Source: Pseudaquidulcibacter saccharophilus (GTDB lineage: Bacteria > Pseudomonadota > Alphaproteobacteria > Caulobacterales > Aquidulcibacteraceae). From it: 64,000 nt of DNA. Location of the stretch: positions 310,001 through 374,000 of the forward strand of contig NZ_JAHWUS010000003.1 of assembly GCF_019455445.1 (NCBI RefSeq), written 5' to 3'. The position numbers were made by a program, and so were the translations under genes. Below are positions 1 to 64,000 of the stretch, in pieces (positions within the stretch are counted from its first letter, which is position 1; each line of letters opens with the position of its first letter). A model generated the notes under the pieces. That model had not been told where the DNA came from, did not search any database, and saw only the letters and a list, made by a program, of their open reading frames with translations.

Positions 1-1206
1 TTAAAACCTGATGAAGGTTTGGCGGCTGTTGGTGCTTCTGCACCGCCTTCATTACCTCTTACTTCATGGTCAAATGCATCTGGGAACCCAAATGCAACAA
101 TTGAGAATATCACTGGTGATGGCTCATTATCGATTGCTTGGAAGAAGAAACTTGGTGCGGGTGCAAATAAATCGGTTGGCCTTATTGGTCAGCCATTAAT
201 TGCCGACAATAAAATCATGCTTCTTGATGCCAGCCTTACTTTGCATGCTTATAGTGCGGATGGGCAAAAGAAATTATGGTCTGTTTCTTTGGGTGAACCA
301 AAGAAAAAAGGCTGGTTTAAATCGCAAACCAAGGCAACTGCTGGCGGTATTGGCTATGAAAATGGCGTAATTGTTGCCGCTTCTGGCTTTGGCGAGATTA
401 TTGGCATTGACGCAACGAATGGCAAAATCATGTGGCGTTTAGTAACCGATGCGCCGGTGCATTCTTCGCCGCTTGTTGCGAATGGTCGTGCTTATGCGGT
501 GTCTGTAACTTCGCAACTATATGCAATTGATGATAAAACTGGTGAACTTGTATGGACGCAATCTGGCCTTACAGAGAGTGCGCGCGTTCTTTCATCGTCT
601 TCATCAGTTATACAGGGCGATACTTTGATTACCCCATTCTCATCAGGTGAGGTTGTTGCTTCTTTGACGGCAAATGGTCGTCGTCTTTGGAATGAAAGCC
701 TTTCTCGAGTTACCGGTGGCAACTCCCTTGCATCAATTAATGATATTGCTGGACACCCGGTTATTAATGACGGTGCAGTCTACGCGGTTTCCCAATCTGG
801 CCTGCTTGCGGCGATTGATTTGCGTTCTGGCGTGAAAACATGGGACAAATCAATATCTTCAATCCAAAGCCCTTGGGTTGCGGGCGCATATGTTTACGTG
901 GTTTCTGTTGATGCCGAACTTTATTGCCTTGAAAAATCAAGTGGCAGAATTGTTTGGATGACGCAACTTGACCGTTTTAAAAATGCGAAAAAGAAGAAAG
1001 GCAAAATCGTTTGGACTGGACCAGTAATGGTTGAAGGACATTTGGTTCTTGCATCATCTGAAGGGGAAATCGTTGAGGTTAACCCAACTAAAGGTGAGAT
1101 TGTAAACAAAATCAAAGGCAAAGAAGAGTTTTTGATTGCGCCATCGGTTGCGGATGGCACGGTTTACTTCCTTGCAAATGATGGCACAATGGTGTCTTTG
1201 AAATAA
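1..1206 (+). CDS. bamB: BamB-like outer membrane assembly lipoprotein (5' partial)
   Basis: The reading frame is open to the left edge of the window, so the true start and any lipoprotein signal lie outside it; about 401 residues are visible. The sequence is a PQQ-like beta-propeller: blade motifs recur, such as LYAIDDKTGELVW, IIGIDATNGKIMW, LAAIDLRSGVKTW and LYCLEKSSGRIVW. BamB is the propeller subunit of the BAM complex, which inserts outer-membrane beta-barrels from the periplasmic side. It lies 13 nt upstream of der, and bamB-der is a recurrent proteobacterial gene pair, which supports the call over other PQQ-propeller proteins. The family assignment is firm, and the specific name rests partly on context. 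Confidence 0.85.
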   Translation, partial: LKPDEGLAAVGASAPPSLPLTSWSNASGNPNATIENITGDGSLSIAWKKKLGAGANKSVGLIGQPLIADNKIMLLDASLTLHAYSADGQKKLWSVSLGEPKKKGWFKSQTKATAGGIGYENGVIVAASGFGEIIGIDATNGKIMWRLVTDAPVHSSPLVANGRAYAVSVTSQLYAIDDKTGELVWTQSGLTESARVLSSSSSVIQGDTLITPFSSGEVVASLTANGRRLWNESLSRVTGGNSLASINDIAGHPVINDGAVYAVSQSGLLAAIDLRSGVKTWDKSISSIQSPWVAGAYVYVVSVDAELYCLEKSSGRIVWMTQLDRFKNAKKKKGKIVWTGPVMVEGHLVLASSEGEIVEVNPTKGEIVNKIKGKEEFLIAPSVADGTVYFLANDGTMVSLK

Positions 1207-1219
1207 TTGAAACCTTGAT

Positions 1220-2749
1220 ATGGCACTAAAAACTGCAATTGTTGGTCGTCCCAATGTGGGTAAGTCCACGCTTTTCAACAGATTAGCGGGGCGTAAACTT
1301 GCGATTGTTGATGATATGCCCGGCGTAACACGTGACCGCCGTGAGGCAAAAGGACGTTTGGGCGATATTGATTTATTGCTTATCGATACTGCTGGCTTTG
1401 AAAATGTTAAGGACGAAAGTCTTGAAGCGCGTATGCGCGAACAAACCGAAGAAGCCATCAAAGAAGCCGAAATTTGCTTGTTTGTATTTGATGCCCGCGT
1501 TGGTGTTACCCCGCATGACGAGATTTTTGCCGCACTTTTGCGCAAGCATAATAAGCCGGTTATCGTCCTTGCCAATAAAGCGGAGGGGAAATCAACTGAA
1601 ATTGGCGCAAATGAGGGTTTCTCATTAGGTCTTGGTGAACCTATCCCCATTTCTGCTGAGCATGGTGAAGGTATGTCCGACATCTATGCTGCCTTCATTG
1701 AAAAACTTGGTGAGCGTGCGGGTGCTGATTTAGGTTATGGCGAAGATGAAGAAAACCCACCCTTGCGCCTTGCAATTATTGGTCGCCCAAATGCCGGTAA
1801 ATCAACACTTATCAATGCTATCATTGGTGAAGACAGACTTATAACTGGTGCCGAAGCAGGTATCACACGCGATTCAATTGGTATCGACTGGGAATGGGAT
1901 AATACCCGTGTTAAACTTATTGATACCGCAGGGATGCGCCGCAAGGCAAAGGTTCAAGAGAAATTAGAGGTTCTTTCGGTTGCTGATACCATTCGGGCCA
2001 TCCGCTTTGCCGAGATTTGTTTTGTTGTTATGGGCGCGGATGAAGCGTTTGAAAAACAAGATTTGCAAATTGCTGATTTGGTTGCACGTGAGGGGCGGGG
2101 CCTTGTTTATGTCATAACCAAATGGGATGCCGTAGAAAACCCGCAAGAACGTATGAAGGAATTGCGTGAGCGTTCTGAAAAAGCCTTGCCAGAAGTTAAG
2201 GGCGCGCCAATGGTTGTGGTTTCTGCCATGACTGGTTATGGGCTTGATCGCCTATTGCCTGCGGCACTTGATGTTCATGATGATTGGAACGCGCGCATCA
2301 AAACCCGTGATTTGAACGATTGGTTAAAAGAGGCTGTTTCAAAACAACCGCCGCCAATGATTGAAGGCAAGCGGGTAAAGCCAAAATATATTTCGCAAAT
2401 CAAGGCACGTCCGCCAACATTTGTTTTGATTGCCAACCGTGCTGCGGGGCTACCTGAAAACTATGTGCGCTATCTTACCAATGGAATTCGCGTGGCGTTT
2501 GATATGCCGGCTGTTCCGATGCGCTTTTTCGTACGTGCACCGAAAAACCCATTTGTTGATGGCGTTGCAGAAAAGCCAAAGTATCAAAGCAATACGAAGG
2601 GGCCATCAATCCCTAAACCTGATAAACCAAAGCAACAGGAACGCAGCCTGAAAATTTCCAACCCACGTAAAGCGTTGGCGGCGAAAAAGGCGGCAACTGG
2701 CAAGGGTAAAAAATTCTCTCATAACCCTGGCAAAAGACCATTTAAATAA
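1220..2749 (+). CDS. der: Ribosome-assembly GTPase Der (EngA)
   Basis: At 509 aa this has the tandem GTPase layout unique to Der. The first G domain has GRPNVGKSTLFNRL near residue 8 and the second has GRPNAGKSTLINAI near residue 190, each with a DTAG switch II and an NKxE- or TKWD-type specificity motif. A KH-like C-terminal domain follows. Der acts in late 50S subunit assembly. The C-terminal tail from about residue 455 is rich in Lys, Pro and Ser, as is common in alphaproteobacterial forms. It is probably co-transcribed with bamB. Nothing looks damaged. Confidence 0.97.
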   Translation: MALKTAIVGRPNVGKSTLFNRLAGRKLAIVDDMPGVTRDRREAKGRLGDIDLLLIDTAGFENVKDESLEARMREQTEEAIKEAEICLFVFDARVGVTPHDEIFAALLRKHNKPVIVLANKAEGKSTEIGANEGFSLGLGEPIPISAEHGEGMSDIYAAFIEKLGERAGADLGYGEDEENPPLRLAIIGRPNAGKSTLINAIIGEDRLITGAEAGITRDSIGIDWEWDNTRVKLIDTAGMRRKAKVQEKLEVLSVADTIRAIRFAEICFVVMGADEAFEKQDLQIADLVAREGRGLVYVITKWDAVENPQERMKELRERSEKALPEVKGAPMVVVSAMTGYGLDRLLPAALDVHDDWNARIKTRDLNDWLKEAVSKQPPPMIEGKRVKPKYISQIKARPPTFVLIANRAAGLPENYVRYLTNGIRVAFDMPAVPMRFFVRAPKNPFVDGVAEKPKYQSNTKGPSIPKPDKPKQQERSLKISNPRKALAAKKAATGKGKKFSHNPGKRPFK

Positions 2750-2780
2750 ATACATTTACTTTTCTATATGCTTAATATAT

Positions 2781-2796
2781 AAATCATATATGATTT
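2781..2796. promoter_or_regulatory. 16-bp perfect palindrome upstream of the parD-like gene
   Basis: AAATCATATATGATTT is a perfect palindrome that ends 16 nt before the proposed TTG start of the ParD-like gene, in an AT-rich region. ParD-type ribbon-helix-helix proteins commonly autoregulate by binding such dyads, so this is a plausible operator. That role is inferred from position only. Confidence 0.45.
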
Positions 2797-2812
2797 GTAT
2801 ATGGAGTATATA

Positions 2813-3028
2813 TTGGGCATTGTAAATATTGACGACGAATTACACGAACAAATTCGTAAGGCATGTAGTGTGTCGCAACGTTCTATTAACGCACAGGCGG
2901 CGTTTTGGATTAAAATCGGCATGATGGCAGAGTTAGAGCCAAATTTGACCTATAATCAAATTATGTGCCGTGAATTAAAAGCCGTTGGCCTTGAAACTTA
3001 TTTAGTCGCGTCGGCGCGTAATGATTAA
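2813..3028 (+). CDS. ParD-like ribbon-helix-helix protein
   Basis: This is a 71-aa protein when started at TTG 2813 (MGIVNIDDELHEQIRKA...), which has a GGAG box 6 nt upstream; an in-frame ATG at 2801 is the alternative. The sequence IDDELHEQIRKACSVSQRS followed by INAQAAFWIKIGMMAE matches the ParD_like family, which resembles the DNA-binding antitoxin ParD. No ParE/RelE toxin is adjacent. Instead the stop codon overlaps the start of a type I methionine aminopeptidase gene by 8 nt, which implies translational coupling. Its role is unknown; it may be a transcriptional autorepressor of the pair. Confidence 0.75.
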   Translation: MGIVNIDDELHEQIRKACSVSQRSINAQAAFWIKIGMMAELEPNLTYNQIMCRELKAVGLETYLVASARND

Positions 3029-3791
3029 GTCACCCCAAGAAATTGCCGTTATGGCGGAGGCTGGACGGCTTTTGGCTGCTGTTTTCACTATGCTTGATGG
3101 TGTTGATTTTAATGGCATGACAACCATGCAAGTTAATGACATGGTTGAAGATTATATTGTTAATAATCTCAAGGCACGTCCGGCAAGCAAGGGGCAATAT
3201 AATTATGAATATGTTTTGAATTGCTCTATTAATGAGGTTGTTTGCCACGGTGTCCCATCAAATGATGAGGTAATGAAAAATGGTGATATCGTAAATTTTG
3301 ATATTACCTTGGAGAAAAATGGCTATATCGCCGACTCTAGTAAAACCTATATGATTGGCGAGGTTTCAGGAGCCGCAAAACGCCTTGTTCGCACAACCTA
3401 TGAAGCATTATGGCGCGGGATAAAAGCGGTTCGCCCCGGCGCAACCTTGGGCGATATTGGGTTTGCAATTGAAAAACATGCAAAGAAAAATGGCTACACT
3501 GTCGTGCGTGAATATTGTGGGCATGGCATTGGGCGTGAAATGCATGAAGAGCCAAATGTCATGCATTTTGGACGTCCTTCGCATGGATTGAAACTGCGTG
3601 AAGGCATGGTTTTCACCATTGAGCCAATGATAAATCAGGGAAAGCATACAACTGTAACCCTTGATGACGGCTGGACGGTGGTAACAACTGACGGCAAATT
3701 ATCAGCACAATTTGAACACACAATTGCGGTAACAAAAACTGGTTATCAGGTTTTGACTTTACGACCAGATGAAAAACCAAACGCCAAATAA
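3021..3791 (+). CDS. map: Type I methionine aminopeptidase
   Basis: This 256-aa enzyme removes the initiator methionine from nascent proteins. The metal-binding residues of the family are visible: D in VNFDITLEKNGYIADSS, H in REYCGHGIGREMHEEP, and E in FTIEPMINQG and SAQFEHTIAV. It lacks the N-terminal zinc-finger extension, so it is a short MAP1. There is no clear ribosome-binding site, and its start overlaps the ParD-like gene (ATGATTAA), so translation is probably coupled. Its position next to a ParD-like gene rather than the rpsB-tsf region suggests it could be a second, accessory map copy; that is inference. Confidence 0.93.
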   Translation: MIKSPQEIAVMAEAGRLLAAVFTMLDGVDFNGMTTMQVNDMVEDYIVNNLKARPASKGQYNYEYVLNCSINEVVCHGVPSNDEVMKNGDIVNFDITLEKNGYIADSSKTYMIGEVSGAAKRLVRTTYEALWRGIKAVRPGATLGDIGFAIEKHAKKNGYTVVREYCGHGIGREMHEEPNVMHFGRPSHGLKLREGMVFTIEPMINQGKHTTVTLDDGWTVVTTDGKLSAQFEHTIAVTKTGYQVLTLRPDEKPNAK

Positions 3792-3797
3792 ATATCT

Positions 3798-4565
3798 TTA
3801 TTTAAGGCCACGTTTTTCCAAAAACGCCTGATAATGTTCGGTATCACGGAAATTAATACGCGCACCGTTCAGTGACTTTTCACGGGTTGGCGACATTAAT
3901 TCCAAAATCATGGTTCCAAGATCTGCCGGATGTGGCATATTGGTTTGATCTTCACCTGGATACGCACGGCGGCGCATTCCTGTTACCACTGCACCAGGAT
4001 TTAAAACGGTTGCAACGATATTATTCAAGGTCTGCTCGGCGGCCCAAGATTGCACCATGATTTCAAGACCCGCCTTTGTTGCACCATAAAGCCCCCATAA
4101 TGGACGTGGCTCTTTGGCGACCGTTGATGTCATGAAAATTGCGCGCCCCTGTGGTGCGGCCTCTAAAAGCGGTGACATTGAGTATAAAAGGCGGAATGTG
4201 GCGGTTAAATTGGTATCAATAATATTTTGTGCTTCACGTGGTGTGAAATGGGTTATTGGGGTCAAATCGCCAAGATTTGCCGCACAATGAATAAGGCCAT
4301 CAAGTTTTTGATAGCGTTCAAAAATTACCCCGCCCAAACGGTCAATCGCCGCACCATCTTTGATATCAATGGGAACAATTGTGGCATTTTCACCAGTAAT
4401 TTTGATGATTTCATCATCCAATTCTTCCAGTTTCTCTTCACGTCTGGCAAGGGCGATAACGTGATAACCGGCACGCGCCATGATAAGTGCCGCTTGTTTA
4501 CCGATACCTTGTGATGCACCGGTTACTAAAACTACTGGCTTATTATTTGGATTTGAATTTGGCAT
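3798..4565 (-). CDS. Short-chain dehydrogenase/reductase (SDR)
   Basis: The protein is 255 aa. A TGASQGIG NAD(P)-binding glycine motif lies near residue 15, CAAN sits at the NNAG position, and the YGATK active-site Tyr/Lys pair follows an S in FMTSTVAKE. It is a classical SDR, and its substrate cannot be read from the sequence. Its start shares one base with the purF stop (TAATG), so it is the last gene of the cvpA-purF operon and is translationally coupled. In alphaproteobacteria an SDR often follows purF, which agrees with this arrangement. Confidence 0.88.
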   Translation of the reverse strand: MPNSNPNNKPVVLVTGASQGIGKQAALIMARAGYHVIALARREEKLEELDDEIIKITGENATIVPIDIKDGAAIDRLGGVIFERYQKLDGLIHCAANLGDLTPITHFTPREAQNIIDTNLTATFRLLYSMSPLLEAAPQGRAIFMTSTVAKEPRPLWGLYGATKAGLEIMVQSWAAEQTLNNIVATVLNPGAVVTGMRRRAYPGEDQTNMPHPADLGTMILELMSPTREKSLNGARINFRDTEHYQAFLEKRGLK

Positions 4566-6067
4566 TATGCCTCGATTAAAAATGATAATTGTTGGAATGA
4601 TTCAGATTTAACATATTCAACATCGGCAAGACGGGTAGGGTAGTCACCGGTGAAATAATGGTCGGCATATTGTGGTGCATCTGGGTTACGTTTTTCTTCA
4701 CCCAATGCCCAATAAAGCCCTTCAACAGACAAGAAACCCAATGAATCTGCGCCAATTGCCGCCGCCATTTCTTCAACACTCATATTGGCGGCCATAAGTT
4801 GATCACGGTCTGGCATATCAATACCATAAAAATCTGGCCACTGAATTGGCGGTGATGCCGAACGAAGGTGAACTTCTTTTGCGCCCGCATCGCGCACCAT
4901 TTGCACGATTTTTTTGGAGGTTGTACCGCGAACCACACTGTCATCAATCAAAACAACGCGTTTGCCTTCGATAACTGCACGGTTTGCCGAGTGTTTACGA
5001 CGTACGCCAAATGAACGGATTTGCTGCGTTGGTTCAATAAAGGTGCGGCCAACATAATGGTTGCGGATAATACCCATTTCATACTGCACGCCAGAGCTTT
5101 CGGCATAACCCAAAGCCGCAGGAACACCAGAATCCGGAACCGGAATAACAACATCTGCCTCAACGCCAGTTTCTTGTGCAAGGCGGATGCCCATACGTTT
5201 ACGAACGCTATAAACAGATTTGCCAGCCATAATTGAATCTGGGCGGGCAAAATAAACATATTCAAAGGCACAAGGGCGGGCTTTACGTTTGCCAAACGGG
5301 AAATGGCTTTCAACTTTGCCATCGGTGCAAACCACAACCTCACCGGCCTCAATTTCGCGAACAAATTCCGCACCAATCATGTCAAGGGCGCAGGTTTCAG
5401 AGCAAAGTACAGGAGAGCCGTCCAAATTACCCAAAACCAGTGGTCGAATACCCATTGGGTCACGTGCGCCAATTAATTTGTTTTTGGTTAGGCATACAAG
5501 CGCATAAGCACCTTCGATTTGTTGCAAAGCATCAACAAGACGACCAACAATTTTTGGCGCACGAGAACGCGCGATTAATTGTAAAATAACCTCGGAATCC
5601 GAGGTTGATTGGAAGATAGCGCCATTTTGTGTAAGGTAGTCACGCATAATGCGGGCATTGGTCAAATTGCCATTATGGGCAATGGCAAAGCCGCCAGATG
5701 ATAAATCGGCAAATAGTGGCTGTACGTTACGAAGCAATGTTCCGCCAGCGGTCGAATAACGAACGTGACCAATAGCATTAGTACCCGGAAGGCTTGCAAG
5801 GGTAGAAGTTTTTGTGAAGTGGTCACCAACTAGGCCAAGGCGACGGTCTGTATGGAAATGGGCGCCATCATATGAGGCAATGCCACAACCTTCTTGTCCA
5901 CGGTGTTGCAAAGAGTGAAGGCCAAGTGCGGTAATAACCGCCGCTTCTTTGTTTCCGGAAATTCCAAAAACGCCGCATTCTTCACGCAATTTGTCTGCAT
6001 CGATATCGAAAACATCATCTTCCAACGTGTTTTTAGAAATGGCAGAATTAATATCAGACATTGTCAT
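4565..6067 (-). CDS. purF: Amidophosphoribosyltransferase PurF
   Basis: This 500-aa enzyme catalyses the first committed step of purine synthesis, converting PRPP and glutamine to phosphoribosylamine. The N-terminal nucleophile is Cys31 in REECGVFGI, so the first 30 residues are a propeptide of the kind removed in the processed PurF class. An Ntn glutaminase domain (LHSLQHRGQEGCGIASYDG) is followed by a type I PRTase domain with VVLIDDSVVRGTTSKKI. It overlaps cvpA by 4 nt upstream and the SDR gene by 1 nt downstream, forming a cvpA-purF-SDR transcript. Confidence 0.97.
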   Translation of the reverse strand: MTMSDINSAISKNTLEDDVFDIDADKLREECGVFGISGNKEAAVITALGLHSLQHRGQEGCGIASYDGAHFHTDRRLGLVGDHFTKTSTLASLPGTNAIGHVRYSTAGGTLLRNVQPLFADLSSGGFAIAHNGNLTNARIMRDYLTQNGAIFQSTSDSEVILQLIARSRAPKIVGRLVDALQQIEGAYALVCLTKNKLIGARDPMGIRPLVLGNLDGSPVLCSETCALDMIGAEFVREIEAGEVVVCTDGKVESHFPFGKRKARPCAFEYVYFARPDSIMAGKSVYSVRKRMGIRLAQETGVEADVVIPVPDSGVPAALGYAESSGVQYEMGIIRNHYVGRTFIEPTQQIRSFGVRRKHSANRAVIEGKRVVLIDDSVVRGTTSKKIVQMVRDAGAKEVHLRSASPPIQWPDFYGIDMPDRDQLMAANMSVEEMAAAIGADSLGFLSVEGLYWALGEEKRNPDAPQYADHYFTGDYPTRLADVEYVKSESFQQLSFLIEA

Positions 6068-6786
6068 TTTGGAACTACTTTCAATTTGGTGGACTCATCA
6101 CTCTTACTTTTTTCAGAGTTTTTGCTTTTATCAGAAGTTTTTTTATCTTCTTTTAGTTCAGAAAAATCGGGGATATCGCTATCCTTTTTCTTTACTGCTT
6201 TGCCGATTTCATCAGTTATAGCATTTTTCATGCCATTTTCGACACTTTTCTTTGCTGTTTCTTCGCCCTTGTGCGACGCAGTTACCGCCGTGTCAATTGC
6301 GGCTTTGGTAGCTTCTGGTGCGAGACTTTTAAGGGCATCACCAGTTAGCACCAAAAATGGAAAGAATTTCGCGTCTTTTAAAATTTTTGGCCATTTATCT
6401 TCTTTGGCAACTGAAATAAAAGTTATTACAGCAATTGAAATTATCACAAAACCGCGTGCAACGCCAAATAAAATACCTGCGGTGCGGTCAATTACGCCCA
6501 ATGGCTCTGAATCGTGAACCCATTCGTGAATACGACCAGTTAAAACCCTGATGGCAACATAAACCAAAAGGAAAATCGTGATTACGGTGATGGTGTTGGC
6601 AATCCAGCTTTCGGTATTAAGGGCATCTTTTACAGGGTCACGAAAAACCGGTAGCCCCCATAAAACTGCAAGAATGGCAAGCGCCAGTGCGGTCATAGAC
6701 AAGAATTCACGAACAAAACCGCGCGCAAACGCCAATAGTGCGGAAACGCCGACAATAATTAAAACCAGGACGTCAAAGCCATTCAT
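6064..6786 (-). CDS. cvpA: CvpA family inner-membrane protein
   Basis: This 240-aa protein begins MNGFDVLVLIIVGVSALLAFARGFVRE, typical of the CvpA/colicin V production family, with about four hydrophobic segments in the first 120 residues. The C-terminal third is a charged Lys/Ser/Asp/Glu-rich tail that looks disordered. CvpA homologues are linked to envelope homeostasis and purF-operon expression, but the biochemical role is unsettled. Its end overlaps purF by 4 nt, the classic cvpA-purF arrangement. Confidence 0.92.
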   Translation of the reverse strand: MNGFDVLVLIIVGVSALLAFARGFVREFLSMTALALAILAVLWGLPVFRDPVKDALNTESWIANTITVITIFLLVYVAIRVLTGRIHEWVHDSEPLGVIDRTAGILFGVARGFVIISIAVITFISVAKEDKWPKILKDAKFFPFLVLTGDALKSLAPEATKAAIDTAVTASHKGEETAKKSVENGMKNAITDEIGKAVKKKDSDIPDFSELKEDKKTSDKSKNSEKSKSDESTKLKVVPK

Positions 6787-6824
6787 TCAATTTCAACTTC
6801 CGCGCATTTGTATAAAACCAAAGA

Positions 6825-8207
6825 TTAATCTTGGTTGCCCGTAATTAATTCCGCTAGTTCTAAAAGTTTGCCGATATGGGTCGCATTTAGCCTTAAATTG
6901 TCTTTCTTGCTAGTCTTAGTTTGCCTAAAATGTGGAATAATAGCATTTTTAAAGCCAAGTTTTTCAGCTTCTTTAAGACGTGCTTCGGTTCGTGGCACAC
7001 TTCTGATGTCACCTGAAAGTGATATTTCGCCAAATACCACACTATTTTCAGCCAAAGATATGTCTGAAATCGCAGAAATCAAGGCCGCTGCAACCGCCAA
7101 ATCGGCGGCGGGTTCGGTAATTTTCATGCCACCCGCAACATTGAGATAGATATCATGCCCGCCAAAAATAATACCACACCGCGTTTCAATAACCGCCAGA
7201 ATCATATTTAGGCGGTTGGCATCCCATCCCACTACCGAGCGGCGCGGCGAACCAAAAACGGTTTTTGCCGCCAATGCCTGAATTTCCATTAAAATCGGGC
7301 GTGTTCCTTCAAGGCCCGCAAAAACCACAGATCCTGCCTGTTGGTCGTTACGTTCATCAAGGAAAAGTGCCGATGGATTTGGTACTTGTATCAGGCCAGT
7401 ACCAGCCATTTCAAAAACGCCAATTTCATCGGTTGCGCCAAAGCGGTTTTTAAGACCGCGTAAAATACGGAATTGATGCCCGCGCTCACCTTCGAATTGC
7501 AAAACCGCATCAACAAGGTGTTCGACCACACGCGGCCCCGCGATTTGTCCATCTTTGGTAACATGCCCAACCAATATCACCGCCGTACCAGAGGTTTTGG
7601 CATAGCGCACAATTTCATGCGCACAAGTCCTAACCTGTGCGACTGTGCCGGGTGCGGTATTTAAACTATCCATCCACATGGTTTGAATGGAATCGATTAT
7701 GGCAATATCTGGTTTTTTCTCTCTAAGTGCATCTAGGACACGTGATATTTCGGTTTCCGTGGCAATCTCGACAGGTGAATCTGCAACCCCCAGACGCCTT
7801 GCACGATCTTGTAATTGGGAAACCGCTTCTTCGCCCGAAACATATAGGGTTTTTACGCCATTTCTGGCACAATTTGCCAGAACTTGTAGTAATAAAGTTG
7901 ATTTACCAATGCCGGGGTCGCCACCCAATAAAACCGCCGATGCCTTTACAAGGCCGCCACCACAAACGCGGTCAAACTCTTCGATGCCAGTTTTTATACG
8001 CTGCGGATCGGGTTCATTGGATGCAAGATTGGCAAAAGAAATATTGGCCGTTTTCTTTTTTACCTTTGGGCTTTGTGGGCTTTGGGGTGAAAGGGCGGTT
8101 TCTTCGGTTATGGTATTCCACCCGCCGCAATCATCACACTTTCCCTGCCAGCGCGCGTAAATTGCGCCACACGATTGACAGGTAAAGGTGCTTTGGGCTT
8201 TTGCCAT
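6825..8207 (-). CDS. radA: DNA repair protein RadA
   Basis: At 460 aa it has the full RadA/Sms layout. An N-terminal C4 zinc finger (C10, C13, C24, C27) comes first, then a RecA-like ATPase core with Walker A GGDPGIGKSTLL. The RadA-specific KNRFG motif follows (LKNRFGATDEIG), and then a Lon-protease-like domain. RadA promotes branch migration and homologous recombination. It is separated from alr by 2 nt and probably shares its transcript. Confidence 0.97.
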   Translation of the reverse strand: MAKAQSTFTCQSCGAIYARWQGKCDDCGGWNTITEETALSPQSPQSPKVKKKTANISFANLASNEPDPQRIKTGIEEFDRVCGGGLVKASAVLLGGDPGIGKSTLLLQVLANCARNGVKTLYVSGEEAVSQLQDRARRLGVADSPVEIATETEISRVLDALREKKPDIAIIDSIQTMWMDSLNTAPGTVAQVRTCAHEIVRYAKTSGTAVILVGHVTKDGQIAGPRVVEHLVDAVLQFEGERGHQFRILRGLKNRFGATDEIGVFEMAGTGLIQVPNPSALFLDERNDQQAGSVVFAGLEGTRPILMEIQALAAKTVFGSPRRSVVGWDANRLNMILAVIETRCGIIFGGHDIYLNVAGGMKITEPAADLAVAAALISAISDISLAENSVVFGEISLSGDIRSVPRTEARLKEAEKLGFKNAIIPHFRQTKTSKKDNLRLNATHIGKLLELAELITGNQD

Positions 8208-8209
8208 TA

Positions 8210-9283
8210 TTATTCTTCCAAATAGTTTCGTTTAAAACGGTTACCAAGCCTAGTAAGGATTTCATAGGAAATTGTATCCATATGTTTGGCCTGCTCGTCA
8301 ATTTTGACATTCTCACCAAGGAATTCAACAAAGTCACCGCATTTAAGTGCTACTTCGCAATCTGAAATATCAATGGCAATCATATCCATGGAGATTTTAC
8401 CCAAGATTGGGCAGATTTTACCACCAGCATAGGCAATACCTTTGTTGCCAGCGCTTCGTAAAAAGCCATCCGCATAACCAAGGCCAATGGTGGCAATTTT
8501 CATATCGTTTTGTGCAAGATAGGTTGCAGAATAACCAATTGTTTCACCCGCTTTGACCGTGCGTACCTGTAAAATTGGTGCGTATAAACTTACAACTGTG
8601 GCAAGCGGGTTTTCTTCATTATCAATTGGCGCCCCACCATAAAGCCCGATACCAGGGCGCACCAAGTCAAATTGATATTCGCCGCCAAGCATGGTTCCAC
8701 CCGATGCTGAAAGTGATTTTGGAACATTGAAATATGATGCCGCCTGCGAGAATGTTTCCAATTGCTTTTTATTCAATGGATCATTGCGATCGGATGATGA
8801 AACCAAATGGCTCATAACAAGGGCAAGATTTAGGTCGTTGATTGCTTTTGCATTATCAACCGCTTGTTCAGGGCGTAACCCAAGGCGGTTCATGCCGGTA
8901 TCAATATGAAGCGCAAGCTTAAGGTCGCTATTTTTTACAAATTCCAATTGTTCAATTGAATTAATAACGGGGATAATGTCAAACTCGCTAAAAATTTCGA
9001 TTTCGCTATCAAAAAAGCCCCCTAATACAAAAAGTTGGGAGCTTGCAGAAATTGCTTGTCTAACTTCGATTGCTTCTTTCAAGGTGGCAACAAAATAATT
9101 ATTGCAACCAATATTTTGTAGGCGGTGGGCAACTTTATCGACCCCAAGACCATATGCGTCGGCCTTTATAACACCGGCAACCATTGAATTTGGTGCGATT
9201 TTGTTAAAATAGCGCCAGTTTTGGGCAATTGCTTCGAGATTAATATCGATATAAGCGCCCAGAAAATTAGTATCCAAGACCAC
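8210..9283 (-). CDS. alr: Alanine racemase
   Basis: This 357-aa PLP enzyme interconverts L- and D-alanine for peptidoglycan synthesis. The PLP lysine is K40 in VIKADAYGLG, and the catalytic tyrosine lies in IGYSATY of the C-terminal beta domain. The start chosen gives the usual length; an alternative start a few residues downstream cannot be excluded. It sits between dnaB (9-nt gap) and radA (2-nt gap), the standard alphaproteobacterial dnaB-alr-radA order. Confidence 0.96.
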   Translation of the reverse strand: MVLDTNFLGAYIDINLEAIAQNWRYFNKIAPNSMVAGVIKADAYGLGVDKVAHRLQNIGCNNYFVATLKEAIEVRQAISASSQLFVLGGFFDSEIEIFSEFDIIPVINSIEQLEFVKNSDLKLALHIDTGMNRLGLRPEQAVDNAKAINDLNLALVMSHLVSSSDRNDPLNKKQLETFSQAASYFNVPKSLSASGGTMLGGEYQFDLVRPGIGLYGGAPIDNEENPLATVVSLYAPILQVRTVKAGETIGYSATYLAQNDMKIATIGLGYADGFLRSAGNKGIAYAGGKICPILGKISMDMIAIDISDCEVALKCGDFVEFLGENVKIDEQAKHMDTISYEILTRLGNRFKRNYLEE

Positions 9284-9292
9284 AGTCCCTAA

Positions 9293-10795
9293 TTATTCAT
9301 AATCATCGTCATCCTGACCTTTATAATCAAGATCAGAGAATTTGGTAAGTTCCGCACGGAAACCAAGTTTGATTTTACCAATTGCACCATGCCTTTGCTT
9401 GGCAATGATAAGTTCGGCAGTGTTTTGGCAGGCATCAACCTTATTTTGCCATTCAAAATGTTTTTCGGCAGGTTCAAGTGGCGGCTCTTGACGTAGCAAA
9501 TAATAAGATTCGCGATAAACGAACATAACGCAGTCTGCGTCCTGCTCGATTGAGCCAGATTCCCGCAAATCCGCCAATTGTGGGCGTTTATCATCGCGGT
9601 TTTCCACCTGACGTGAAAGCTGGGAGAGGGCGATAATCGGAACGTTTAATTCCTTGGCAAGGGCTTTTAGACCTTTGGTGATTTCTGTTACCTCTTGTAC
9701 GCGGTTATCACCACGTGAACCCGGGCTTGTAATAAGCTGAAGGTAGTCGATAACAATCAAATCAAGGCCGGCGCGCCTTTGCAAACGGCGTGCGCGTGCG
9801 GTTAATGCCGCAAGTGAAATACCACCGGTATCGTCAATATAAAGCGGTAAATTGGCAAGTTCGATACTCGCGTCCTGAAGTTTGGCATATTCTGCCTTAC
9901 CTAATTCACCTTTACGAATACGATCAGAGCCAATTCCTGTATAATCGGCAAGAAGACGCATCGTAAGCTGTTCGGCGCTCATCTCGAGGGAATAGAAGGC
10001 AACAACACCTCCTCTTACGGTGCGAACAACGCCGTATTCATCGGTCTTTTGTTCAAAGGCCTTGGCGGCGTTAAAGGCAATATTGGTTGCAAGTGCCGTC
10101 TTACCCATTGATGGACGACCTGCAAGGATTAACAAATCCGATTTATGCAAACCACCAAGCATATGGTCCACTTCGCTAAAGCCAGTTGTCAAACCAACAA
10201 TATCACCGGTTTTGGTTGCGGCAGCAGCAGCAGTGGTTAGTGCCTGTTTTAACGATTCTTGGAATGCAATAAAGCCTGATGAAGACTGCCCATTTTCGCC
10301 AAGTTTATAAAGGCGTTCTTCGGTTTCTTCGATGATTTTTTCGGCGCCATCAAGCTCATCGGAAACGGTATTGGCATCGCGGTTTAATTCACCACCAATA
10401 CGAATAAGTTCGCGCCGCAAGGCAAGGTCGAAAATAAGTTTTGCATAGTCAGGTGCCGCAGCAGGATCGGCGGCGGAATCAATCAATAAAGCAAGATATG
10501 CCGCACCACCAATATCCGCTAATGCACCATCTTGTGCAAAGCGCGCATGCAGAGTGATGCCATCGGCAACGTGACCACGTGAAGAAATATTGCGCACCGT
10601 ATCGAAAATTTTGCCGTGTACGGGGTCGTAAAAATGTTCACCAGAGAATTTATCGCCAAGTTTGGTTAGAACCTGGTTATCAAGCAAGATTGCACCCAAA
10701 AGCGCTTGTTCTGCCTCAAGATTATGGGGCAGGGATTTAAGTTTTTGCTCTTCTTTTGCGGGTGTAAAAATAGTTGAATCAGACATAGTTAACAA
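9293..10795 (-). CDS. dnaB: Replicative DNA helicase DnaB
   Basis: This 500-aa hexameric helicase unwinds DNA at the replication fork. The N-terminal domain begins LPHNLEAEQALLGAILLDNQ, and the RecA-like C-terminal domain has Walker A GRPSMGKTALA, then LDLIVIDYLQLI and QLSRQVENR. The start could be ATG 10795 or the ATG three codons later (MSDSTIF); neither affects the domains. No intein is present. The acidic C-terminus (QDDDDYE) is usual. Confidence 0.97.
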   Translation of the reverse strand: MLTMSDSTIFTPAKEEQKLKSLPHNLEAEQALLGAILLDNQVLTKLGDKFSGEHFYDPVHGKIFDTVRNISSRGHVADGITLHARFAQDGALADIGGAAYLALLIDSAADPAAAPDYAKLIFDLALRRELIRIGGELNRDANTVSDELDGAEKIIEETEERLYKLGENGQSSSGFIAFQESLKQALTTAAAAATKTGDIVGLTTGFSEVDHMLGGLHKSDLLILAGRPSMGKTALATNIAFNAAKAFEQKTDEYGVVRTVRGGVVAFYSLEMSAEQLTMRLLADYTGIGSDRIRKGELGKAEYAKLQDASIELANLPLYIDDTGGISLAALTARARRLQRRAGLDLIVIDYLQLITSPGSRGDNRVQEVTEITKGLKALAKELNVPIIALSQLSRQVENRDDKRPQLADLRESGSIEQDADCVMFVYRESYYLLRQEPPLEPAEKHFEWQNKVDACQNTAELIIAKQRHGAIGKIKLGFRAELTKFSDLDYKGQDDDDYE

Positions 10796-10906
10796 AAAGC
10801 ATCCATATCGTCTTTAATCACCAAAATGTCCAAAGATATTAACAATTTGGCGAACTTATCCACAGATGGATGCTTTTATCATTATTATGCGTCTATATTG
10901 GACGTA

Positions 10907-11353
10907 TTAAAACCCTAAACCAACGCCAAGTCTGTTCCATGCATTAATGTTGGCAATGGCGGTAACTATAAGGATGATTTCATTTTTGGTGAAGTGTTTC
11001 TTTGCCTCTTCCATAATTTCATGATTAGGGAAATTGGTATGAATACGGGTTAAATCTTCGGTTAATGCCAGAACAATTTTTTCGCGTAAATCAAAATGAC
11101 GAGAATCACGCCAAACCGCGATTTGGTCGATTTTTTCTTGGGTAAGACCGGCATTTAGGCCAACTTTATTATGAACCCCGACACAATATGCACAGCCATT
11201 AATTTGCGAAGCACGAATTTTAATAAGTTCGGTTAGCTGTTTGTCGGTGAAAAGCGCCTTTGTGGCATCGTTCATATCACCCAAGCCTTTGAAAATATCA
11301 GGAAATTCGCGGCGGAATTCAGGGTTGGAAATTAAAGGCTCGTGATCAAACAT
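10907..11353 (-). CDS. Carboxymuconolactone decarboxylase/AhpD-family protein
   Basis: The protein is 148 aa when started at ATG 11353, behind an AGGAGC ribosome-binding site; longer in-frame extensions upstream run through the rplI terminator and are not credible. The AhpD-like CxxC with downstream His is visible in GCAYCVGVHNKVGLNAG, preceded by ELIKIRASQING. Proteins of this family are small helical peroxidase or decarboxylase-like enzymes that use the CxxC pair. The exact substrate is unknown. It is a single gene between dnaB and the rplI terminator. Confidence 0.85.
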   Translation of the reverse strand: MFDHEPLISNPEFRREFPDIFKGLGDMNDATKALFTDKQLTELIKIRASQINGCAYCVGVHNKVGLNAGLTQEKIDQIAVWRDSRHFDLREKIVLALTEDLTRIHTNFPNHEIMEEAKKHFTKNEIILIVTAIANINAWNRLGVGLGF

Positions 11354-11432
11354 GTTTTGCTCCTGCAAATATAATATTAGCAATTGCGCATATAAGGCTT
11401 TGGAAAATAATAAACAAGGGGGTAATAACAAA

Positions 11433-11461
11433 AAGCCCCGCGACATTTCTGCGCGGGGCTT
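11433..11461 (-). terminator. Rho-independent terminator of the rpsF-rpsR-rplI operon
   Basis: The minus strand reads AAGCCCCGCG, an 11-nt loop-side segment and CGCGGGGCTT, followed by a T-run. It starts just past the rplI stop, as expected for this operon. Confidence 0.9.
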
Positions 11462-11483
11462 ATGAATTAAGTTGTAAAAACCA

Positions 11484-12068
11484 CTATTCGCGGTTTTCTT
11501 CGCCTTCAAGGCTAACTGCGTTTTCAGCAATTTCTGCAGCCTGTGCATCAAGAGCAGCGCGTTCTTCAGCTAATTTAGCTGCAACAACGTCTTCACCTTT
11601 TGCCTGACGTTCAGCTTCTTCATTAGTACGAGCAACGTTTGCAGAAACAGTTGCTTCAACTTCTGCATGAAGGTGAACAAGAACTTGGTGAACGCCAATA
11701 GTTTTGATAGGTGCTTTAAGGAAAATTTGATTTTTCTTAACATCAAAACCAGCAGCAGCAGCAGCGTCTGCGATATCGCGTGCAGAAACTGAACCATAAA
11801 GCTGACCTGCTTCACCCGCTTGGCGGATAAGAGTAAAGGTTTGGCCGTTAAGCTTGTCACCAATTGCTTGGGCTGCTTCACGTGCTTTTTGGTTTTCTGC
11901 TTCGATGTGCGCGCGTTGCGCTTCGAATACTTTTTTGTTTGCTTCAGTCGCACGAAGTGCTTTGTTTTGAGGCAACAAGAAGTTACGAGCAAAACCCGGT
12001 TTAACTTTTACAGTATCGCCAATGTTACCAAGGCGACCAACACGTTCTAGAAGAATTACTTCAACCAT
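11484..12068 (-). CDS. rplI: 50S ribosomal protein L9
   Basis: This 194-aa protein starts with [18 protein letters not shown], and [22 protein letters not shown] is the L9 N-terminal rRNA-binding domain signature. A long central helix and a C-terminal domain follow. It is longer than the 149-residue E. coli protein; the extra acidic, Ala/Glu-rich tail is typical of alphaproteobacterial L9. It is the last gene of the rpsF-rpsR-rplI operon and is followed by a strong terminator. Confidence 0.97.
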
Positions 12069-12078
12069 TATAGTCTCC

Positions 12079-12336
12079 TTAAGCTACATTATATGGCAAT
12101 AGTGCCAAGAAACGGGCGCGTTTAATTGCGCGTGCAAGCTCGCGCTGTTTTTTCTGAGAAACAACAGTGATGCGAGATGGAACGATTTTGCCTTTTTCAG
12201 ACAAAAAGCGTTGCAGCAATTTTACGTCTTTATAATCAATCTTTGGTGCATTTTCACCAGAGAATGGGCAAGTTTTACGACGACGCTGAAACGGACGACG
12301 AGTTGGAAGGTTTGAAATGGTGAATTTAGTAGCCAT
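12079..12336 (-). CDS. rpsR: 30S ribosomal protein S18
   Basis: This 85-aa protein contains [21 protein letters not shown], then [21 protein letters not shown], with the basic C-terminus [18 protein letters not shown], all characteristic of S18. S18 binds 16S rRNA together with S6, whose gene is immediately upstream (3-nt gap). Confidence 0.98.
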
Positions 12337-12339
12337 TGA

Positions 12340-12741
12340 TTATGCCTCCTCAGCTTCGGTGAATTCTTCGTTTTCACGAGAATATTCAGCACGTGCTTTT
12401 GCTTTTTTCTCTTCTTTTTCGCGGCGAGAAAGAATTACAGACGGTTCATTGTCCAATTCTTCAACCTTGATAGAGATGTAACGCAAAATTTCTTCATTGA
12501 TTGAATGTTGACGCTCAACCTCTTGAACCGCAGCAGCAGGTGCTTCGATATTCAAGAAAGTATAGTGTGCTTTGCGTTGTTTTTTGATGCGGTATGCAAG
12601 GTTGCGAAGACCCCAATATTCGGTCTTGGTAACTTTGCCGCCAGCTTCAGTGATTTGTTTTGTTACGTCTTCGACGATTGCATCTACTTGTTGAGTAGAA
12701 ATATCAGGACGAGACATAATAATATGCTCATAAAATGGCAT
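12340..12741 (-). CDS. rpsF: 30S ribosomal protein S6
   Basis: Started at ATG 12741 (MPFYEHIIMSRPDISTQQVD), the protein is 133 aa; a GGGAA box precedes the start, and a longer in-frame extension upstream reads through the leader and is not credible. YEHIIMSRPDIS and the TEYWGLRNLAYRIKKQRKAHY segment identify S6. The C-terminal tail is Glu-rich. It is the first gene of the S6-S18-L9 operon. Confidence 0.97.
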   Translation of the reverse strand: MPFYEHIIMSRPDISTQQVDAIVEDVTKQITEAGGKVTKTEYWGLRNLAYRIKKQRKAHYTFLNIEAPAAAVQEVERQHSINEEILRYISIKVEELDNEPSVILSRREKEEKKAKARAEYSRENEEFTEAEEA

Positions 12742-13016
12742 TTTTATTTCCCTGTATTTAGGTTGCGGCAAGGTGGGATTTGGGTAATCCACCCCGATGG
12801 ATCAGGCACTTTCACGAAAATTTCACCACGAAACCCCCGCCAAGGCTGACCACAACCAACGTTAAGGCGCGGCTTTAAGCATATTTTAAAGGAAAAGGGA
12901 AGGGGGCGGGGTGATAAAATGCGAATTAAGGATTAGGATTAAGGATTTTTCTGTCCAACAAGTTTGGGAAGGGGAAGTGTATGAAATATTTTAAATTTAA
13001 AAAAGTTCAGTATATT
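12742..13016 (-). promoter_or_regulatory. rpsF operon leader and promoter region
   Basis: This is the non-coding gap upstream of rpsF. A hairpin with a single bulged base lies at 12772-12793 (arms GGTGGgATT and AATCCACC on the plus strand, loop TGGGT). Many rpsF leaders carry an S6:S18-binding autoregulatory RNA, and this hairpin is a candidate. I could not verify the conserved core of that motif, so the regulatory role is inference. Confidence 0.35.
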
Positions 13017-13859
13017 CTATTCGCAATTATATTTTTTCCAACTTTCTCTCCTTATAAGACCATAATCTTTCTTATCGAACAGGCTTTTTAATTTTAACCA
13101 CTCGTTCTCATTCTTTGGTTGCCAAAAGTTATTTTGCCTAATTTTCCCAATGCATGATGAGTACATTTCTCGATTAATATACCACATTCCGCTTTTATTA
13201 GCTGATTTTTCTGCGATTGCCATGATTGCAGGATCGGGGCTAAGCCAATATTTTTTTACTCCAAGCCTTAGCGCAGCATCATTCTGACGCTGGAAGATGG
13301 CATCATTTCGTTTGATATCGTTATCAAGTTCTTTTTTAAGTTCATCATTATCAATTGCACCATTTTCAATTCGGACTTTTTTGAATGCGTCACGTAATTG
13401 TTGGGATGAGGGTGGATTAGAGCCATGAAGTGCAATAATAGAATATGGTTTTACAATAAGCTTGCGAGCAGCAGGAATTATGTAATTACCGCAAGAAGAA
13501 AGACAAAATCCTAATACTTCGACCGACCATTTATGTTTTTCAATTATTTCAGCAGCGGAAATTGCTGTTTCTGTATTCCCGCCTGGTGAAGTGATTTTCA
13601 GGATTACCCTTTTGTTTTTTTTATATTTTGACAAACAATCTACTAGTTTTTGATTGGTTTCTCCAATGTACCTTATTTCAATTTTATTACCTAAGGTGCT
13701 GACTTTGCATACAGTTTCATTCCTACTTTCTAAATCCCAAAGCTTTTTTATTGCGAGTTTTGAATTATTAAAATTATCAATATCATTTAACTCTTGCGCA
13801 TATGATTGCGTTGTGTTGAAACAACAAACGATAAATAATAATTTCAGTTTAATACTCAC
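13017..13859 (-). CDS. Secreted ClpP/crotonase-fold protein (COG3904-like)
   Basis: This 280-aa protein has an N-terminal signal peptide (KLKLLFIVCCFNTTQSYAQ). The region VILKITSPGGNTETAISAAE, continuing to LGFCLSSCGNYIIPAARKL and then IIALHGSN, looks like a ClpP/SppA-type fold: an oxyanion-forming SPGG loop, a Ser in CLSSCGNYI at the nucleophile position, and a later His. It resembles predicted periplasmic ClpP-like proteins. Substrate and activity are unknown. It is in the same orientation as the next secreted protein gene (52-nt gap), so they may be co-transcribed. Its low GC content and lack of homology to the neighbours suggest an accessory locus. Confidence 0.6.
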   Translation of the reverse strand: MSIKLKLLFIVCCFNTTQSYAQELNDIDNFNNSKLAIKKLWDLESRNETVCKVSTLGNKIEIRYIGETNQKLVDCLSKYKKNKRVILKITSPGGNTETAISAAEIIEKHKWSVEVLGFCLSSCGNYIIPAARKLIVKPYSIIALHGSNPPSSQQLRDAFKKVRIENGAIDNDELKKELDNDIKRNDAIFQRQNDAALRLGVKKYWLSPDPAIMAIAEKSANKSGMWYINREMYSSCIGKIRQNNFWQPKNENEWLKLKSLFDKKDYGLIRRESWKKYNCE

Positions 13860-13910
13860 AAAAAACTTTCCTTAATATGAAATAATCATAAAAAATTTGT
13901 TTGAATGGCA

Positions 13911-14816
13911 TCATTTGACTTCCTTAAACAAACAATCAAACGCATCTTCTTGAACCTCTAAATGCGTCATGCCTACAATAGCGACTATATTTTTGCCATC
14001 AAGCACATCTTGGCTTATATTTTTGAACATATATTTCGTTCTATAATCACTTGCCGCGCTGATTATGGTATTTGCAAATTTACTTCCGGTTTGTTTTGAG
14101 CTTGATGTCGGGTCAAACCAGCCATTTGGTGCTTCATAATATTCAATATCTGGGAAATATTGTTTGGCGGCTTTCTTAAGTTCATCCAGTGATTTCACAT
14201 TGTCTTTTGCGTTTGTCTTTGCCCATATCGGATTATATTTATTGATTTCATTGGTGACATATTTCTCAATTTCATCATTTTTTACACCGAACCTATCACG
14301 CATTGTTGCTGCGGTTCGCATATATAATATTGTTGAGGTTTTTCGCGCGCCGTATTTGTTGGCAAGATATTGCAATAATTCTTCTTGTGGTGGCTCAAGC
14401 GACTTTAATTTTGCTCCATTTTTCTTTGCCCAAAACCCAGCGTAGCGTGTTTCGTGGTAGTTCTTCATTGCATAATCTTGGTCGGATGTTAATTTATCAA
14501 ACCACGAAATATCGTCATTTTCCACATAAACGAAATCAGGTTTAATCTCGGCAATATCGTCACGAATTTTATAGAACAATTCGGGTTCTGGCTTGTTAAT
14601 ATGAATTGAGCCAATATAAGTTAGTTTTGATGATTTCTGCTGATATTTATATTTTTTCTCAAGCCAAATATTATCTGAATCATGTTTGCTATAATCATAG
14701 GTTTTAATCGGTATGATTTTTGCCGCACAAGTATTGATTTGTTGTGGTTTTGCTAATGCGATATTTGGCAATATTGCCGTTAAAATTATAATTGCGGCTT
14801 TATTTTTTATGTTCAT
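13911..14816 (-). CDS. Secreted TraB/GumN-like protein
   Basis: The start at ATG 14816 (MNIKNKAAIIILTAILPNIALA) gives 301 aa and a clear signal peptide; in-frame upstream sequence spoils the signal. The pattern LTYIGSIHINKPEPELFYKI followed by PDFVYVENDD, and IVAIVGMTHLEVQ near the end, resembles the TraB/PrgY/GumN or ChaN-like superfamily, in which a GxxH and a later GxxH pair cooperate in a metal-dependent hydrolase-like fold. That assignment is tentative. There is no known substrate. It sits upstream of the ClpP-like gene on the same strand. Confidence 0.5.
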   Translation of the reverse strand: MNIKNKAAIIILTAILPNIALAKPQQINTCAAKIIPIKTYDYSKHDSDNIWLEKKYKYQQKSSKLTYIGSIHINKPEPELFYKIRDDIAEIKPDFVYVENDDISWFDKLTSDQDYAMKNYHETRYAGFWAKKNGAKLKSLEPPQEELLQYLANKYGARKTSTILYMRTAATMRDRFGVKNDEIEKYVTNEINKYNPIWAKTNAKDNVKSLDELKKAAKQYFPDIEYYEAPNGWFDPTSSSKQTGSKFANTIISAASDYRTKYMFKNISQDVLDGKNIVAIVGMTHLEVQEDAFDCLFKEVK

Positions 14817-14870
14817 ATTAAGTGAAGCCTTTAATTGATAATTGCCGATTTTAAACCTTGATTCCCTCAT

Positions 14871-15128
14871 GCGTAAAATAGCAAGTATGCCAATTCTTGG
14901 TTTTTATCCCCACGCTTCACAATTGGCATTAATATTCAATTGAATTGGCGCAGGATTGGGGGGGGTGAAATGTCAGGAAATGTCAGGGTTTTTGGTGGGG
15001 ATGAAAATTGTAATAAATGGCAAAAAAATATAATAAAATCAGTATATTTTCATTGTTACAAACTTGGTTGCAAATGGGCAATGCACCCCATTCTTGAGTT
15101 CCAATCCAAACCCGCCTAAATAGGCGTA
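14871..15128. other. Gene-free stretch upstream of the MITE-like element
   Basis: No credible gene is visible between the TraB-like gene and the inverted-repeat element. The sequence is AT-rich with a short G-run (14957-14963) and a small hairpin CGCCTAAATAGGCG near 15114-15126. It probably contains the promoters for the minus-strand gene and for kdsD. Confidence 0.4.
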
Positions 15129-15278
15129 TTAACTCCTTCCCTTGAGGGAAGGTGGCACTTGCGTAGCAAGTGACGGAAGGGTGATGATGGTGATGCTAAA
15201 TGCGCCATTATGATAAATTGAATTTTGCGCCACCCTTCAGTCACTTTCGGTGACAGCTTCCCTCAAGGGAAGAAGTTA
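15129..15278. repeat. MITE-like element with about 50-bp imperfect inverted repeats
   Basis: The left arm (15129-15183) and the reverse complement of the right arm (15231-15278) align over about 50 bases. Both contain TTCCCTTGAGGGAAG, then GTGGC or CTGTC, a small internal hairpin (CACTTGC/GCAAGTG on the left, GTCAC/GTGAC on the right), and GAAGGGTG. The central 47 nt encodes nothing. This layout is typical of non-autonomous palindromic repeats dispersed in genomes. It ends 30 nt before the kdsD start. No transposase is present. Confidence 0.7.
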
Positions 15279-15308
15279 GCGGCGAAGCAGTCAAAGAATA
15301 GGTTTTCT

Positions 15309-16268
15309 ATGTCACATACACAAATTATCGAACAAGGCGCGAATGTTATCACCACAGAGGCGGAGGCGTTGAATTTACTTGCCGCAAGCCTTGATGAAAA
15401 CTTTGCCAAAGCGGTTGAATTAATTCTTAATTGCGAAGGGCGCGTGATTTTATCTGGTATGGGTAAATCGGGGCATATTGGGCGCAAAATTGCGGCAACC
15501 CTTGCCTCAACCGGTACACCGTCATTCTTTGTGCATCCGGCCGAAGCAAGCCACGGTGATTTGGGCATGATTACCCCCAAAGATATTTGCGTTGTGCTTT
15601 CAAATTCTGGTGAAACTTCCGAGCTTTCAGATGTTTTGGCGCATTGCAAGCGTTTCGGTATTGCGATTATTGGCGTTGCCTCAAGACCTGAAAGCACGCT
15701 TATTCAATCATCAAATATTGGTCTTGTGTTACCTGCCGCCAAGGAGGCATGTGCCATTGGCATGGCGCCAACCACATCGACCACAATGACGCTTGCACTT
15801 GGCGACGCCTTGGCGGTGGCGGTGATGGAATTGCGCGGCTTTAAAAAAGAAAATTTCAAAACTTTCCACCCTGGTGGCAAACTTGGTGCGGCATTGTTAA
15901 AAGTTTCTAATTTGATGCATAAAGGAAGCGATCTTCCGCTTGTGCCACAGGGTACATCAATGAAAGACGCCATCCTAGAGATGAGTGCGAAAACCTTTGG
16001 CGTGGTTGGCGTTCTTGATAAGGATTTCCACCTTGCGGGCATTATTACTGATGGCGATTTGCGCCGTAATATTGATGATTTGCTTTCCAAAGATGTTGAC
16101 AAGGTTGCCAATCCAAAACCAATCGTGGTCAAGGAAAATATGCTGGCATTAGAGGCGGTTCATATGATGAATGAACGCAAAATCACCTGCCTTTTTGTGA
16201 CATCGGATGATAATAAACCTGTTGGTTTGGTTCGCCTTCATGATTGTTTGCGGGCGGGCGTGGAATAG
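15309..16268 (+). CDS. kdsD: Arabinose-5-phosphate isomerase KdsD/KpsF
   Basis: This is a 319-aa protein from ATG 15309 (MSHTQIIEQG); longer in-frame readings run into the repeat element. The N-terminal SIS domain has SGMGKSGHIGRKIAATLAST, HPAEASHGDLGM and SNSGETSEL. Two C-terminal CBS domains follow (about residues 200-319, with ITDGDLRR). The enzyme makes arabinose-5-phosphate for Kdo in LPS. Its ribosome-binding site is weak and it starts right after the repeat, so its promoter must lie in or before that element. Confidence 0.94.
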   Translation: MSHTQIIEQGANVITTEAEALNLLAASLDENFAKAVELILNCEGRVILSGMGKSGHIGRKIAATLASTGTPSFFVHPAEASHGDLGMITPKDICVVLSNSGETSELSDVLAHCKRFGIAIIGVASRPESTLIQSSNIGLVLPAAKEACAIGMAPTTSTTMTLALGDALAVAVMELRGFKKENFKTFHPGGKLGAALLKVSNLMHKGSDLPLVPQGTSMKDAILEMSAKTFGVVGVLDKDFHLAGIITDGDLRRNIDDLLSKDVDKVANPKPIVVKENMLALEAVHMMNERKITCLFVTSDDNKPVGLVRLHDCLRAGVE

Positions 16269-16486
16269 ATACCGCTTCCGCCTTCCTCGCTTCGCTCGTC
16301 ATTTGGACGGGTAGGGAAAGCAAGTATTAAACTAAGCGCAAGCGCGATTGAGCGCCGGCGGGATTCCGCCGCCCCACCGGAGGCATGAGGTAATAGCATT
16401 TGTGATTAGCAAATGCCCCGAATTAGCCGCGAGGTATAAAAATATGCTCGGTTTCCGATTTTTATTTGCATCTTTATAAAATATTT
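16269..16486. other. Hairpin-rich intergenic between kdsD and glgA
   Basis: This convergent intergenic is more GC-rich than its surroundings over 16269-16440 and contains two clean hairpins: CGGCGG-gatt-CCGCCG at 16356-16371 and GCATTTG-tgattag-CAAATGC at 16396-16416. Neither is followed by a convincing T-run. It has the look of repeat-derived sequence. No gene is seen. Confidence 0.45.
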
Positions 16487-17926
16487 TTATTTCACGAGGC
16501 TTTTGTAAATTTCGGCATATTTTTCACCGCTTTTTTTCCAGCTAAAATCTGCTTTCATGCCGTTTCGTTGGATTTGCGCCCATTTGCGTTTATCGTGATA
16601 AAGTGGGATGGCGCGGTTTACGGCGCGTAATATCTCATGATAAGTGACCTTGTTGAATTGGAAGCCGGTGGCAACATTTGCCTCCATCGCCGCCTCATTG
16701 GCATCGATAATAGTGTCGGCAAGGCCGCCAGTACGCGCCACAATTGGCACGCAGCCATATTTAAGGCCGTATAATTGGGTAAGTCCACAAGGTTCAAATC
16801 GTGATGGGATTAGAATGCCATCTGCACCAGCTTGAAGCAAATGGGATAGTTTCTCATCATAGCCAATATAAATCCCCAATTTACCTGAAAATTCACGGGC
16901 TAGGTTTTTAAGGCGATCTTCAATATATGCTTCACCGGCGCCAAGGACGGCAACCCTAGAGCCAGAGTTGATAATATCCGGCAGCGCCTCCATGAATACG
17001 TCCATCCCTTTTTGCCATGTAAGGCGGGAAATAACGCAAAAAATTGGGTTGGCGGCGCGTTTAAGGTTGAAAATAGCTTCAATCTTGCGCTTGTTAAACT
17101 TACGGTCAATAAGGCTTTTGGAATGATAATTTTTCTCGATTAAATCATCAGTTTCAGGATTCCAAATATCATCGTCGATGCCGTTTAAAATGCCGTGGGT
17201 TTGGGCTTCGCGGGCCTGAATAATACCTTCCATTCCCATGCCAAACTCACTTTGTAAAATCTCACGTGAATAGGTTGGGGAAACGGTGGTTATGGCATGT
17301 GCCTTGGCGATACCACCTTTTAGGAATGAAATATCGCCGTAATACTCAACTCCGTCCATACGGTAAACTTCGGATGGTAATTGCAAAATACCAAACATCT
17401 CACCGCTAAATTTGCCTTGGAACGCAATATTGTGAATTGTTAAAACGCTTGGTGTTTTTTGCGCGCGCTCATTGCCGAATTTCATATAAACGCATGATAA
17501 TGCAGCCTGCCAATCATGGGCATGAACAATATCAGGAAGGTAGGATTTGCAAATTCCGCCCGCTATGTCTGATGCCGCTTTTGAAAGTGCTGCGAACCGT
17601 ACCGCATTATCGCGCCAATCATTGCCCAATGTATCGACATAGGGGCCGCCATCACGTTCATATAAAAACGGCGCATGAAGGGCGATGATATCTAGTTCAC
17701 CAACCTTGTGGCGCATAAGGCGCGCCGAAATACCGAACAAATCATCATATTGGTGAAGAATGGTTCCTTTGCCAAGTTTTTCCAAAATCGCGCCATAAGC
17801 GGGAATAAGGGTTGTAACGGCGAAACCATGGGGATGAACTGCGCTTGGCATAGCGCCAACCACATCGGCAAGCCCGCCGGTTTTTATTAAAGGAAAAATC
17901 TCTGAAGCAACGCTTAAAATCTTCAT
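16487..17926 (-). CDS. glgA: Glycogen synthase
   Basis: This 479-aa GT5 enzyme extends glycogen with ADP-glucose. The N-terminal ADP-glucose-binding signature KTGGLADVVGAMP is at residues 15-27, HAHDWQAAL and TIHNIAFQG follow, and the C-terminal Rossmann domain carries SRFEPCGLTQLYGLKYG with the catalytic Glu region. It is the last gene of the glycogen operon, 1 nt after glgC. Confidence 0.97.
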   Translation of the reverse strand: MKILSVASEIFPLIKTGGLADVVGAMPSAVHPHGFAVTTLIPAYGAILEKLGKGTILHQYDDLFGISARLMRHKVGELDIIALHAPFLYERDGGPYVDTLGNDWRDNAVRFAALSKAASDIAGGICKSYLPDIVHAHDWQAALSCVYMKFGNERAQKTPSVLTIHNIAFQGKFSGEMFGILQLPSEVYRMDGVEYYGDISFLKGGIAKAHAITTVSPTYSREILQSEFGMGMEGIIQAREAQTHGILNGIDDDIWNPETDDLIEKNYHSKSLIDRKFNKRKIEAIFNLKRAANPIFCVISRLTWQKGMDVFMEALPDIINSGSRVAVLGAGEAYIEDRLKNLAREFSGKLGIYIGYDEKLSHLLQAGADGILIPSRFEPCGLTQLYGLKYGCVPIVARTGGLADTIIDANEAAMEANVATGFQFNKVTYHEILRAVNRAIPLYHDKRKWAQIQRNGMKADFSWKKSGEKYAEIYKSLVK

Positions 17927-17927
17927 T

Positions 17928-19193
17928 TTAGGTCAAATCTAATTTATCAATCATGTCTTTGGTAATCAAACAAACACCGTTTTCGGTGCGTCTGAAACGT
18001 TTTTTGTCAAGTTCTGGGTCTTCACCAACAACAAGTCCATTAGGGATATTTACCCCCCTGTCAACAACAACATTAGTAAGGCGGACATCATTGCCAATAT
18101 TGCAATATGGCAAAACCACCGTGCTATGTATGCGTGAATAGGAATGTATTCTGACATTGGTAAATAGCAAACTTTGATGAACATGTGCGCCAGAAATGAT
18201 ACAGCCACCAGAAACGAGTGATGAAATAGCCTCACCGCGGCGTCCTTCCATATTGTGGACGAATTTAGCCGGTGGTGTGATTTCTGAATAGGTCCAGATT
18301 GGCCAAGTGCGATCATATAAATCGAGTTGCGGTTGAGTATGGGTTAAGTCGAGATTGGCTTCCCAAAATGCATCAATTGTACCAACATCACGCCAATAGG
18401 CATAATCCATCGCCACATTACGAACGCATGATTTTTCAAATGGGTGGGCAATCGCTTTACCATTTTTTACAATATAGGGTATGATATCCTTGCCGAAATC
18501 GCGGCTCGAATTTTTGTCGGCGGCATCACGTTTTAACTGCTCGATTAAGAATTTAGTTTTAAAAACATAAATCCCCATTGATACCAACGCTTTATCTGGA
18601 TTACCTGGCATTGGTGGCGGGTTTTTAGGTTTTTCAACAAAGTCGGTAATAATATCCTTTTTATCAACTTTCATAACGCCAAAGGCATGCGCTTCTTTTA
18701 TGGGAACTTCCATACATGCAATTGTAACATCTGCGCCTTCTTTGGCGTGTTGTTGCAACATTAATTCATAATCCATTTTATAAATGTGATCCCCAGCAAG
18801 GATGAGCATGTATTCGGGATTATGATCTTCGATGATATCGATATTTTGATAAACTGCATCGGCGGTCCCATCGTACCATTGTGTGTCGGAAACCCTTTGT
18901 GAAGCCGGCAATATATCAAAACTCTCGTTACGTTCTGGGCGGAAGAAGTTCCAACCATTTTGCAGGTGGCGGATTAATGAGTGGGCCTTATATTGGGTTG
19001 CAACACCAATGCGGCGAATACCTGAATTAAGGGCGTTAGAAAGGGCAAAATCAATAATTCGTGACTTGCCGCCAAAATATACCGCAGGTTTGGCACGAAC
19101 ATTAGTAAGTTCGTGAAGGCGCGAACCTTTTCCCCCTGCAAGAACATATGCCATTGTATCACGTGCTAAAGGTCTGATTGTTGATACGTCCAT
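17928..19193 (-). CDS. glgC: Glucose-1-phosphate adenylyltransferase
   Basis: This 421-aa enzyme makes ADP-glucose, the regulated step of glycogen synthesis. [16 protein letters not shown] is the nucleotide-binding loop, then [20 protein letters not shown] and [14 protein letters not shown]-terminal left-handed beta-helix with [14 protein letters not shown] follows. It is separated by one base from each neighbour (glgB and glgA), so the operon is fully coupled. Confidence 0.97.
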
Positions 19194-19194
19194 A

Positions 19195-21354
19195 TTATCC
19201 CCCGCTATATTCGATATATATTGTAGAAAGTGCCGGAATCGTTATTTCCGCCTGATTATTAACAACTTGGATTTTACCCATATTGCCACTGCCATAACCA
19301 TTATAAATTTTGGAATCAGAATTTAGAATTTCTTGCCATTCACCACCATAGGGTAGGTGGATGGCATAATTATGAAGCGTCTGACCAGAAAAGTTACAAA
19401 TTACCGCAATTGGATTTTGATTTTCGGCAAAACGTAGCCATGCAAAGACAGAATTCTTATTGTCATCAACCACCAGCCATTCAAACCCATCGGGACGACA
19501 ATCACGACTGTGCAGGGCAGGGCGGGATTTATAAAGATTGTTCAAATCCCTTACAAATGTTTGAATTCCCTTATGGCTTTCATATTGAAGCAAATCCCAA
19601 TCGAGTGCGCGTGCCTCACTCCATTCCCTAACTTGGGCAAACTCTTGCCCCATGAATAAAAGCTTTTTACCAGGATAGCCCCACATAAAGGCATAATATG
19701 CACGTAAGGTTTGGAATTTTTGTTCCCATGAACCCGCCATTTTGTTTAAAAGGCTGCCCTTGCCATGTACAACTTCATCATGGCTTAAAGGTAAAACAAA
19801 GTTTTCCGAAAAGGCATACATCAAACCAAACGTTATTTCATTATGGTGATATTGCCTATGAATTGGGTCGCGCGCCATATAGCGCAAAGTATCATTCATG
19901 AAACCCATATTCCATTTAAAGCCAAAGCCAAGACCGGTGCGGCCTTCATTATGGGTTACACCAGCCCAAGAAGTTGATTCTTCGGCAATCGTAAGGGTAT
20001 TGAGACCAAGATTTCTTAATTCGCCGTTGGTGCGTTTTAAAAATTCAACGGCTTCCCAATTCTCGCGACCGCCTTCTGAATTTGGCAGCCATTCACCGGC
20101 TTTGCGTGAATAATCACGATAAAGCATGGAGGCAACGGCATCGACACGTAAACCATCGACATGGTATTTTTCTGCCCAAAATAGGGCGTTATTTACAAGA
20201 TATGAAACCACCTCACGCCGACCGAAATTATAAATAAAGGTTGTCCAATCTGGATGAAAACCAAGGCGTGGGTCAGCATGCTCGTAAAGCGCGGTGCCAT
20301 CAAAATTTGAAAGGCCATGATTATCAGATGGGAAGTGGGCAGGAACCCAATCAATAATAACGCCAATTCCACTCTGGTGGGCTTTATCAATAAATCTTGC
20401 CAAGGCTTCTTTTGTGCCAAAGCGCGCGGAGGGCGAATAAAGCCCCGTAGTTTGATATCCCCAAGATTCATCAAGTGGGTATTCAGAAATCGGTAAAAAC
20501 TCGATATGGGTAAAGCCCATTTCAATTACATAAGGCAATAGGGTTTCGGATAGTTCATCCCAATTTAAAAATTCCCCCTGCCATCCCTTGCGCCATGAAC
20601 CTGCTTGAACCTCATAAATTGATATTGGCAACTCACTAGGGTTAGAGTTACGCCAATGATTTCTATGCCAATCATCATTCCATACAAATTCTGGTTTTGA
20701 CGTGGTCAAAGATGCGGTTGATGGACGTAATTCGGATGCAAATGCAAACGGATCTGCTTTTAAAGGTAATTGATTACCGGCTTTGTCATGAATTGAAAAT
20801 TTATAGGCGCGCCCAAGCCCGATATGGGGAATAAAGATTTCCCAAACCCCAATATCAAGGCGATAACGCATTACATGTTTCCGCGCATCCCAATCGTTAA
20901 AATCGCCTACAATTGCAACAATTGCGGCATTGGGTGCCCAGACCGCAAAATTGACGCCATCAACACCTTGGTGGTGGATTGCCTGTGCGCCCATGACATC
21001 AAAGAGCCGTTTATGCGAGCCTTCGGCAATTAGATAATCGTCAATCGGACCAAGAACTGGTGCAAATGTATAAGGGTCTGTCACAAGCCATTCTGTACCC
21101 AAAGCACGTGCGCGATAGGTTATTGGTTGTGGTCCTTTAACTTTTATCTTTCCCTCAAAAAGCCCTTCTGGATGAATCGGTTTTAGATCACCCAATTCAA
21201 TGCCTTTTGCGTCAAAAGCGGTTACTTGCTCCGCACCCATTATGAAGGTGCGTGCAATGTAAGCGTTTTCTTCTTTTTGAACCCCTAAAACTGAAAACGG
21301 ATTATCGTGTTTTCCATTGACAATCGCTTCAATTTCATTGGTGTTTAGGGTCAA
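19195..21354 (-). CDS. glgB: 1,4-alpha-glucan branching enzyme
   Basis: This 719-aa GH13 enzyme introduces alpha-1,6 branches. N-terminal CBM48-like domains are followed by the catalytic barrel with [35 protein letters not shown] (nucleophile Asp), TIAEESTSW (acid Glu) and [16 protein letters not shown], and then the C-terminal beta domain. The length matches full-size GlgB. Its start overlaps the glgP stop by 4 nt. Confidence 0.97.
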
Positions 21355-23777
21355 ATTACTCTCCAGATGTCCTTGGCATATTCAGAAATGGTGCGGTCGG
21401 ATGAGAACCACGACATATTAGCGCTATTGATAATTGCTTTTTCAGTCCATGCGCTTTTGTCAAGCCATTGATTATCAACTTTTCTTTGGGTGTCGCAATA
21501 ATCATCAAAATCCGCCGCAAGCATGAAATAATCACTATTATATAAATCATGAACAAGGTCACTATAACGGTTCGGGTCATCATGTGCAAACACGCCACTG
21601 GCCACTGAATTAAGTGCCTGGGTAAGTTCGGCTGAATTTTCGATTAATTCGCGTGGATTATACCCGTTTTGGCGTAGTTCAAGCACTTCTGATGCGGTCT
21701 TGCCGAAAATAAAAATATTATCGTCCCCGACATTGTCTTTAATCTCAACATTCGCACCGTCCAAAGTGCCGATGGTCAATGCACCATTCATAGCAAGTTT
21801 CATATTGCCGGTTCCTGATGCCTCCATACCAGCTGTCGAGATTTGCTCTGATAAATCGGCAGCAGGAATAATAATTTCAGCCTGCGATACATTGTAATTT
21901 GGAACAAAGACAACTTTTAACAAATCACCGACCACGGGGTCAAAATTCACGCGGCGCGCAACGTCATTAGTAAGTTTGATGATTTGCTTTGCGCGTGTGT
22001 ACGATGATGCGGCCTTACCTGCAAAAATCTTAACCTGTGGAACCCAATTTTTTTCAGGGTGCGAACGGATTTGGTCATAAAGCGCAATGGTCTCAAGCAA
22101 ATTAAGCAATTGGCGTTTGTATTCGTGAATCCGTTTAATCTGCACATCAAAAAGCGAATGCGGGTCAAGCTTTACGCCCATTGTTCTACGCAAATGCTCG
22201 GCAAGGCGGATTTTATTCTTCAGTTTAACCGCAGAGAATTTCTCCTGAAACGCCTTATCTTTGGCAAATTTCCCAAGCTCAGCGATTTTTGAAAAATCAT
22301 CCATAAAACCATCGCCAATTGCTTCTTTGGCAAGGTTAACCAAATCAGGGTTCGATTGGAATAGCCAGCGCCTTTGGGTAATGCCATTTGTTTTATTGTT
22401 GATACGGTTTGGATATAGTTGATGTAGGCCGTGGAAAACGGTTTCTTTCATCAAATCAGTATGAAGTGCGGCAACGCCATTGATTGAGTGAGACCCAACA
22501 AAAGCAAGGTTTGCCATACGAACCCTGCGCTCACCATTTTCGTCAATTAGTGAAATTGAACGGATAAATTCATCACTGTCATTCTTGGCACGTGCCTCAC
22601 GCAGGATTTTGGCGTTAATCGCGTAAATAATCTGCATATGGCGCGGCAATAGACGTTCAAATAATGGCAATGACCAAGATTCAAGCGCCTCTGGCAATAA
22701 TGTGTGATTGGTATAGCCAAAGGTTTTGACGGTAATATCCCATGCTTCGGCAAATGGAAGGTTGTGAATATCAATTAAAAGCCGCATCAATTCGGCAACT
22801 GAAATCGCCGGGTGAGTGTCATTTAATTGAATTGCTGCCTTATCTGGAAGGGTTTTAATGTCACCAAAATATTGAATATGGCGGCGCACAATGTCTTGAA
22901 TAGAAGCCGAAGAAAAGAAATATTCTTGGCGTAGGCGCAATTCTTGCCCAGCGGGTGATGAATCGGCTGGATATAAAACCCTTATCAAGGCTTCTGAGCG
23001 GTTTTTTGCCACCAATGCGCCAATGTGGTCGCCGGCATTAAAGGCATCAAGGCGAATAGGGTCGATTGGATATGCGCTCCAAAGTCTTAGGGTGTTAACG
23101 CGTTTTCCGCGCCAGCCAACAACTGGTGTATCGAATGCGGTGGCAATAACTTGTTCGGCCGGAACCCATTTAATCATACCGGTTTCATCGGCGGCCGCTT
23201 CACCACCAAAACCAACTTTATATGAACTTTCACGGCGTTCAAATTCCCATGGGTTGCCGTGGTCAAGCCAGTTTTCCGGTAATTCTACCTGCCAACCATC
23301 ATCAATTCTTTGGCGGAACATGCCGTTTAAATAACGAATACCATAACCATAAGCTGGGATTTCAAGCGATGCTAAACTTTCCATAAAGCAAGCCGCCAAA
23401 CGACCAAGACCACCGTTGCCAAGAGCGGCATCTGGCTCTTGTTCGCGGATAATCTCTAAATCAACTTCAAGGGTTTGAAGGGCGCTACGAACCTCTTCCA
23501 TAACACCCATGTTTGAGAAAGCGTCACGCAAAAGGCGACCAATCAAAAATTCCAAAGACAGATAATAAACCCTTTTTGCGCCGGCCTTGTGTGCTGCACG
23601 GGTTGATGCAAACCATTTGTCGATGATGCGGTCGCGAATTGCAAGTACAGTTGCCGCCAGCCAATCATGCGGACGTGCAGTTTTTTGATCCTTACCAATG
23701 CGGTAAATTAGTGCATCAACAATCTTTTCAGCAAGAACCTCAGGATTGTCTAAGGCGGGAGGGTTTGGTGCAGCCAT
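21351..23777 (-). CDS. glgP: Glycogen/starch/maltodextrin phosphorylase
   Basis: This 808-aa GT35 enzyme releases glucose-1-phosphate from glycogen. The PLP lysine lies in EASGTGNMKLAMNGALTIGT, and the active site region contains ALGNGGLGRLAACFMES. It is in the same operon as glgB (4-nt overlap). The presence of both synthesis and degradation genes on one transcript indicates regulation at the enzyme level. Confidence 0.97.
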   Translation of the reverse strand: MAAPNPPALDNPEVLAEKIVDALIYRIGKDQKTARPHDWLAATVLAIRDRIIDKWFASTRAAHKAGAKRVYYLSLEFLIGRLLRDAFSNMGVMEEVRSALQTLEVDLEIIREQEPDAALGNGGLGRLAACFMESLASLEIPAYGYGIRYLNGMFRQRIDDGWQVELPENWLDHGNPWEFERRESSYKVGFGGEAAADETGMIKWVPAEQVIATAFDTPVVGWRGKRVNTLRLWSAYPIDPIRLDAFNAGDHIGALVAKNRSEALIRVLYPADSSPAGQELRLRQEYFFSSASIQDIVRRHIQYFGDIKTLPDKAAIQLNDTHPAISVAELMRLLIDIHNLPFAEAWDITVKTFGYTNHTLLPEALESWSLPLFERLLPRHMQIIYAINAKILREARAKNDSDEFIRSISLIDENGERRVRMANLAFVGSHSINGVAALHTDLMKETVFHGLHQLYPNRINNKTNGITQRRWLFQSNPDLVNLAKEAIGDGFMDDFSKIAELGKFAKDKAFQEKFSAVKLKNKIRLAEHLRRTMGVKLDPHSLFDVQIKRIHEYKRQLLNLLETIALYDQIRSHPEKNWVPQVKIFAGKAASSYTRAKQIIKLTNDVARRVNFDPVVGDLLKVVFVPNYNVSQAEIIIPAADLSEQISTAGMEASGTGNMKLAMNGALTIGTLDGANVEIKDNVGDDNIFIFGKTASEVLELRQNGYNPRELIENSAELTQALNSVASGVFAHDDPNRYSDLVHDLYNSDYFMLAADFDDYCDTQRKVDNQWLDKSAWTEKAIINSANMSWFSSDRTISEYAKDIWRVI

Positions 23778-23895
23778 GATTTATTCCATTTATATTATTA
23801 TGAGAAATAGTGCCAAACATTTGCCCCACCTGCAATATAGTTTTGCCTTTATTTTAGGCTAATATCAGCATTTTCCTATTTTTAGTGCAGTTTGC

Positions 23896-26800
23896 TTATG
23901 ACATTGTGGACAATATTATTTTTGACCACTTATTTCTATCTGAAAATATTTCGTTTAGTGTCGGTTTGATATATTTTTGCCAATTCTTTCTTTCGCTATC
24001 GGTTCCGGGAAGATTAATTGGTATTATCTCTCCGGCTAAATCCTCGATTTGGATGATTTTTAATATGGCATTGGTTTTTGCAAGAAATGCGTGAATTGCC
24101 GCCGCCAAATCCATGTTCATTTCATTGGTTTCAAAATCTTCTGGCAATAGTTTTTCTTTGATTAGGGCTGTTATAAGGGCGGTTTTTTCATTTTCTCGAA
24201 TGGCTATTGCAGACGCAAAGTCATCCTTATTATAAAGATTAAGAGTGAAACGTTCTTTTAAATCTGTCATACCCCACCATCCTTTTATTGGTGGTAAATC
24301 ATGGGTTGCGGCACAGGCAAGTGAAAGGCGCGGGTAATCCGAAGGCGGTTTAAAGCCGTCATAATTTTGTTCAAACGGAATTACTTTGTATGAAAGGGCC
24401 TTGACCTGTTCCATTGTTTCGCGGAAACCGTTTGGAACTGTTCCCAAATCTTCGGCAATTACGATGCATTTTGCACGTTGGCTTTCAAGTTTCAACTCAT
24501 TCATTAAATGGTTGAAGGGGAAATTGATATAGGTTCCTTCGGTGCCGTTCATACCGCTTGGAACCCAAAATTGGCGATTAAGACCCAATGCATGATCAAT
24601 CCTTAATGCGCCAGCATATTTCATATTTATGCGGAATAGTGCCGCAATATTTCTAAAACCATCTTCAATCATTGCCAATGGGTTTTTAGGTGGTAATCCC
24701 CAAACCTGACCTTGTGGGCCAAGTGGGTCAGGAGGGGCGCCAATTGAAACGCCTTGTGCAGTTAATTTCTGCTCACACCAGTTTTCGCATCCCATTGGTG
24801 CCGAGCCAATCGCCAAATCACGGGCAATTTTGGCACCATTTTGTGCTGCTTCATTTAATTCTTTGTCGCAGCGATATTGTAAATACTTAAAGAAATTAAT
24901 CCGTTTTTGATTTTGCTTTGCAAATTGTTTTATGGCCTTTGCATCACGGGTTTTGTATTTTGCCTCCCATTCATGCCAAGGGCATGGCGCAAATTTTTCA
25001 GATAATACCTCAAAAATTGCGTAATCATCCAAGGCCTTGCCTTGCGTTAAGCAGAATTTTTCATAATCTGAGCTTGGTGAAAATTGTTCAAAATCAATTT
25101 CCAAAGATTTTAATTTTTCTGCCCAAATATTATGATAATCAATATATTCGCCTTGGGTTGTAATTTCATGATTTGTTGAGATATAAAGTGGTTCAAGAAA
25201 CCTTCTATCTGATGGATAATATGGGCTTTTCTTGTCGCGATCATTTAAGAATAATACATGCAGCGGATTAATGGCAAGGATTTGAAAGCCATTTGTACCA
25301 ATTGTTTTTAATGCCTCTTTCAAGGTTTCAAAATCACCAAAACTGCTAGTTTGATTGCGTTTTAATGAATATATCTGGGCACTTATGCCATTTATGGTTT
25401 CGGTATCAGGGAGATAACATTCATTCGGCGCAACGGTTATAAGACAGCTTATATCTGTATTGTTTTTTTGCCATAATTCATAACGACCAATTGGCAGATG
25501 CGGCAGTTTAATTTTTGCATATTTTGTATTTCTGCCATCTGGTAAGATTTTATCACTATAATCGCCATCGTATTCAAATTTTAAAAGATTGTTATTTTCG
25601 TCTTTTAATTCAAATATAATCGGGGTTGCAGAATTCAAATAGATTTCAATTTCTTGCGTTTCGTCACCCGAAAATGACGCATAAAATGGCAAGGTCCTAA
25701 GGATAAATTTATCGACATAATCACGTAATGATTTTCGTGCCGCATATTCGGTTGCGCAATCCATTCCAAGTGCGGCAAGTATTTTAATTTTACTTATCTT
25801 TGGAGCAGGGGTTTCTTGTCCTGAAATATCCCACCATGATTTTGCGATTCCTAATTGGTCGCAAATTATATCAAGCGTTTCATCGCTTACGGTATGTTTT
25901 TTATCACTTTTGACCTCGGTTAGGATTAGGGATGAAAATTCACCAATTAATATTCTTTCATCACTTATCGCTGGTTGGTTTTCAATAGTTGATGCCGCAA
26001 TTTCCCAATCAAAGCCATCGCGTGGAATTGGTAACGTAAATTCGCGCTCATCGCCGCGATTAAAGGCAATGAAAACCCGCTGTTCATTTTTATACAAGGT
26101 TGCGGCAATAAATTTACCATTAGGATCGTCCCAATCGTGGGGGGAGGGTGCGTCGCCGTTTGAATTTTGCCACGCAATATCAGGATAAAGCCCGTCTTGT
26201 GTTTGCCCGCGTAAAAACTCTTGGTCATTTATTGGCGTAAAAGATTTGCGAATTTTAATCAGTCTCTGGGCGAATTCAAATAATTCATGGTTAAAATCAT
26301 CCCAGTCAAGCCACGAGATTTCATTATCTTGGCAATAGGCGTTGTTATTACCATTTTGCGATTTGCCAAATTCTGAACCCATATAAATCATTGGCGTGCC
26401 GCGCGATATGAATAGGCTTAAAAGTAGGTTTTTTTGATGTCTTAGCCTTATCTTATTTATATTATCGTCTTGGGTTTTACCTTCAACGCCGTGATTACAT
26501 GAGATATTATGATTATGTCCATCTCTGTTGTTTTCACCGTTGGCATAATTATTTTTATGCTCAAATGATACTAGGTCGCGTAACGTGAAACCATCGTGTG
26601 CGGTTATGAAATTAATGCTTCTGGTTTTTTGCTTGTTGTGAAAAATATTTTGTGAACCGCAAATATAATGTGCAAAATTGCCCAGTGATATGGCGTTATT
26701 ATGCCAAAAATCACGCATTGTATCACGGTATTTATCGTTCCATTCGCTCCATATTTGTGGAAAATTGCCCAATTGATAGCCGCCATATCCAATGTCCCAC

Positions 26801-27891
26801 GGCTCAGCAATCATTGTGCATTGGGATAATATTACGTCGTTGGCGATTATATGCAAAATCTGGGAATTGAAATTAACCCCTTGCCAATCTCGTAGCATGG
26901 TGGGGGCCAAATCAAACCTAAAACCCGATATTCCGCCATATTTCACCCATGCCCGTAGGCTATCAATAATAAGGTTTTGTACGGCGTAATTTTCAGCATT
27001 TAAAACATTGCCAGTTCCGGCATCATTTATATATTTTGCTTTATCATGTTCAAGGCGGTAATAATTTGGGTTATCAATTCCCCGCATTGAAATTGTTGGG
27101 CCATATTCATCGCTTTCACCAGAATGATTATAAACCACATCTAAAATGACTTCTATGCCGGCTTTATTAAGCGCGATTACCGCATCACGAACTTCTTGCC
27201 AGCCACCTGGTGCGATTTTGGGATCGGGTGCCATATAACAAATTGGGTTATAACCCCAATAGTTTTTAAGCCCAAGTTTTTTAAGATGCCTTTCATCAAT
27301 CCAAGCGGCAGTGGGCATTAGCTCAACAGAGTTTATGCCTAGTGATTTTAAATATTCAATCGATTCTTTGGCGGCAAGACCTGCAAAAGTGCCGCGAATT
27401 TCAGGCGGCAGCTTTTTATTTAATGCAGAAAATCCTTTGACGTTTAATTCGTAAATTATCCGATGTTCGTCTGAAACTTTGAATATATTATGGGGAAATT
27501 CTTGTGGTGATATGATGCGGGTTTTTGGGATTAAATCTGTTGTATCCGCGCCAAATACCATCATTTCATCATATAGATTTATCGGGGCAGTGATTTCTAG
27601 TGAATATGGGTCAAGCAATAATTTACTGTTGTCAAAGCGATTGCCTTCATGCGGGGCATATTCGCCCTTCGCCTTGATGCCATATGTATGATTTGAATTG
27701 GCGTCGATTATTTCCCCATGAAAAAAATCATTTTCTTTAAAAAGTTCAAAACTTTGGACTAACTTCTTACCAGTATTATCAAATAGAAAAATTTCAATAT
27801 TGGTTGCATTGGGCGCATATATGGCAAAGTTAACACCATCTTTGGTAAGGCTTGCGCCAAGCGGTTTTATTTTGCCAATTCTAACTTCCAC
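23896..27891 (-). CDS. GlgX-MalQ fusion: glycogen debranching enzyme / 4-alpha-glucanotransferase
   Basis: The protein is 1331 aa if started at GTG 27891, which has GAGG 5 nt upstream (an ATG at 27942 would add a 17-residue N-terminus). Residues about 1-680 are GlgX: a CBM48 region, then GH13 motifs VVYNHSGESDEYGP, FRFDLAPTML (nucleophile), IAEPWDIGYGG (acid) and ITAHDGFTLRDL. Residues about 690-1331 are MalQ (GH77), with RIDHALGL, IAEDLGTVPNGF and AATHDLPPIKGWW. Both catalytic sets look intact. The product would debranch limit dextrins and disproportionate the released chains. It is the first gene of the glg operon. Confidence 0.92.
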   Translation of the reverse strand: MEVRIGKIKPLGASLTKDGVNFAIYAPNATNIEIFLFDNTGKKLVQSFELFKENDFFHGEIIDANSNHTYGIKAKGEYAPHEGNRFDNSKLLLDPYSLEITAPINLYDEMMVFGADTTDLIPKTRIISPQEFPHNIFKVSDEHRIIYELNVKGFSALNKKLPPEIRGTFAGLAAKESIEYLKSLGINSVELMPTAAWIDERHLKKLGLKNYWGYNPICYMAPDPKIAPGGWQEVRDAVIALNKAGIEVILDVVYNHSGESDEYGPTISMRGIDNPNYYRLEHDKAKYINDAGTGNVLNAENYAVQNLIIDSLRAWVKYGGISGFRFDLAPTMLRDWQGVNFNSQILHIIANDVILSQCTMIAEPWDIGYGGYQLGNFPQIWSEWNDKYRDTMRDFWHNNAISLGNFAHYICGSQNIFHNKQKTRSINFITAHDGFTLRDLVSFEHKNNYANGENNRDGHNHNISCNHGVEGKTQDDNINKIRLRHQKNLLLSLFISRGTPMIYMGSEFGKSQNGNNNAYCQDNEISWLDWDDFNHELFEFAQRLIKIRKSFTPINDQEFLRGQTQDGLYPDIAWQNSNGDAPSPHDWDDPNGKFIAATLYKNEQRVFIAFNRGDEREFTLPIPRDGFDWEIAASTIENQPAISDERILIGEFSSLILTEVKSDKKHTVSDETLDIICDQLGIAKSWWDISGQETPAPKISKIKILAALGMDCATEYAARKSLRDYVDKFILRTLPFYASFSGDETQEIEIYLNSATPIIFELKDENNNLLKFEYDGDYSDKILPDGRNTKYAKIKLPHLPIGRYELWQKNNTDISCLITVAPNECYLPDTETINGISAQIYSLKRNQTSSFGDFETLKEALKTIGTNGFQILAINPLHVLFLNDRDKKSPYYPSDRRFLEPLYISTNHEITTQGEYIDYHNIWAEKLKSLEIDFEQFSPSSDYEKFCLTQGKALDDYAIFEVLSEKFAPCPWHEWEAKYKTRDAKAIKQFAKQNQKRINFFKYLQYRCDKELNEAAQNGAKIARDLAIGSAPMGCENWCEQKLTAQGVSIGAPPDPLGPQGQVWGLPPKNPLAMIEDGFRNIAALFRINMKYAGALRIDHALGLNRQFWVPSGMNGTEGTYINFPFNHLMNELKLESQRAKCIVIAEDLGTVPNGFRETMEQVKALSYKVIPFEQNYDGFKPPSDYPRLSLACAATHDLPPIKGWWGMTDLKERFTLNLYNKDDFASAIAIRENEKTALITALIKEKLLPEDFETNEMNMDLAAAIHAFLAKTNAILKIIQIEDLAGEIIPINLPGTDSERKNWQKYIKPTLNEIFSDRNKWSKIILSTMS

Positions 27892-28058
27892 TTCGACCTC
27901 ATAGTTTTCCAATAAATAGATATCATTTTTACTAAAAAGCAATTACCACTTGATGATAAGATTTTGGGCAATAGTTTTTGTCGCACCATTAAGCGGTGAT
28001 TGCATCTTGTATGGTCGGTATTTTATATTATGATGTGCTTATATAAAGGCGATGCAAA

Positions 28059-29681
28059 ATGCCCAAAACCTCAATCTTGATAAATCAAAAATTTAATGCC
28101 TATGAGGTTGCGCGTCATAATGTTGATTTAGATTATGCTGCGTTGCATGCACATATAAAAAATCCAGATGCAACATATTTACGGTTTCAAAATTTTTTGC
28201 CGACTGTTTTGGTTGGCGTTAATCAAGCCTTTGAACCAGAGGTTCGCGAAAGCTATTGTGAACGGCACGAAATTGCAACTTTGCGCCGCCCAAGCTGTGG
28301 CGGGGCAATTTATTTAGATGATAATCATTTTTGCTTTAGTCTAATAACTAACATTGAAAATCTTGGGTTTAATTTTACTTCTGCGCTGGAAAATAGTGCA
28401 AATTTGGTTGCTAAAGCATTAGAAAATATTGGCGTTAAAAGCCATTTTAAAGCACCAAATGATCTTGAAAATAGCAAAAGCCAAAAGATTGCATCGGTCT
28501 TTGGGAAATTGATTGGCAATAGTTTTTATGTCTTTGTTTCAATAATTAAAAATCTGGATATGAAAACCACTATGCAAGCACTATTAGTGCCTACTGAAAA
28601 GCTAACTGTTACAGGCCTTGAAACCGCAAGTGGACGCATGACCTCGCTAAACAATGAATTGGGGCGTGACATTAGCGATAATGAGATAAAAGCGATAGTT
28701 TCTCAAATCATTGGCACGCATTTTTCTCTGGCAGAGGCGCCAAGCATCCCATTAACAATGCCTGATGATTTTGGTAGTTGGCGTATGGGTGAAAACTCAT
28801 ATGAAACCAAAGATAAGAATAAGGGCGCAACCCTTCGCCTTAATATTGCCTATGAAAGTGATAATGTTAGAGCCATTAAATTTGCGACAGACGGGCATTT
28901 TACACCTGATGATGCATTGAAAAATCTATGTAAAATCGCATCTGGGCATTCGATTACAGAATTGCCAAAAATTGCCAAAGATTTTTTCAACATAAATCAA
29001 ATTGAGTTTGTTGGTTTTAATCGTGGCGATATAGAGATGCTAATTAAGCGTGCGCTTGCCAAATGGGAAATAAAAAATTTATTCCAGCTAAATAATGATG
29101 AAGCTACTTCAATAATGCTTGCTGGTGAAAATATTGATGCAAACTCAATCCTTGAGACTGCTAGTGTGATGTTGGTACCCTATTGTGCCAAACCTAACTG
29201 GTGCAAATGGCGTCATACAATTGACTGTATCGAATGTGGCAAGTGTGAAGTAGGGGACGCCTATAAAATGGCGCGTGAGCGTAATTTAGAAGTTGTTACC
29301 ATCATGAATTATGAGCATTTAGTTGATACTTTGGGGAAAATGAAACAAGCCAATGTTTCATCTTATGTGGGCATGTGCTGTGGCGAGTTTTTCTTGAAAA
29401 GGCATCACGCATTTCGTGACTGTGGTATGGATGCAGTTTTAATTGATATAGAGGGTGCTAATTGTTACGAATTAAATGAAGAGCACCTTGCATATCAAGG
29501 TGCATTCAAAGCCGAAGCCATGCTTGACTTGCCCATTGTCGAGAAGATTATGAATGAAGTGCCGGTTAGGGATATTGCAACAAAAACTTGTATTACCGGT
29601 CTTATAAAACGCCCGCATGAAATTTATGGGCCAAAACATGATTGCAGCTTTTGTAATAACAATAAAAAACGCGCCCAATAA
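28059..29681 (+). CDS. Lipoate-ligase-like domain fused to a Cys-rich DUF116-like domain
   Basis: The protein is 540 aa. Residues 1-230 resemble LplA, with RRPSCGGAIYLDD at 77-88 (the usual GGG is CGG) and a Lys at 143 in SQKIAS at the position of the catalytic lysine. The usual HxGTLL strand is degenerate (VFVSIIKNLD). Residues about 235-340 match the small C-terminal LplB-type domain. From about 370 the sequence turns Cys-rich, with C376, C382, C390, C393, C396, C440, C441, C455 and C469, like DUF116, followed by C511, C529 and C532. That pattern suggests an Fe-S cluster or redox role. It converges on the lbpA gene. It could modify or sense lipoyl-LbpA; the function is unknown. Confidence 0.75.
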   Translation: MPKTSILINQKFNAYEVARHNVDLDYAALHAHIKNPDATYLRFQNFLPTVLVGVNQAFEPEVRESYCERHEIATLRRPSCGGAIYLDDNHFCFSLITNIENLGFNFTSALENSANLVAKALENIGVKSHFKAPNDLENSKSQKIASVFGKLIGNSFYVFVSIIKNLDMKTTMQALLVPTEKLTVTGLETASGRMTSLNNELGRDISDNEIKAIVSQIIGTHFSLAEAPSIPLTMPDDFGSWRMGENSYETKDKNKGATLRLNIAYESDNVRAIKFATDGHFTPDDALKNLCKIASGHSITELPKIAKDFFNINQIEFVGFNRGDIEMLIKRALAKWEIKNLFQLNNDEATSIMLAGENIDANSILETASVMLVPYCAKPNWCKWRHTIDCIECGKCEVGDAYKMARERNLEVVTIMNYEHLVDTLGKMKQANVSSYVGMCCGEFFLKRHHAFRDCGMDAVLIDIEGANCYELNEEHLAYQGAFKAEAMLDLPIVEKIMNEVPVRDIATKTCITGLIKRPHEIYGPKHDCSFCNNNKKRAQ

Positions 29682-29690
29682 AGGGCGCGT
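29669..29690 (-). terminator. Terminator of the lbpA transcript, overlapping the stop codon of the convergent gene
   Basis: ACGCGCCC-aataaa-GGGCGCGT is an 8-bp perfect stem. On the minus strand it is followed by a T-run (complement of AATAAAAAAC), so it terminates transcription coming from lbpA. The stop codon of the upstream plus-strand ligase/DUF116 gene lies in its loop region. It is weak on the plus strand. Confidence 0.85.
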
Positions 29691-29713
29691 CTCGATGGAA
29701 CTTTTAAAAATTA

Positions 29714-30154
29714 TTATGCGCAGCCAGCAAAACCATCGGCAGCCATTTTTTCTTCATATGGCGCGCCAACATCTGTTCCTTTGGTAAGGCCACCTTTTAC
29801 TTCATCCCAATTTGCTGGTTGTAAAATTACCATCCAGCCAGCATCATAGGGGTCAGAGTTTGCGGTATTTGGTTTGGCCATTAAATCCGTATTGACCTCA
29901 ACCACTTCACCAGCAGCAAGCGACTTTGCAGGGCCAACCCATTTTCCAGATTCGATGGTTGCGCATGATTTGCCTGCATCAACGCTTTTTCCAACTTTTT
30001 TAGGCGTAAAAGCAACAATTTCACCGGCAAGAGCGGTTGCAACAGAAGTCATTCCAAGTTTCACTCTGCCATCGCCCAATTCACGAAACCAAATATGGTT
30101 TGGAACATCATATAATAAATCATCTGGTAAATTGCATCCGCGTACAATTGTCAT
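29714..30154 (-). CDS. lbpA: LbpA-type lipoate-binding protein (GcvH-like)
   Basis: This 146-aa protein has a lipoyl-domain fold like glycine cleavage H protein. The candidate lipoyl lysine is K71 in TIESGKWVGP, which replaces the ESVKAAS seen in GcvH. Then GEVVEVN and NSDPYDAGWMV follow as in H proteins. Cys7, Cys64 and Cys145 (FAGCA) are also present. It lacks glycine-cleavage neighbours (gcvT, gcvP). LbpA proteins carry sulfur on lipoate in sHdr-type sulfur oxidation. Neighbouring DsrE and TusA genes and a lipoate assembly operon support that role. There is no sHdr gene in this window. Confidence 0.85.
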   Translation of the reverse strand: MTIVRGCNLPDDLLYDVPNHIWFRELGDGRVKLGMTSVATALAGEIVAFTPKKVGKSVDAGKSCATIESGKWVGPAKSLAAGEVVEVNTDLMAKPNTANSDPYDAGWMVILQPANWDEVKGGLTKGTDVGAPYEEKMAADGFAGCA

Positions 30155-30286
30155 TGTATTCTTCCTATTAAAGCATCAGAAAATGATATTAATATCAATT
30201 TCTAATATTATAAACAACGCTAATATATTAACAATGTGACGGAAAAGCGCAATCATGTATTTTACTGCGATTTCCGCCAAATTGAC

Positions 30287-30664
30287 TTAATATGTAAGAA
30301 CTTTGACGTCTTCTTCCATAATTTGTTCAATTACATATGCGCCGCCAACAACGCCTTCACATTCAGGGATAAGATCGTCTTCAGTCATGTCGAACAAATC
30401 AAGGTTTGGTGTACAAGAATAGAATTTTGCGCCCGCGTCAGCAGCGTCCTTGATAAACTCATAAACAGATTTTGGTGAGCCTTCTTTGACGAAAAGTTTT
30501 TCGGCAACACCTTTTTTCATAAGGCGCCCTGCGGTTGCTGTGCAAATAACCTCTACCTCATAATCCATTGCTGCTGCAACGGTCGCTTGAAAGAAAGGTG
30601 CGCCCAATTCTTCGCCGTTACGTGGATCGGTATTTGCCAATATTATCATTAACTTGCTTGCCAT
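30287..30664 (-). CDS. DsrE-family sulfur carrier-like protein
   Basis: Started at ATG 30664, behind a TGGAGGATAAA ribosome-binding site, the protein is 125 aa (MASKLMIILANTDPRNGEE). It has a DsrE/DsrF-like Rossmann fold. Cys84 in FYSCTPNLDLF aligns with the conserved sulfur-carrying Cys of DsrE3A-type proteins (compare ACQMTMDLF in the second DsrE gene of this window). C41 and C102 are additional. It is upstream of lbpA with a 132-bp gap that probably holds the lbpA promoter. It may hand persulfide sulfur to TusA or LbpA. Confidence 0.8.
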   Translation of the reverse strand: MASKLMIILANTDPRNGEELGAPFFQATVAAAMDYEVEVICTATAGRLMKKGVAEKLFVKEGSPKSVYEFIKDAADAGAKFYSCTPNLDLFDMTEDDLIPECEGVVGGAYVIEQIMEEDVKVLTY

Positions 30665-30725
30665 TTTATCCTCCAGGAAATTGTATATAAAAATTAAATT
30701 ATATCCTAAAAAACTAATATAAAAA

Positions 30726-30763
30726 TAGATTTTATGGGCGCTTTTAAAGGCGCCCATAATCTA
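30726..30763 (-). terminator. Terminator after the FadL-type gene
   Basis: The minus strand reads TAGAT-TATGGGCGC, a CTTTAAAA-type loop, GCGCCCATA-ATCTA, then T-rich sequence. It ends the transcript from the outer-membrane protein gene and separates it from the dsrE-like gene. Confidence 0.85.
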
Positions 30764-30774
30764 CTGAGGGGTTG

Positions 30775-32097
30775 TTATTTACCGAACTTATGTACCCAGC
30801 CAAAAGTTACTTCTAACTGATGCATATAAAGTTCATTGGTGTGGTAAGGGTTTGCCCCAGCGGGAGTGACTTCAATACCTCTAACTTTGGATTCAGGAGA
30901 ATAGGTAATGCCAAAGTCAAATGAATTTGCGTCACTAGTTTTGTAATTTAAGCCACCTGCAAGGTGAAGTTTTTGAACACCCGGTGCAAGAATGTTAAGG
31001 GTTACATCTTCAGGACCAATTGGGTTATTGTTTGAAGAAATACCGCCACGTAATGTGATTGCATCGTTTAATTTATGGATGACACCAAGTTTGTAAACAT
31101 CAACATCATCCCATCCAAATCCTGGTCCACCTGCCATACCAAACCATGCAGGCGCAGATGTAGAATTACCAATTGCGCCAACATCAGAATAGCCGATATG
31201 ACGATATGCTAATAAAAATTTGGTGTTGTCATTAAGTTTATATGCAAAACCAACATTTAAATCATCGGGAATGTCAAAATCTCCACGATCGGCAAACAAA
31301 CCAGAATATGATTTAAAGCGAGACATGTTGATTTTTGGCTGATAAGAAATGCCAAGGTCAAGATTAGGTGTTAAATTTGCTTGTAGACCAAGTTTAACGC
31401 CAAAACCATGAGAATCATCAAATCCATTATTGGTCATATAGCCTGGAGTTGCACCATACATCGCGCCCATTTGGTCAAACATGCCAAGGCCGTATGATTT
31501 AAACATTTGATAAGCAAACATTGGTGAAATGCCAACTGTAACCTTATCGTTTAGTTTACGTGCATAAGTTGCGCTTACAAACAATTGTGTAAGGTTAACA
31601 CCAACTTTGCCGCCGCAGAAAACACCTTCACACGGCATTGATGTTTCAGGTGATGTGTAAACGGTGCGTGCAAGCTTATCATTATATGATGTTGTCATGC
31701 CGCCGTTGCCGTACATGTTAACTGCAAATGCAGACATATCATCAATCTGGCGTACATAACCGAATGCAGGGACGGGGAAATAATTAAGGCTGCTTTCAAC
31801 CTTGCCATCCGGTGTAAACGATGGGTAGCCTGTTTGTGTTGTTCCTTTAAAGCCACGTACAGGATTGAATAAAGTTGCGCTTAGTGCAAGTTCATCACCA
31901 ATACCAACAATCCCTGCGGGGTTTAATGATGCGCCCATTGCATCATCTGCTGCGGCAACATCGGCGCCAGCAACAGCTTTTGATTTTGCGCCCGCGCCAT
32001 TTTGAAAATAACCTTCTGTCGCAAAAGCAGGTGCGCCATAAACAAGGCATGCGACAGCAGATGCCATTAAGGCATTTCTTAAACTTATATTTTTCAT
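30775..32097 (-). CDS. FadL/TodX-family outer membrane transport protein
   Basis: This 440-aa protein has a signal peptide (LRNALMASAVACLVYGAPAFA) and the FadL-family N-terminal hatch signature (NGAGAKSKAVAGADVAAADDA with SLNPAGI). A long C-terminal beta-barrel ends in an aromatic/basic strand (FGWVHKFGK). FadL proteins admit hydrophobic compounds across the outer membrane. Its placement between tusA and dsrE genes suggests it may import a hydrophobic sulfur-containing substrate, but that is inference; FadL members also import fatty acids and aromatics. Confidence 0.85.
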   Translation of the reverse strand: MKNISLRNALMASAVACLVYGAPAFATEGYFQNGAGAKSKAVAGADVAAADDAMGASLNPAGIVGIGDELALSATLFNPVRGFKGTTQTGYPSFTPDGKVESSLNYFPVPAFGYVRQIDDMSAFAVNMYGNGGMTTSYNDKLARTVYTSPETSMPCEGVFCGGKVGVNLTQLFVSATYARKLNDKVTVGISPMFAYQMFKSYGLGMFDQMGAMYGATPGYMTNNGFDDSHGFGVKLGLQANLTPNLDLGISYQPKINMSRFKSYSGLFADRGDFDIPDDLNVGFAYKLNDNTKFLLAYRHIGYSDVGAIGNSTSAPAWFGMAGGPGFGWDDVDVYKLGVIHKLNDAITLRGGISSNNNPIGPEDVTLNILAPGVQKLHLAGGLNYKTSDANSFDFGITYSPESKVRGIEVTPAGANPYHTNELYMHQLEVTFGWVHKFGK

Positions 32098-32141
32098 TGT
32101 ATTCTCCTAATTTACATTAGAGAGGTGGGATAAATTGATGA

Positions 32142-32369
32142 TTAGGCAGATTTTTTAATCAGGAATTTAAAGACACCATCGCCTTCAGATTGTTCAACAA
32201 TTTCATTTCCGGTTGTTCGGCAAAATGCCGCGAAATCTTTCACCGAGCCAGGATCCGTTGCCAGAACTTCTAATACTTGTCCTGCTTCAAGAGTTTGCAA
32301 CATTTTTTTTGTTTTTAGGATTGGTAGCGGACAGTTTAGACCTTTTGCGTCAAGAAGTTGGTCAGCCAT
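32142..32369 (-). CDS. tusA: TusA-family sulfur carrier protein
   Basis: The protein is 75 aa. LDAKGLNCPLPILKTKK has the CPxP motif, with Cys13 as the sulfur carrier. The start has a good AAAGGAAAT box. TusA relays persulfide sulfur from rhodanese or DsrE-type proteins. It is 19 nt downstream of the DsrE3A-like gene, the dsrE-tusA pair typical of sulfur-oxidation clusters. Confidence 0.93.
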   Translation of the reverse strand: MADQLLDAKGLNCPLPILKTKKMLQTLEAGQVLEVLATDPGSVKDFAAFCRTTGNEIVEQSEGDGVFKFLIKKSA

Positions 32370-32388
32370 TTTATTTCCTTTCTTCTCG

Positions 32389-32886
32389 TTAGATATACAA
32401 ATTTATATGAGACTTTAATGCAGTTTCCATGTAGCTAGCAGCACCGCCATATTCGACGCCGTCAATCATATCTTCGTGTTTGTATTCAAACAGATCCATG
32501 GTCATTTGGCAGGCGATAATGCGCACGTCAGAAAGAATTGCGGCTTCACGTAATTCTTCGATGGAAGCGACCCCTTTTTTCTTAATCATGTCTTTCATCA
32601 TTGATGAAGTAAGGTCGGTCATGCCGGGAAGGGCGCCAAGAAGATTTGGCATTTGCATATGACCGCCACCCATTGGCATTTCCATTGCAGGATTGCCCAA
32701 AGTGGATACTTTCAAATTTAGGTCTTTTTTCAAAAGTCCAAGACCATAAAAAGTGAAGAACATTGTAACTTCAACATCCATTGCAGCCGCAGTTGTGGCC
32801 AAAATGAACGGAGGGTAGCCCCAGTCCAAGGTTCCTTTAGTAACAATGATAGACATTGATTTGGGATTGATTATATTTTCTGTCAC
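32389..32886 (-). CDS. DsrE3A-type sulfur transfer protein
   Basis: The protein is 165 aa from a GTG start with GGAGG 6 nt upstream (MTENIINPKSMSIIVTKG). The conserved Cys126 lies in IIACQMTMDLF, the signature Cys of DsrE3A-type proteins. Met- and Gly-rich segment PMGGGHMQMPNLLG lies at residues 71-84. It is the first gene of the transcript followed by tusA and the FadL gene. DsrE3A proteins bind and transfer sulfane sulfur together with TusA. Confidence 0.87.
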   Translation of the reverse strand: MTENIINPKSMSIIVTKGTLDWGYPPFILATTAAAMDVEVTMFFTFYGLGLLKKDLNLKVSTLGNPAMEMPMGGGHMQMPNLLGALPGMTDLTSSMMKDMIKKKGVASIEELREAAILSDVRIIACQMTMDLFEYKHEDMIDGVEYGGAASYMETALKSHINLYI

Positions 32887-33200
32887 TTTTTCCCTCCAGT
32901 AAGGAGCAAGATATTTGTTGAATGCCCCTTATTCATACGAATTGAGAATCCATAACCACCCGGGCTATAAAAACTCTAGAACATTCCAACCTTGCAACAA
33001 TGTTGCTTATGACGTGTTTTTTCTAATATTCAGCGATTAGAAAAAAATATTTTCCAACCGCATAAGAATCTTGTAGCATAAAATTATAACTTGCGCATTT
33101 TAGAAAAACCTAATTTTGATGCGACATTTTGTAGTAGTTATTAGAATATTCTTATGAAATTGAATTGGCATACAAAAATTGCGCTTTTAAAAGGCTTGCT
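32887..33200. promoter_or_regulatory. Divergent promoter region of the dsrE3A-like and HDAC-like genes
   Basis: The gap of about 314 bp between divergent genes is strongly AT-rich. It contains an 11-bp inverted repeat (TTTTTTCTAAT-attcagcg-ATTAGAAAAAA, 33017-33046) and a dyad AGAATATTCT (33142-33151). Either could be an operator. The region most likely carries promoters in both directions. Confidence 0.5.
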
Positions 33201-34304
33201 ATGAATAGTTTTTTTGTTTCAAATCGCTATTTTTATTCTGCTGAGTGGGCTTCTAATCATCCACTAGCAATCTCACGGCAAACTAAGTTTTACGATTTAT
33301 GTCAAGTTTTAGGGTGGTTGCCAAAAGAAAAAATATTGCAGTGCAATGCTTTGGGTGAGGAAAAAATTGCCGCAATCCATGATTATGATTATGTAATAAC
33401 CCTTAAAAAAGCCTCTAGTGGGATAATTATTGATCCTGATGTTCGACTAAAGTATAATATTGGCAATTTTGAAAATCCAATTTTTTCTGGAATTTATGAA
33501 CGCGCTGCCGCGTCGGTTGGTGGCTCGGTTGCTGCTGCTAATGCTGTTATGAATGGTGGAATTGCTTTTCACCCTGCAGGTGGGACACACCATGGTAAAC
33601 GTAATAAGGCATCGGGTTTTTGCTATTTTAACGATCCAATATTCGCGATTAAAACCTTTATTGATAATGGTTTTTCACGGGTAGCATATGTTGATTTGGA
33701 TGCCCATCATGGTGACGGCGTTGAAGAATATTTTAAAAATGACGACCGTGTTTTTATTTCATCAATTCATGAGGAGAATCGATGGCCACATAGTGGGAAA
33801 CTAGACAGTAATATAAAGGGACACATAATAAATATACCAGTAAGTTCTGGAATAAATGACGATGAATATAACCTTATTGTGGATGCCCTATATATAAATG
33901 TGTGTAAGTTTGCGCCACAAGCGATCGTGGTTACGGCTGGCGCTGATTGCCTTAATGGCGACCCATTATCAAAAATGGAAATTTCCAATGTTGCATTCTG
34001 GAATGCAGTGCAGAGATTTTGTTCGCTTGCGCCGGCACGGGTGGTTCTTGGTGGTGGTGGTTATAATCCATGGACCGTCACGAGGGGGTGGGCAGGATTA
34101 TGGGCAAAGATAAATGGCTATGAAATCCCTGCAATATTACCCATTGAAATTAAAGAAATGTTTGCCGCAATGTCATGTGACTTGATAGATGATGACGAGG
34201 TTAATCCTGAATGGTTAGACACAATAATCGATAAGGAAAATCATGGTGACATTAGGACGCACTTTATTGAATTATCCTATAAAATAAGGGATTTTGCAGG
34301 ATAG
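33201..34304 (+). CDS. Histone-deacetylase-fold deacylase (AcuC/HDAC superfamily)
   Basis: The protein is 367 aa (MNSFFVSNRYFYSAEWASNH). It has HDAC-family motifs: FHPAGGTHHGKRNKASGF (catalytic His pair H130, H131), VAYVDLDAHHGDGVEE (zinc ligands D167, H169), GADCLNGDPL (third zinc ligand Asp) and VLGGGGYNP. The superfamily includes acetoin-utilization AcuC and polyamine deacetylases; the substrate cannot be told here. It sits between the sulfur genes (divergent) and the lipoate-assembly operon (same strand, 105-bp gap). A link to lysine acylation of LbpA is speculative. Confidence 0.85.
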   Translation: MNSFFVSNRYFYSAEWASNHPLAISRQTKFYDLCQVLGWLPKEKILQCNALGEEKIAAIHDYDYVITLKKASSGIIIDPDVRLKYNIGNFENPIFSGIYERAAASVGGSVAAANAVMNGGIAFHPAGGTHHGKRNKASGFCYFNDPIFAIKTFIDNGFSRVAYVDLDAHHGDGVEEYFKNDDRVFISSIHEENRWPHSGKLDSNIKGHIINIPVSSGINDDEYNLIVDALYINVCKFAPQAIVVTAGADCLNGDPLSKMEISNVAFWNAVQRFCSLAPARVVLGGGGYNPWTVTRGWAGLWAKINGYEIPAILPIEIKEMFAAMSCDLIDDDEVNPEWLDTIIDKENHGDIRTHFIELSYKIRDFAG

Positions 34305-34409
34305 GCGTTGTGTTGCAATGATAAAATGTTTAGCGAAAATGCATATTTTAGCATATTATAAAAAAATAATTTAACACGCTAATAAATATATTAAAAATGT
34401 GAGGCGTTT

Positions 34410-35438
34410 ATGAGCTGGATAGACAATCTCAAAAAGATTGAAGCGTTTGAACGTGCAGAGTTTGACCCTGCTTTGGTTGCCAAAATGGAGGCGCGAGGGG
34501 CAAGTTCATATTCGAAAATTCGCTTCTCAAGCCCAACATTTAAAGAGTATGAATCAGATGAAATTTCCGGATGCGGTAAAAATTCATTTCCGGCATTTTC
34601 TATTACTGCTGCGGGGTGCGCACTAAATTGCGATCATTGCCAGAAGAAAATTCTTGAACCGATGATACCGGCAACTAAGCCAGAGATTTTGGATCAAAAA
34701 GTCCGTGATATGGTTATGTTACAAGGGCTACAAGGATTTTTGTTATCTGGAGGTTCCGATAAAAAGAATGAAATCAATTATGAAAGATTTTATCCAGTTA
34801 TAGAGGGTTTAAAACGTGATTTTCCTGAGATGAAAATTGCTATTCATACTGCGTTGCTTGATGAAAAGGCGGCAAAACGTATGGAGGCTGCGGGCGTAGA
34901 TACTGCAATGACCGATATAATAGGGGCGCAGGAAACCATTAATCAGGTTTATCATCTAGACCGTAGCGTTGATGATTTTGAGCAAACCTTGGCGGCATTA
35001 TGCACCACAAAAATGGATATTGTTCCGCATATTGTCATTGGTCTGCATTATGGAAAAATATTGGGCGAAGCCAGCGCCTTAGAGATGGTGGCGCGTTACC
35101 CTGTTAATTCGCTGGTTTTGGTGGTTATTATGCCATTTTATGCCAAACCGAATACTTTTACTGTTCCCGATACCACCGAAGTTGGTGAATTTTTCTTAAA
35201 AGCGCGCGATAAAATGGGGCAACGTAAATTATTGCTTGGTTGCGCCCGCCCACCAGGGGTTCACAAACTTGTTACCGATGCCTATGCCATAATGGCAGGA
35301 GTTGATGGTATTGCGTTCCCGGCGGATGGCGCCGTAAGTGTTGCCAAAATGATTGGTCGCGAATTTGAACTTGCCTATTCATGCTGTTCAATCAAGGTTG
35401 GTGGTGATTTAAATATCAGAAAGGCATGTGCCGCATAA
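34410..35438 (+). CDS. Radical SAM lipoyl-assembly enzyme, LipS1-like
   Basis: The protein is 342 aa. The radical SAM cluster motif is C70-C74-C77 (GCALNCDHCQKK, CX3CX2C), with C55 just before and Cys residues in LLGCARPP and AYSCCSIKV at the C-terminal end, which could ligate a second cluster. It resembles the biotin-synthase-like protein used with LipS2 to insert sulfur into octanoyl-LbpA. The assignment to LipS1 rests on gene order (lipS1-lipT-lipS2-sLpl) and on the motifs. Its stop shares one base with the next start (TAATG). Confidence 0.75.
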   Translation: MSWIDNLKKIEAFERAEFDPALVAKMEARGASSYSKIRFSSPTFKEYESDEISGCGKNSFPAFSITAAGCALNCDHCQKKILEPMIPATKPEILDQKVRDMVMLQGLQGFLLSGGSDKKNEINYERFYPVIEGLKRDFPEMKIAIHTALLDEKAAKRMEAAGVDTAMTDIIGAQETINQVYHLDRSVDDFEQTLAALCTTKMDIVPHIVIGLHYGKILGEASALEMVARYPVNSLVLVVIMPFYAKPNTFTVPDTTEVGEFFLKARDKMGQRKLLLGCARPPGVHKLVTDAYAIMAGVDGIAFPADGAVSVAKMIGREFELAYSCCSIKVGGDLNIRKACAA

Positions 35439-36556
35439 TGACAATGCAATGCCAAAATTGTGATGTATTGGTTATCGGCCTCGGCCCTGCGGGTGCTGTT
35501 GCTGCAGCCGAAGCGGCAAAAGCTGGTTTGAAAACTATTGGCTTTGACGGAAAGTCACGGGCGGGATACCCGGTGCAATGTGCGGAATTTGTGCCATCAT
35601 TGTTAACCAATGAAACATTGGCGGCATATCACCAATCACAGCAATTAATTGATAAAATGGTGACTTTTGTAGAAGATGAATTGCCAGATGAAAAAATTCC
35701 ATTTTCTGGGCGAATTATTGACCGTGAAAAATTTGATGCCGAACTTTGTGAGATTGCAAAAAACTGCGGGGCAGAGCTTCATTTTGGTAAAAAACTTATC
35801 AAACTTGATGGCAATAAAGCCGTATTTAGTGACGGCACATCAGTAATTGCGAAAGTGATAATTGGCGCTGATGGGCCGCATTCATTCGTTGGAAAATCTG
35901 TTGGGCTTATCAATAATGAAACCCTTGAAACTAGACAGATTACAATACAATTATTAAGCCCAATAAAATCAACAGACATCTATTTATCCGCAAAATATAT
36001 TGGCGGTTATGGTTGGTTGTTTCCGAAAAATGAAACTGCCAATCTTGGAATTGGTGTCGCGCATGAAAAGCGTCATCTTTTAAAACCATTATTGGAAGAA
36101 TTACACTCGCGTTTAATTGCCGAAGGACGTGTTGGTAGTGAGATACTATATACAACAGGCGGTGCAATTCCGGTTGGTGGTATGATAAAACCTTACGCGA
36201 AATCTGGTGATGCAACAATCATCCTTGCTGGTGATGCTGCGGGTCTTACTAATCCTATAAGTGGCGCAGGGATTCCTGCGGCAGTAGTTTCAGGGCGCAT
36301 GGCGGGGGAAACCGCTGCTAGCCTATTAAATGGAAATATTGAAGCTGCTGAAGATTACGAACAAGAATTACATGAATTATTTGGTACGTCATTAAAACGT
36401 GCGCGTGCCCATTTTGAAAAACTATTGGCAATTCATAAAGACGGTGTCCCAAATCCTGCGCAATTGCGTAATGGTTGGATTGCCTATGACGAATATTGGT
36501 CTGAAAAATTTAATAATGACGCGAAAGGCGAGACATATGACCTGCTTGAAGCCTGA
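35438..36556 (+). CDS. FAD-dependent oxidoreductase, LipT-like (geranylgeranyl-reductase family)
   Basis: From ATG 35438 the protein is 372 aa (MTMQCQNCDVLVIG); it has the dinucleotide-binding GLGPAGAVAAAEAAKAG near residue 14, GADGPHSFVGKSVG, and the LAGDAAGLTNPISGAGIPAA motif of the GGR-type FAD family. Such proteins reduce double bonds or supply electrons. In lipoate-assembly clusters a protein of this type lies between lipS1 and lipS2. It is coupled to the upstream gene (TAATG) and overlaps the next by 20 nt. Confidence 0.75.
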   Translation: MTMQCQNCDVLVIGLGPAGAVAAAEAAKAGLKTIGFDGKSRAGYPVQCAEFVPSLLTNETLAAYHQSQQLIDKMVTFVEDELPDEKIPFSGRIIDREKFDAELCEIAKNCGAELHFGKKLIKLDGNKAVFSDGTSVIAKVIIGADGPHSFVGKSVGLINNETLETRQITIQLLSPIKSTDIYLSAKYIGGYGWLFPKNETANLGIGVAHEKRHLLKPLLEELHSRLIAEGRVGSEILYTTGGAIPVGGMIKPYAKSGDATIILAGDAAGLTNPISGAGIPAAVVSGRMAGETAASLLNGNIEAAEDYEQELHELFGTSLKRARAHFEKLLAIHKDGVPNPAQLRNGWIAYDEYWSEKFNNDAKGETYDLLEA

Positions 36557-37835
36557 AAATAATCCTACCAGAGAAACCGACAAAAATGAGTTGGATTTCA
36601 ATCAGTTTGATATTATGAACCCGCGCGCACCAACCCCGACCCCAAAAGAAAAAATGAATGGTGCCGAGGTTAAAAAAAGTGGTTCTGCACCACATGGGGT
36701 TTATTTGCCTAATAATAATATTCTAACCCCAAATATGACATCACCAGAATATGTGCAGCTTTCAACTGCGGCGGCGATTACGCTTGGAATTATGCCTGGT
36801 AAAATGCACCGTTGCGAATGTACACGCTGTCTTAATATCCTTTTGACTTATCCAGAAGGATGTCGTGCAAACTGCGCATATTGTGGTCTGGCACGCCACC
36901 GTGAGGCCGAAAGAAATTATGCCGATCGCAATTTTATTCGTGTTGATTGGCCGGCGGTTCCCATGGAACAAATTGCACAAACCATTGGCAAAGACCCCGC
37001 AAATTCACCTTTCCACCGTATGTGCATTTCAATGATTACCCACCCAAAATCAGATGCTGACACTATTGCAGTTTTAAAAACTTGGACAAAATACGTGTCG
37101 CCCGATGCTATGCCGATTTCAATCCTTTCAAATCCTACAACAATGGGTCGTGACGATGTAAAAAATCTAAAGGATTTGGGGGCAGAGATTTTCACTGTTG
37201 CCTTTGATGCCGCCACCCCAGAAATTTTTGACCGTACCCGTGGCAAAGGTGTCGATAGCCCGCATAAATGGTCAAAATATTGGGAAATTATGGAAGATGC
37301 ACGAGATATTTATGGCAAAGGTAAATTTGGTGCGCACCTAATCGTTGGTATGGGGGAAACCGAGTTTGAAATGCTTTCTACTATCCAACAAATTGTTGAT
37401 ATGGGCGGTCATTCACATTTGTTCTGCTTCTATCCCGAGCAGGGCTCATTAATGGATCACCTTCCGGCGACACCACGTGACCAATGGCGCAGGGTGCAAT
37501 TGGCACGTTATTTAATTGATTATTACAATGTCAGAGTTGAGCAAATGTCATTTGACAATTTGGGGCGTGTAATTGGTTATGGTCTGCCTGATGCTGAATT
37601 AGAAGTGGTTATTAATGCAGGAATTGCGTTCCGTACCTCTGGCTGCCCTGGAAAATTTGCCGAGGATATTTCCGCTTGTGATCGTCCTTATGGTGATAGC
37701 CCGCCATCAGATATCGCAAGTTATCCATTCCAGCCAGAAGCGCATGATTTACGTAAAATCCGTAAACAATTAAACCGTGAAAATCCTGCTGATCCTTATA
37801 TAGAAGGCGAAGAGTTCGATTATCTTGATGAATAA
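36537..37835 (+). CDS. Radical SAM lipoyl-assembly enzyme, LipS2-like
   Basis: The start ATG 36537 (MTCLKPENNPTRE) has AAAGG 9 nt upstream and overlaps lipT by 20 nt; 432 aa. Two Cys groups are visible: an upstream C93-C95-C98 set (HRCECTRC) and the radical SAM C109-C113-C116 set (GCRANCAYCGLARH). The first could bind an auxiliary cluster that is sacrificed for sulfur, as in LipA and LipS-type enzymes. The body matches biotin-synthase-related proteins. No LipA-like gene occurs in this window. Confidence 0.75.
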   Translation: MTCLKPENNPTRETDKNELDFNQFDIMNPRAPTPTPKEKMNGAEVKKSGSAPHGVYLPNNNILTPNMTSPEYVQLSTAAAITLGIMPGKMHRCECTRCLNILLTYPEGCRANCAYCGLARHREAERNYADRNFIRVDWPAVPMEQIAQTIGKDPANSPFHRMCISMITHPKSDADTIAVLKTWTKYVSPDAMPISILSNPTTMGRDDVKNLKDLGAEIFTVAFDAATPEIFDRTRGKGVDSPHKWSKYWEIMEDARDIYGKGKFGAHLIVGMGETEFEMLSTIQQIVDMGGHSHLFCFYPEQGSLMDHLPATPRDQWRRVQLARYLIDYYNVRVEQMSFDNLGRVIGYGLPDAELEVVINAGIAFRTSGCPGKFAEDISACDRPYGDSPPSDIASYPFQPEAHDLRKIRKQLNRENPADPYIEGEEFDYLDE

Positions 37836-38892
37836 ACTACGCTTTATAGATAGTGGGCTACGCACAGGTCGTGAGAATATTGCCCTTGATGCGGCGATGT
37901 TAGAGGCGCGTAAAATTGGCGCTATTCCCAATACGTTGCGCTTTATCCACTTCAAACCCGTTGCATTAGTTGGGCGGCATCAAGATGTTTCGCAAGAAGT
38001 AAACATTGCTGCATGTAATGAATTTGGCGTTGAGATTGGACGGCGCATAACCGGTGGCGGGGCCATATATTTTGATGAAGGTCAGCTTGGGTGGGCGTTG
38101 ATTTGCGATAAAAAATCGCTTGGTACGCCAAACCTTGCAGAAATTACCCAAAAAATTTGTGAAGCGGCGGCAAAAGCACTTTGCAAATTAGGCGTAAATG
38201 CCAAATTTCGCCCGCGTAACGATATTGAGGTTGACGGTAAAAAAATATCTGGCACAGGCGGATTTTTTGATGATGATATTTTAATGTATCAAGGAACGGT
38301 TTTAATCGACCTTGACCCACAAAAGATGGCGCGGGTTTTAAATCTTCCGGTTAATAAATTATCGCAACAAGATAATAAGGATATGGCATCACGCGTTACT
38401 TGTCTAAAAAAAGAATTGGGTTTTATTCCAAAATTATCAGATATAAAATCAGCTTTTATTAGCGCATTCCAAGATGAAATGGGCTTTGAAATTTATGAAG
38501 ACGTAATAAGCCATGTTGAAAATAAACTAGCGCTTGATTGCTATAATGATGAAATTGGCACTGATGAATTTGTGTATGAATTAAATGATTTAGGACGTGA
38601 CGACGGCGTTTATTGTGGCCTTAATAAAACCAAGGGCGGTGTGGTAAAGGTGTTTTTGCGCAAAGAAGGTCCGCAAAATGAGCGTATCCGTGAGGTAGTT
38701 TTCACGGGCGATTTTTTCATTACTCCGCCACGAGTGATAATGGATTTAGAAGCATCTTTGCGCGGTACAAAATTAGAAGAGATTGAAACCAATATTCAAA
38801 GTTTTTTTGAGAATGTAAAAGACTTGGGTCTTTTATCAATTGCACCCCAAGATTTTGCGAATGCAATTAAAATGTCTGAAAAATTATCTTAA
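37828..38892 (+). CDS. Lipoate:protein ligase, sLpl(AB)-like
   Basis: The protein is 354 aa from ATG 37828, which overlaps the lipS2 stop by 8 nt. LplA motifs are intact: RRITGGGAIYFD at 72-83, RPRNDIEVDGKKISGTGG with the catalytic Lys at 139, and QGTVLIDLD at 155-163. A C-terminal LplB-like accessory domain follows (about 235-330). It would load octanoate or lipoate onto LbpA before LipS1/S2 act. It contrasts with the ligase-DUF116 fusion, in which the same motifs are eroded. Its 3' end overlaps the convergent hypC-like gene by 9 nt. Confidence 0.85.
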   Translation: MNKLRFIDSGLRTGRENIALDAAMLEARKIGAIPNTLRFIHFKPVALVGRHQDVSQEVNIAACNEFGVEIGRRITGGGAIYFDEGQLGWALICDKKSLGTPNLAEITQKICEAAAKALCKLGVNAKFRPRNDIEVDGKKISGTGGFFDDDILMYQGTVLIDLDPQKMARVLNLPVNKLSQQDNKDMASRVTCLKKELGFIPKLSDIKSAFISAFQDEMGFEIYEDVISHVENKLALDCYNDEIGTDEFVYELNDLGRDDGVYCGLNKTKGGVVKVFLRKEGPQNERIREVVFTGDFFITPPRVIMDLEASLRGTKLEEIETNIQSFFENVKDLGLLSIAPQDFANAIKMSEKLS

Positions 38893-39138
38893 TTTCTCGT
38901 GGAGATGGGCAGTCTTTTCCAGCTCAAGAATCTCATCATAAGTTTCCCATGCTTGTATAGCTTCGTCTTCTGTCATTTTTTGCATGGCGTTTCCATTGTG
39001 AATCATGATGAAATCACCCGGCTTTAGAACTTCATGTTCTAGCAAAAAAATATTGGCCTGACGTGTGATTCCACGTGCTTCACATTCAGCTAGCAGTCCA
39101 TTTATTTTTGTGATTTTCATAGGAATACCAAGGCACAT
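38884..39138 (-). CDS. HypC-family hydrogenase maturation chaperone (second copy)
   Basis: This 84-aa protein begins MCLGIPMKITKING, with the Cys2 characteristic of HypC/HupF. It is on the opposite strand from the rest of the hydrogenase genes and converges on the sLpl gene, overlapping it by 9 nt. It differs from the hypC at 50058 by a longer acidic C-terminus, and may be the dedicated chaperone of the large subunit (HupF-like). It has AAGGGG 8-9 nt upstream of its start. Confidence 0.85.
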   Translation of the reverse strand: MCLGIPMKITKINGLLAECEARGITRQANIFLLEHEVLKPGDFIMIHNGNAMQKMTEDEAIQAWETYDEILELEKTAHLHEKLR

Positions 39139-39391
39139 TTTAAGACCCCTTCATCACCAAAATTTTGCAGTTAGACATAAAAAATATTTTGCTAATGATA
39201 TTTATAAAAATAGATAAATCTTTCAAAGACTTTTGTAATTATCACTACTCTAGATGTAATAAAATTACAATATTATTTATTTAGCGAAGGCTAATATGTC
39301 GCACGTAAATCATTGGTTCTTTTATTGATTCCATCTATGCAAAGGTTTACAAAAAGATTGCATTTCGCCTTGATAGAAAGGGGGAAAGCAA
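39139..39391. promoter_or_regulatory. Divergent promoter region of the hypC-like gene and hydrogenase operon
   Basis: The AT-rich gap of 253 bp contains related TGTAAT repeats: TGTAAT at 39234-39239, and TGTAAT-aaa-ATTACA at 39255-39269. A longer arm pair TTGTAATT/AATTACAA spans 39233-39270. This is a plausible operator for hydrogenase regulation. I found no convincing sigma-54 -24/-12 element. Confidence 0.4.
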
Positions 39392-39898
39392 ATGTCTGAA
39401 CTGAAAAAAACTATTCTAATTTTGGGTGTTGGCAATAATTTATTGTCTGATGATGGCTTTGGAATTCATGTCATCGAAAGCCTTCGTGATGCCCATGAAA
39501 TTGAAAATAATTCTATTCTAATTGATGGCGGTACTATTGGCCTCAACCTCCTTCCTGATATCGAGGATGCGGAGCATTTGATTGTGGTTGATGCAGCCGA
39601 AATGGGACTTGAACCAGGTGAGCTACGCTTGTTTGAAGGCGAAGATATGGATGACCATCTAAGCAAACATAAAACCACCGTGCATGAGGTTGCAATGCGT
39701 GACTTATTGTTTGCGGCACGGCTATCCGGAAAAATGCCAAAAACCCGCGCTTTGATTGCGGTTCAACCTGCATCATTGGATTGGGGTATGAATCCAACAC
39801 CGGTGGTTATGCCTTCGGTATCAAAAGCATGCGAAATGGTCAAAAATTTGGTGGAAAGGAGGCTTGTAGATGACAAACACACCCTCATCATGTCATGA
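39392..39898 (+). CDS. Hydrogenase maturation protease (HyaD/HupD family)
   Basis: This 168-aa endopeptidase removes the C-terminal peptide of the large subunit after nickel insertion. Metal-sensing residues fit the family: D20/D21 in NNLLSDDGFG, D67 in VVDAAEMG, and H98 in TTVHEVAM. It has an AAAGGGGGAAA ribosome-binding site. It is the first gene of the plus-strand hydrogenase operon. Confidence 0.92.
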   Translation: MSELKKTILILGVGNNLLSDDGFGIHVIESLRDAHEIENNSILIDGGTIGLNLLPDIEDAEHLIVVDAAEMGLEPGELRLFEGEDMDDHLSKHKTTVHEVAMRDLLFAARLSGKMPKTRALIAVQPASLDWGMNPTPVVMPSVSKACEMVKNLVERRLVDDKHTLIMS

Positions 39899-40331
39899 AA
39901 ATGATGTCCCACTAACTGGTTTGAGTGTTGCGCTTTTGCCTGAAATTCTTGTGCACTTGCAGGATTTATCTGAAAAGTTGAAAAAAGGCCCGGTGTTTGC
40001 ACAAGAAATTATAAGTCTTCGTGGGCTTCCAATGACAAGGGAAGATATTGAAGACCTTGATAAACATTTGGGACGCGGCGAAGTGAATGCAAAAGTTGAG
40101 GTTGCCGGCAATAGTGACGTTTGGGAAACCTCTTATTCAGGTGTTTGGCGGGTTCGCCATTTTGGTACTGATGAACGTATTCTTGTTGACGATATTGTTA
40201 TCGCTGTAATCCCAGAAATTCTGATGGCACATAAGGACGATATTTCGGCTTCTGTGCTGCGAATGAATGATGCAATTCTTAATCTGCAAAATGATGAGAT
40301 TGCACCTAATCCAACTAAATCGCTCGATTAA
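39870..40331 (+). CDS. HupH/HyaF C-terminal-like maturation protein
   Basis: This 153-aa protein has the C-terminal HupH_C-like region (VFAQEIISLRGLPMTREDIE, and DVWETSYSGVWRVRHF, then ILVDDIVIAVIPEIL). Full HyaF/HupH proteins are about 280 aa, so this is a short form containing one domain. The start overlaps the protease gene by 29 nt, with a GGAAAGGAGG site. It may act in small-subunit maturation or the handover of cluster assembly. Confidence 0.75.
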   Translation: MTNTPSSCHENDVPLTGLSVALLPEILVHLQDLSEKLKKGPVFAQEIISLRGLPMTREDIEDLDKHLGRGEVNAKVEVAGNSDVWETSYSGVWRVRHFGTDERILVDDIVIAVIPEILMAHKDDISASVLRMNDAILNLQNDEIAPNPTKSLD

Positions 40332-40344
40332 TATAGGAGTGGTC

Positions 40345-41484
40345 ATGGCAAAATTATTTAAAAATATGTTTGCGACTTCCGAATCCACAGCTTTAACTCT
40401 TGGAGAGGAATTAGCACAGAAGGGGGTTTCAAGACGGCAAATTTTGAAATTTTCTTCTTATGTTGCGGCATTGATGGCGTTGCCGGCATCATATTCAACT
40501 GCGATCGCAGAAAGCCTTAGCAAGGCAAAACGGCAGTCGGTTATCTGGCTGTCATTCCAAGAATGTACAGGATGCACAGAATCCATAACCCGTTCATTTT
40601 CTCCTAGCCTTGAAGATCTTATTTTTGACTTCATTTCATTAGATTATTCTGAAGCTCTAATGAATGTTTCTGGTGAAGCTGCTGAGGCTGCTCGTAAGCA
40701 AGCAATGGAAGAAAACAAAGGCAAATATGTCGTTGTTGTAGAGGGTTCAATCCCGCTCGATAAAGATGGAATTTATTCGGCATCTGGTGGCCATACCAAC
40801 CTTGATGTTCTTAAAGAAGTTGCCAAAGATGCAATGGCGATTATTTCAATGGGAACATGCGCATCATTTGGTGGTATTCCGGCAGCATTTCCAAACCCAA
40901 CTGGTGCAGTAGGGGTTCATGAAATAATCAAAGATAAACCTATTATCAACGTACCTGGTTGCCCACCAATTCCAGAAGTGATGACCGGAACAATTGCCTT
41001 CTTATTATCCTTGGGTAAAATTCCAGAGCTTGACCATTTGGGTCGTCCAAAAGCGTTCTATGGCGATAATATTCACGATCGATGCTATCGTCGTCCGTTC
41101 TATGAGCGTGGTGAGTTTGCCAATAGTTTTGACGATGAGGGTGCACGCAAGGGTTATTGTCTGTTTAATTTGGGTTGCAAAGGTCCTGTGACCTATAATG
41201 CGTGTGCAACAATTAAATGGAATGGTGGCGTATCATTCCCAATCCAATCTGGTCACGGCTGTCTCGGCTGCTCTGAACCTGGATTTTGGGATAAGGGTAG
41301 CTTTTATTCGCCATTATCAACACCAACTTCGGGTCTTGGTAAGGCCGCATTGGGCGCAGCTGCTGTTGGTACCGCTGGTGCCGTTGTGGCAAGTCTTGTT
41401 CAACGTAAACGGCGTGAAGATATCCTAAAAGCCGCAGCAGTTCCAAAACCAGCCGAAACAAAAATGGGGGCAGATGATGAGTGA
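40345..41484 (+). CDS. [NiFe] hydrogenase small subunit, Tat-exported
   Basis: The protein is 379 aa from ATG 40345. A twin-arginine signal lies at residues 28-36 (VSRRQILKF). Fe-S-binding Cys motifs are CTGC at 74-77, then SMGTCASFGG, NVPGCPP and the C-terminal CLGCSEPGFWD. A Gly/Ala-rich transmembrane anchor near residue 335 is followed by a basic tail (QRKRRED), which places the enzyme at the periplasmic face of the membrane. It pairs with the large subunit and passes electrons to the membrane subunits. Confidence 0.95.
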   Translation: MAKLFKNMFATSESTALTLGEELAQKGVSRRQILKFSSYVAALMALPASYSTAIAESLSKAKRQSVIWLSFQECTGCTESITRSFSPSLEDLIFDFISLDYSEALMNVSGEAAEAARKQAMEENKGKYVVVVEGSIPLDKDGIYSASGGHTNLDVLKEVAKDAMAIISMGTCASFGGIPAAFPNPTGAVGVHEIIKDKPIINVPGCPPIPEVMTGTIAFLLSLGKIPELDHLGRPKAFYGDNIHDRCYRRPFYERGEFANSFDDEGARKGYCLFNLGCKGPVTYNACATIKWNGGVSFPIQSGHGCLGCSEPGFWDKGSFYSPLSTPTSGLGKAALGAAAVGTAGAVVASLVQRKRREDILKAAAVPKPAETKMGADDE

Positions 41485-42139
41485 TTTACTTGATTTTGCA
41501 CGTGGTCCTGCTTTGCAGGTTTCCGTAATGATTTTTATTTTTGGCGTGCTTTATAGGCTGATAAGTCTATTTTTGACACCAAAAAACTTTATTGCTTCGC
41601 CAGCACGTGAAAATGTCAAAGGTGCATTTGGTGCGGGCGTTGGCGAAATTATGCGTCGAATGGTTCCAGATAAGGAATATTTGCGCAAAGAAATGTTCGC
41701 CTTCCTTAATGGTTGGGCATTCCATATTGGCTTGGCAATTACTGTTTTTGGTCTTGCCGGACATATTATGTTTTTCAAGAAAATATTAGGATTTGGCTGG
41801 TGGAATTTGCCTAGCAATTTCGTGATGCTTGCCGGTGTTATTACATTATTCTCATTGGTTGCATCATTGGCTCATCGTCTAACCGACCCAGTATTACATA
41901 AACTGTCAACATTGGATGATTATCTATCAGGTGGTCTAACCGTGCTTCCGGTTGCAACTGGATTATTGGCAACAATGCATCTTGGTTTGCGTTATGAAAC
42001 ATTAATTGCAATCCACATTTTATCAGTTTGTATTTTCTTGATTTACTTCCCGTTTGGCAAGTTAATGCATGCATTCTTAGTCTTTGTAACCCGCGCAAAA
42101 ACCGGTGTCGAAATGGCAAGGAAAGGCGTGAAACTATGA
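41474..42139 (+). CDS. Isp1-like cytochrome b subunit (NarI/HdrE-like)
   Basis: This 221-aa protein has about five membrane helices, starting after a short cytoplasmic N-terminus (PALQVSVMIFIFGVLYRLIS). His residues in helices (AFHIGLAITVFGLAGHIMF, SLAHRLTDPVLHKL, ATMHLGL, IAIHILSVC) are likely heme b ligands. It overlaps the small-subunit gene by 11 nt. In Isp-type hydrogenases this subunit carries electrons through the membrane toward Isp2 and quinone. Confidence 0.85.
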   Translation: MMSDLLDFARGPALQVSVMIFIFGVLYRLISLFLTPKNFIASPARENVKGAFGAGVGEIMRRMVPDKEYLRKEMFAFLNGWAFHIGLAITVFGLAGHIMFFKKILGFGWWNLPSNFVMLAGVITLFSLVASLAHRLTDPVLHKLSTLDDYLSGGLTVLPVATGLLATMHLGLRYETLIAIHILSVCIFLIYFPFGKLMHAFLVFVTRAKTGVEMARKGVKL

Positions 42140-42170
42140 GACATTTTATTTTCCTTAAGGAGATTTCAGC

Positions 42171-43904
42171 ATGAACCAGCGTGTAGTTGTTGATCCAATC
42201 ACCCGCATCGAAGGGCACTTACGGATTGAGGCTGAAACCGATGCCAATGGCAAAATTGCACAGGCATATTCATCCGGTACTATGGTGCGTGGTATTGAAC
42301 TTATATTGCGTGGGCGTGATCCGCGTGATGCTTGGGCTTTTGCACAACGTATTTGCGGTGTTTGCACTCTTGTACATGGTCTTGCCTCTGTGCGTGCTGT
42401 TGAAGATGCGCTTAAATACGATATTCCCGCGAATGCGCAACTAATCAGAAATATTATGATTGGTACACAATATATCCATGACCATGTAATGCACTTTTAT
42501 CATTTGCATGCCCTTGATTGGGTGGATGTGGTTTCGGCATTAAAGGCAGATCCGGCGGCAACATCAACTTTGGCGCAATCTATTTCAACTTACAAAAACT
42601 CTAGCCCTGGATATTTTTCTGATGTGCAAAGGCGCGTTAAAGGATTGGTTGAATCTGGACAGCTTGGAATATTTGCCAATGGCTTTTATGGCCATCCAGA
42701 ATTTAAACTTCCACCAGAAGCAAATCTTATGGCTGTTGCACATTACCTTGATGCACTAGCTTGGCAGCGCGAAGTTGTAAAAATACATGCGATATTTGGT
42801 GGTAAAAACCCGCATCCAAACTTCTTGGTTGGCGGTATGCCAACCCCAATATCTTCTGCAAGTGGAGGTGCGGCTGCGACATCGCTTTCAATTGTTGGTC
42901 TGAGCCAGATTCGCGAAATCATTGTTAAAATGCAGGATTTCGTAAATCAAGTCTATGTTCCCGATACCATTGCAATTGCATCATTCTATAAAGATTGGTT
43001 CAAACGCGGTGAAGGTGTGGGCAACTTTATGACCTGTGGCGATTTCCCGTCAGATGGTAGCAAAGATAAGGCAAAACTTCTTATTCCTTCTGGCGTGATT
43101 TTGAACCGTGACCTAAGCCATATTGAACCACTTGATTTGAACGATCCGTCACAGGTTCAGGAGTTTGTTGACCATTCATGGTATGATTATGACGGTGATA
43201 AAAAAGGCCTTCACCCATATGATGGACAAACTAATTTAAATTATACTGGTCCAAAAGCGCCATATGCGCAGCTTGACACCGACAAAGAATATTCTTGGCT
43301 TAAATCACCAAGATGGCGCGGTAAACCGGTTGAGGTTGGTCCATTGGCACGTGTTCTTATGCTGTATGCAAGCGGACATGAACCAACCAAAGATATCGCC
43401 AATGCAACCTTATCTAAACTTGGTTTGCCTATCGAGGCTATGTTCTCAACATTAGGAAGAACCGCATCCAGAACTTTGGAATCAAAAATCATCGCCGATC
43501 AAATGATGGGTTGGTATGAAAACTTGGTTGCCAATATCAAGGCCGGTGATTTGTCTGTTCATAATGAGGCGAAATGGAATCCAAACGATTGGCCATCTGA
43601 AGCAAAAGGCGTTGGCTTCCTAGAGGCCCCACGCGGTATGCTTACCCACTATATCGTGATTAAAGACAAAAAAATCGCAAACTATCAGGCCGTTGTTCCA
43701 TCAACTTGGAATGCTGGTCCACGTGATGGCAATGGTGGTGTTGGTCCATATGAGGCGGCATTGATGGATAATCATACTTTGTTTGATCCAAAACAACCTT
43801 TGGAAATTCAAAGAACCATCCATAGCTTTGACCCATGCTTGGCTTGTGCGGTTCACGTTTCCGACCCTGATGGTGAGGAATTGGTTCAAATCAAAATCCA
43901 ATAA
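42171..43904 (+). CDS. [NiFe] hydrogenase large subunit
   Basis: This 577-aa catalytic subunit has the two Cys pairs that bind the Ni-Fe centre: RICGVC at 60-65 and DPCLACAVH at 554-562. The 15-residue tail after His562 (VSDPDGEELVQIKIQ) is the peptide removed by the maturation protease. The sequence fits a group 1 respiratory uptake enzyme. It is separated from isp1 by 31 nt. Confidence 0.97.
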   Translation: MNQRVVVDPITRIEGHLRIEAETDANGKIAQAYSSGTMVRGIELILRGRDPRDAWAFAQRICGVCTLVHGLASVRAVEDALKYDIPANAQLIRNIMIGTQYIHDHVMHFYHLHALDWVDVVSALKADPAATSTLAQSISTYKNSSPGYFSDVQRRVKGLVESGQLGIFANGFYGHPEFKLPPEANLMAVAHYLDALAWQREVVKIHAIFGGKNPHPNFLVGGMPTPISSASGGAAATSLSIVGLSQIREIIVKMQDFVNQVYVPDTIAIASFYKDWFKRGEGVGNFMTCGDFPSDGSKDKAKLLIPSGVILNRDLSHIEPLDLNDPSQVQEFVDHSWYDYDGDKKGLHPYDGQTNLNYTGPKAPYAQLDTDKEYSWLKSPRWRGKPVEVGPLARVLMLYASGHEPTKDIANATLSKLGLPIEAMFSTLGRTASRTLESKIIADQMMGWYENLVANIKAGDLSVHNEAKWNPNDWPSEAKGVGFLEAPRGMLTHYIVIKDKKIANYQAVVPSTWNAGPRDGNGGVGPYEAALMDNHTLFDPKQPLEIQRTIHSFDPCLACAVHVSDPDGEELVQIKIQ

Positions 43905-43920
43905 TGACAGGAGGCAAATT

Positions 43921-44319
43921 ATGAAGTTTTCACACAAAAATACTGCCATATTAGTTGCTTCTATGGCATTGATTTCTACCCCAGCATTTGCACATGTTGG
44001 CGTTGGGTATGAACAAGGTTTACCGCACGGGATTGAACATTTCTTTAGTGGCCTTGACCATATCGCCTATGCTGCGCTTGCTGGAATAATGACTGCACTA
44101 GCAACCAAAAAACTCTGGAGTAATCTAGTGGCATTATCTGCTTTTGCGGTTGTTTTTGCGATGATTCACGAAGTCACCTTATTTGGCGATGACGGGTTCA
44201 ATAGTTTTAGCCTTGGTATGATGTTGGGTGAAATGGCAATCATGATGGTTGGCATGGGAATTACCCGCATTCTTACCAATGCAAGAAAATCAATAAGGGG
44301 AATTAGCAATGGAAAATAA
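43921..44319 (+). CDS. Short HupE/UreJ-like membrane protein
   Basis: This is a 132-aa protein from ATG 43921. It has a signal peptide (ILVASMALISTPAFA) and the HupE signature HGIEHFFSGLDHIAYAALAG, then two or three more hydrophobic segments. HupE/UreJ proteins are about 190 aa and mediate nickel transport; this copy lacks roughly one third of that length, so it may be a reduced form. It sits between the large subunit and isp2, overlapping isp2 by 11 nt. Confidence 0.75.
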   Translation: MKFSHKNTAILVASMALISTPAFAHVGVGYEQGLPHGIEHFFSGLDHIAYAALAGIMTALATKKLWSNLVALSAFAVVFAMIHEVTLFGDDGFNSFSLGMMLGEMAIMMVGMGITRILTNARKSIRGISNGK

Positions 44320-45577
44320 TAATCCAACCCCAAAACCAAAAGATGCAAATAAGGCAGTTGAAAAGTTCTTGGTTTCAAGTGCATCACAGCTTGCACCTTA
44401 TCTTGAAGCATGTATTCACTGCGGGCAATGTGCGCATGCGTGCCACTTTTATGAAGTGACACAAGATCCGAAATACACACCTGCTTATAAATTATTTCCA
44501 ATGATAAAGGCATATCGCCGTTCAAAAAATCCTTTGAACTGGTTGGGAATGATACCAACACTTGAAGAAGATGAAATCGCCGAGTGGCAGGATTTGGTCT
44601 TTAATGGTTGCACAATGTGCGGACGTTGCACCAATGTTTGCCCAATGGGTATTGATGTGGCACAAATTGTTGGCGCGACCCGCCAAGCATTAACCGCCGC
44701 TGGTTATTATCCAGAAGACTTGATGGCTGCTGCTGAAAATGTTGTCCAACATGGTAGTCCGTTAAAAGTATCTACAAGCGTTCTTGAAGATCGTTTGGAA
44801 TGGATTGCTGATGAATCTGAAACTGACATTCCACTCGATAAAAAGGGTGCTGAGGTCATGTTTACAATTTCATCAATCGAATTGATGAAATATCCAGATT
44901 CTGTTGGTGCGATGGCGAAAATGCTAAATGCCGCCGGTGTTAATTGGACCATTAGCACAAAGGGCTATGAATCAACCAACTTTGGCTATCTTGCAGGACG
45001 GCCCGACATTGCCAAACTTGGTACAAGTCGTCTTGTCAATGCCGCTGAAGAATTGGGTGTAAAAGAGCTAATTATCCCAGAATGTGGTCACGCATATTCC
45101 GTTTTACGATGGAATGGTGCCAATATTATGGGGCGTCCATTGGGCTTTAAAGTCTATCATATCACTGAATATTTGGCGAAATTGAAACGCGAAGGCAAGT
45201 TGAAATTCAAATCAATTGAAACCGCCTTTACTTATCATGATCCATGCCAAATTTCACGACGTGGTGGTGCAGCAGACGATGCAAGATACCTTCTTGAAGG
45301 GTTTGCGCCGAATTTTGTTGAAATGAAAGTTACTGGAAACCAAAACTGGTGCTGCGGTGGCGGTGGCGGTGTTCAGGCAATGAACAAATATCGCGACATG
45401 CGGATTAATGTTTTCAAAATTAAAGCGAAACAAGTTGAAGAAACCGGAACCAATACAATGATTTCGGCGTGTGCAAACTGTCGTTTAACAATGGATGAAT
45501 CAATTGCCGAACTTAAATGGGGCGGTAAACTTGACAGCCTTGTTGAAATACTCGCTGATAACCTTATAGAAGATTAG
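44309..45577 (+). CDS. Isp2-like HdrD/CCG-domain iron-sulfur subunit
   Basis: This 422-aa protein has two ferredoxin-like [4Fe-4S] motifs at C35-C38-C41-C45 (CIHCGQCAHACH) and C101-C104-C107-C111 (CTMCGRCTNVCP). The C-terminal half resembles HdrD: a canonical CCG-type Cys set (NWCCGGGGG, then SACANCR) and a less regular first set around IIPECGHAYSVLRW. In Isp-type hydrogenases it forms a cytoplasmic electron carrier with Isp1. It ends just before a terminator. Confidence 0.88.
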   Translation: MENNNPTPKPKDANKAVEKFLVSSASQLAPYLEACIHCGQCAHACHFYEVTQDPKYTPAYKLFPMIKAYRRSKNPLNWLGMIPTLEEDEIAEWQDLVFNGCTMCGRCTNVCPMGIDVAQIVGATRQALTAAGYYPEDLMAAAENVVQHGSPLKVSTSVLEDRLEWIADESETDIPLDKKGAEVMFTISSIELMKYPDSVGAMAKMLNAAGVNWTISTKGYESTNFGYLAGRPDIAKLGTSRLVNAAEELGVKELIIPECGHAYSVLRWNGANIMGRPLGFKVYHITEYLAKLKREGKLKFKSIETAFTYHDPCQISRRGGAADDARYLLEGFAPNFVEMKVTGNQNWCCGGGGGVQAMNKYRDMRINVFKIKAKQVEETGTNTMISACANCRLTMDESIAELKWGGKLDSLVEILADNLIED

Positions 45578-45600
45578 AAAGCACCCCGAACAAGTGCTAA

Positions 45601-45640
45601 AGCAGGATGCGCTTTCATGGTGCATCCTGTTTGTTTTTGT
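45601..45640 (+). terminator. Terminator between isp2 and hypF
   Basis: CAGGATGC (45603-45610) pairs with GCATCCTG (45622-45629), extended by two to three wobble or paired bases; the T-rich tail TTTGTTTTTGT follows. It separates the structural hydrogenase genes from the maturation genes, and it lies in the in-frame sequence upstream of the proposed hypF start. Confidence 0.75.
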
Positions 45641-45665
45641 GCTTTGCTTGGGCAAAGAGGTTACA

Positions 45666-47942
45666 TTGACCAAAGGATTGCAAATCAAAATTAATGGCAT
45701 AGTGCAGGGTGTTGGTTTCCGCCCCTTTATATATAAACTTGCCAATGATTTTGATATTACCGGAAGCGTTATTAACAATGCGGATGGCGTGTTGATCAAA
45801 GCATTTGGTGAAAGAGTATACGATTTCAAAGATGCTATAATTCCCAATGCCCCCAAATTGGCAAAAATCATCAATCTAATCAGTGATGAAATATATGAAC
45901 AAGCCCCAATTGTATTCAAAATTGATTTTTCTAGACAGGGTTTGGCAAATACTTTTATTTCACCCGATGCCGCAATTTGTCCTGATTGTATTGACGAAAT
46001 AATGCACCAAGATGAGCGACGTTTTGGTTATGCCTTTACTAATTGCACTAATTGCGGACCGCGTTTTTCAATTATTGATACAATCCCATATGACCGAAAA
46101 AATACGCGTATGCGTGATTTCATTATATGCGAAGATTGCCAAAGCGAATATGAAAACCCAATCGACCGTCGTTTTCATGCCCAACCCATTGCCTGCCCCA
46201 AATGTGGGCCGCACCTTTGGTTTGAAGATTTGGACGGTAACAAAGAAACAGATAATGCAATTTCCGTTGCAGTTAATAAATTACGCTCTGGCCAGGTAAT
46301 TGCAATAAAAGGTCTATCTGGCTTTCACTTGGCTTGTGATGCCACCAATAAATTAGCGGTGGAATTATTACGACAGAGAAAAAGACGGCCCCACAAGCCA
46401 TTTGCATTGATGATGCGCGATGTCGGGGCGATTAGTGAATATGTTCCATTGTCTAATCCTGAAGAATTGGCGCTTGGCTCACCTGCGGCACCAATTGTTT
46501 TAATAAAGGGCAGTGATAGCCGTATTGCAGGTGCTGTTGCGCCAAAACTTAATCAATTGGGTTTTATGGTGGCGGCAACTCCACTTCATTATATTTTATG
46601 TGATGCCTTTAAGAAGCCACTTGTAATGACGTCTGGCAATCTATCTGGTGAACCACAAGTTATTGAAAATGATGAAGCCAAAGAAAAATTAGGGGCCTTT
46701 GTTGATGGCTTCCTTTTTCATAATCGTGAAATTGCGAGAAGGTTGGATGATAGCGTGGTATTTGTCCATGATGATGAAATTATAAAGGTTCGTCATGCAC
46801 GTGGCTTTGCCCCGTCACCAATAGTATTGCCGAAGGGTTTTGAAAACACCCCGCCAATTCTTGCAATGGGTGCAGAGATGAAATCGGCTATTTGTCTTAC
46901 AAGAGGGCACGAGGCAATTATATCCCACCATATTGGCGAATTAGGGAGTGTCCTTGCGAATTCAGAACTTGAAAAAGCAGTTGAAGATTATTGCCATATT
47001 TACGACCACGATCCAAAACAAATTGTTATTGATAAACATCCCGAATATTTCTCAAGCAAGTTAGGCGATGAACTGGCGCAAAAGAATGATCTAAATCTTA
47101 TAGAGGTACAGCATCACCAAGCTCATTTTGCCGCCGTATTGGGGGAGAATTTGTTTGCCAATGACGGTGAAAATGCAATTGGCATAATGCTCGACGGAAC
47201 GGGGCTGGGTGATGATGGCAATCTTTGGGGTGGGGAAATATTTATTGGCAATTACCGCGAGTTTAAGCGGGTTGCAAATCTCGCACCTTTTAGACTTGCT
47301 GGTGGATCGCAGGCAATTTTGCACCCATTCAGAACTTTGCTCGGTGCATTATATGCGGCGTTTGGAATTGAGATAGCACAAAATATCGCAAATGAATTTG
47401 GTTTGGGTGAAAAATCACTGCCAATCTTTAAACTATTGCAAAACGGGTTAAACTCGCCAATCACAACTTCTGCCGGCCGCTTGTTTGATGCGGTTGCGGC
47501 CGTCTTAGGCATTTGTAGTGACGGTATAAGTTATGAGGCACAGGCCGCAATTGAACTTGAGGCAATCACAAACACCAATGTCACTGAATTCTATAATTTG
47601 CCGTTTGAAAATGGCGTTATTGATACAAAAATAATGTGGGAAGAAATTCTATTTGATAGAAAATCAGGGCTTGAAAACTCAATCATTTCAGCCAAATTTC
47701 ATAACGGTTTGGCAAAAAGTTTTGCAAATGTGGCAAGCCATTTAGCTAGCGAAAACCAAATAAAAACGGTGGCATTATCGGGTGGTGTGATGCAAAACCG
47801 ATACATGCTTATGACTTTGCAAAAAGAGTTGCAAAATAATAACTTAACAGTTCTTATTAATAAAGATATTCCGGCAAATGATGGTGGTATTGCCTTTGGT
47901 CAGGCATTAATTGCTGCTGCAAAAGGGGCGGACAATGTATAG
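45666..47942 (+). CDS. hypF: Carbamoyltransferase HypF
   Basis: The proposed start is TTG 45666, with AAGAGG 5 nt upstream; an in-frame ATG at 45594 would precede and include the terminator, so it is unlikely. The protein is about 758 aa. The N-terminal acylphosphatase domain (VQGVGFRPFIYKLA), zinc fingers (CPDCIDEI, CTNCGPRFS, CEDCQSEY, CPKCGP), a YrdC-like domain and the C-terminal carbamoyltransferase (EVQHHQAHFAAVLGE) are in order. HypF makes the CN ligands of the Fe site from carbamoyl phosphate. Confidence 0.93.
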   Translation: MTKGLQIKINGIVQGVGFRPFIYKLANDFDITGSVINNADGVLIKAFGERVYDFKDAIIPNAPKLAKIINLISDEIYEQAPIVFKIDFSRQGLANTFISPDAAICPDCIDEIMHQDERRFGYAFTNCTNCGPRFSIIDTIPYDRKNTRMRDFIICEDCQSEYENPIDRRFHAQPIACPKCGPHLWFEDLDGNKETDNAISVAVNKLRSGQVIAIKGLSGFHLACDATNKLAVELLRQRKRRPHKPFALMMRDVGAISEYVPLSNPEELALGSPAAPIVLIKGSDSRIAGAVAPKLNQLGFMVAATPLHYILCDAFKKPLVMTSGNLSGEPQVIENDEAKEKLGAFVDGFLFHNREIARRLDDSVVFVHDDEIIKVRHARGFAPSPIVLPKGFENTPPILAMGAEMKSAICLTRGHEAIISHHIGELGSVLANSELEKAVEDYCHIYDHDPKQIVIDKHPEYFSSKLGDELAQKNDLNLIEVQHHQAHFAAVLGENLFANDGENAIGIMLDGTGLGDDGNLWGGEIFIGNYREFKRVANLAPFRLAGGSQAILHPFRTLLGALYAAFGIEIAQNIANEFGLGEKSLPIFKLLQNGLNSPITTSAGRLFDAVAAVLGICSDGISYEAQAAIELEAITNTNVTEFYNLPFENGVIDTKIMWEEILFDRKSGLENSIISAKFHNGLAKSFANVASHLASENQIKTVALSGGVMQNRYMLMTLQKELQNNNLTVLINKDIPANDGGIAFGQALIAAAKGADNV

Positions 47943-48810
47943 TGTTCTCAATATAGCTATCAAAGACAAAATTGCTTCTTTTGAAATTACAAACCCCCTA
48001 AAGCAAAGTCGTATTTTGATTGGTAAAACTCCTGATGCGGTTTTGAAATCAATTCCGATTATTTTCAACCTTTGCCCAATGGCACATAAAATGGCGGCAT
48101 CCCTTGCATTGGGATTGCCCGTTGATGAGATTGTAAAAAAAGGTGTGATAGGCGAAATCATACGTGAACATTCAATGATAATTTTCAATGATATTTCAAA
48201 AATTCTTGGTCTTGGATTACTGCGCGAGGCATTGATTGGAATAAATAACCTTAACAATGCTCGTCTTGAAAAACTTGAAAATGATTTATTTGGAACGCGT
48301 GCCGAAGACTTTATAAATAATCTTTCAAATAGTGGCATATATGGCGAGATTTTACCAAGGCTTGATGAGTTTATTGGTGATTTTGGTGCAATAAAATTTG
48401 AGAGTGACCCAACTTATTATGCGCGTGCAAAAGCGTTTGGCGATAATCCGTTTTTTACCAAAGTGCCAACTTTATCGCAACGAATCCTCTCAAGATTTTG
48501 GGAGGTTGCAAACCTGATAATATCTTTAAAAACCAACAGTGATATTGAAATTTCTGGGGTAAAAAATAACAGTGCATCGGTTTGGGCGGCACGCGGTCTT
48601 TTGACACATTCATATACTCAAAATGCCGGAATTATAAGTGATTGTACAATCACAACGCCAACCAATCAGATACTTGAAAGTGGTGGAATGTTGCTTAAGA
48701 TGCTAAATGCCGCATTGAATAGTGAACGCTATCATATTAGAGAATTAGTATTAATGAATATATGCACCATTGACCCATGCATAGAAACAAAAATAACGGG
48801 TCTGGAGTAA
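47935..48810 (+). CDS. HupK/HoxV-like hydrogenase large-subunit-like maturation protein
   Basis: This 291-aa protein (MYSVLNIAIKDKIASFEITN) is a small relative of the hydrogenase large subunit. The first Cys site is NLCPMAHKMAASLALGLP, and near the end NICTIDPCIETKI echoes the C-terminal DPC. It lacks one cysteine of each catalytic pair, as in HupK/HoxV scaffolds, which are proposed to help assemble the Fe(CN)2CO unit. Its start overlaps hypF by 8 nt. Confidence 0.7.
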   Translation: MYSVLNIAIKDKIASFEITNPLKQSRILIGKTPDAVLKSIPIIFNLCPMAHKMAASLALGLPVDEIVKKGVIGEIIREHSMIIFNDISKILGLGLLREALIGINNLNNARLEKLENDLFGTRAEDFINNLSNSGIYGEILPRLDEFIGDFGAIKFESDPTYYARAKAFGDNPFFTKVPTLSQRILSRFWEVANLIISLKTNSDIEISGVKNNSASVWAARGLLTHSYTQNAGIISDCTITTPTNQILESGGMLLKMLNAALNSERYHIRELVLMNICTIDPCIETKITGLE

Positions 48811-48815
48811 ATGTT

Positions 48816-49157
48816 TTGCACGAGATGGCAATCTGTGAAGGAATTTTACAAAGCCTTGAAAATATTCGGGCCAAGGAAAATTTTGACAAGGTAAAGATTG
48901 TCCGTCTTGAAATTGGTTGCTTTTCAGGTGTTGAAACTGACGCCGTGCATTTTAGTTTTGATGCCGTAACGCGCGGTACATTTGCCGAAAATGCCACACT
49001 TGAAATAATCCACCAAAATGGCAAAGCATATTGTATGGATTGCGCCAATGTTTTTGAGACCACTAATCGACTTGAGCCATGCCCAAGATGTAACGGTATC
49101 AATACAATGACTTATGGCGGTGACGCCCTTAAAATTAAAGATTTAGAGGTTGTGTAA
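48816..49157 (+). CDS. hypA: Nickel insertion protein HypA
   Basis: The start at TTG 48816 gives [17 protein letters not shown] (113 aa), restoring the Ni-binding His2 of HypA; GGAG lies 8 nt upstream. A longer in-frame reading would bury the His2, so TTG is preferred. The zinc-binding Cys set is CMDCAN...CPRCNG. HypA delivers nickel with HypB. It overlaps hypB by one base. Confidence 0.92.
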
Positions 49158-50050
49158 TGTGTAATACTTGTGGCTGTGCATCTGGAAATTTAAAAATTGA
49201 AGGTGACGAACATCATCACCATCATCATGACCATGACCATGACCATGAGCATGAGCATGATCACCACCATGAACATAATCACGATATAGATTATAACAAA
49301 CTACCTGCGCGCAATCATAATCCTGGAATGTCACAGGCGCGCATGATCGAAATCGAAGAAAATATTCTTGCCAAAAATGATGCATATGCTGCCCAAAACC
49401 GTGAATTATTCAAAGCTAAAGGCATTCTGGCATTAAATCTTGTTTCAAGCCCAGGTTCAGGCAAAACTAGCCTTTTGGTGGAAACCATAAAAGCCTTGCA
49501 GGAAAAATTCCAAGTAAGCGTAATCGAGGGGGATCAACAAACCACTAATGATGCCGATAGAATACGCGAAACCGGTGTTAAGGCAATTCAGGTTAATACA
49601 GGAAAAGGTTGCCACCTTGATGGACATATGGTTGGCCACGCTGTTGAACATTTAACCCCCGAAGATGGCAGTATTTTATTCATTGAAAATGTTGGTAACC
49701 TTGTTTGTCCTGCGGCATTTGATTTGGGCGAGGCGGCAAAAATTGCGGTGCTTTCTGTAACCGAAGGCGAAGATAAACCGTTGAAATACCCAGATATGTT
49801 TGCGGCATCAAAAATCATGATTTTAAACAAAATAGATTTACTGCCGCACCTCGATTTTGATGTTGATGCCTGCATAAATAATGCAAAGCGAATAAATCCT
49901 GAAATAAAGGTTATACAAGTGTCGGCAAAAACACGTGAAGGATTTGATGAATGGCTAGGTCTTTTGGAAAGTCTGCGTGGGCAAATAATCACTGAAATTC
50001 TTGCCGAACAAGAAGAAAAACTAAATAAATTTAAAAATCTTTTGAAATAG
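49157..50050 (+). CDS. hypB: Nickel GTPase HypB with His-rich region
   Basis: The 297-aa protein starts [10 protein letters not shown] (an N-terminal CXXCGC nickel site), then a His/Asp/Glu-rich stretch at about residues 19-43 that can store nickel. The GTPase domain has [15 protein letters not shown], then [15 protein letters not shown] and [13 protein letters not shown]. It is coupled to hypA (TAATG). Confidence 0.96.
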
Positions 50051-50057
50051 GTGCGCC

Positions 50058-50333
50058 ATGTGTCTGGGACTTCCGGGGCAAATTATCGCCATTCAGGATA
50101 AACAATCCATGCTTGGAAAAGTTAGTTTTTCGGGCGTAAGCCGCGAAGTCGATTTAAGCTGTGTGGCGACTGAAAACCTCAATGATTTGGTTGGTAAATG
50201 GGTTTTGGTCCATGTTGGCTTTGCCATGAGTGTGATTGACGAAGAAGAGGCAAAGGCAACATTAGAAGCCCTTGAAGGTCTTGCTGAAGCACAAGAAGAA
50301 TTCGCTGCAATCAAAGAAAGTGCAGGTGAATAA
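50058..50333 (+). CDS. hypC: Hydrogenase chaperone HypC
   Basis: This 91-aa protein begins MCLGLPGQIIAIQDK, with Cys2, and contains VSFSGVSREVDLSCV and KWVLVHVGFAMSVIDEEEA. HypC carries the Fe(CN)2CO unit with HypD. It sits between hypB and hypD, the standard order. A second HypC relative lies at 38884. Confidence 0.96.
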   Translation: MCLGLPGQIIAIQDKQSMLGKVSFSGVSREVDLSCVATENLNDLVGKWVLVHVGFAMSVIDEEEAKATLEALEGLAEAQEEFAAIKESAGE

Positions 50334-50334
50334 G

Positions 50335-51474
50335 ATGCGCTATATGGATGAATTTCGCGATCCCACAATTGCCAAGGCACTATTAAAGCAAATCTCAAGC
50401 CTGTGCGATGAGATTGCTAAAACCCGTGATGAACCGATTTATATTATGGAAATTTGTGGTGGGCATACACACTCAATTTTTCGTTTTGGTCTTGATAAAT
50501 TAGTTCCAAAAAATCTCGAGTTTATTCACGGGCCGGGGTGTCCGGTCTGCGTTTTGCCCATGAGTAGGGTCGATGATTGTGTTGAGATTGCCGAAAATAA
50601 AAACGTAATTTTCACTACCTTTGGCGACGCCATGCGAGTTCCTGGAACCAAGAAATCATTACTTCAAGCAAAGGCAGAGGGGTGTGATATTCGCATTGTT
50701 TATTCACCACTTGATGCGCTGAAAATTGCCCGTGAAAACCCCGATAAGGATGTGGTGTTCTTTGGGCTGGGCTTTGAAACCACAATGCCAGCAACCGCAT
50801 TAACGATTATTCGTGCCAAGAATGAAAGCATCAAAAATTTTTCGATGTTTTGTAACCATGTCCTTGTTCCGCCACCACTTCGTGCATTGTTGATGGACGA
50901 AAAGATGCAACTTGATGGTTTTGTTGGCCCCGGTCATGTATCGATGATTATTGGTAAAAAGCCATATCAATTCATTGCCGCTGAATTTCACAAACCAGTT
51001 GTAATTGCTGGCTTTGAGCCATTAGATTTATTAAGCTCTGTGGTGATGGTCTTGCAGCAAATAATTGATGGTCGCCACGAGATTGAAAATCAATATGGTC
51101 GCGTTGTTCCCGAAGATGGCAACAAGGCTGCCCTTGATGCCATTACAAGCGTTTATGAACCAAGACCAAGGTTTGATTGGCGTGGACTTGGAGAAATTGA
51201 ATACTCAGGCGTAAAAATTCGTGATGAATTTGTGGAATTTGATGCCGAAGTAAAGTTCAAGGTTGGCTATGGCGCAGGCAAGGGAGCGGGTCGTGAACCC
51301 GATGATTTGCTTTGTGGAGAAGTTATAAAAGGGTTTTTAAAACCCGTTCATTGCCCAAAATTTGGTGTTGAATGTAAACCCGAAACTCCGCTTGGGGCGT
51401 TGATGGTTTCATCAGAAGGGGCGTGTGCCGCTTATTACCAATATGGTGGAAGACGCGAACAGGAAGTGGTATAA
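50335..51474 (+). CDS. hypD: Hydrogenase maturation protein HypD
   Basis: Started at ATG 50335 (MRYMDEFRDPTIAKAL), the protein is 379 aa; AGGTGA is just upstream. MEICGGHTHSIFRFGLD, HGPGCPVCVLP and FGLGFETTMPATALTI are HypD motifs; the C-terminal Cys set CP..GVEC.PETPLGALMVSSEGAC ligates the [4Fe-4S] cluster. It acts with HypC to assemble the Fe(CN)2CO moiety. Confidence 0.97.
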   Translation: MRYMDEFRDPTIAKALLKQISSLCDEIAKTRDEPIYIMEICGGHTHSIFRFGLDKLVPKNLEFIHGPGCPVCVLPMSRVDDCVEIAENKNVIFTTFGDAMRVPGTKKSLLQAKAEGCDIRIVYSPLDALKIARENPDKDVVFFGLGFETTMPATALTIIRAKNESIKNFSMFCNHVLVPPPLRALLMDEKMQLDGFVGPGHVSMIIGKKPYQFIAAEFHKPVVIAGFEPLDLLSSVVMVLQQIIDGRHEIENQYGRVVPEDGNKAALDAITSVYEPRPRFDWRGLGEIEYSGVKIRDEFVEFDAEVKFKVGYGAGKGAGREPDDLLCGEVIKGFLKPVHCPKFGVECKPETPLGALMVSSEGACAAYYQYGGRREQEVV

Positions 51475-51476
51475 AA

Positions 51477-52520
51477 ATGGAAACCCCAAAGTTTAATAAA
51501 ACTAATGCCAAAATCGTGACACTTGCCCATGGCGGCGGCGGCAAGGCAATGCGCGATTTAATTCAAGACGTTTTTATTCGCGACTTTTTCACTGAAGATA
51601 CCGGCGAAATGGAGGATCAGGCGCGCCTTGAAATTCCATCTGAATTATCGGGTTCCCGACTTGCGTTTACTTCTGATGGTTTTGTGGTCGATCCATTGTT
51701 TTTTAATGGCGGCGATATTGGCAAACTTGCGGTTTATGGCACGGTGAATGATTTGGCGGTTGGTGGTGCTATTCCCAAATGGCTATCTGCAAGTTTTATT
51801 ATTGAAGAGGGGTTAGAAGTTGAAACCCTGCGCAAAATTGCGACCTCTATGCGCGATGCCGCTATAAAGGCTGGGGTCAAGATTGTTACCGGCGACACAA
51901 AGGTTGTGGCGCGCGGTGCCGCCGATAAAGTTTTTATAACCACCTCTGGCGTTGGCTTGATACCAAATGGGGTCAATCTTGCGGCGTCAACAGTGCAAGA
52001 AGGCGATGTGGCAATTGTAAATGGCTTCTTGGGGCATCATGGGGCAGCAATTTTACAGGCGCGTGGCGATCTAATGCTTGAAGGTGAAATTAAATCTGAT
52101 TGTGCGCCATTGGGCGAATTGATGGCGGTGGCAATGGGGGCGGGTGTGGTTCATTGCGCACGTGACCTTACTCGTGGCGGTCTTGCATCCGCATTGAATG
52201 AGATTGCTGATGCTTGCGGTCATGTAATCGAACTTGAAGAGGAAAAAATGCCACTAAAGCCAGAAATTCGTGGTTTTTGTGAAATTTTGGGTTTTGATCC
52301 TCTTTATCTTGCTAATGAAGGTTCTTTGGTTTTATTTGTTCCAGCTGTGGATGCTGAAAACGTGCTTAAAGCCATGCGGGAACACGAATTTGGTAAAGAT
52401 GCCTGTATAATCGGTAGAGTAAAAACAGGCAACCGCCCACAAGTCGAAATGAAAACAACATTCGGCGGTACACGAATTGTCGACATGTTGGTTGGTGAAC
52501 AATTGCCAAGGATTTGCTGA
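51477..52520 (+). CDS. hypE: Thiocarboxamide-forming protein HypE
   Basis: The protein is 347 aa from ATG 51477 (METPKFNKTNAK). LAHGGGGKAMRDLI is the N-terminal ATP-binding motif, and the protein ends PRIC, the C-terminal Cys that HypF carbamoylates. It dehydrates the thiocarboxamide to thiocyanate. It starts 2 nt after the hypD stop and is the last gene of the hyp operon. Confidence 0.97.
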   Translation: METPKFNKTNAKIVTLAHGGGGKAMRDLIQDVFIRDFFTEDTGEMEDQARLEIPSELSGSRLAFTSDGFVVDPLFFNGGDIGKLAVYGTVNDLAVGGAIPKWLSASFIIEEGLEVETLRKIATSMRDAAIKAGVKIVTGDTKVVARGAADKVFITTSGVGLIPNGVNLAASTVQEGDVAIVNGFLGHHGAAILQARGDLMLEGEIKSDCAPLGELMAVAMGAGVVHCARDLTRGGLASALNEIADACGHVIELEEEKMPLKPEIRGFCEILGFDPLYLANEGSLVLFVPAVDAENVLKAMREHEFGKDACIIGRVKTGNRPQVEMKTTFGGTRIVDMLVGEQLPRIC

Positions 52521-52536
52521 TTAGAAGCCGATTAAG

Positions 52537-53256
52537 TTATTTACCTAAACTAATGGGTTTTGCCCATTTTAAAGGGTGGGTATTAAGACGCGCGTCAATT
52601 TGCTTGACTTTTTCGCCCGGTTTTACCTCAATTTCCATTTCACAGATGACAGGCTTTGACCAGCTACGGGTTTGGGTTTCATAACTTACGCCCATGCCGC
52701 CGCCGATATATTTTGTATAGCCGGTTTCAACGTCAACATTATCTTCACCTTGCAGATCTGATTCAGCGTGTAAAAAATATCGCCCAGGCTTCATATTGGG
52801 AAAACTAAAACGGCCATATTCATCGGTTACTACATAAATAGAATTATCAAAAAGACGTTGATCGGCGCGGATTTCACGCAATTGTTGATTGTTATCACCA
52901 CGGTTTTTTTTGTATAAATTTACATATTCTACAAGATATGGCGTTATCGGATACAAATAAACCTTGCGTTTTTTTGCAAATTTTATTGGATTTTTCTTGG
53001 TGAATACAAGTGCATCATAGCCGTCAGCGCTCGCTTGCGAATATAAAACACCGTTAATCGAAGTATTACCATATTCCAAAGCTTTTTTGGTTGCCGCTTC
53101 ATCAAAAGTTTGTTTAATTGTAATGAAATTTGATGCATCTTGTTGCGCGTGTTGGTTTGCAACATCATAAACTGTTTTGGGACCCGCATAGGCAGAAACA
53201 GCCATTAATATGCTGGTTAATATTATTGTCGATATCAATTTATTCATAATTTTCAT
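52537..53256 (-). CDS. Secreted protein with a carboxypeptidase-regulatory-like domain (paralog 1)
   Basis: This 239-aa protein has a signal peptide (KLISTIILTSILMAVSAYAG). The central YGNTSINGVLY and TPYLVEYVNLYKK, then VVTDEYGRFSFPNMKPGRYF, resemble a transthyretin/CarboxypepD_reg-like fold. It shares these motifs with the protein encoded just downstream of coordinate 53335 on the same strand, so the two are tandem paralogs. The function is unknown. The initiator may be ATG 53256 or the ATG three codons in. Confidence 0.65.
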   Translation of the reverse strand: MKIMNKLISTIILTSILMAVSAYAGPKTVYDVANQHAQQDASNFITIKQTFDEAATKKALEYGNTSINGVLYSQASADGYDALVFTKKNPIKFAKKRKVYLYPITPYLVEYVNLYKKNRGDNNQQLREIRADQRLFDNSIYVVTDEYGRFSFPNMKPGRYFLHAESDLQGEDNVDVETGYTKYIGGGMGVSYETQTRSWSKPVICEMEIEVKPGEKVKQIDARLNTHPLKWAKPISLGK

Positions 53257-53334
53257 TTCAGCCAGATGTGTTGTTACAATATTTTTGCTATTTGGGTTAG
53301 GGAATAATTGCCAAGAATTATTAAATTCCGCAAC

Positions 53335-54039
53335 TTATTTAATAAGCCTATCGGGGTTAAGCATTAAGCGGGCATCAACTTCCACGATTTTGCCGTCCTC
53401 TTTGACTTCTACGACCTTTTCCAAAATGGCAAGCGCACTCCAATTTTGTTTTTGGTTTTCATATTGTGTTACGCCAACTTGCCCATAATATGGGTTGAAA
53501 TCGCTGACAGCCCGTCCAGTAGCAACAGTTGTATAATAATAACCACTAACCATTTTTTCAGCTGATAATAAGTATTTGCCGGGTTTCATTTTCCCAAAGC
53601 TGAAACGACCATAATTATCTGTTACTGAATAATATGAATATATAAACATTCTATCATCAGCCATAACTTTGCGTTTTTGTGGGTCTCTAGAACGTGCCTG
53701 TTTCTTTGAAAGATTTATATAATCAACCAAATATGGCGTGTAAGGATAAAGAAAAACTTTATGACCGCTTACTGGTTCTGGCTTTATTGTCGATAACAAA
53801 GCGGCATCAGAGCCATCGTTTGTAATTTTGTAAAATAACACGCCATTAATTGTTGAATTACCAAGTGCAACAGCGTTTTTTGTATATTCTTCATCAAAAT
53901 TTGTTTTCGGATATATATATTGAACAGTGTCTAATTGTTCTTGCATATTCATTTTTTTTAATACGCTTTGTGAATATGATGGTGTCGCAACCATTAATAA
54001 TGAGAGTGACATAAAACCATATTTGACAATATTTTTCAT
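53335..54039 (-). CDS. Secreted protein with a carboxypeptidase-regulatory-like domain (paralog 2)
   Basis: This 234-aa protein has a signal peptide (MSLSLLMVATPSYSQ). It shares LGNSTINGVLFY, YTPYLVDYINLSKK and SVTDNYGRFSFGKMKPGKYLL with its neighbour. It has no recognised enzyme motif; a structural or envelope role is possible. It is 78 nt upstream of its paralog, and the pair lies between hypE and clpB in the minus orientation. Confidence 0.65.
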   Translation of the reverse strand: MKNIVKYGFMSLSLLMVATPSYSQSVLKKMNMQEQLDTVQYIYPKTNFDEEYTKNAVALGNSTINGVLFYKITNDGSDAALLSTIKPEPVSGHKVFLYPYTPYLVDYINLSKKQARSRDPQKRKVMADDRMFIYSYYSVTDNYGRFSFGKMKPGKYLLSAEKMVSGYYYTTVATGRAVSDFNPYYGQVGVTQYENQKQNWSALAILEKVVEVKEDGKIVEVDARLMLNPDRLIK

Positions 54040-54125
54040 AGTAAATCCGATGCTGAATACAACTTAAACTCTGTTTAAGCCTAATATTGGCAAATTTGTG
54101 ACAAAAAATTAAGGTAATGCATAAA

Positions 54126-54152
54126 TAAAGGGCGTCAATTTGACGCCCTTAT
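54126..54152 (-). terminator. clpB terminator
   Basis: AAGGGCGTCA-aat-TGACGCCCTT is a 10-bp stem; on the minus strand it is followed by TATTTATG. It lies directly downstream of clpB. Confidence 0.85.
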
Positions 54153-54174
54153 AATTTAGTGACTACTACGAAAT

Positions 54175-56760
54175 TTAATGAACGGTCGCGTTTCCGGCAT
54201 TAAATACCAAATGACCTTCTTCGGCATGGGCAATAACCGCTTGCCCGTCAAGAACATCGCCTTTCAAAATCATTTTTGCGAGTGGGTCCTGAACCTCTTG
54301 CTGGATAACACGTTTTAGTGGGCGCGCACCATAAATAGGATCATACCCTTTGTTGGCAAGCCATTCTTTGGCATCTTCATCAAGTTCAAGTTTTATGTCG
54401 CGACTTGCCAATAATTTTTCAAGTCGTTTTAATTGGATTGGCACGATTTTATCCATTTCAGCACGTCCAAGGCGTTTGAAAAGAATAATCTCATCAATCC
54501 TGTTTATGAACTCTGGCCTAAAGTTTGCCTTAACCGCTTCCATCACGATTGGGCGCACCAATTCGATATCTTCGCCTTCTTTTTGTTCGGCAATATATTG
54601 TGAACCAAGGTTAGAAGTCATCACAAGGATAACGTTGCGGAAATCCACTGTTCTCCCCTGACCATCAGTCAAGCGACCATCATCTAGCACTTGTAAAAGC
54701 ACGTTGAAGACATCAGGATGCGCTTTTTCAACTTCATCAAATAATACGACCTGATAAGGGCGCCGGCGAACCGCTTCGGTTAATGCACCACCTTCATCAT
54801 AGCCAACATATCCTGGAGGCGCACCAATCATGCGTGAAACCGAATGTTTTTCCATATATTCTGACATATCAAGGCGGGTGATGGCGGTATCATCATCAAA
54901 TAAAAATTCCGCCAATGCCTTGGTCAGTTCGGTTTTACCTACACCGGTCGGTCCAAGGAAAAGGAATGAGCCGATTGGTTTGTTAGGGTCTTGAAGGCCG
55001 GCACGAGAACGGCGCACGGCATCGGCCACTGCCACAAGTGCTTCTTCTTGACCAACAACGCGTTCACGCAATTTATCTTCCATGCTTAGAAGTTTTTCAC
55101 GTTCACCCTCAAGCATTTTATCAACTGGAATACCGGTCCAACGGGAAACAACCTCGGCGATTTGTTCAGCATCAACTGATTTTGAAACTAGGCTATGCTT
55201 GCTATCACCCGCATTTTTCAATTGTTCTTCCAATTTTGGAATGCGTCCATATTGCAATTCACCAGCTTTGGCATAGTCACCGTTACGGGTTGCCTCTTGA
55301 AGTTCAAGGTGAAGTTTTTCAAGCTCTTCCTTCAATTTAGTTGAATCCGCTTGTGACGCTTTTTCGGCACGCCATTTTTCGGTTAGCTCGGTTGATTTTT
55401 TGTCAAGTTCTTCAATTTCATCCTCAAGCTTCTCAAGGCGATCTTGCGACGCGGCATCTTTTTCTTTTTCAAGTGCCGATGCCTCGATACGAAGTTGCAT
55501 CAATTTGCGGTCGATTTCATCCAATTCTTCGGGTTTTGAATCCATCTGCATTTTTAGACGTGCAGAAGCCTCATCCATCAAATCAATTGCCTTATCTGGC
55601 AAGAAACGGTCGGCAATATAGCGATTGGAAAGCGTTGCCGCCGCAACAATTGCATTGTCGGAAATGGTTACACCGTGGTGCACCTCATATTTTTCTTTTA
55701 GTCCACGAAGGATTGAAATTGTATCTTCTATTGTTGGTTCTTCAACAAAAACCGGTTGGAAGCGGCGGGCAAGGGCAGGGTCTTTTTCGATATATTTGCG
55801 ATATTCGTCTAATGTGGTCGCCCCAACGCAACGCAACTCACCCCGCGAAAGTGCAGGCTTTAAAAGGTTGGAGGCATCCATTGCCCCGTCGCCTTTACCG
55901 GCACCTACAAGGGTGTGCATTTCGTCAATGAAAAGCACAATGCCGCCATTGGTTGATTGGACTTCTGAAAGCACGGCTTTTAGGCGTTCTTCAAATTCAC
56001 CGCGATATTTCGCACCCGCAATCAATGCACCCATATCAAGCGACAAAAGCTTTTTATCCATAAGGCTTTCAGGGACATCACCATTTATAATGCGCAATGC
56101 CAAGCCTTCGGCAATTGCGGTTTTACCCACACCGGGTTCACCGATTAAAACAGGGTTGTTTTTGGTACGACGGCTTAAAACCTGTATCGCACGACGAATT
56201 TCTTCATCACGACCTATAACGGGGTCAAGTTTGCCTGATTTTGCATCTTCGGTAAGGTCACGTGTATATTTTTTAAGTGCCTCATATTGGTCTTCCGCTC
56301 CCTCACTATTTGCAGTGCGACCTTTGCGCATCATGCCAATTGCCATGTTAAGGCTTTGGGTGGTTACACCCGCTGCCTTTAGGGCATCGGCAGCCTTGGT
56401 GCCAGAATTGGTTGAAATTGCAAGCAATAGCCATTCAGCAGGAACCACACTGTCACCAGCTTTTTTGGCGGCATCTTCGGCCTGTGCAATAATTTTTGCC
56501 GTATCATTCGGCATATAAATTTGTCCATTGCCACCTTGAACAACGGGAAGGGCGGCAACCGCCATATCAACGGCAAGTTTCGCTTCATCGGGGCGGCCAC
56601 CTGCCGAACGGATTAGGCCGACAGCAAGTGATTTATCTTCATCAAGTAATGCCTTTAAAAGGTGTTCAGGCGTAAAATATTGGTTGCCGTTTTTAATGGC
56701 TTCCATTTGCCCTGCTTGGATTATTGCACGTGCGCGTTCGGTAAATTTATCAAGATTCAT
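54175..56760 (-). CDS. clpB: ATP-dependent disaggregase ClpB
   Basis: This 861-aa AAA+ protein has an N-terminal Clp domain, NBD1 with [15 protein letters not shown], a coiled-coil middle domain (about 400-540, with many Leu/Glu/Lys heptads), and NBD2 with [18 protein letters not shown]. ClpB re-solubilises aggregates with DnaK. The length and middle domain distinguish it from ClpA and ClpC. It ends with a terminator at 54126. Confidence 0.98.
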
Positions 56761-56967
56761 AATAGAACCCCCTTTTTGAATAGAATATCTATGGCGGGAT
56801 TCTGTCTTGCTGTCCCACCAAAACAGTGGCTAGCATGACAACATTTCCTGCCTACACCTCATAGATAGGTGTGGTATATATGTTACACAAGGGGGTGGGT
56901 GTGTTAATGTTGAAGAATTATAAATTATGTTCTAAATTACCTGTAATTCCTATTCAGGAGGTATGAT
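56761..56967. promoter_or_regulatory. Divergent promoter region of clpB and the ICMT-like gene
   Basis: The 207-bp gap carries an inverted repeat ACACCT-catagat-AGGTGT at 56854-56872. I could not find a clear sigma-32 promoter for clpB by eye. The ICMT-like gene has a CAGGAGG site at 56956-56962. Confidence 0.35.
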
Positions 56968-57648
56968 ATGAAAAATAACCTTGCGCTCAAAACCTATATA
57001 AGTTCGGCGGTGTTAATGGTTGTCCTTGCACTTGTCACATTTATTAGTGCTGGTACAATTAAATTCACACGCGGGTGGGTTTTAATTATTGCGATTGGCG
57101 TCCCAAGCTTTTTAATTTCGTATTTTTCGCTTAAATCATCCCCTAATTTGAGCGAGCGCCGCCTAAAAGGTGGACCCACAGCAGAGAAACGTGGGGCGCA
57201 GAAAATTCTACAATTAATAAACGGTATTTCCTATCTTTTGGTTCTGATAATTGGCGGTCTTAATTGGCGGTTTGGTTGGCCACAAATCCCAAATATTTTC
57301 TTGATTATTGGAATTATAATTATTTTTTGTGGCTATTTCGGGGTTTACATGGTTTTCAGAGAAAATGAATATGCTTCGGCGACAATTGGGGTTGAAAGCA
57401 ATCAAAAACTTATTGAAACGGGTCCATATTCATTGGTAAGGCATCCAATGTATACTGCAACATCTTTAATCCTAATTGGCATGCCGCTTGTAATTGGGGC
57501 ATATTTTTCATTTTTGCCAGTATTAGTACTTTTGGTCGGTGTATATTTTCGCGCAATTGATGAGGAAAAAAACCTTAATGCCGAAATGCCTGGATACTCT
57601 GATTATTCTGAACGCGTCAAATATCGCTTTATAAAAGGGGTAATATAA
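56968..57648 (+). CDS. Isoprenylcysteine carboxyl methyltransferase-like membrane protein
   Basis: This 226-aa protein has about five membrane segments and a C-terminal half like the ICMT/PEMT family: TGPYSLVRHPMYTATSLILIG and YFRAIDEEKNL with a terminal EY/YxxYxxRVKYRFI pattern. Bacterial members methylate lipids or unidentified thiols. The start follows a strong CAGGAGG site. The substrate is unknown. Confidence 0.75.
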   Translation: MKNNLALKTYISSAVLMVVLALVTFISAGTIKFTRGWVLIIAIGVPSFLISYFSLKSSPNLSERRLKGGPTAEKRGAQKILQLINGISYLLVLIIGGLNWRFGWPQIPNIFLIIGIIIIFCGYFGVYMVFRENEYASATIGVESNQKLIETGPYSLVRHPMYTATSLILIGMPLVIGAYFSFLPVLVLLVGVYFRAIDEEKNLNAEMPGYSDYSERVKYRFIKGVI

Positions 57649-57678
57649 AAGCCCCCTAATTGATATTAGAGGGCTTTT
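57647..57678. terminator. Bidirectional terminator between the ICMT-like and POT genes
   Basis: AAAAGCCC-c-CTAAT-tgat-ATTAG-a-GGGCTTTT has one mismatch; T-rich sequence on both strands suits the convergent genes on either side. Confidence 0.85.
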
Positions 57679-57697
57679 GAAATCATGGGTTCTTTTA

Positions 57698-59059
57698 TTA
57701 AGCCGCCAGTCGTTTCCGCAGTGCGAATTTCACGATTAATAGGCATATTGTTGCAAAGGCGGCGCAGGCGACGTGTAATAACCAGAATTGAACAGTTGGC
57801 ATTTTTTCAAATAATGCACCAATCTGGCCAACTGATTTATTGGCAACGAACAAAGTTAAATTGAACAAACCTGTCACAGTTGCCGCCAATTGAACCGGCG
57901 CAAGGCGAACAAATAATGCCAATGCAATTGGCAACACCATTGCAAAACCGATTGAGTTGATGATGTGGAACATAACCGGCCAGAATAGACCGATTTTTCC
58001 ATCTGGCCCCTTGGTCAATTCAGCCATAACAAGGCACATGGCGCCAAAAGTTGCAATAAAAGTTCCAAGAATCATTTTGGTGATTTCATCAGGCTCTTTC
58101 CATTTTGTGCCATACCAACGGAAGAAGATTGCAACCCCCGCCATCAATGTCACAGAGAAGATGGAATCAAGCGTCACAAGCCAAGTGGTTGGCAATTTAT
58201 TGCCCATAAAGACAAGATTAAAATCACGATCACCCCATAATAAATAGGCATTAAAAATTTCCATATTTGGTATAAGACCGATTGCAAGTATTGGGATTAG
58301 AATGACCAAAACACCAATCATTTTCCAATCTTCAAATGATAATGGATTAGGAGCTGCTTTGCCATTTTCCTTCTTTTGTTCAATTACATCTTTTGGGAAA
58401 TGTTTGATGCCCAATACATAAATGACAACGGCAACCAGCATGCCGACACCCGCAGCACCAAAGCCCCAGTGCCATCCTACTTTTTCACCCAAAGTACCAA
58501 CAATTAGAGGGGAGGTGATAACACCAGCCTGAATCGCAAGATAATAGATTTGGAAGGCATCGGCGCGGCGATTGTCACCCTCTTTATAAAGGCCACCAAC
58601 TTGTGATGCCAAATTACCCTTGAAGAAGCCTGAACCTATTACAAGTGCCAATAATGCAAACAAGAAAGTATAATCAAACGCCATCATAAAGTGACCAGCT
58701 GCCATTAATAATGCGCCGGTTAGAACTGCTTTGGTGCGTCCCAAAAACTTATCGGCAATAAAGCCGCCGATAATTGGCGTTAAATATACCCATGCCGCAT
58801 AATCACCAAAGATTTTTGATGATAAAGCCGTTGGGTCATTGGTGTTATAATGCGCCGTAAATTGGCCAAAAAATGCAATATTTTCAATGTGCCCAGGGTG
58901 AAGTAAATATTTCGCCATATAAAGCACCAATAGTGATTGCATGCCATAATATGAAAATCTTTCCCATGCTTCGGTAAATGCCAAGAAGCCAAGACCTTTG
59001 GGATGCCCCAAAAATGCTTTATCATTCTTGAGCTTAATTTCGCTTTCTTCACTTATCAT
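57698..59059 (-). CDS. POT/PTR2-family proton-dependent oligopeptide transporter
   Basis: This 453-aa MFS-type protein begins with KGLGFLAFTEAWERFSYYGMQSLLVLYM, the POT family N-terminal signature (ExxERFxYYG), and has about 12-14 membrane helices. GGFIADKFLGRTKAVLTG is the typical loop 2-3. It imports di- and tripeptides with protons. The specificity cannot be assigned. Confidence 0.92.
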   Translation of the reverse strand: MISEESEIKLKNDKAFLGHPKGLGFLAFTEAWERFSYYGMQSLLVLYMAKYLLHPGHIENIAFFGQFTAHYNTNDPTALSSKIFGDYAAWVYLTPIIGGFIADKFLGRTKAVLTGALLMAAGHFMMAFDYTFLFALLALVIGSGFFKGNLASQVGGLYKEGDNRRADAFQIYYLAIQAGVITSPLIVGTLGEKVGWHWGFGAAGVGMLVAVVIYVLGIKHFPKDVIEQKKENGKAAPNPLSFEDWKMIGVLVILIPILAIGLIPNMEIFNAYLLWGDRDFNLVFMGNKLPTTWLVTLDSIFSVTLMAGVAIFFRWYGTKWKEPDEITKMILGTFIATFGAMCLVMAELTKGPDGKIGLFWPVMFHIINSIGFAMVLPIALALFVRLAPVQLAATVTGLFNLTLFVANKSVGQIGALFEKMPTVQFWLLHVACAAFATICLLIVKFALRKRLAA

Positions 59060-59220
59060 TATTTAATAGCCCCGTTTTGCGCAAAATTTATGCTTTAACA
59101 ACCATATTCATAAAACACTTTTTGGCTATGGCAATATTTGATTAGCACAAACGAATTATTAGCCCGAATTTACTTTAAAATTTTTGCCTATAAGATTATA
59201 TGTAATAATAGGAGGCAAAG

Positions 59221-59607
59221 ATGAGTGAATATGAATTAGTAAACTCTCTGGCACGCTTTTGGGGCGGAATGGGGGTTATCCTTTCGGCAATATTCCTTTT
59301 GCGTAAAGATAGCCTGAAAACATTGGTTGATGATTTTGAAAATGTTGGCGCATTATCGTTTTCAATTGGGCTTATGACCTTGTTTGTTGGTTTGGCATCG
59401 GTTTCGATTTATTCGCGTTTTAGCTTTGATTGGCGCGTTATTATAACACTCTTTGGATGGGTGAGCCTTGCAAAAGGTGTGTGGATTATAACAATGCCAA
59501 AGAGTGTAAAAAGCCTTATACAAAGTGGATTTTATAGTAATTATGCCAAGGCATCTTTGGTGATTTTGGGCGTCGTCGGTCTGTTTTTGCTTATCAAAAG
59601 TTTTTGA
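59221..59607 (+). CDS. Small four-helix membrane protein, unknown function
   Basis: This 128-aa protein (MSEYELVNSLARFWGGMG) has four predicted membrane segments. It follows a good AGGAGGC site. I do not recognise a family. It is monocistronic between the POT gene (divergent) and a DUF2087 gene. Confidence 0.65.
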   Translation: MSEYELVNSLARFWGGMGVILSAIFLLRKDSLKTLVDDFENVGALSFSIGLMTLFVGLASVSIYSRFSFDWRVIITLFGWVSLAKGVWIITMPKSVKSLIQSGFYSNYAKASLVILGVVGLFLLIKSF

Positions 59608-59771
59608 TACTTGAAAAATTTTATCGCTTGAATTATATGGCACTCATGGTCAGCAGTTCACCAAGGCGTTGCCGTATAGGCTAAACCTGCTTTTTAATGT
59701 TCAATCTGGTTATGTGCCATATTGCAAGACGGCAACCACAATTGTTTCGGCACTTTAACGGAAATTGAACA

Positions 59772-60338
59772 ATGACCAAGGAAGTATTCCCCTTTGGTGT
59801 GCCCGATATATCGGCACTTGCCAAACATATTAAAAAAGAAATTGACGACAACCAAACCCCATCCCATCTTGAGGTTTTGAATATTCTTGCCCGTGGTGCG
59901 GGATATAAAAACTTTCAACATTTTCGGGCTGCAAACGCACCAAATGATGCGCCAATTACGGTTGATAAACCCAATCAAGACGCGCTTAAGAAAATAACCA
60001 AATATTTTGATAATAATCTGGTGTTAATGCGCTTTCCCCCTAAAGAATCGCACCGTGAGTTATGTTTGTGGTTCTTTTGGTCACGGATTCCGCAAAATGC
60101 CAAATTTAATGAAATTGCCTTTAGCAAGTATTTAAACGGCCTTCATTCCTTTGGCGATGCGGCGTTAATAAGGCGTTATTTGATTGAATATGGCTTTGTT
60201 AGCAGATCCCGTGATGGTTCTGATTATCAACGTATTGAACTTGAAGTTCCGGCGGCGGTTCAGGCGATTGTGAATATGTCAAAAGACGACATTCCAGTAA
60301 AAAAGAAGCGCGATAATGCTGCTTATCCTATTGGCTGA
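59772..60338 (+). CDS. DUF2087-containing protein
   Basis: This 188-aa protein has an N-terminal segment (HLEVLNILARGAGYKNFQHF) seen ahead of DUF2087 in related proteins, and a C-terminal DUF2087 domain: VLMRFPPKESHRELCLWFFW, then FGDAALIRRYLIEYGFVSRS with RDGSDYQR. The function is unknown; DUF2087 is sometimes linked to DNA-binding or transcriptional control. Its stop is followed by a GC-rich arm. Confidence 0.8.
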   Translation: MTKEVFPFGVPDISALAKHIKKEIDDNQTPSHLEVLNILARGAGYKNFQHFRAANAPNDAPITVDKPNQDALKKITKYFDNNLVLMRFPPKESHRELCLWFFWSRIPQNAKFNEIAFSKYLNGLHSFGDAALIRRYLIEYGFVSRSRDGSDYQRIELEVPAAVQAIVNMSKDDIPVKKKRDNAAYPIG

Positions 60339-60353
60339 AATACGCAAAACAAA

Positions 60354-60413
60354 CGCCCCGAAAACTAGCCAGCCGATTGCAGTAAAGTCAAAAGGCAAGC
60401 CCGTTTCGGGGCG
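60354..60413. other. Long-arm hairpin (candidate structured RNA or terminator)
   Basis: CGCCCCGAAA (60354-60363) pairs with TTTCGGGGCG (60404-60413) around a 40-nt loop. The length and lack of a T-run are unusual for a simple terminator. It lies between convergent genes. Confidence 0.4.
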
Positions 60414-60434
60414 ACAATCAAAACGGATATCCGG

Positions 60435-61229
60435 TTAAATCAAACTTTCAACTATGCCGCCTTCAACCCTTAATGCCGCGCCAGTGGTCGAGGACGATAG
60501 GGGGGAGGCGACATAGGTAACAAGATTTGCAACTTCTTGTGGATCAGCAAATCGCCCGGTTAAAGAGCTTGGGCGGTGTTTTGCCACAAATTCACGACCC
60601 AATTCATCAAGTGATTTTCCATCGCCACCCATTACATTCTGTAGGAATTCTGCAACACCTTCTGTCATGGTTGGGCCAGGCAGGATTGTGTTACAAGTAA
60701 CACCGGAACCTTTGGCAACTTTGGCAATCCCACGTGCAAGCCCCTGCATCGCAGCTTTTGAAGTACCATAATGTACCATATCGTCAGGGATGTTTATCGC
60801 AGATTCCGAGGAAATAAAGATAATCCGCCCCCAATTCTTTTCCATCATTTTAGGGAGGTAAAAACGCGATAGGCGCGCACCCGAAACCACATTTACATTT
60901 AAAATATTCATCCAATCATCATCGGAAATTTCGGTAAAGGGAATTGTGCCATAAATCCCCAAATTATTGACCAAAATATCAATATCTGGAAATGCCGTGA
61001 ATAATTCTTGTGCGCCTTTTGGCGATGCAAGATCAAATGGTGCTGTCTCAATATTTGCATTTGGGTTAGATGCCAAAATTTCTGCCTTTGCCTTATTGGC
61101 GGCATCATCTGTACGGCCGTTGATTATTACCTTTGCACCAGAGTTTGCCAATGATTTGGCAATTGCAAAGCCTATGCCTTTGGTAGAGCCGGTAACTAAT
61201 GCGGTTTTTCCATTTAAATTTATTTCCAT
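60435..61229 (-). CDS. SDR-family oxidoreductase
   Basis: This 264-aa protein has TGSTKGIGFAIA near residue 14, NNLGIYG, ISSESAINIPDDMVHYGTSK with the catalytic Ser, Tyr and Lys, and a C-terminal GRFADPQEVANLVTYVASP signature of classical SDRs. The substrate is unknown. Confidence 0.88.
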   Translation of the reverse strand: MEINLNGKTALVTGSTKGIGFAIAKSLANSGAKVIINGRTDDAANKAKAEILASNPNANIETAPFDLASPKGAQELFTAFPDIDILVNNLGIYGTIPFTEISDDDWMNILNVNVVSGARLSRFYLPKMMEKNWGRIIFISSESAINIPDDMVHYGTSKAAMQGLARGIAKVAKGSGVTCNTILPGPTMTEGVAEFLQNVMGGDGKSLDELGREFVAKHRPSSLTGRFADPQEVANLVTYVASPLSSSTTGAALRVEGGIVESLI

Positions 61230-61328
61230 TTTAATCCCCTGATAGTTGTCAGATATTTGTAAAAATTTCGAGATTACTTGTCAAATTAAATCGATTGATA
61301 AAAACCTATTGCATGATATTTTATAAAG

Positions 61329-61685
61329 ATGGTTACATTAAACGATATACGTCAATTTTTATTGTCTTTGCCCGATGTTTCGGAAGGGATGTCGTGGGAC
61401 AGTGTTTCGTTCAAAGTGAATAAAAAAATAATCTTGTTTTGGAATGCAAAATACGATTCCCCAGTTTTTAGTTTTGCGCCAGAAGAAAATGAATTCCTGC
61501 TTGAGGCAGATAGCGACACATTTTTTACCACCGACCATCACCGTAAATTCAATTGTATATTGGCGCGCCCAGAAATGCTTGATTTATCGTGGGCTAAGGT
61601 GAAACTATATGAAAAATGGCGGCGCCTTGTTTCCAAAAAGACTTTGAAACAATTTGATTTGGATTATCCAAATTATAGTGCTTAA
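61329..61685 (+). CDS. MmcQ/YjbR family protein
   Basis: This 118-aa protein begins MVTLNDIRQFLLSLPDVSEGMSWD and ends with KLYEKWRRLVSKKTLKQFD, typical of the MmcQ/YjbR-like fold. The biochemical role is unknown; it is often a DNA-binding-fold protein. It is divergent from the SDR gene. Confidence 0.8.
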   Translation: MVTLNDIRQFLLSLPDVSEGMSWDSVSFKVNKKIILFWNAKYDSPVFSFAPEENEFLLEADSDTFFTTDHHRKFNCILARPEMLDLSWAKVKLYEKWRRLVSKKTLKQFDLDYPNYSA

Positions 61686-61690
61686 ATACA

Positions 61691-61722
61691 AAAAAACCGC
61701 CAAATTGCTTTGGCGGTTTTTT
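61691..61722. terminator. Bidirectional terminator between the MmcQ-like and outer-membrane genes
   Basis: AAAAAACCGCCAAA-ttgc-TTTGGCGGTTTTTT is a perfect stem with A- and T-tracts, serving the convergent genes on both sides. Confidence 0.92.
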
Positions 61723-61741
61723 AATTTGGTGGGTTTCAAAA

Positions 61742-62539
61742 TTAGAATACAGTATTAAGGCGAACCGCGATTGGAATTGTAACCTGACCCTTAACGTCAT
61801 TGGTTCCGCAAACGCCGTAAGTACAATTATTCGCGCTATTTTTCTTAAGCGGTGAATTATATCGTACACCAACTTCTGCCGCTAGTTCCATGCTATCAGA
61901 TAAGGTATATGATGCACCCAAATCAGCGCCGGCAGTATAGGTTACGCCATCATCAAATAGCTTCATTTTGCCAAGTGAGTTTGCGCCCGCTTTCATATCA
62001 ACTGAAACTTCTTTGGTGTAAACCACGCCGCCATGAACCGCGTAATATGGCTTGATTGGGTTTTTAACCCAATTACCACCAAACCACTGACGCCAGCCAA
62101 GTTCGAGCATATACTGTTCAAGATCGTTAGCGCTTCCGGTTAGGTTGGTATCGCAAACACCACTTGCCGCAACGCTTACTAAACAACCCATTTGCACATT
62201 ATCTTTGGCAGAGGCATTGGTATAACCAATCGAGCCAAATACTTCGGTAAGGTTTGAAAGCGCATAGCGAACTTCGAATGATGTATGAATATTGGTTTTA
62301 TACATATCATCATATTTACGACCGCGCATTTGTACGATGCTTGAAGTATATGCCGCATTATATGCACTTAGGTCGGTGGCGGTTCCGATGCCGTCATTAA
62401 CGACAGTACCTTGGGCGCTTACTTCTGTGCCGATTGATGATGAAAAAATCCAAGGCGATGAATAGCCGTCTGCCATTGCATTGGTTGCAATTGCCGCGCT
62501 GCTGATTATTGCAAGTGTAACTAAATTCTTTAGTCGCAT
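61742..62539 (-). CDS. Outer-membrane beta-barrel protein
   Basis: This 265-aa protein has a signal peptide (KNLVTLAIISSAAIATNAMA) and alternating, aromatic-rich beta strands, ending in ITIPIAVRLNTVF with a terminal Phe, the typical last strand for BAM recognition. Two Cys pairs may form disulfides in extracellular loops (MGCLVSVAASGVCD, NNCTYGVCG). Its ligand is unknown. Confidence 0.75.
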   Translation of the reverse strand: MRLKNLVTLAIISSAAIATNAMADGYSSPWIFSSSIGTEVSAQGTVVNDGIGTATDLSAYNAAYTSSIVQMRGRKYDDMYKTNIHTSFEVRYALSNLTEVFGSIGYTNASAKDNVQMGCLVSVAASGVCDTNLTGSANDLEQYMLELGWRQWFGGNWVKNPIKPYYAVHGGVVYTKEVSVDMKAGANSLGKMKLFDDGVTYTAGADLGASYTLSDSMELAAEVGVRYNSPLKKNSANNCTYGVCGTNDVKGQVTIPIAVRLNTVF

Positions 62540-62626
62540 TAAAACCCCCGTAAATAAAGGAAACTTCTTTTACGGAATCAGTATTTGCTGATTTGGTTAA
62601 TAAATATTAACCATGTTTGAGATTTG

Positions 62627-63385
62627 TTAAATCTTGCCCCAACCTTGTAGTCCCAATGCCTCAAGTGGTTTAAAGCGGGCTTTGTATTCCATTTTATCAC
62701 AGCCATCGATTAGATAGCCAAGATAAACATATGGCTTGCGCGCAATGCGGGTTTGGATAATTTGATCAAGGATTATAAAGCTGCCCAAAGATTGTTTCTT
62801 ATAGTCTGGGTCGAAAAATGAATAAACCAGTGAACGACCATCGCTTAATTCATCAATCAAGCAGCAGGCAATTAATTGCCCTTTTTTACCCATTTCACAA
62901 TCGGCGGCAAGGCGATAGTCATAAACCCTTGTGCTTTCGACACATTCCTCAAGCATAGCGATAAAATCATCGCCATTCATGCCTGACATACCTTGGTTAA
63001 GGTGACGGGTGTCAAGATATTTGGTTAGAAGTTCATAGCGTTCTTCGGTTGCGATAGGCAGACACTCAGTGGCAACAAGCATTTTGTTTTTTTCGATAAT
63101 GCGTCGCCACTTTTTATCAAAAACAAAATCATTCGCGATTACACGAACCGAAACGCATTTCGAGCACATGTCACAAGATGGACGATAAGCAATATTTTGC
63201 GAGCGCCTGAAACCCGCATGGGTAAGCGCTTCATTAAGGGCATTGGCATTAAGGTCGTTTAATGTCGTAAAAATCTTACGCTCCAACCTGTCGCCAAGAT
63301 AGGGACATATTTGGGGCGTGGTAAGATAAAATTTAATATTCGTTCCGGCGCCAATGCCAAAAAAACTATTCTCACCTGTGGTCAT
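62627..63385 (-). CDS. bpt: Aspartate/glutamate leucyltransferase
   Basis: This 252-aa protein has the CDMCSKC zinc-like Cys set with QNIAYRPSCDMC, and a GNAT-like C-terminal half (YSFFDPDYKKQSLGSFIILDQI). Bpt adds Leu to proteins with N-terminal Asp or Glu for N-degron degradation. The length matches the bacterial family. Confidence 0.93.
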   Translation of the reverse strand: MTTGENSFFGIGAGTNIKFYLTTPQICPYLGDRLERKIFTTLNDLNANALNEALTHAGFRRSQNIAYRPSCDMCSKCVSVRVIANDFVFDKKWRRIIEKNKMLVATECLPIATEERYELLTKYLDTRHLNQGMSGMNGDDFIAMLEECVESTRVYDYRLAADCEMGKKGQLIACCLIDELSDGRSLVYSFFDPDYKKQSLGSFIILDQIIQTRIARKPYVYLGYLIDGCDKMEYKARFKPLEALGLQGWGKI

Positions 63386-63445
63386 TCTATGCTTCTTTTT
63401 GACAGCATATTACGCATTAAACGCATAAGAAATCAATATATTATT

Positions 63446-64000
63446 TTATAGTGATGGGTTACCCGGCAATGGCGGTGATGCTCGTTTTAATACGATGGCA
63501 ATGCGGCGGTTTGCAGGTTGGTACGGATCATCTGGAAACAATGGCTCTGTACCCGCTTTGCCAGCGATTTGTGAAACGCGCTCATCAGGAATGCCTGTCG
63601 ATTCTAAAACCCTGCGGGCGGCGTTGGCGCGTGCAGTTGAAATTTCCCAATTTGAATTATTAGGGTCATTATTAGGGGAGGCATCAGTATGACCATAAAT
63701 AATAATCTGGTTTGGCAATTGCATAATTACCCGTGATGCGGCGCGTAGCAAAACCTTGGCGCGGTCATTTGGTTCGGTTGAGCCTGGTTCAAACATTGGG
63801 CGGCCTTCTTGGTCAACCAATTGAATGCGCAGACCTTCTTTGGTTTGGTCAACAATAATATTGTTTGAAAGCTGTGCCAGCTCTGGTAAATCTTGTAATG
63901 CTTGGCGCAGTGAAATTTCCGCTTGCTGGAAATCAGCGCTTTCTTGTTGTGATGCCTCGGAATCTTCACCAGTTGAGCCAGAGGTTTCACCATTGGCATT
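63446..64000 (-). CDS. motB: MotB-type flagellar stator protein (5' partial)
   Basis: The reading frame is open to the right edge, with about 184 C-terminal residues visible, so the membrane anchor is outside the window. The OmpA-like peptidoglycan-binding domain has TKEGLRIQLVDQEGRPMF, IIIYGHTDASP and STARANAARRVLES, with ANRRIAIVLKR at the end. The preceding region is polar and acidic. MotB anchors the flagellar motor stator. The 5' gene, presumably motA, is expected beyond the window. Confidence 0.85.
   Translation of the reverse strand, partial: NANGETSGSTGEDSEASQQESADFQQAEISLRQALQDLPELAQLSNNIIVDQTKEGLRIQLVDQEGRPMFEPGSTEPNDRAKVLLRAASRVIMQLPNQIIIYGHTDASPNNDPNNSNWEISTARANAARRVLESTGIPDERVSQIAGKAGTEPLFPDDPYQPANRRIAIVLKRASPPLPGNPSL

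Follow-up and report, generated by a model that had tools for sequence, protein, structure and literature searches.

A divergent lipoate-ligase gene fused to a DUF116 domain and its link to the lipoyl protein LbpA

The window, a stretch of 64,000 nucleotides from Pseudaquidulcibacter saccharophilus, contains a second, divergent lipoate-ligase gene that continues in the same reading frame into a cysteine-rich DUF116 domain and faces lbpA. The encoded protein probably works on or for LbpA. We tentatively favor the reading that it is an accessory enzyme of LbpA lipoylation, in which a tethered, probably Fe-S-binding domain would assist sulfur insertion, possibly at low oxygen. Some sulfur-oxidising bacteria thus probably have an undescribed LbpA helper, perhaps used when oxygen is low. 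In the literature searched, most subscription papers being outside its scope, neither a description of an Lpl-DUF116 fusion nor DUF116 joined with lipoate was found; DUF116 itself is mentioned in PMC5898192.

Make-up and neighborhood of the fusion gene

The fusion gene comprises the following features:

28059..29681, + strand: Lpl(AB)-DUF116 fusion gene, 540 aa, ATG start, single ORF (AlphaFold2 model with mean pLDDT 89.7 and pTM 0.88)
28113..28706, + strand: LplA catalytic domain, residues 19-216 (Pfam PF21948, LplA-B_cat, E 5e-26, over the cut-off)
28821..29057, + strand: LplB-like accessory domain, residues 255-333 (NF053749, 24.2 bits, E 3e-5, below its cut-off of 65)
29142..29471, + strand: DUF116 domain, residues 362-471 (PF01976, 32.8 bits, Pfam cut-off 25)
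29226..29246, + strand: CX2CX2C motif (C390, C393, C396), conserved Cys of the alignment

The modules follow one another in the order LplA, LplB-like and DUF116. The first-pass annotation had proposed a ligase and a DUF116-like domain in one ORF, and an intact 540-codon gene with Pfam matches to both halves was indeed found; it had overlooked the LplB domain, the presence of a normal sLpl(AB) gene at a distance of 8 kb and, in other genomes, the association with the ubiUV operon. The structural model was built with 48 relatives, and its ligase part was matched by Foldseek to 6jom, 1vqz and 5icl (E about 1e-18). The LplB-like domain gave a profile match to the LplB subunit 3r07_C (E 5e-8) and its model agreed with that subunit to 1.5 Å across 83 columns (Foldseek). 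As this domain is present, the ligase is an Lpl(AB) and not LplA alone; the LplA domain, the LplB domain and the catalytic Lys with the Arg/Asn-Asp adenylate motif of this class were all found.

An intact ortholog with 86% identity is carried by a genome of the same genus (G003). Comparison of the two genomes gave dN/dS values of 0.10 for LplA, 0.155 for LplB and, in the DUF116 core, 0.017, which indicates purifying selection on both halves. A frame error or pseudogene was ruled out by the intact ortholog and by the values of 0.10 and 0.017, and the domains were in one frame throughout the relatives.

The motifs of the LplA domain are located at residues 76-82 (RRPSCGG), 133-135 (PND), 143 (Lys) and 178-182 (PTEKL). 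As first described, Lys143 is kept, the GGG of the RRxxGGG motif is replaced by CGG (Cys80) and the GTLL strand is lost, with VFVSII at the HGTLL/QGTLL position. The CGG is private to the window lineage, a Gly being present in 41 of 48 relatives, and the GTLL pattern is lost to varying degrees in the family as a whole, not only in the window. The window protein is less likely to be an ordinary ligase because both acyl-pocket motifs, RRxxGGG and (H/Q)GTLL, are absent from it; within the family GGG is mostly kept and GTLL is variable. Two glycine-rich hairpins are rewritten family-wide (KISGTGG to K-[IL]-[AG]-S-x-F and QGTLL to QG/A-x-LL), and the window lineage is more altered than the rest (CGG, VSII).

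Ten residues of the ligase half (Gly53, Arg63, Arg77, Gly81, Pro178, Glu180, Lys181, Leu182, Gly186 and Ala190) and the PxEKL..G..A pattern were found in all 48 fusions, Asn134 in 47 and Asp135, Lys143 and Arg193 each in 46. Conservation of this extent across classes speaks for continued use of the pocket, and the ligase half probably remains an enzyme whose pocket is altered. Among the three functions offered at first, a ligase with an altered substrate fits best, given an adenylate-binding core conserved in 46-48 of 48 relatives. We consider it highly improbable that the ligase is a decaying sLpl duplicate carried along with a useful DUF116: the long Lpl branches of the fusions and the CGG and VSII changes of the window lineage would suit such decay, but they stand against the LplA dN/dS of 0.10 and the catalytic residues conserved across classes.

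The C-terminal half, for which about ten Cys including a CX2CX2C had been reported, has 12 Cys, among them C390-X2-C393-X2-C396. Cys 376, 382, 390, 396, 440, 441 and 469 of DUF116 are present in 48 of 48 fusions and Cys393 in 47. With a mean pairwise identity of 0.66 across these fusions the DUF116 core is the most conserved module, followed by LplA (0.40) and the LplB-like domain (0.29), which changes fastest. The Pfam DUF116 model was matched by all 35 family members tested (E<=0.01). The CX2CX2C and further conserved Cys are shared with DUF116 proteins at large (PF01976, arCOG02078, COG1852). Two N-terminal TM segments are described for archaeal members (PMC5898192), whereas in the fusion DUF116 forms the C-terminal domain of a ligase protein. 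DUF116 was previously predicted to be a metal-binding, flavodoxin-like domain (PMC5898192), and its Cys pattern suggests that it probably binds Fe-S in the fusion. With DUF116 alone, Foldseek returned no confident fold (best E 0.06), and VIA-align gave generic matches, the best to a designed Rossmann 2x2 protein (Z 8.3) and then to type II dehydroquinases (about 7). Past the DUF116 core, a tail (window 29589-29681) with the extra cysteines C511, C529 and C532 is common only to several alphaproteobacterial members.

From the end of the fusion gene onward, the window contains:

29666..29693, - strand: terminator-like hairpin between the convergent fusion gene and lbpA (11-bp stem, 7 G-C pairs, pattern match only)
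29714..30154, - strand: lbpA, GcvH-like lipoyl protein (GCV_H E 2e-31; 58-75% identity to LbpA of sHdr loci)
30287..30757, - strand: dsrE3C-like gene (47% to the L014 copy)
32142..32369, - strand: tusA (61% to the L014 copy)
32389..32886, - strand: dsrE2 (NF047629, over cut-off)
34410..35438, + strand: lipS1 (NF053742 best match, below cut-off; 66-74% to LipS1 of other alphaproteobacteria)
35426..36556, + strand: lipT, FAD oxidoreductase (geranylgeranyl-reductase-type model over cut-off; cluster position)
36399..37835, + strand: lipS2 (NF053743 best match, below cut-off; actual start probably further downstream than listed)
37825..38892, + strand: canonical sLpl(AB) (normal motifs, without DUF116, inside the sLpl clade)

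The convergence of the fusion gene on lbpA was confirmed, with a gap of 32 bp. It is also present in G003, where the LbpA protein is identical. Since an ordinary sLpl(AB) closes the lipS1-lipT-lipS2 run of the same window, the fusion gene is the second ligase copy. A promoter scan of the window region gave sites no more frequent than in shuffles. A histone-deacetylase-family gene (window 33165-34304) lies upstream of lipS1, as in most alphaproteobacterial LbpA clusters examined. The glutamine amidotransferase-like lipX (L223 16178-16870), which follows slpl in most sHdr clusters examined, is missing from the window and Pinisolibacter clusters.

Distribution of the family and co-occurrence with LbpA

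When 84,980 species genomes were scanned with an alignment of three DUF116 sequences, 69 loci were recovered, a non-exhaustive set as the scan relied on exact peptide patterns. Lpl and DUF116 were joined in one frame in 67 sequences, namely in 65 of the 69 loci, in the window and in genome G441; the proposed search for this architecture thus recovered at least 65 fusions among the 69 loci, the other four being on contig ends or short records. Wherever the phylum was named in the record, it was Pseudomonadota, and the taxa include Thioalkalivibrio, Ectothiorhodospira, Sulfuriferula, Acidithiobacillus, Gallionellaceae, Acidiferrobacter, Kiloniellales, Oricola and Pinisolibacter. No fusion was found on viral contigs or plasmids.

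Of 50 fusion genomes, 43 had LbpA (E<=1e-30) and 45 had LipS1, compared to LbpA in 7 of 398 genomes of a Pseudomonadota sample. In that sample DUF116 was found in two genomes, both LbpA-positive (Fisher p 2.7e-4 for co-occurrence, the genomes being related and the counts not independent); when the window's own genome was left out, p was about 0.015 by hand (1/6 vs 0/391, again for related genomes). Among the seven fusion genomes without a full LbpA match, G812 and G837 have sHdrB1, G829 has LipS1, G835 a LipS1 fragment and G803 an LbpA fragment; in the remaining two, the MAGs G802 and G821, none of the LbpA, sHdr and LipS1 markers tested were found. Fusions widespread without LbpA, which would have spoken against a link, were therefore not observed: two of 50 fusion genomes lacked every marker.

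LbpA, in turn, often occurs without the fusion. Among 47 genomes of the G806 family, 41 have LbpA and 24 have the fusion; of the 41 LbpA-positive genomes, 20 carry the fusion and 21 do not, and it is likewise absent from five of the seven LbpA-positive genomes in the phylum sample. Because so many LbpA-positive genomes are without it, the fusion is accessory and not required for LbpA lipoylation. As a separate observation, fusion-free Ectothiorhodospiraceae often have a further LbpA/GcvH-like gene (about 42% identity; for example G852:C1:1866069-1866443, G875:C12:95562-95939 and similar) that is absent from fusion-bearing ones, which may be phylogeny; in fusion-free Thioalkalivibrio third and fourth LbpA/GcvH-like genes are present.

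In the Lpl tree the fusions form one side of a branch with SH-aLRT 100 and fall outside the sLpl clade. The exception is the Lpl half of G441, the sole genome of its order in the genome set, which is placed inside the sLpl clade (SH-aLRT 100). Here the operon (L014) reads shdr-lbpA1-dsrE-lbpA2-lipS1-(sLpl-DUF116)-lipT-lipS2, with a full shdr set, the ligase has normal motifs including an intact RRVTGGG, and DUF116 keeps all eight Cys. The position of G441 in the DUF116 tree is unsure owing to a long branch, so the arrangement may be ancestral or may have arisen by a domain swap. With either origin DUF116 would act with the canonical LbpA ligase in G441, as it sits on sLpl there.

These data bear on the possibility that the fusion is a working ligase that modifies a different acceptor, such as another lipoyl protein, or attaches a different acyl group, such as scavenged or partly thiolated lipoate; DUF116 would then be a regulatory or structural addition. 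The adenylation core is conserved while both acyl-pocket glycine-rich hairpins are rewritten (KISGTGG to K[IL][AG]S.F), and the genomes examined already have a canonical LbpA ligase, both of which would fit. We nevertheless regard it as unlikely, as the fusion follows LbpA genome by genome and the same DUF116 is found on the canonical sLpl of G441.

LbpA without sHdr and gene contexts in other genomes

sHdrB1 was not found in the window genome (G000, 100% complete) or in G003 (98%). A further genome of the genus, G001, has sHdrB1 and is without the fusion; its sHdr block lies between dsrE3C and lbpA, which adjoin in the window. Pinisolibacter aquiterrae has the same sHdr-less arrangement at the locus together with the fusion (L020, L227). 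As the fusion is present in the sHdrB1-less G000 and G003 and with the Pinisolibacter cluster, it tracks LbpA more closely than sHdr. In two families (Hyphomonadaceae, window 29714-45577; Pinisolibacter, L227 1194-9361), a [NiFe] hydrogenase that includes a membrane anchor and a DsrK/HmcF-like Fe-S subunit adjoins an LbpA/DsrE3C/TusA/DsrE2/LipS1-LipT-LipS2-sLpl cluster without the sHdr block. This gene order suggests that LbpA may work with the hydrogenase module in place of sHdr.

An LbpA without sHdrB1 needs another partner, and the fusion could be a redox partner, sensor or editor, docking through its ligase half while DUF116 reduces or oxidises the lipoyl group of LbpA or takes it off. The convergence with lbpA in the window, the weakly scored Rossmann/flavodoxin-like fold of DUF116 and the occurrence of methanogen DUF116 genes near sulfite reductase genes (PMC5898192) are in line with this. 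On the other hand, a pure docking module need not keep Lys143 and the adenylate motifs, sHdr is present in most fusion genomes and the protein has no known delipoylase fold, so we see little chance of such a role. The link to LbpA made in the first-pass annotation was supported by co-occurrence, by convergent placement, by divergence from lipS1-slpl-lipT-lipS2 elsewhere and by the G441 chimera; the function it assigned was borne out only in part, and sensing, removal or editing of lipoyl-LbpA received no direct support.

The divergent arrangement with lipS1-slpl-lipT-lipS2 was found at L016/L017 and in several Thioalkalivibrio. In 32 of the 58 loci with enough flank, the fusion gene directly follows ubiU-ubiV, often overlapping the ubiV stop, and ubiT is present in 10; ubiU and ubiV at the loci scanned are bona fide by equivalog cut-offs. 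This ubiU-ubiV(-ubiT) operon placement occurs in many beta/gammaproteobacteria and in Acidithiobacillus (L051 1879-5912, L042, L049, L073 and others). Predicted FNR sites have been reported at 87% of ubiTUV loci (PMC11707229). In a weak scan, which missed the motif at five ubiU positive controls, FNR-like sites with one mismatch were found upstream of the fusion in six of 20 loci tested (L036, L052, L056, L066, L064, L067) and none upstream of the fusion, lbpA or lipS1 of the window; in Thioalkalivibrio a site of this kind could instead serve the divergent lipS1. Together, ubiUV placement and FNR-like sites are read as a sign of expression of the fusion at low oxygen in several lineages.

The same placement also feeds the view that the fusion takes part in O2-independent ubiquinone synthesis or in some other anaerobic biosynthesis and that its LbpA link is a lifestyle correlation. 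The 32 of 58 loci downstream of ubiU-ubiV, the nearby nrdD, hemW and mnmL, and a Pirellula protein in which DUF116 is fused to a polyprenyl synthetase (PMC5898192) fit this view. It is rendered improbable by the distribution: ubiTUV is common in Pseudomonadota and known from 1562 genomes (PMC11707229), whereas DUF116 was found in two of 398; the fusion is not beside ubiUV in alphaproteobacteria or most Thioalkalivibrio, and none of the seven loci with lipS1/S2 has ubiUV. Linkage to ubiUV is thus not general in the family. An FkbO/Hyg5-type chorismatase-like gene was observed near the fusion in six loci (L029, L042, L048, L051, L053, L064).

A candidate role in sulfur insertion

In the explanation that we favor, the fusion would belong to the sLpl(AB)-LipS1/S2 lipoylation pathway as an accessory LbpA-modifying enzyme. 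The N-terminal Lpl(AB) half would most likely dock on LbpA and still perform acyl-adenylate chemistry with an altered acyl pocket, and DUF116 would act on the same LbpA. Most plausibly, DUF116 would help LipS1/LipS2 to insert sulfur by supplying electrons, sulfur or replacement clusters, and in several lineages the fusion may be wired to low-oxygen expression. LipS1 and LipS2 each use up an auxiliary [4Fe-4S] cluster and complete about 1-1.5 turnovers when the reductant is a physiological one (PMC9585515). When E. coli was given only lipS1-slpl-lipT-lipS2, LbpA acquired a single sulfur (PMC10332631); these were K90mix genes, whose source may itself lack the fusion. The sacrificial clusters and the one-sulfur stall are what a ligase-delivered, Cys-rich sulfur-insertion helper would fit.

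This explanation draws on the co-occurrence with LbpA and LipS1, the G441 chimera, the divergent and convergent placements, the conserved ligase core, the still stronger conservation of DUF116, the FNR-like sites and the ubiUV(T) placement. Counted against it are the LbpA genomes without the fusion, the CGG and lost GTLL strand of the window copy, the window's lack of an FNR-like site and the possibility that ubiUVT placement means a different pathway. Its most specific form is doubtful: the fusion would be a new component of LbpA-dependent sulfur metabolism, a second LbpA ligase with its own Fe-S module, induced at low oxygen, that passes sulfur, electrons or clusters to LipS1/LipS2 on the acylated protein. 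Were this true, the fusion would fill the place of the regeneration partner proposed to be needed by the two-protein lipoyl synthase. Through the fusion, DUF116, a domain so far without known function, acquires a predicted role, and the most recent of the lipoate pathways gains a probable factor. It bears on the renewal of the LipS1/S2 auxiliary clusters, on the poor second-sulfur insertion in E. coli and on the use of LbpA at low O2 or without sHdr.

NfuA/IscU-type cluster donors renew the sacrificial cluster of the lipoyl synthase LipA. The fusion would play the same part if the favored explanation holds, an analogy of function only. With the sLpl(AB) of sulfur oxidisers (Cao et al., 2018, PMC6067878; Tanabe et al., 2023, PMC10332631), the fusion shares the LplA and LplB layout, the genomes, the linkage to LbpA and LipS1/S2 and the Arg/Asn-Asp/Lys core; it differs in forming a separate, faster-evolving clade, in its rewritten glycine-rich hairpins, in its C-terminal DUF116 and in being a gene of its own alongside sLpl. 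The LplA-LipA fusion (NF053790) likewise joins a ligase to a sulfur-insertion function, but its partner is the radical-SAM LipA where the window fusion, whose match to NF053790 was far below cut-off, has DUF116.
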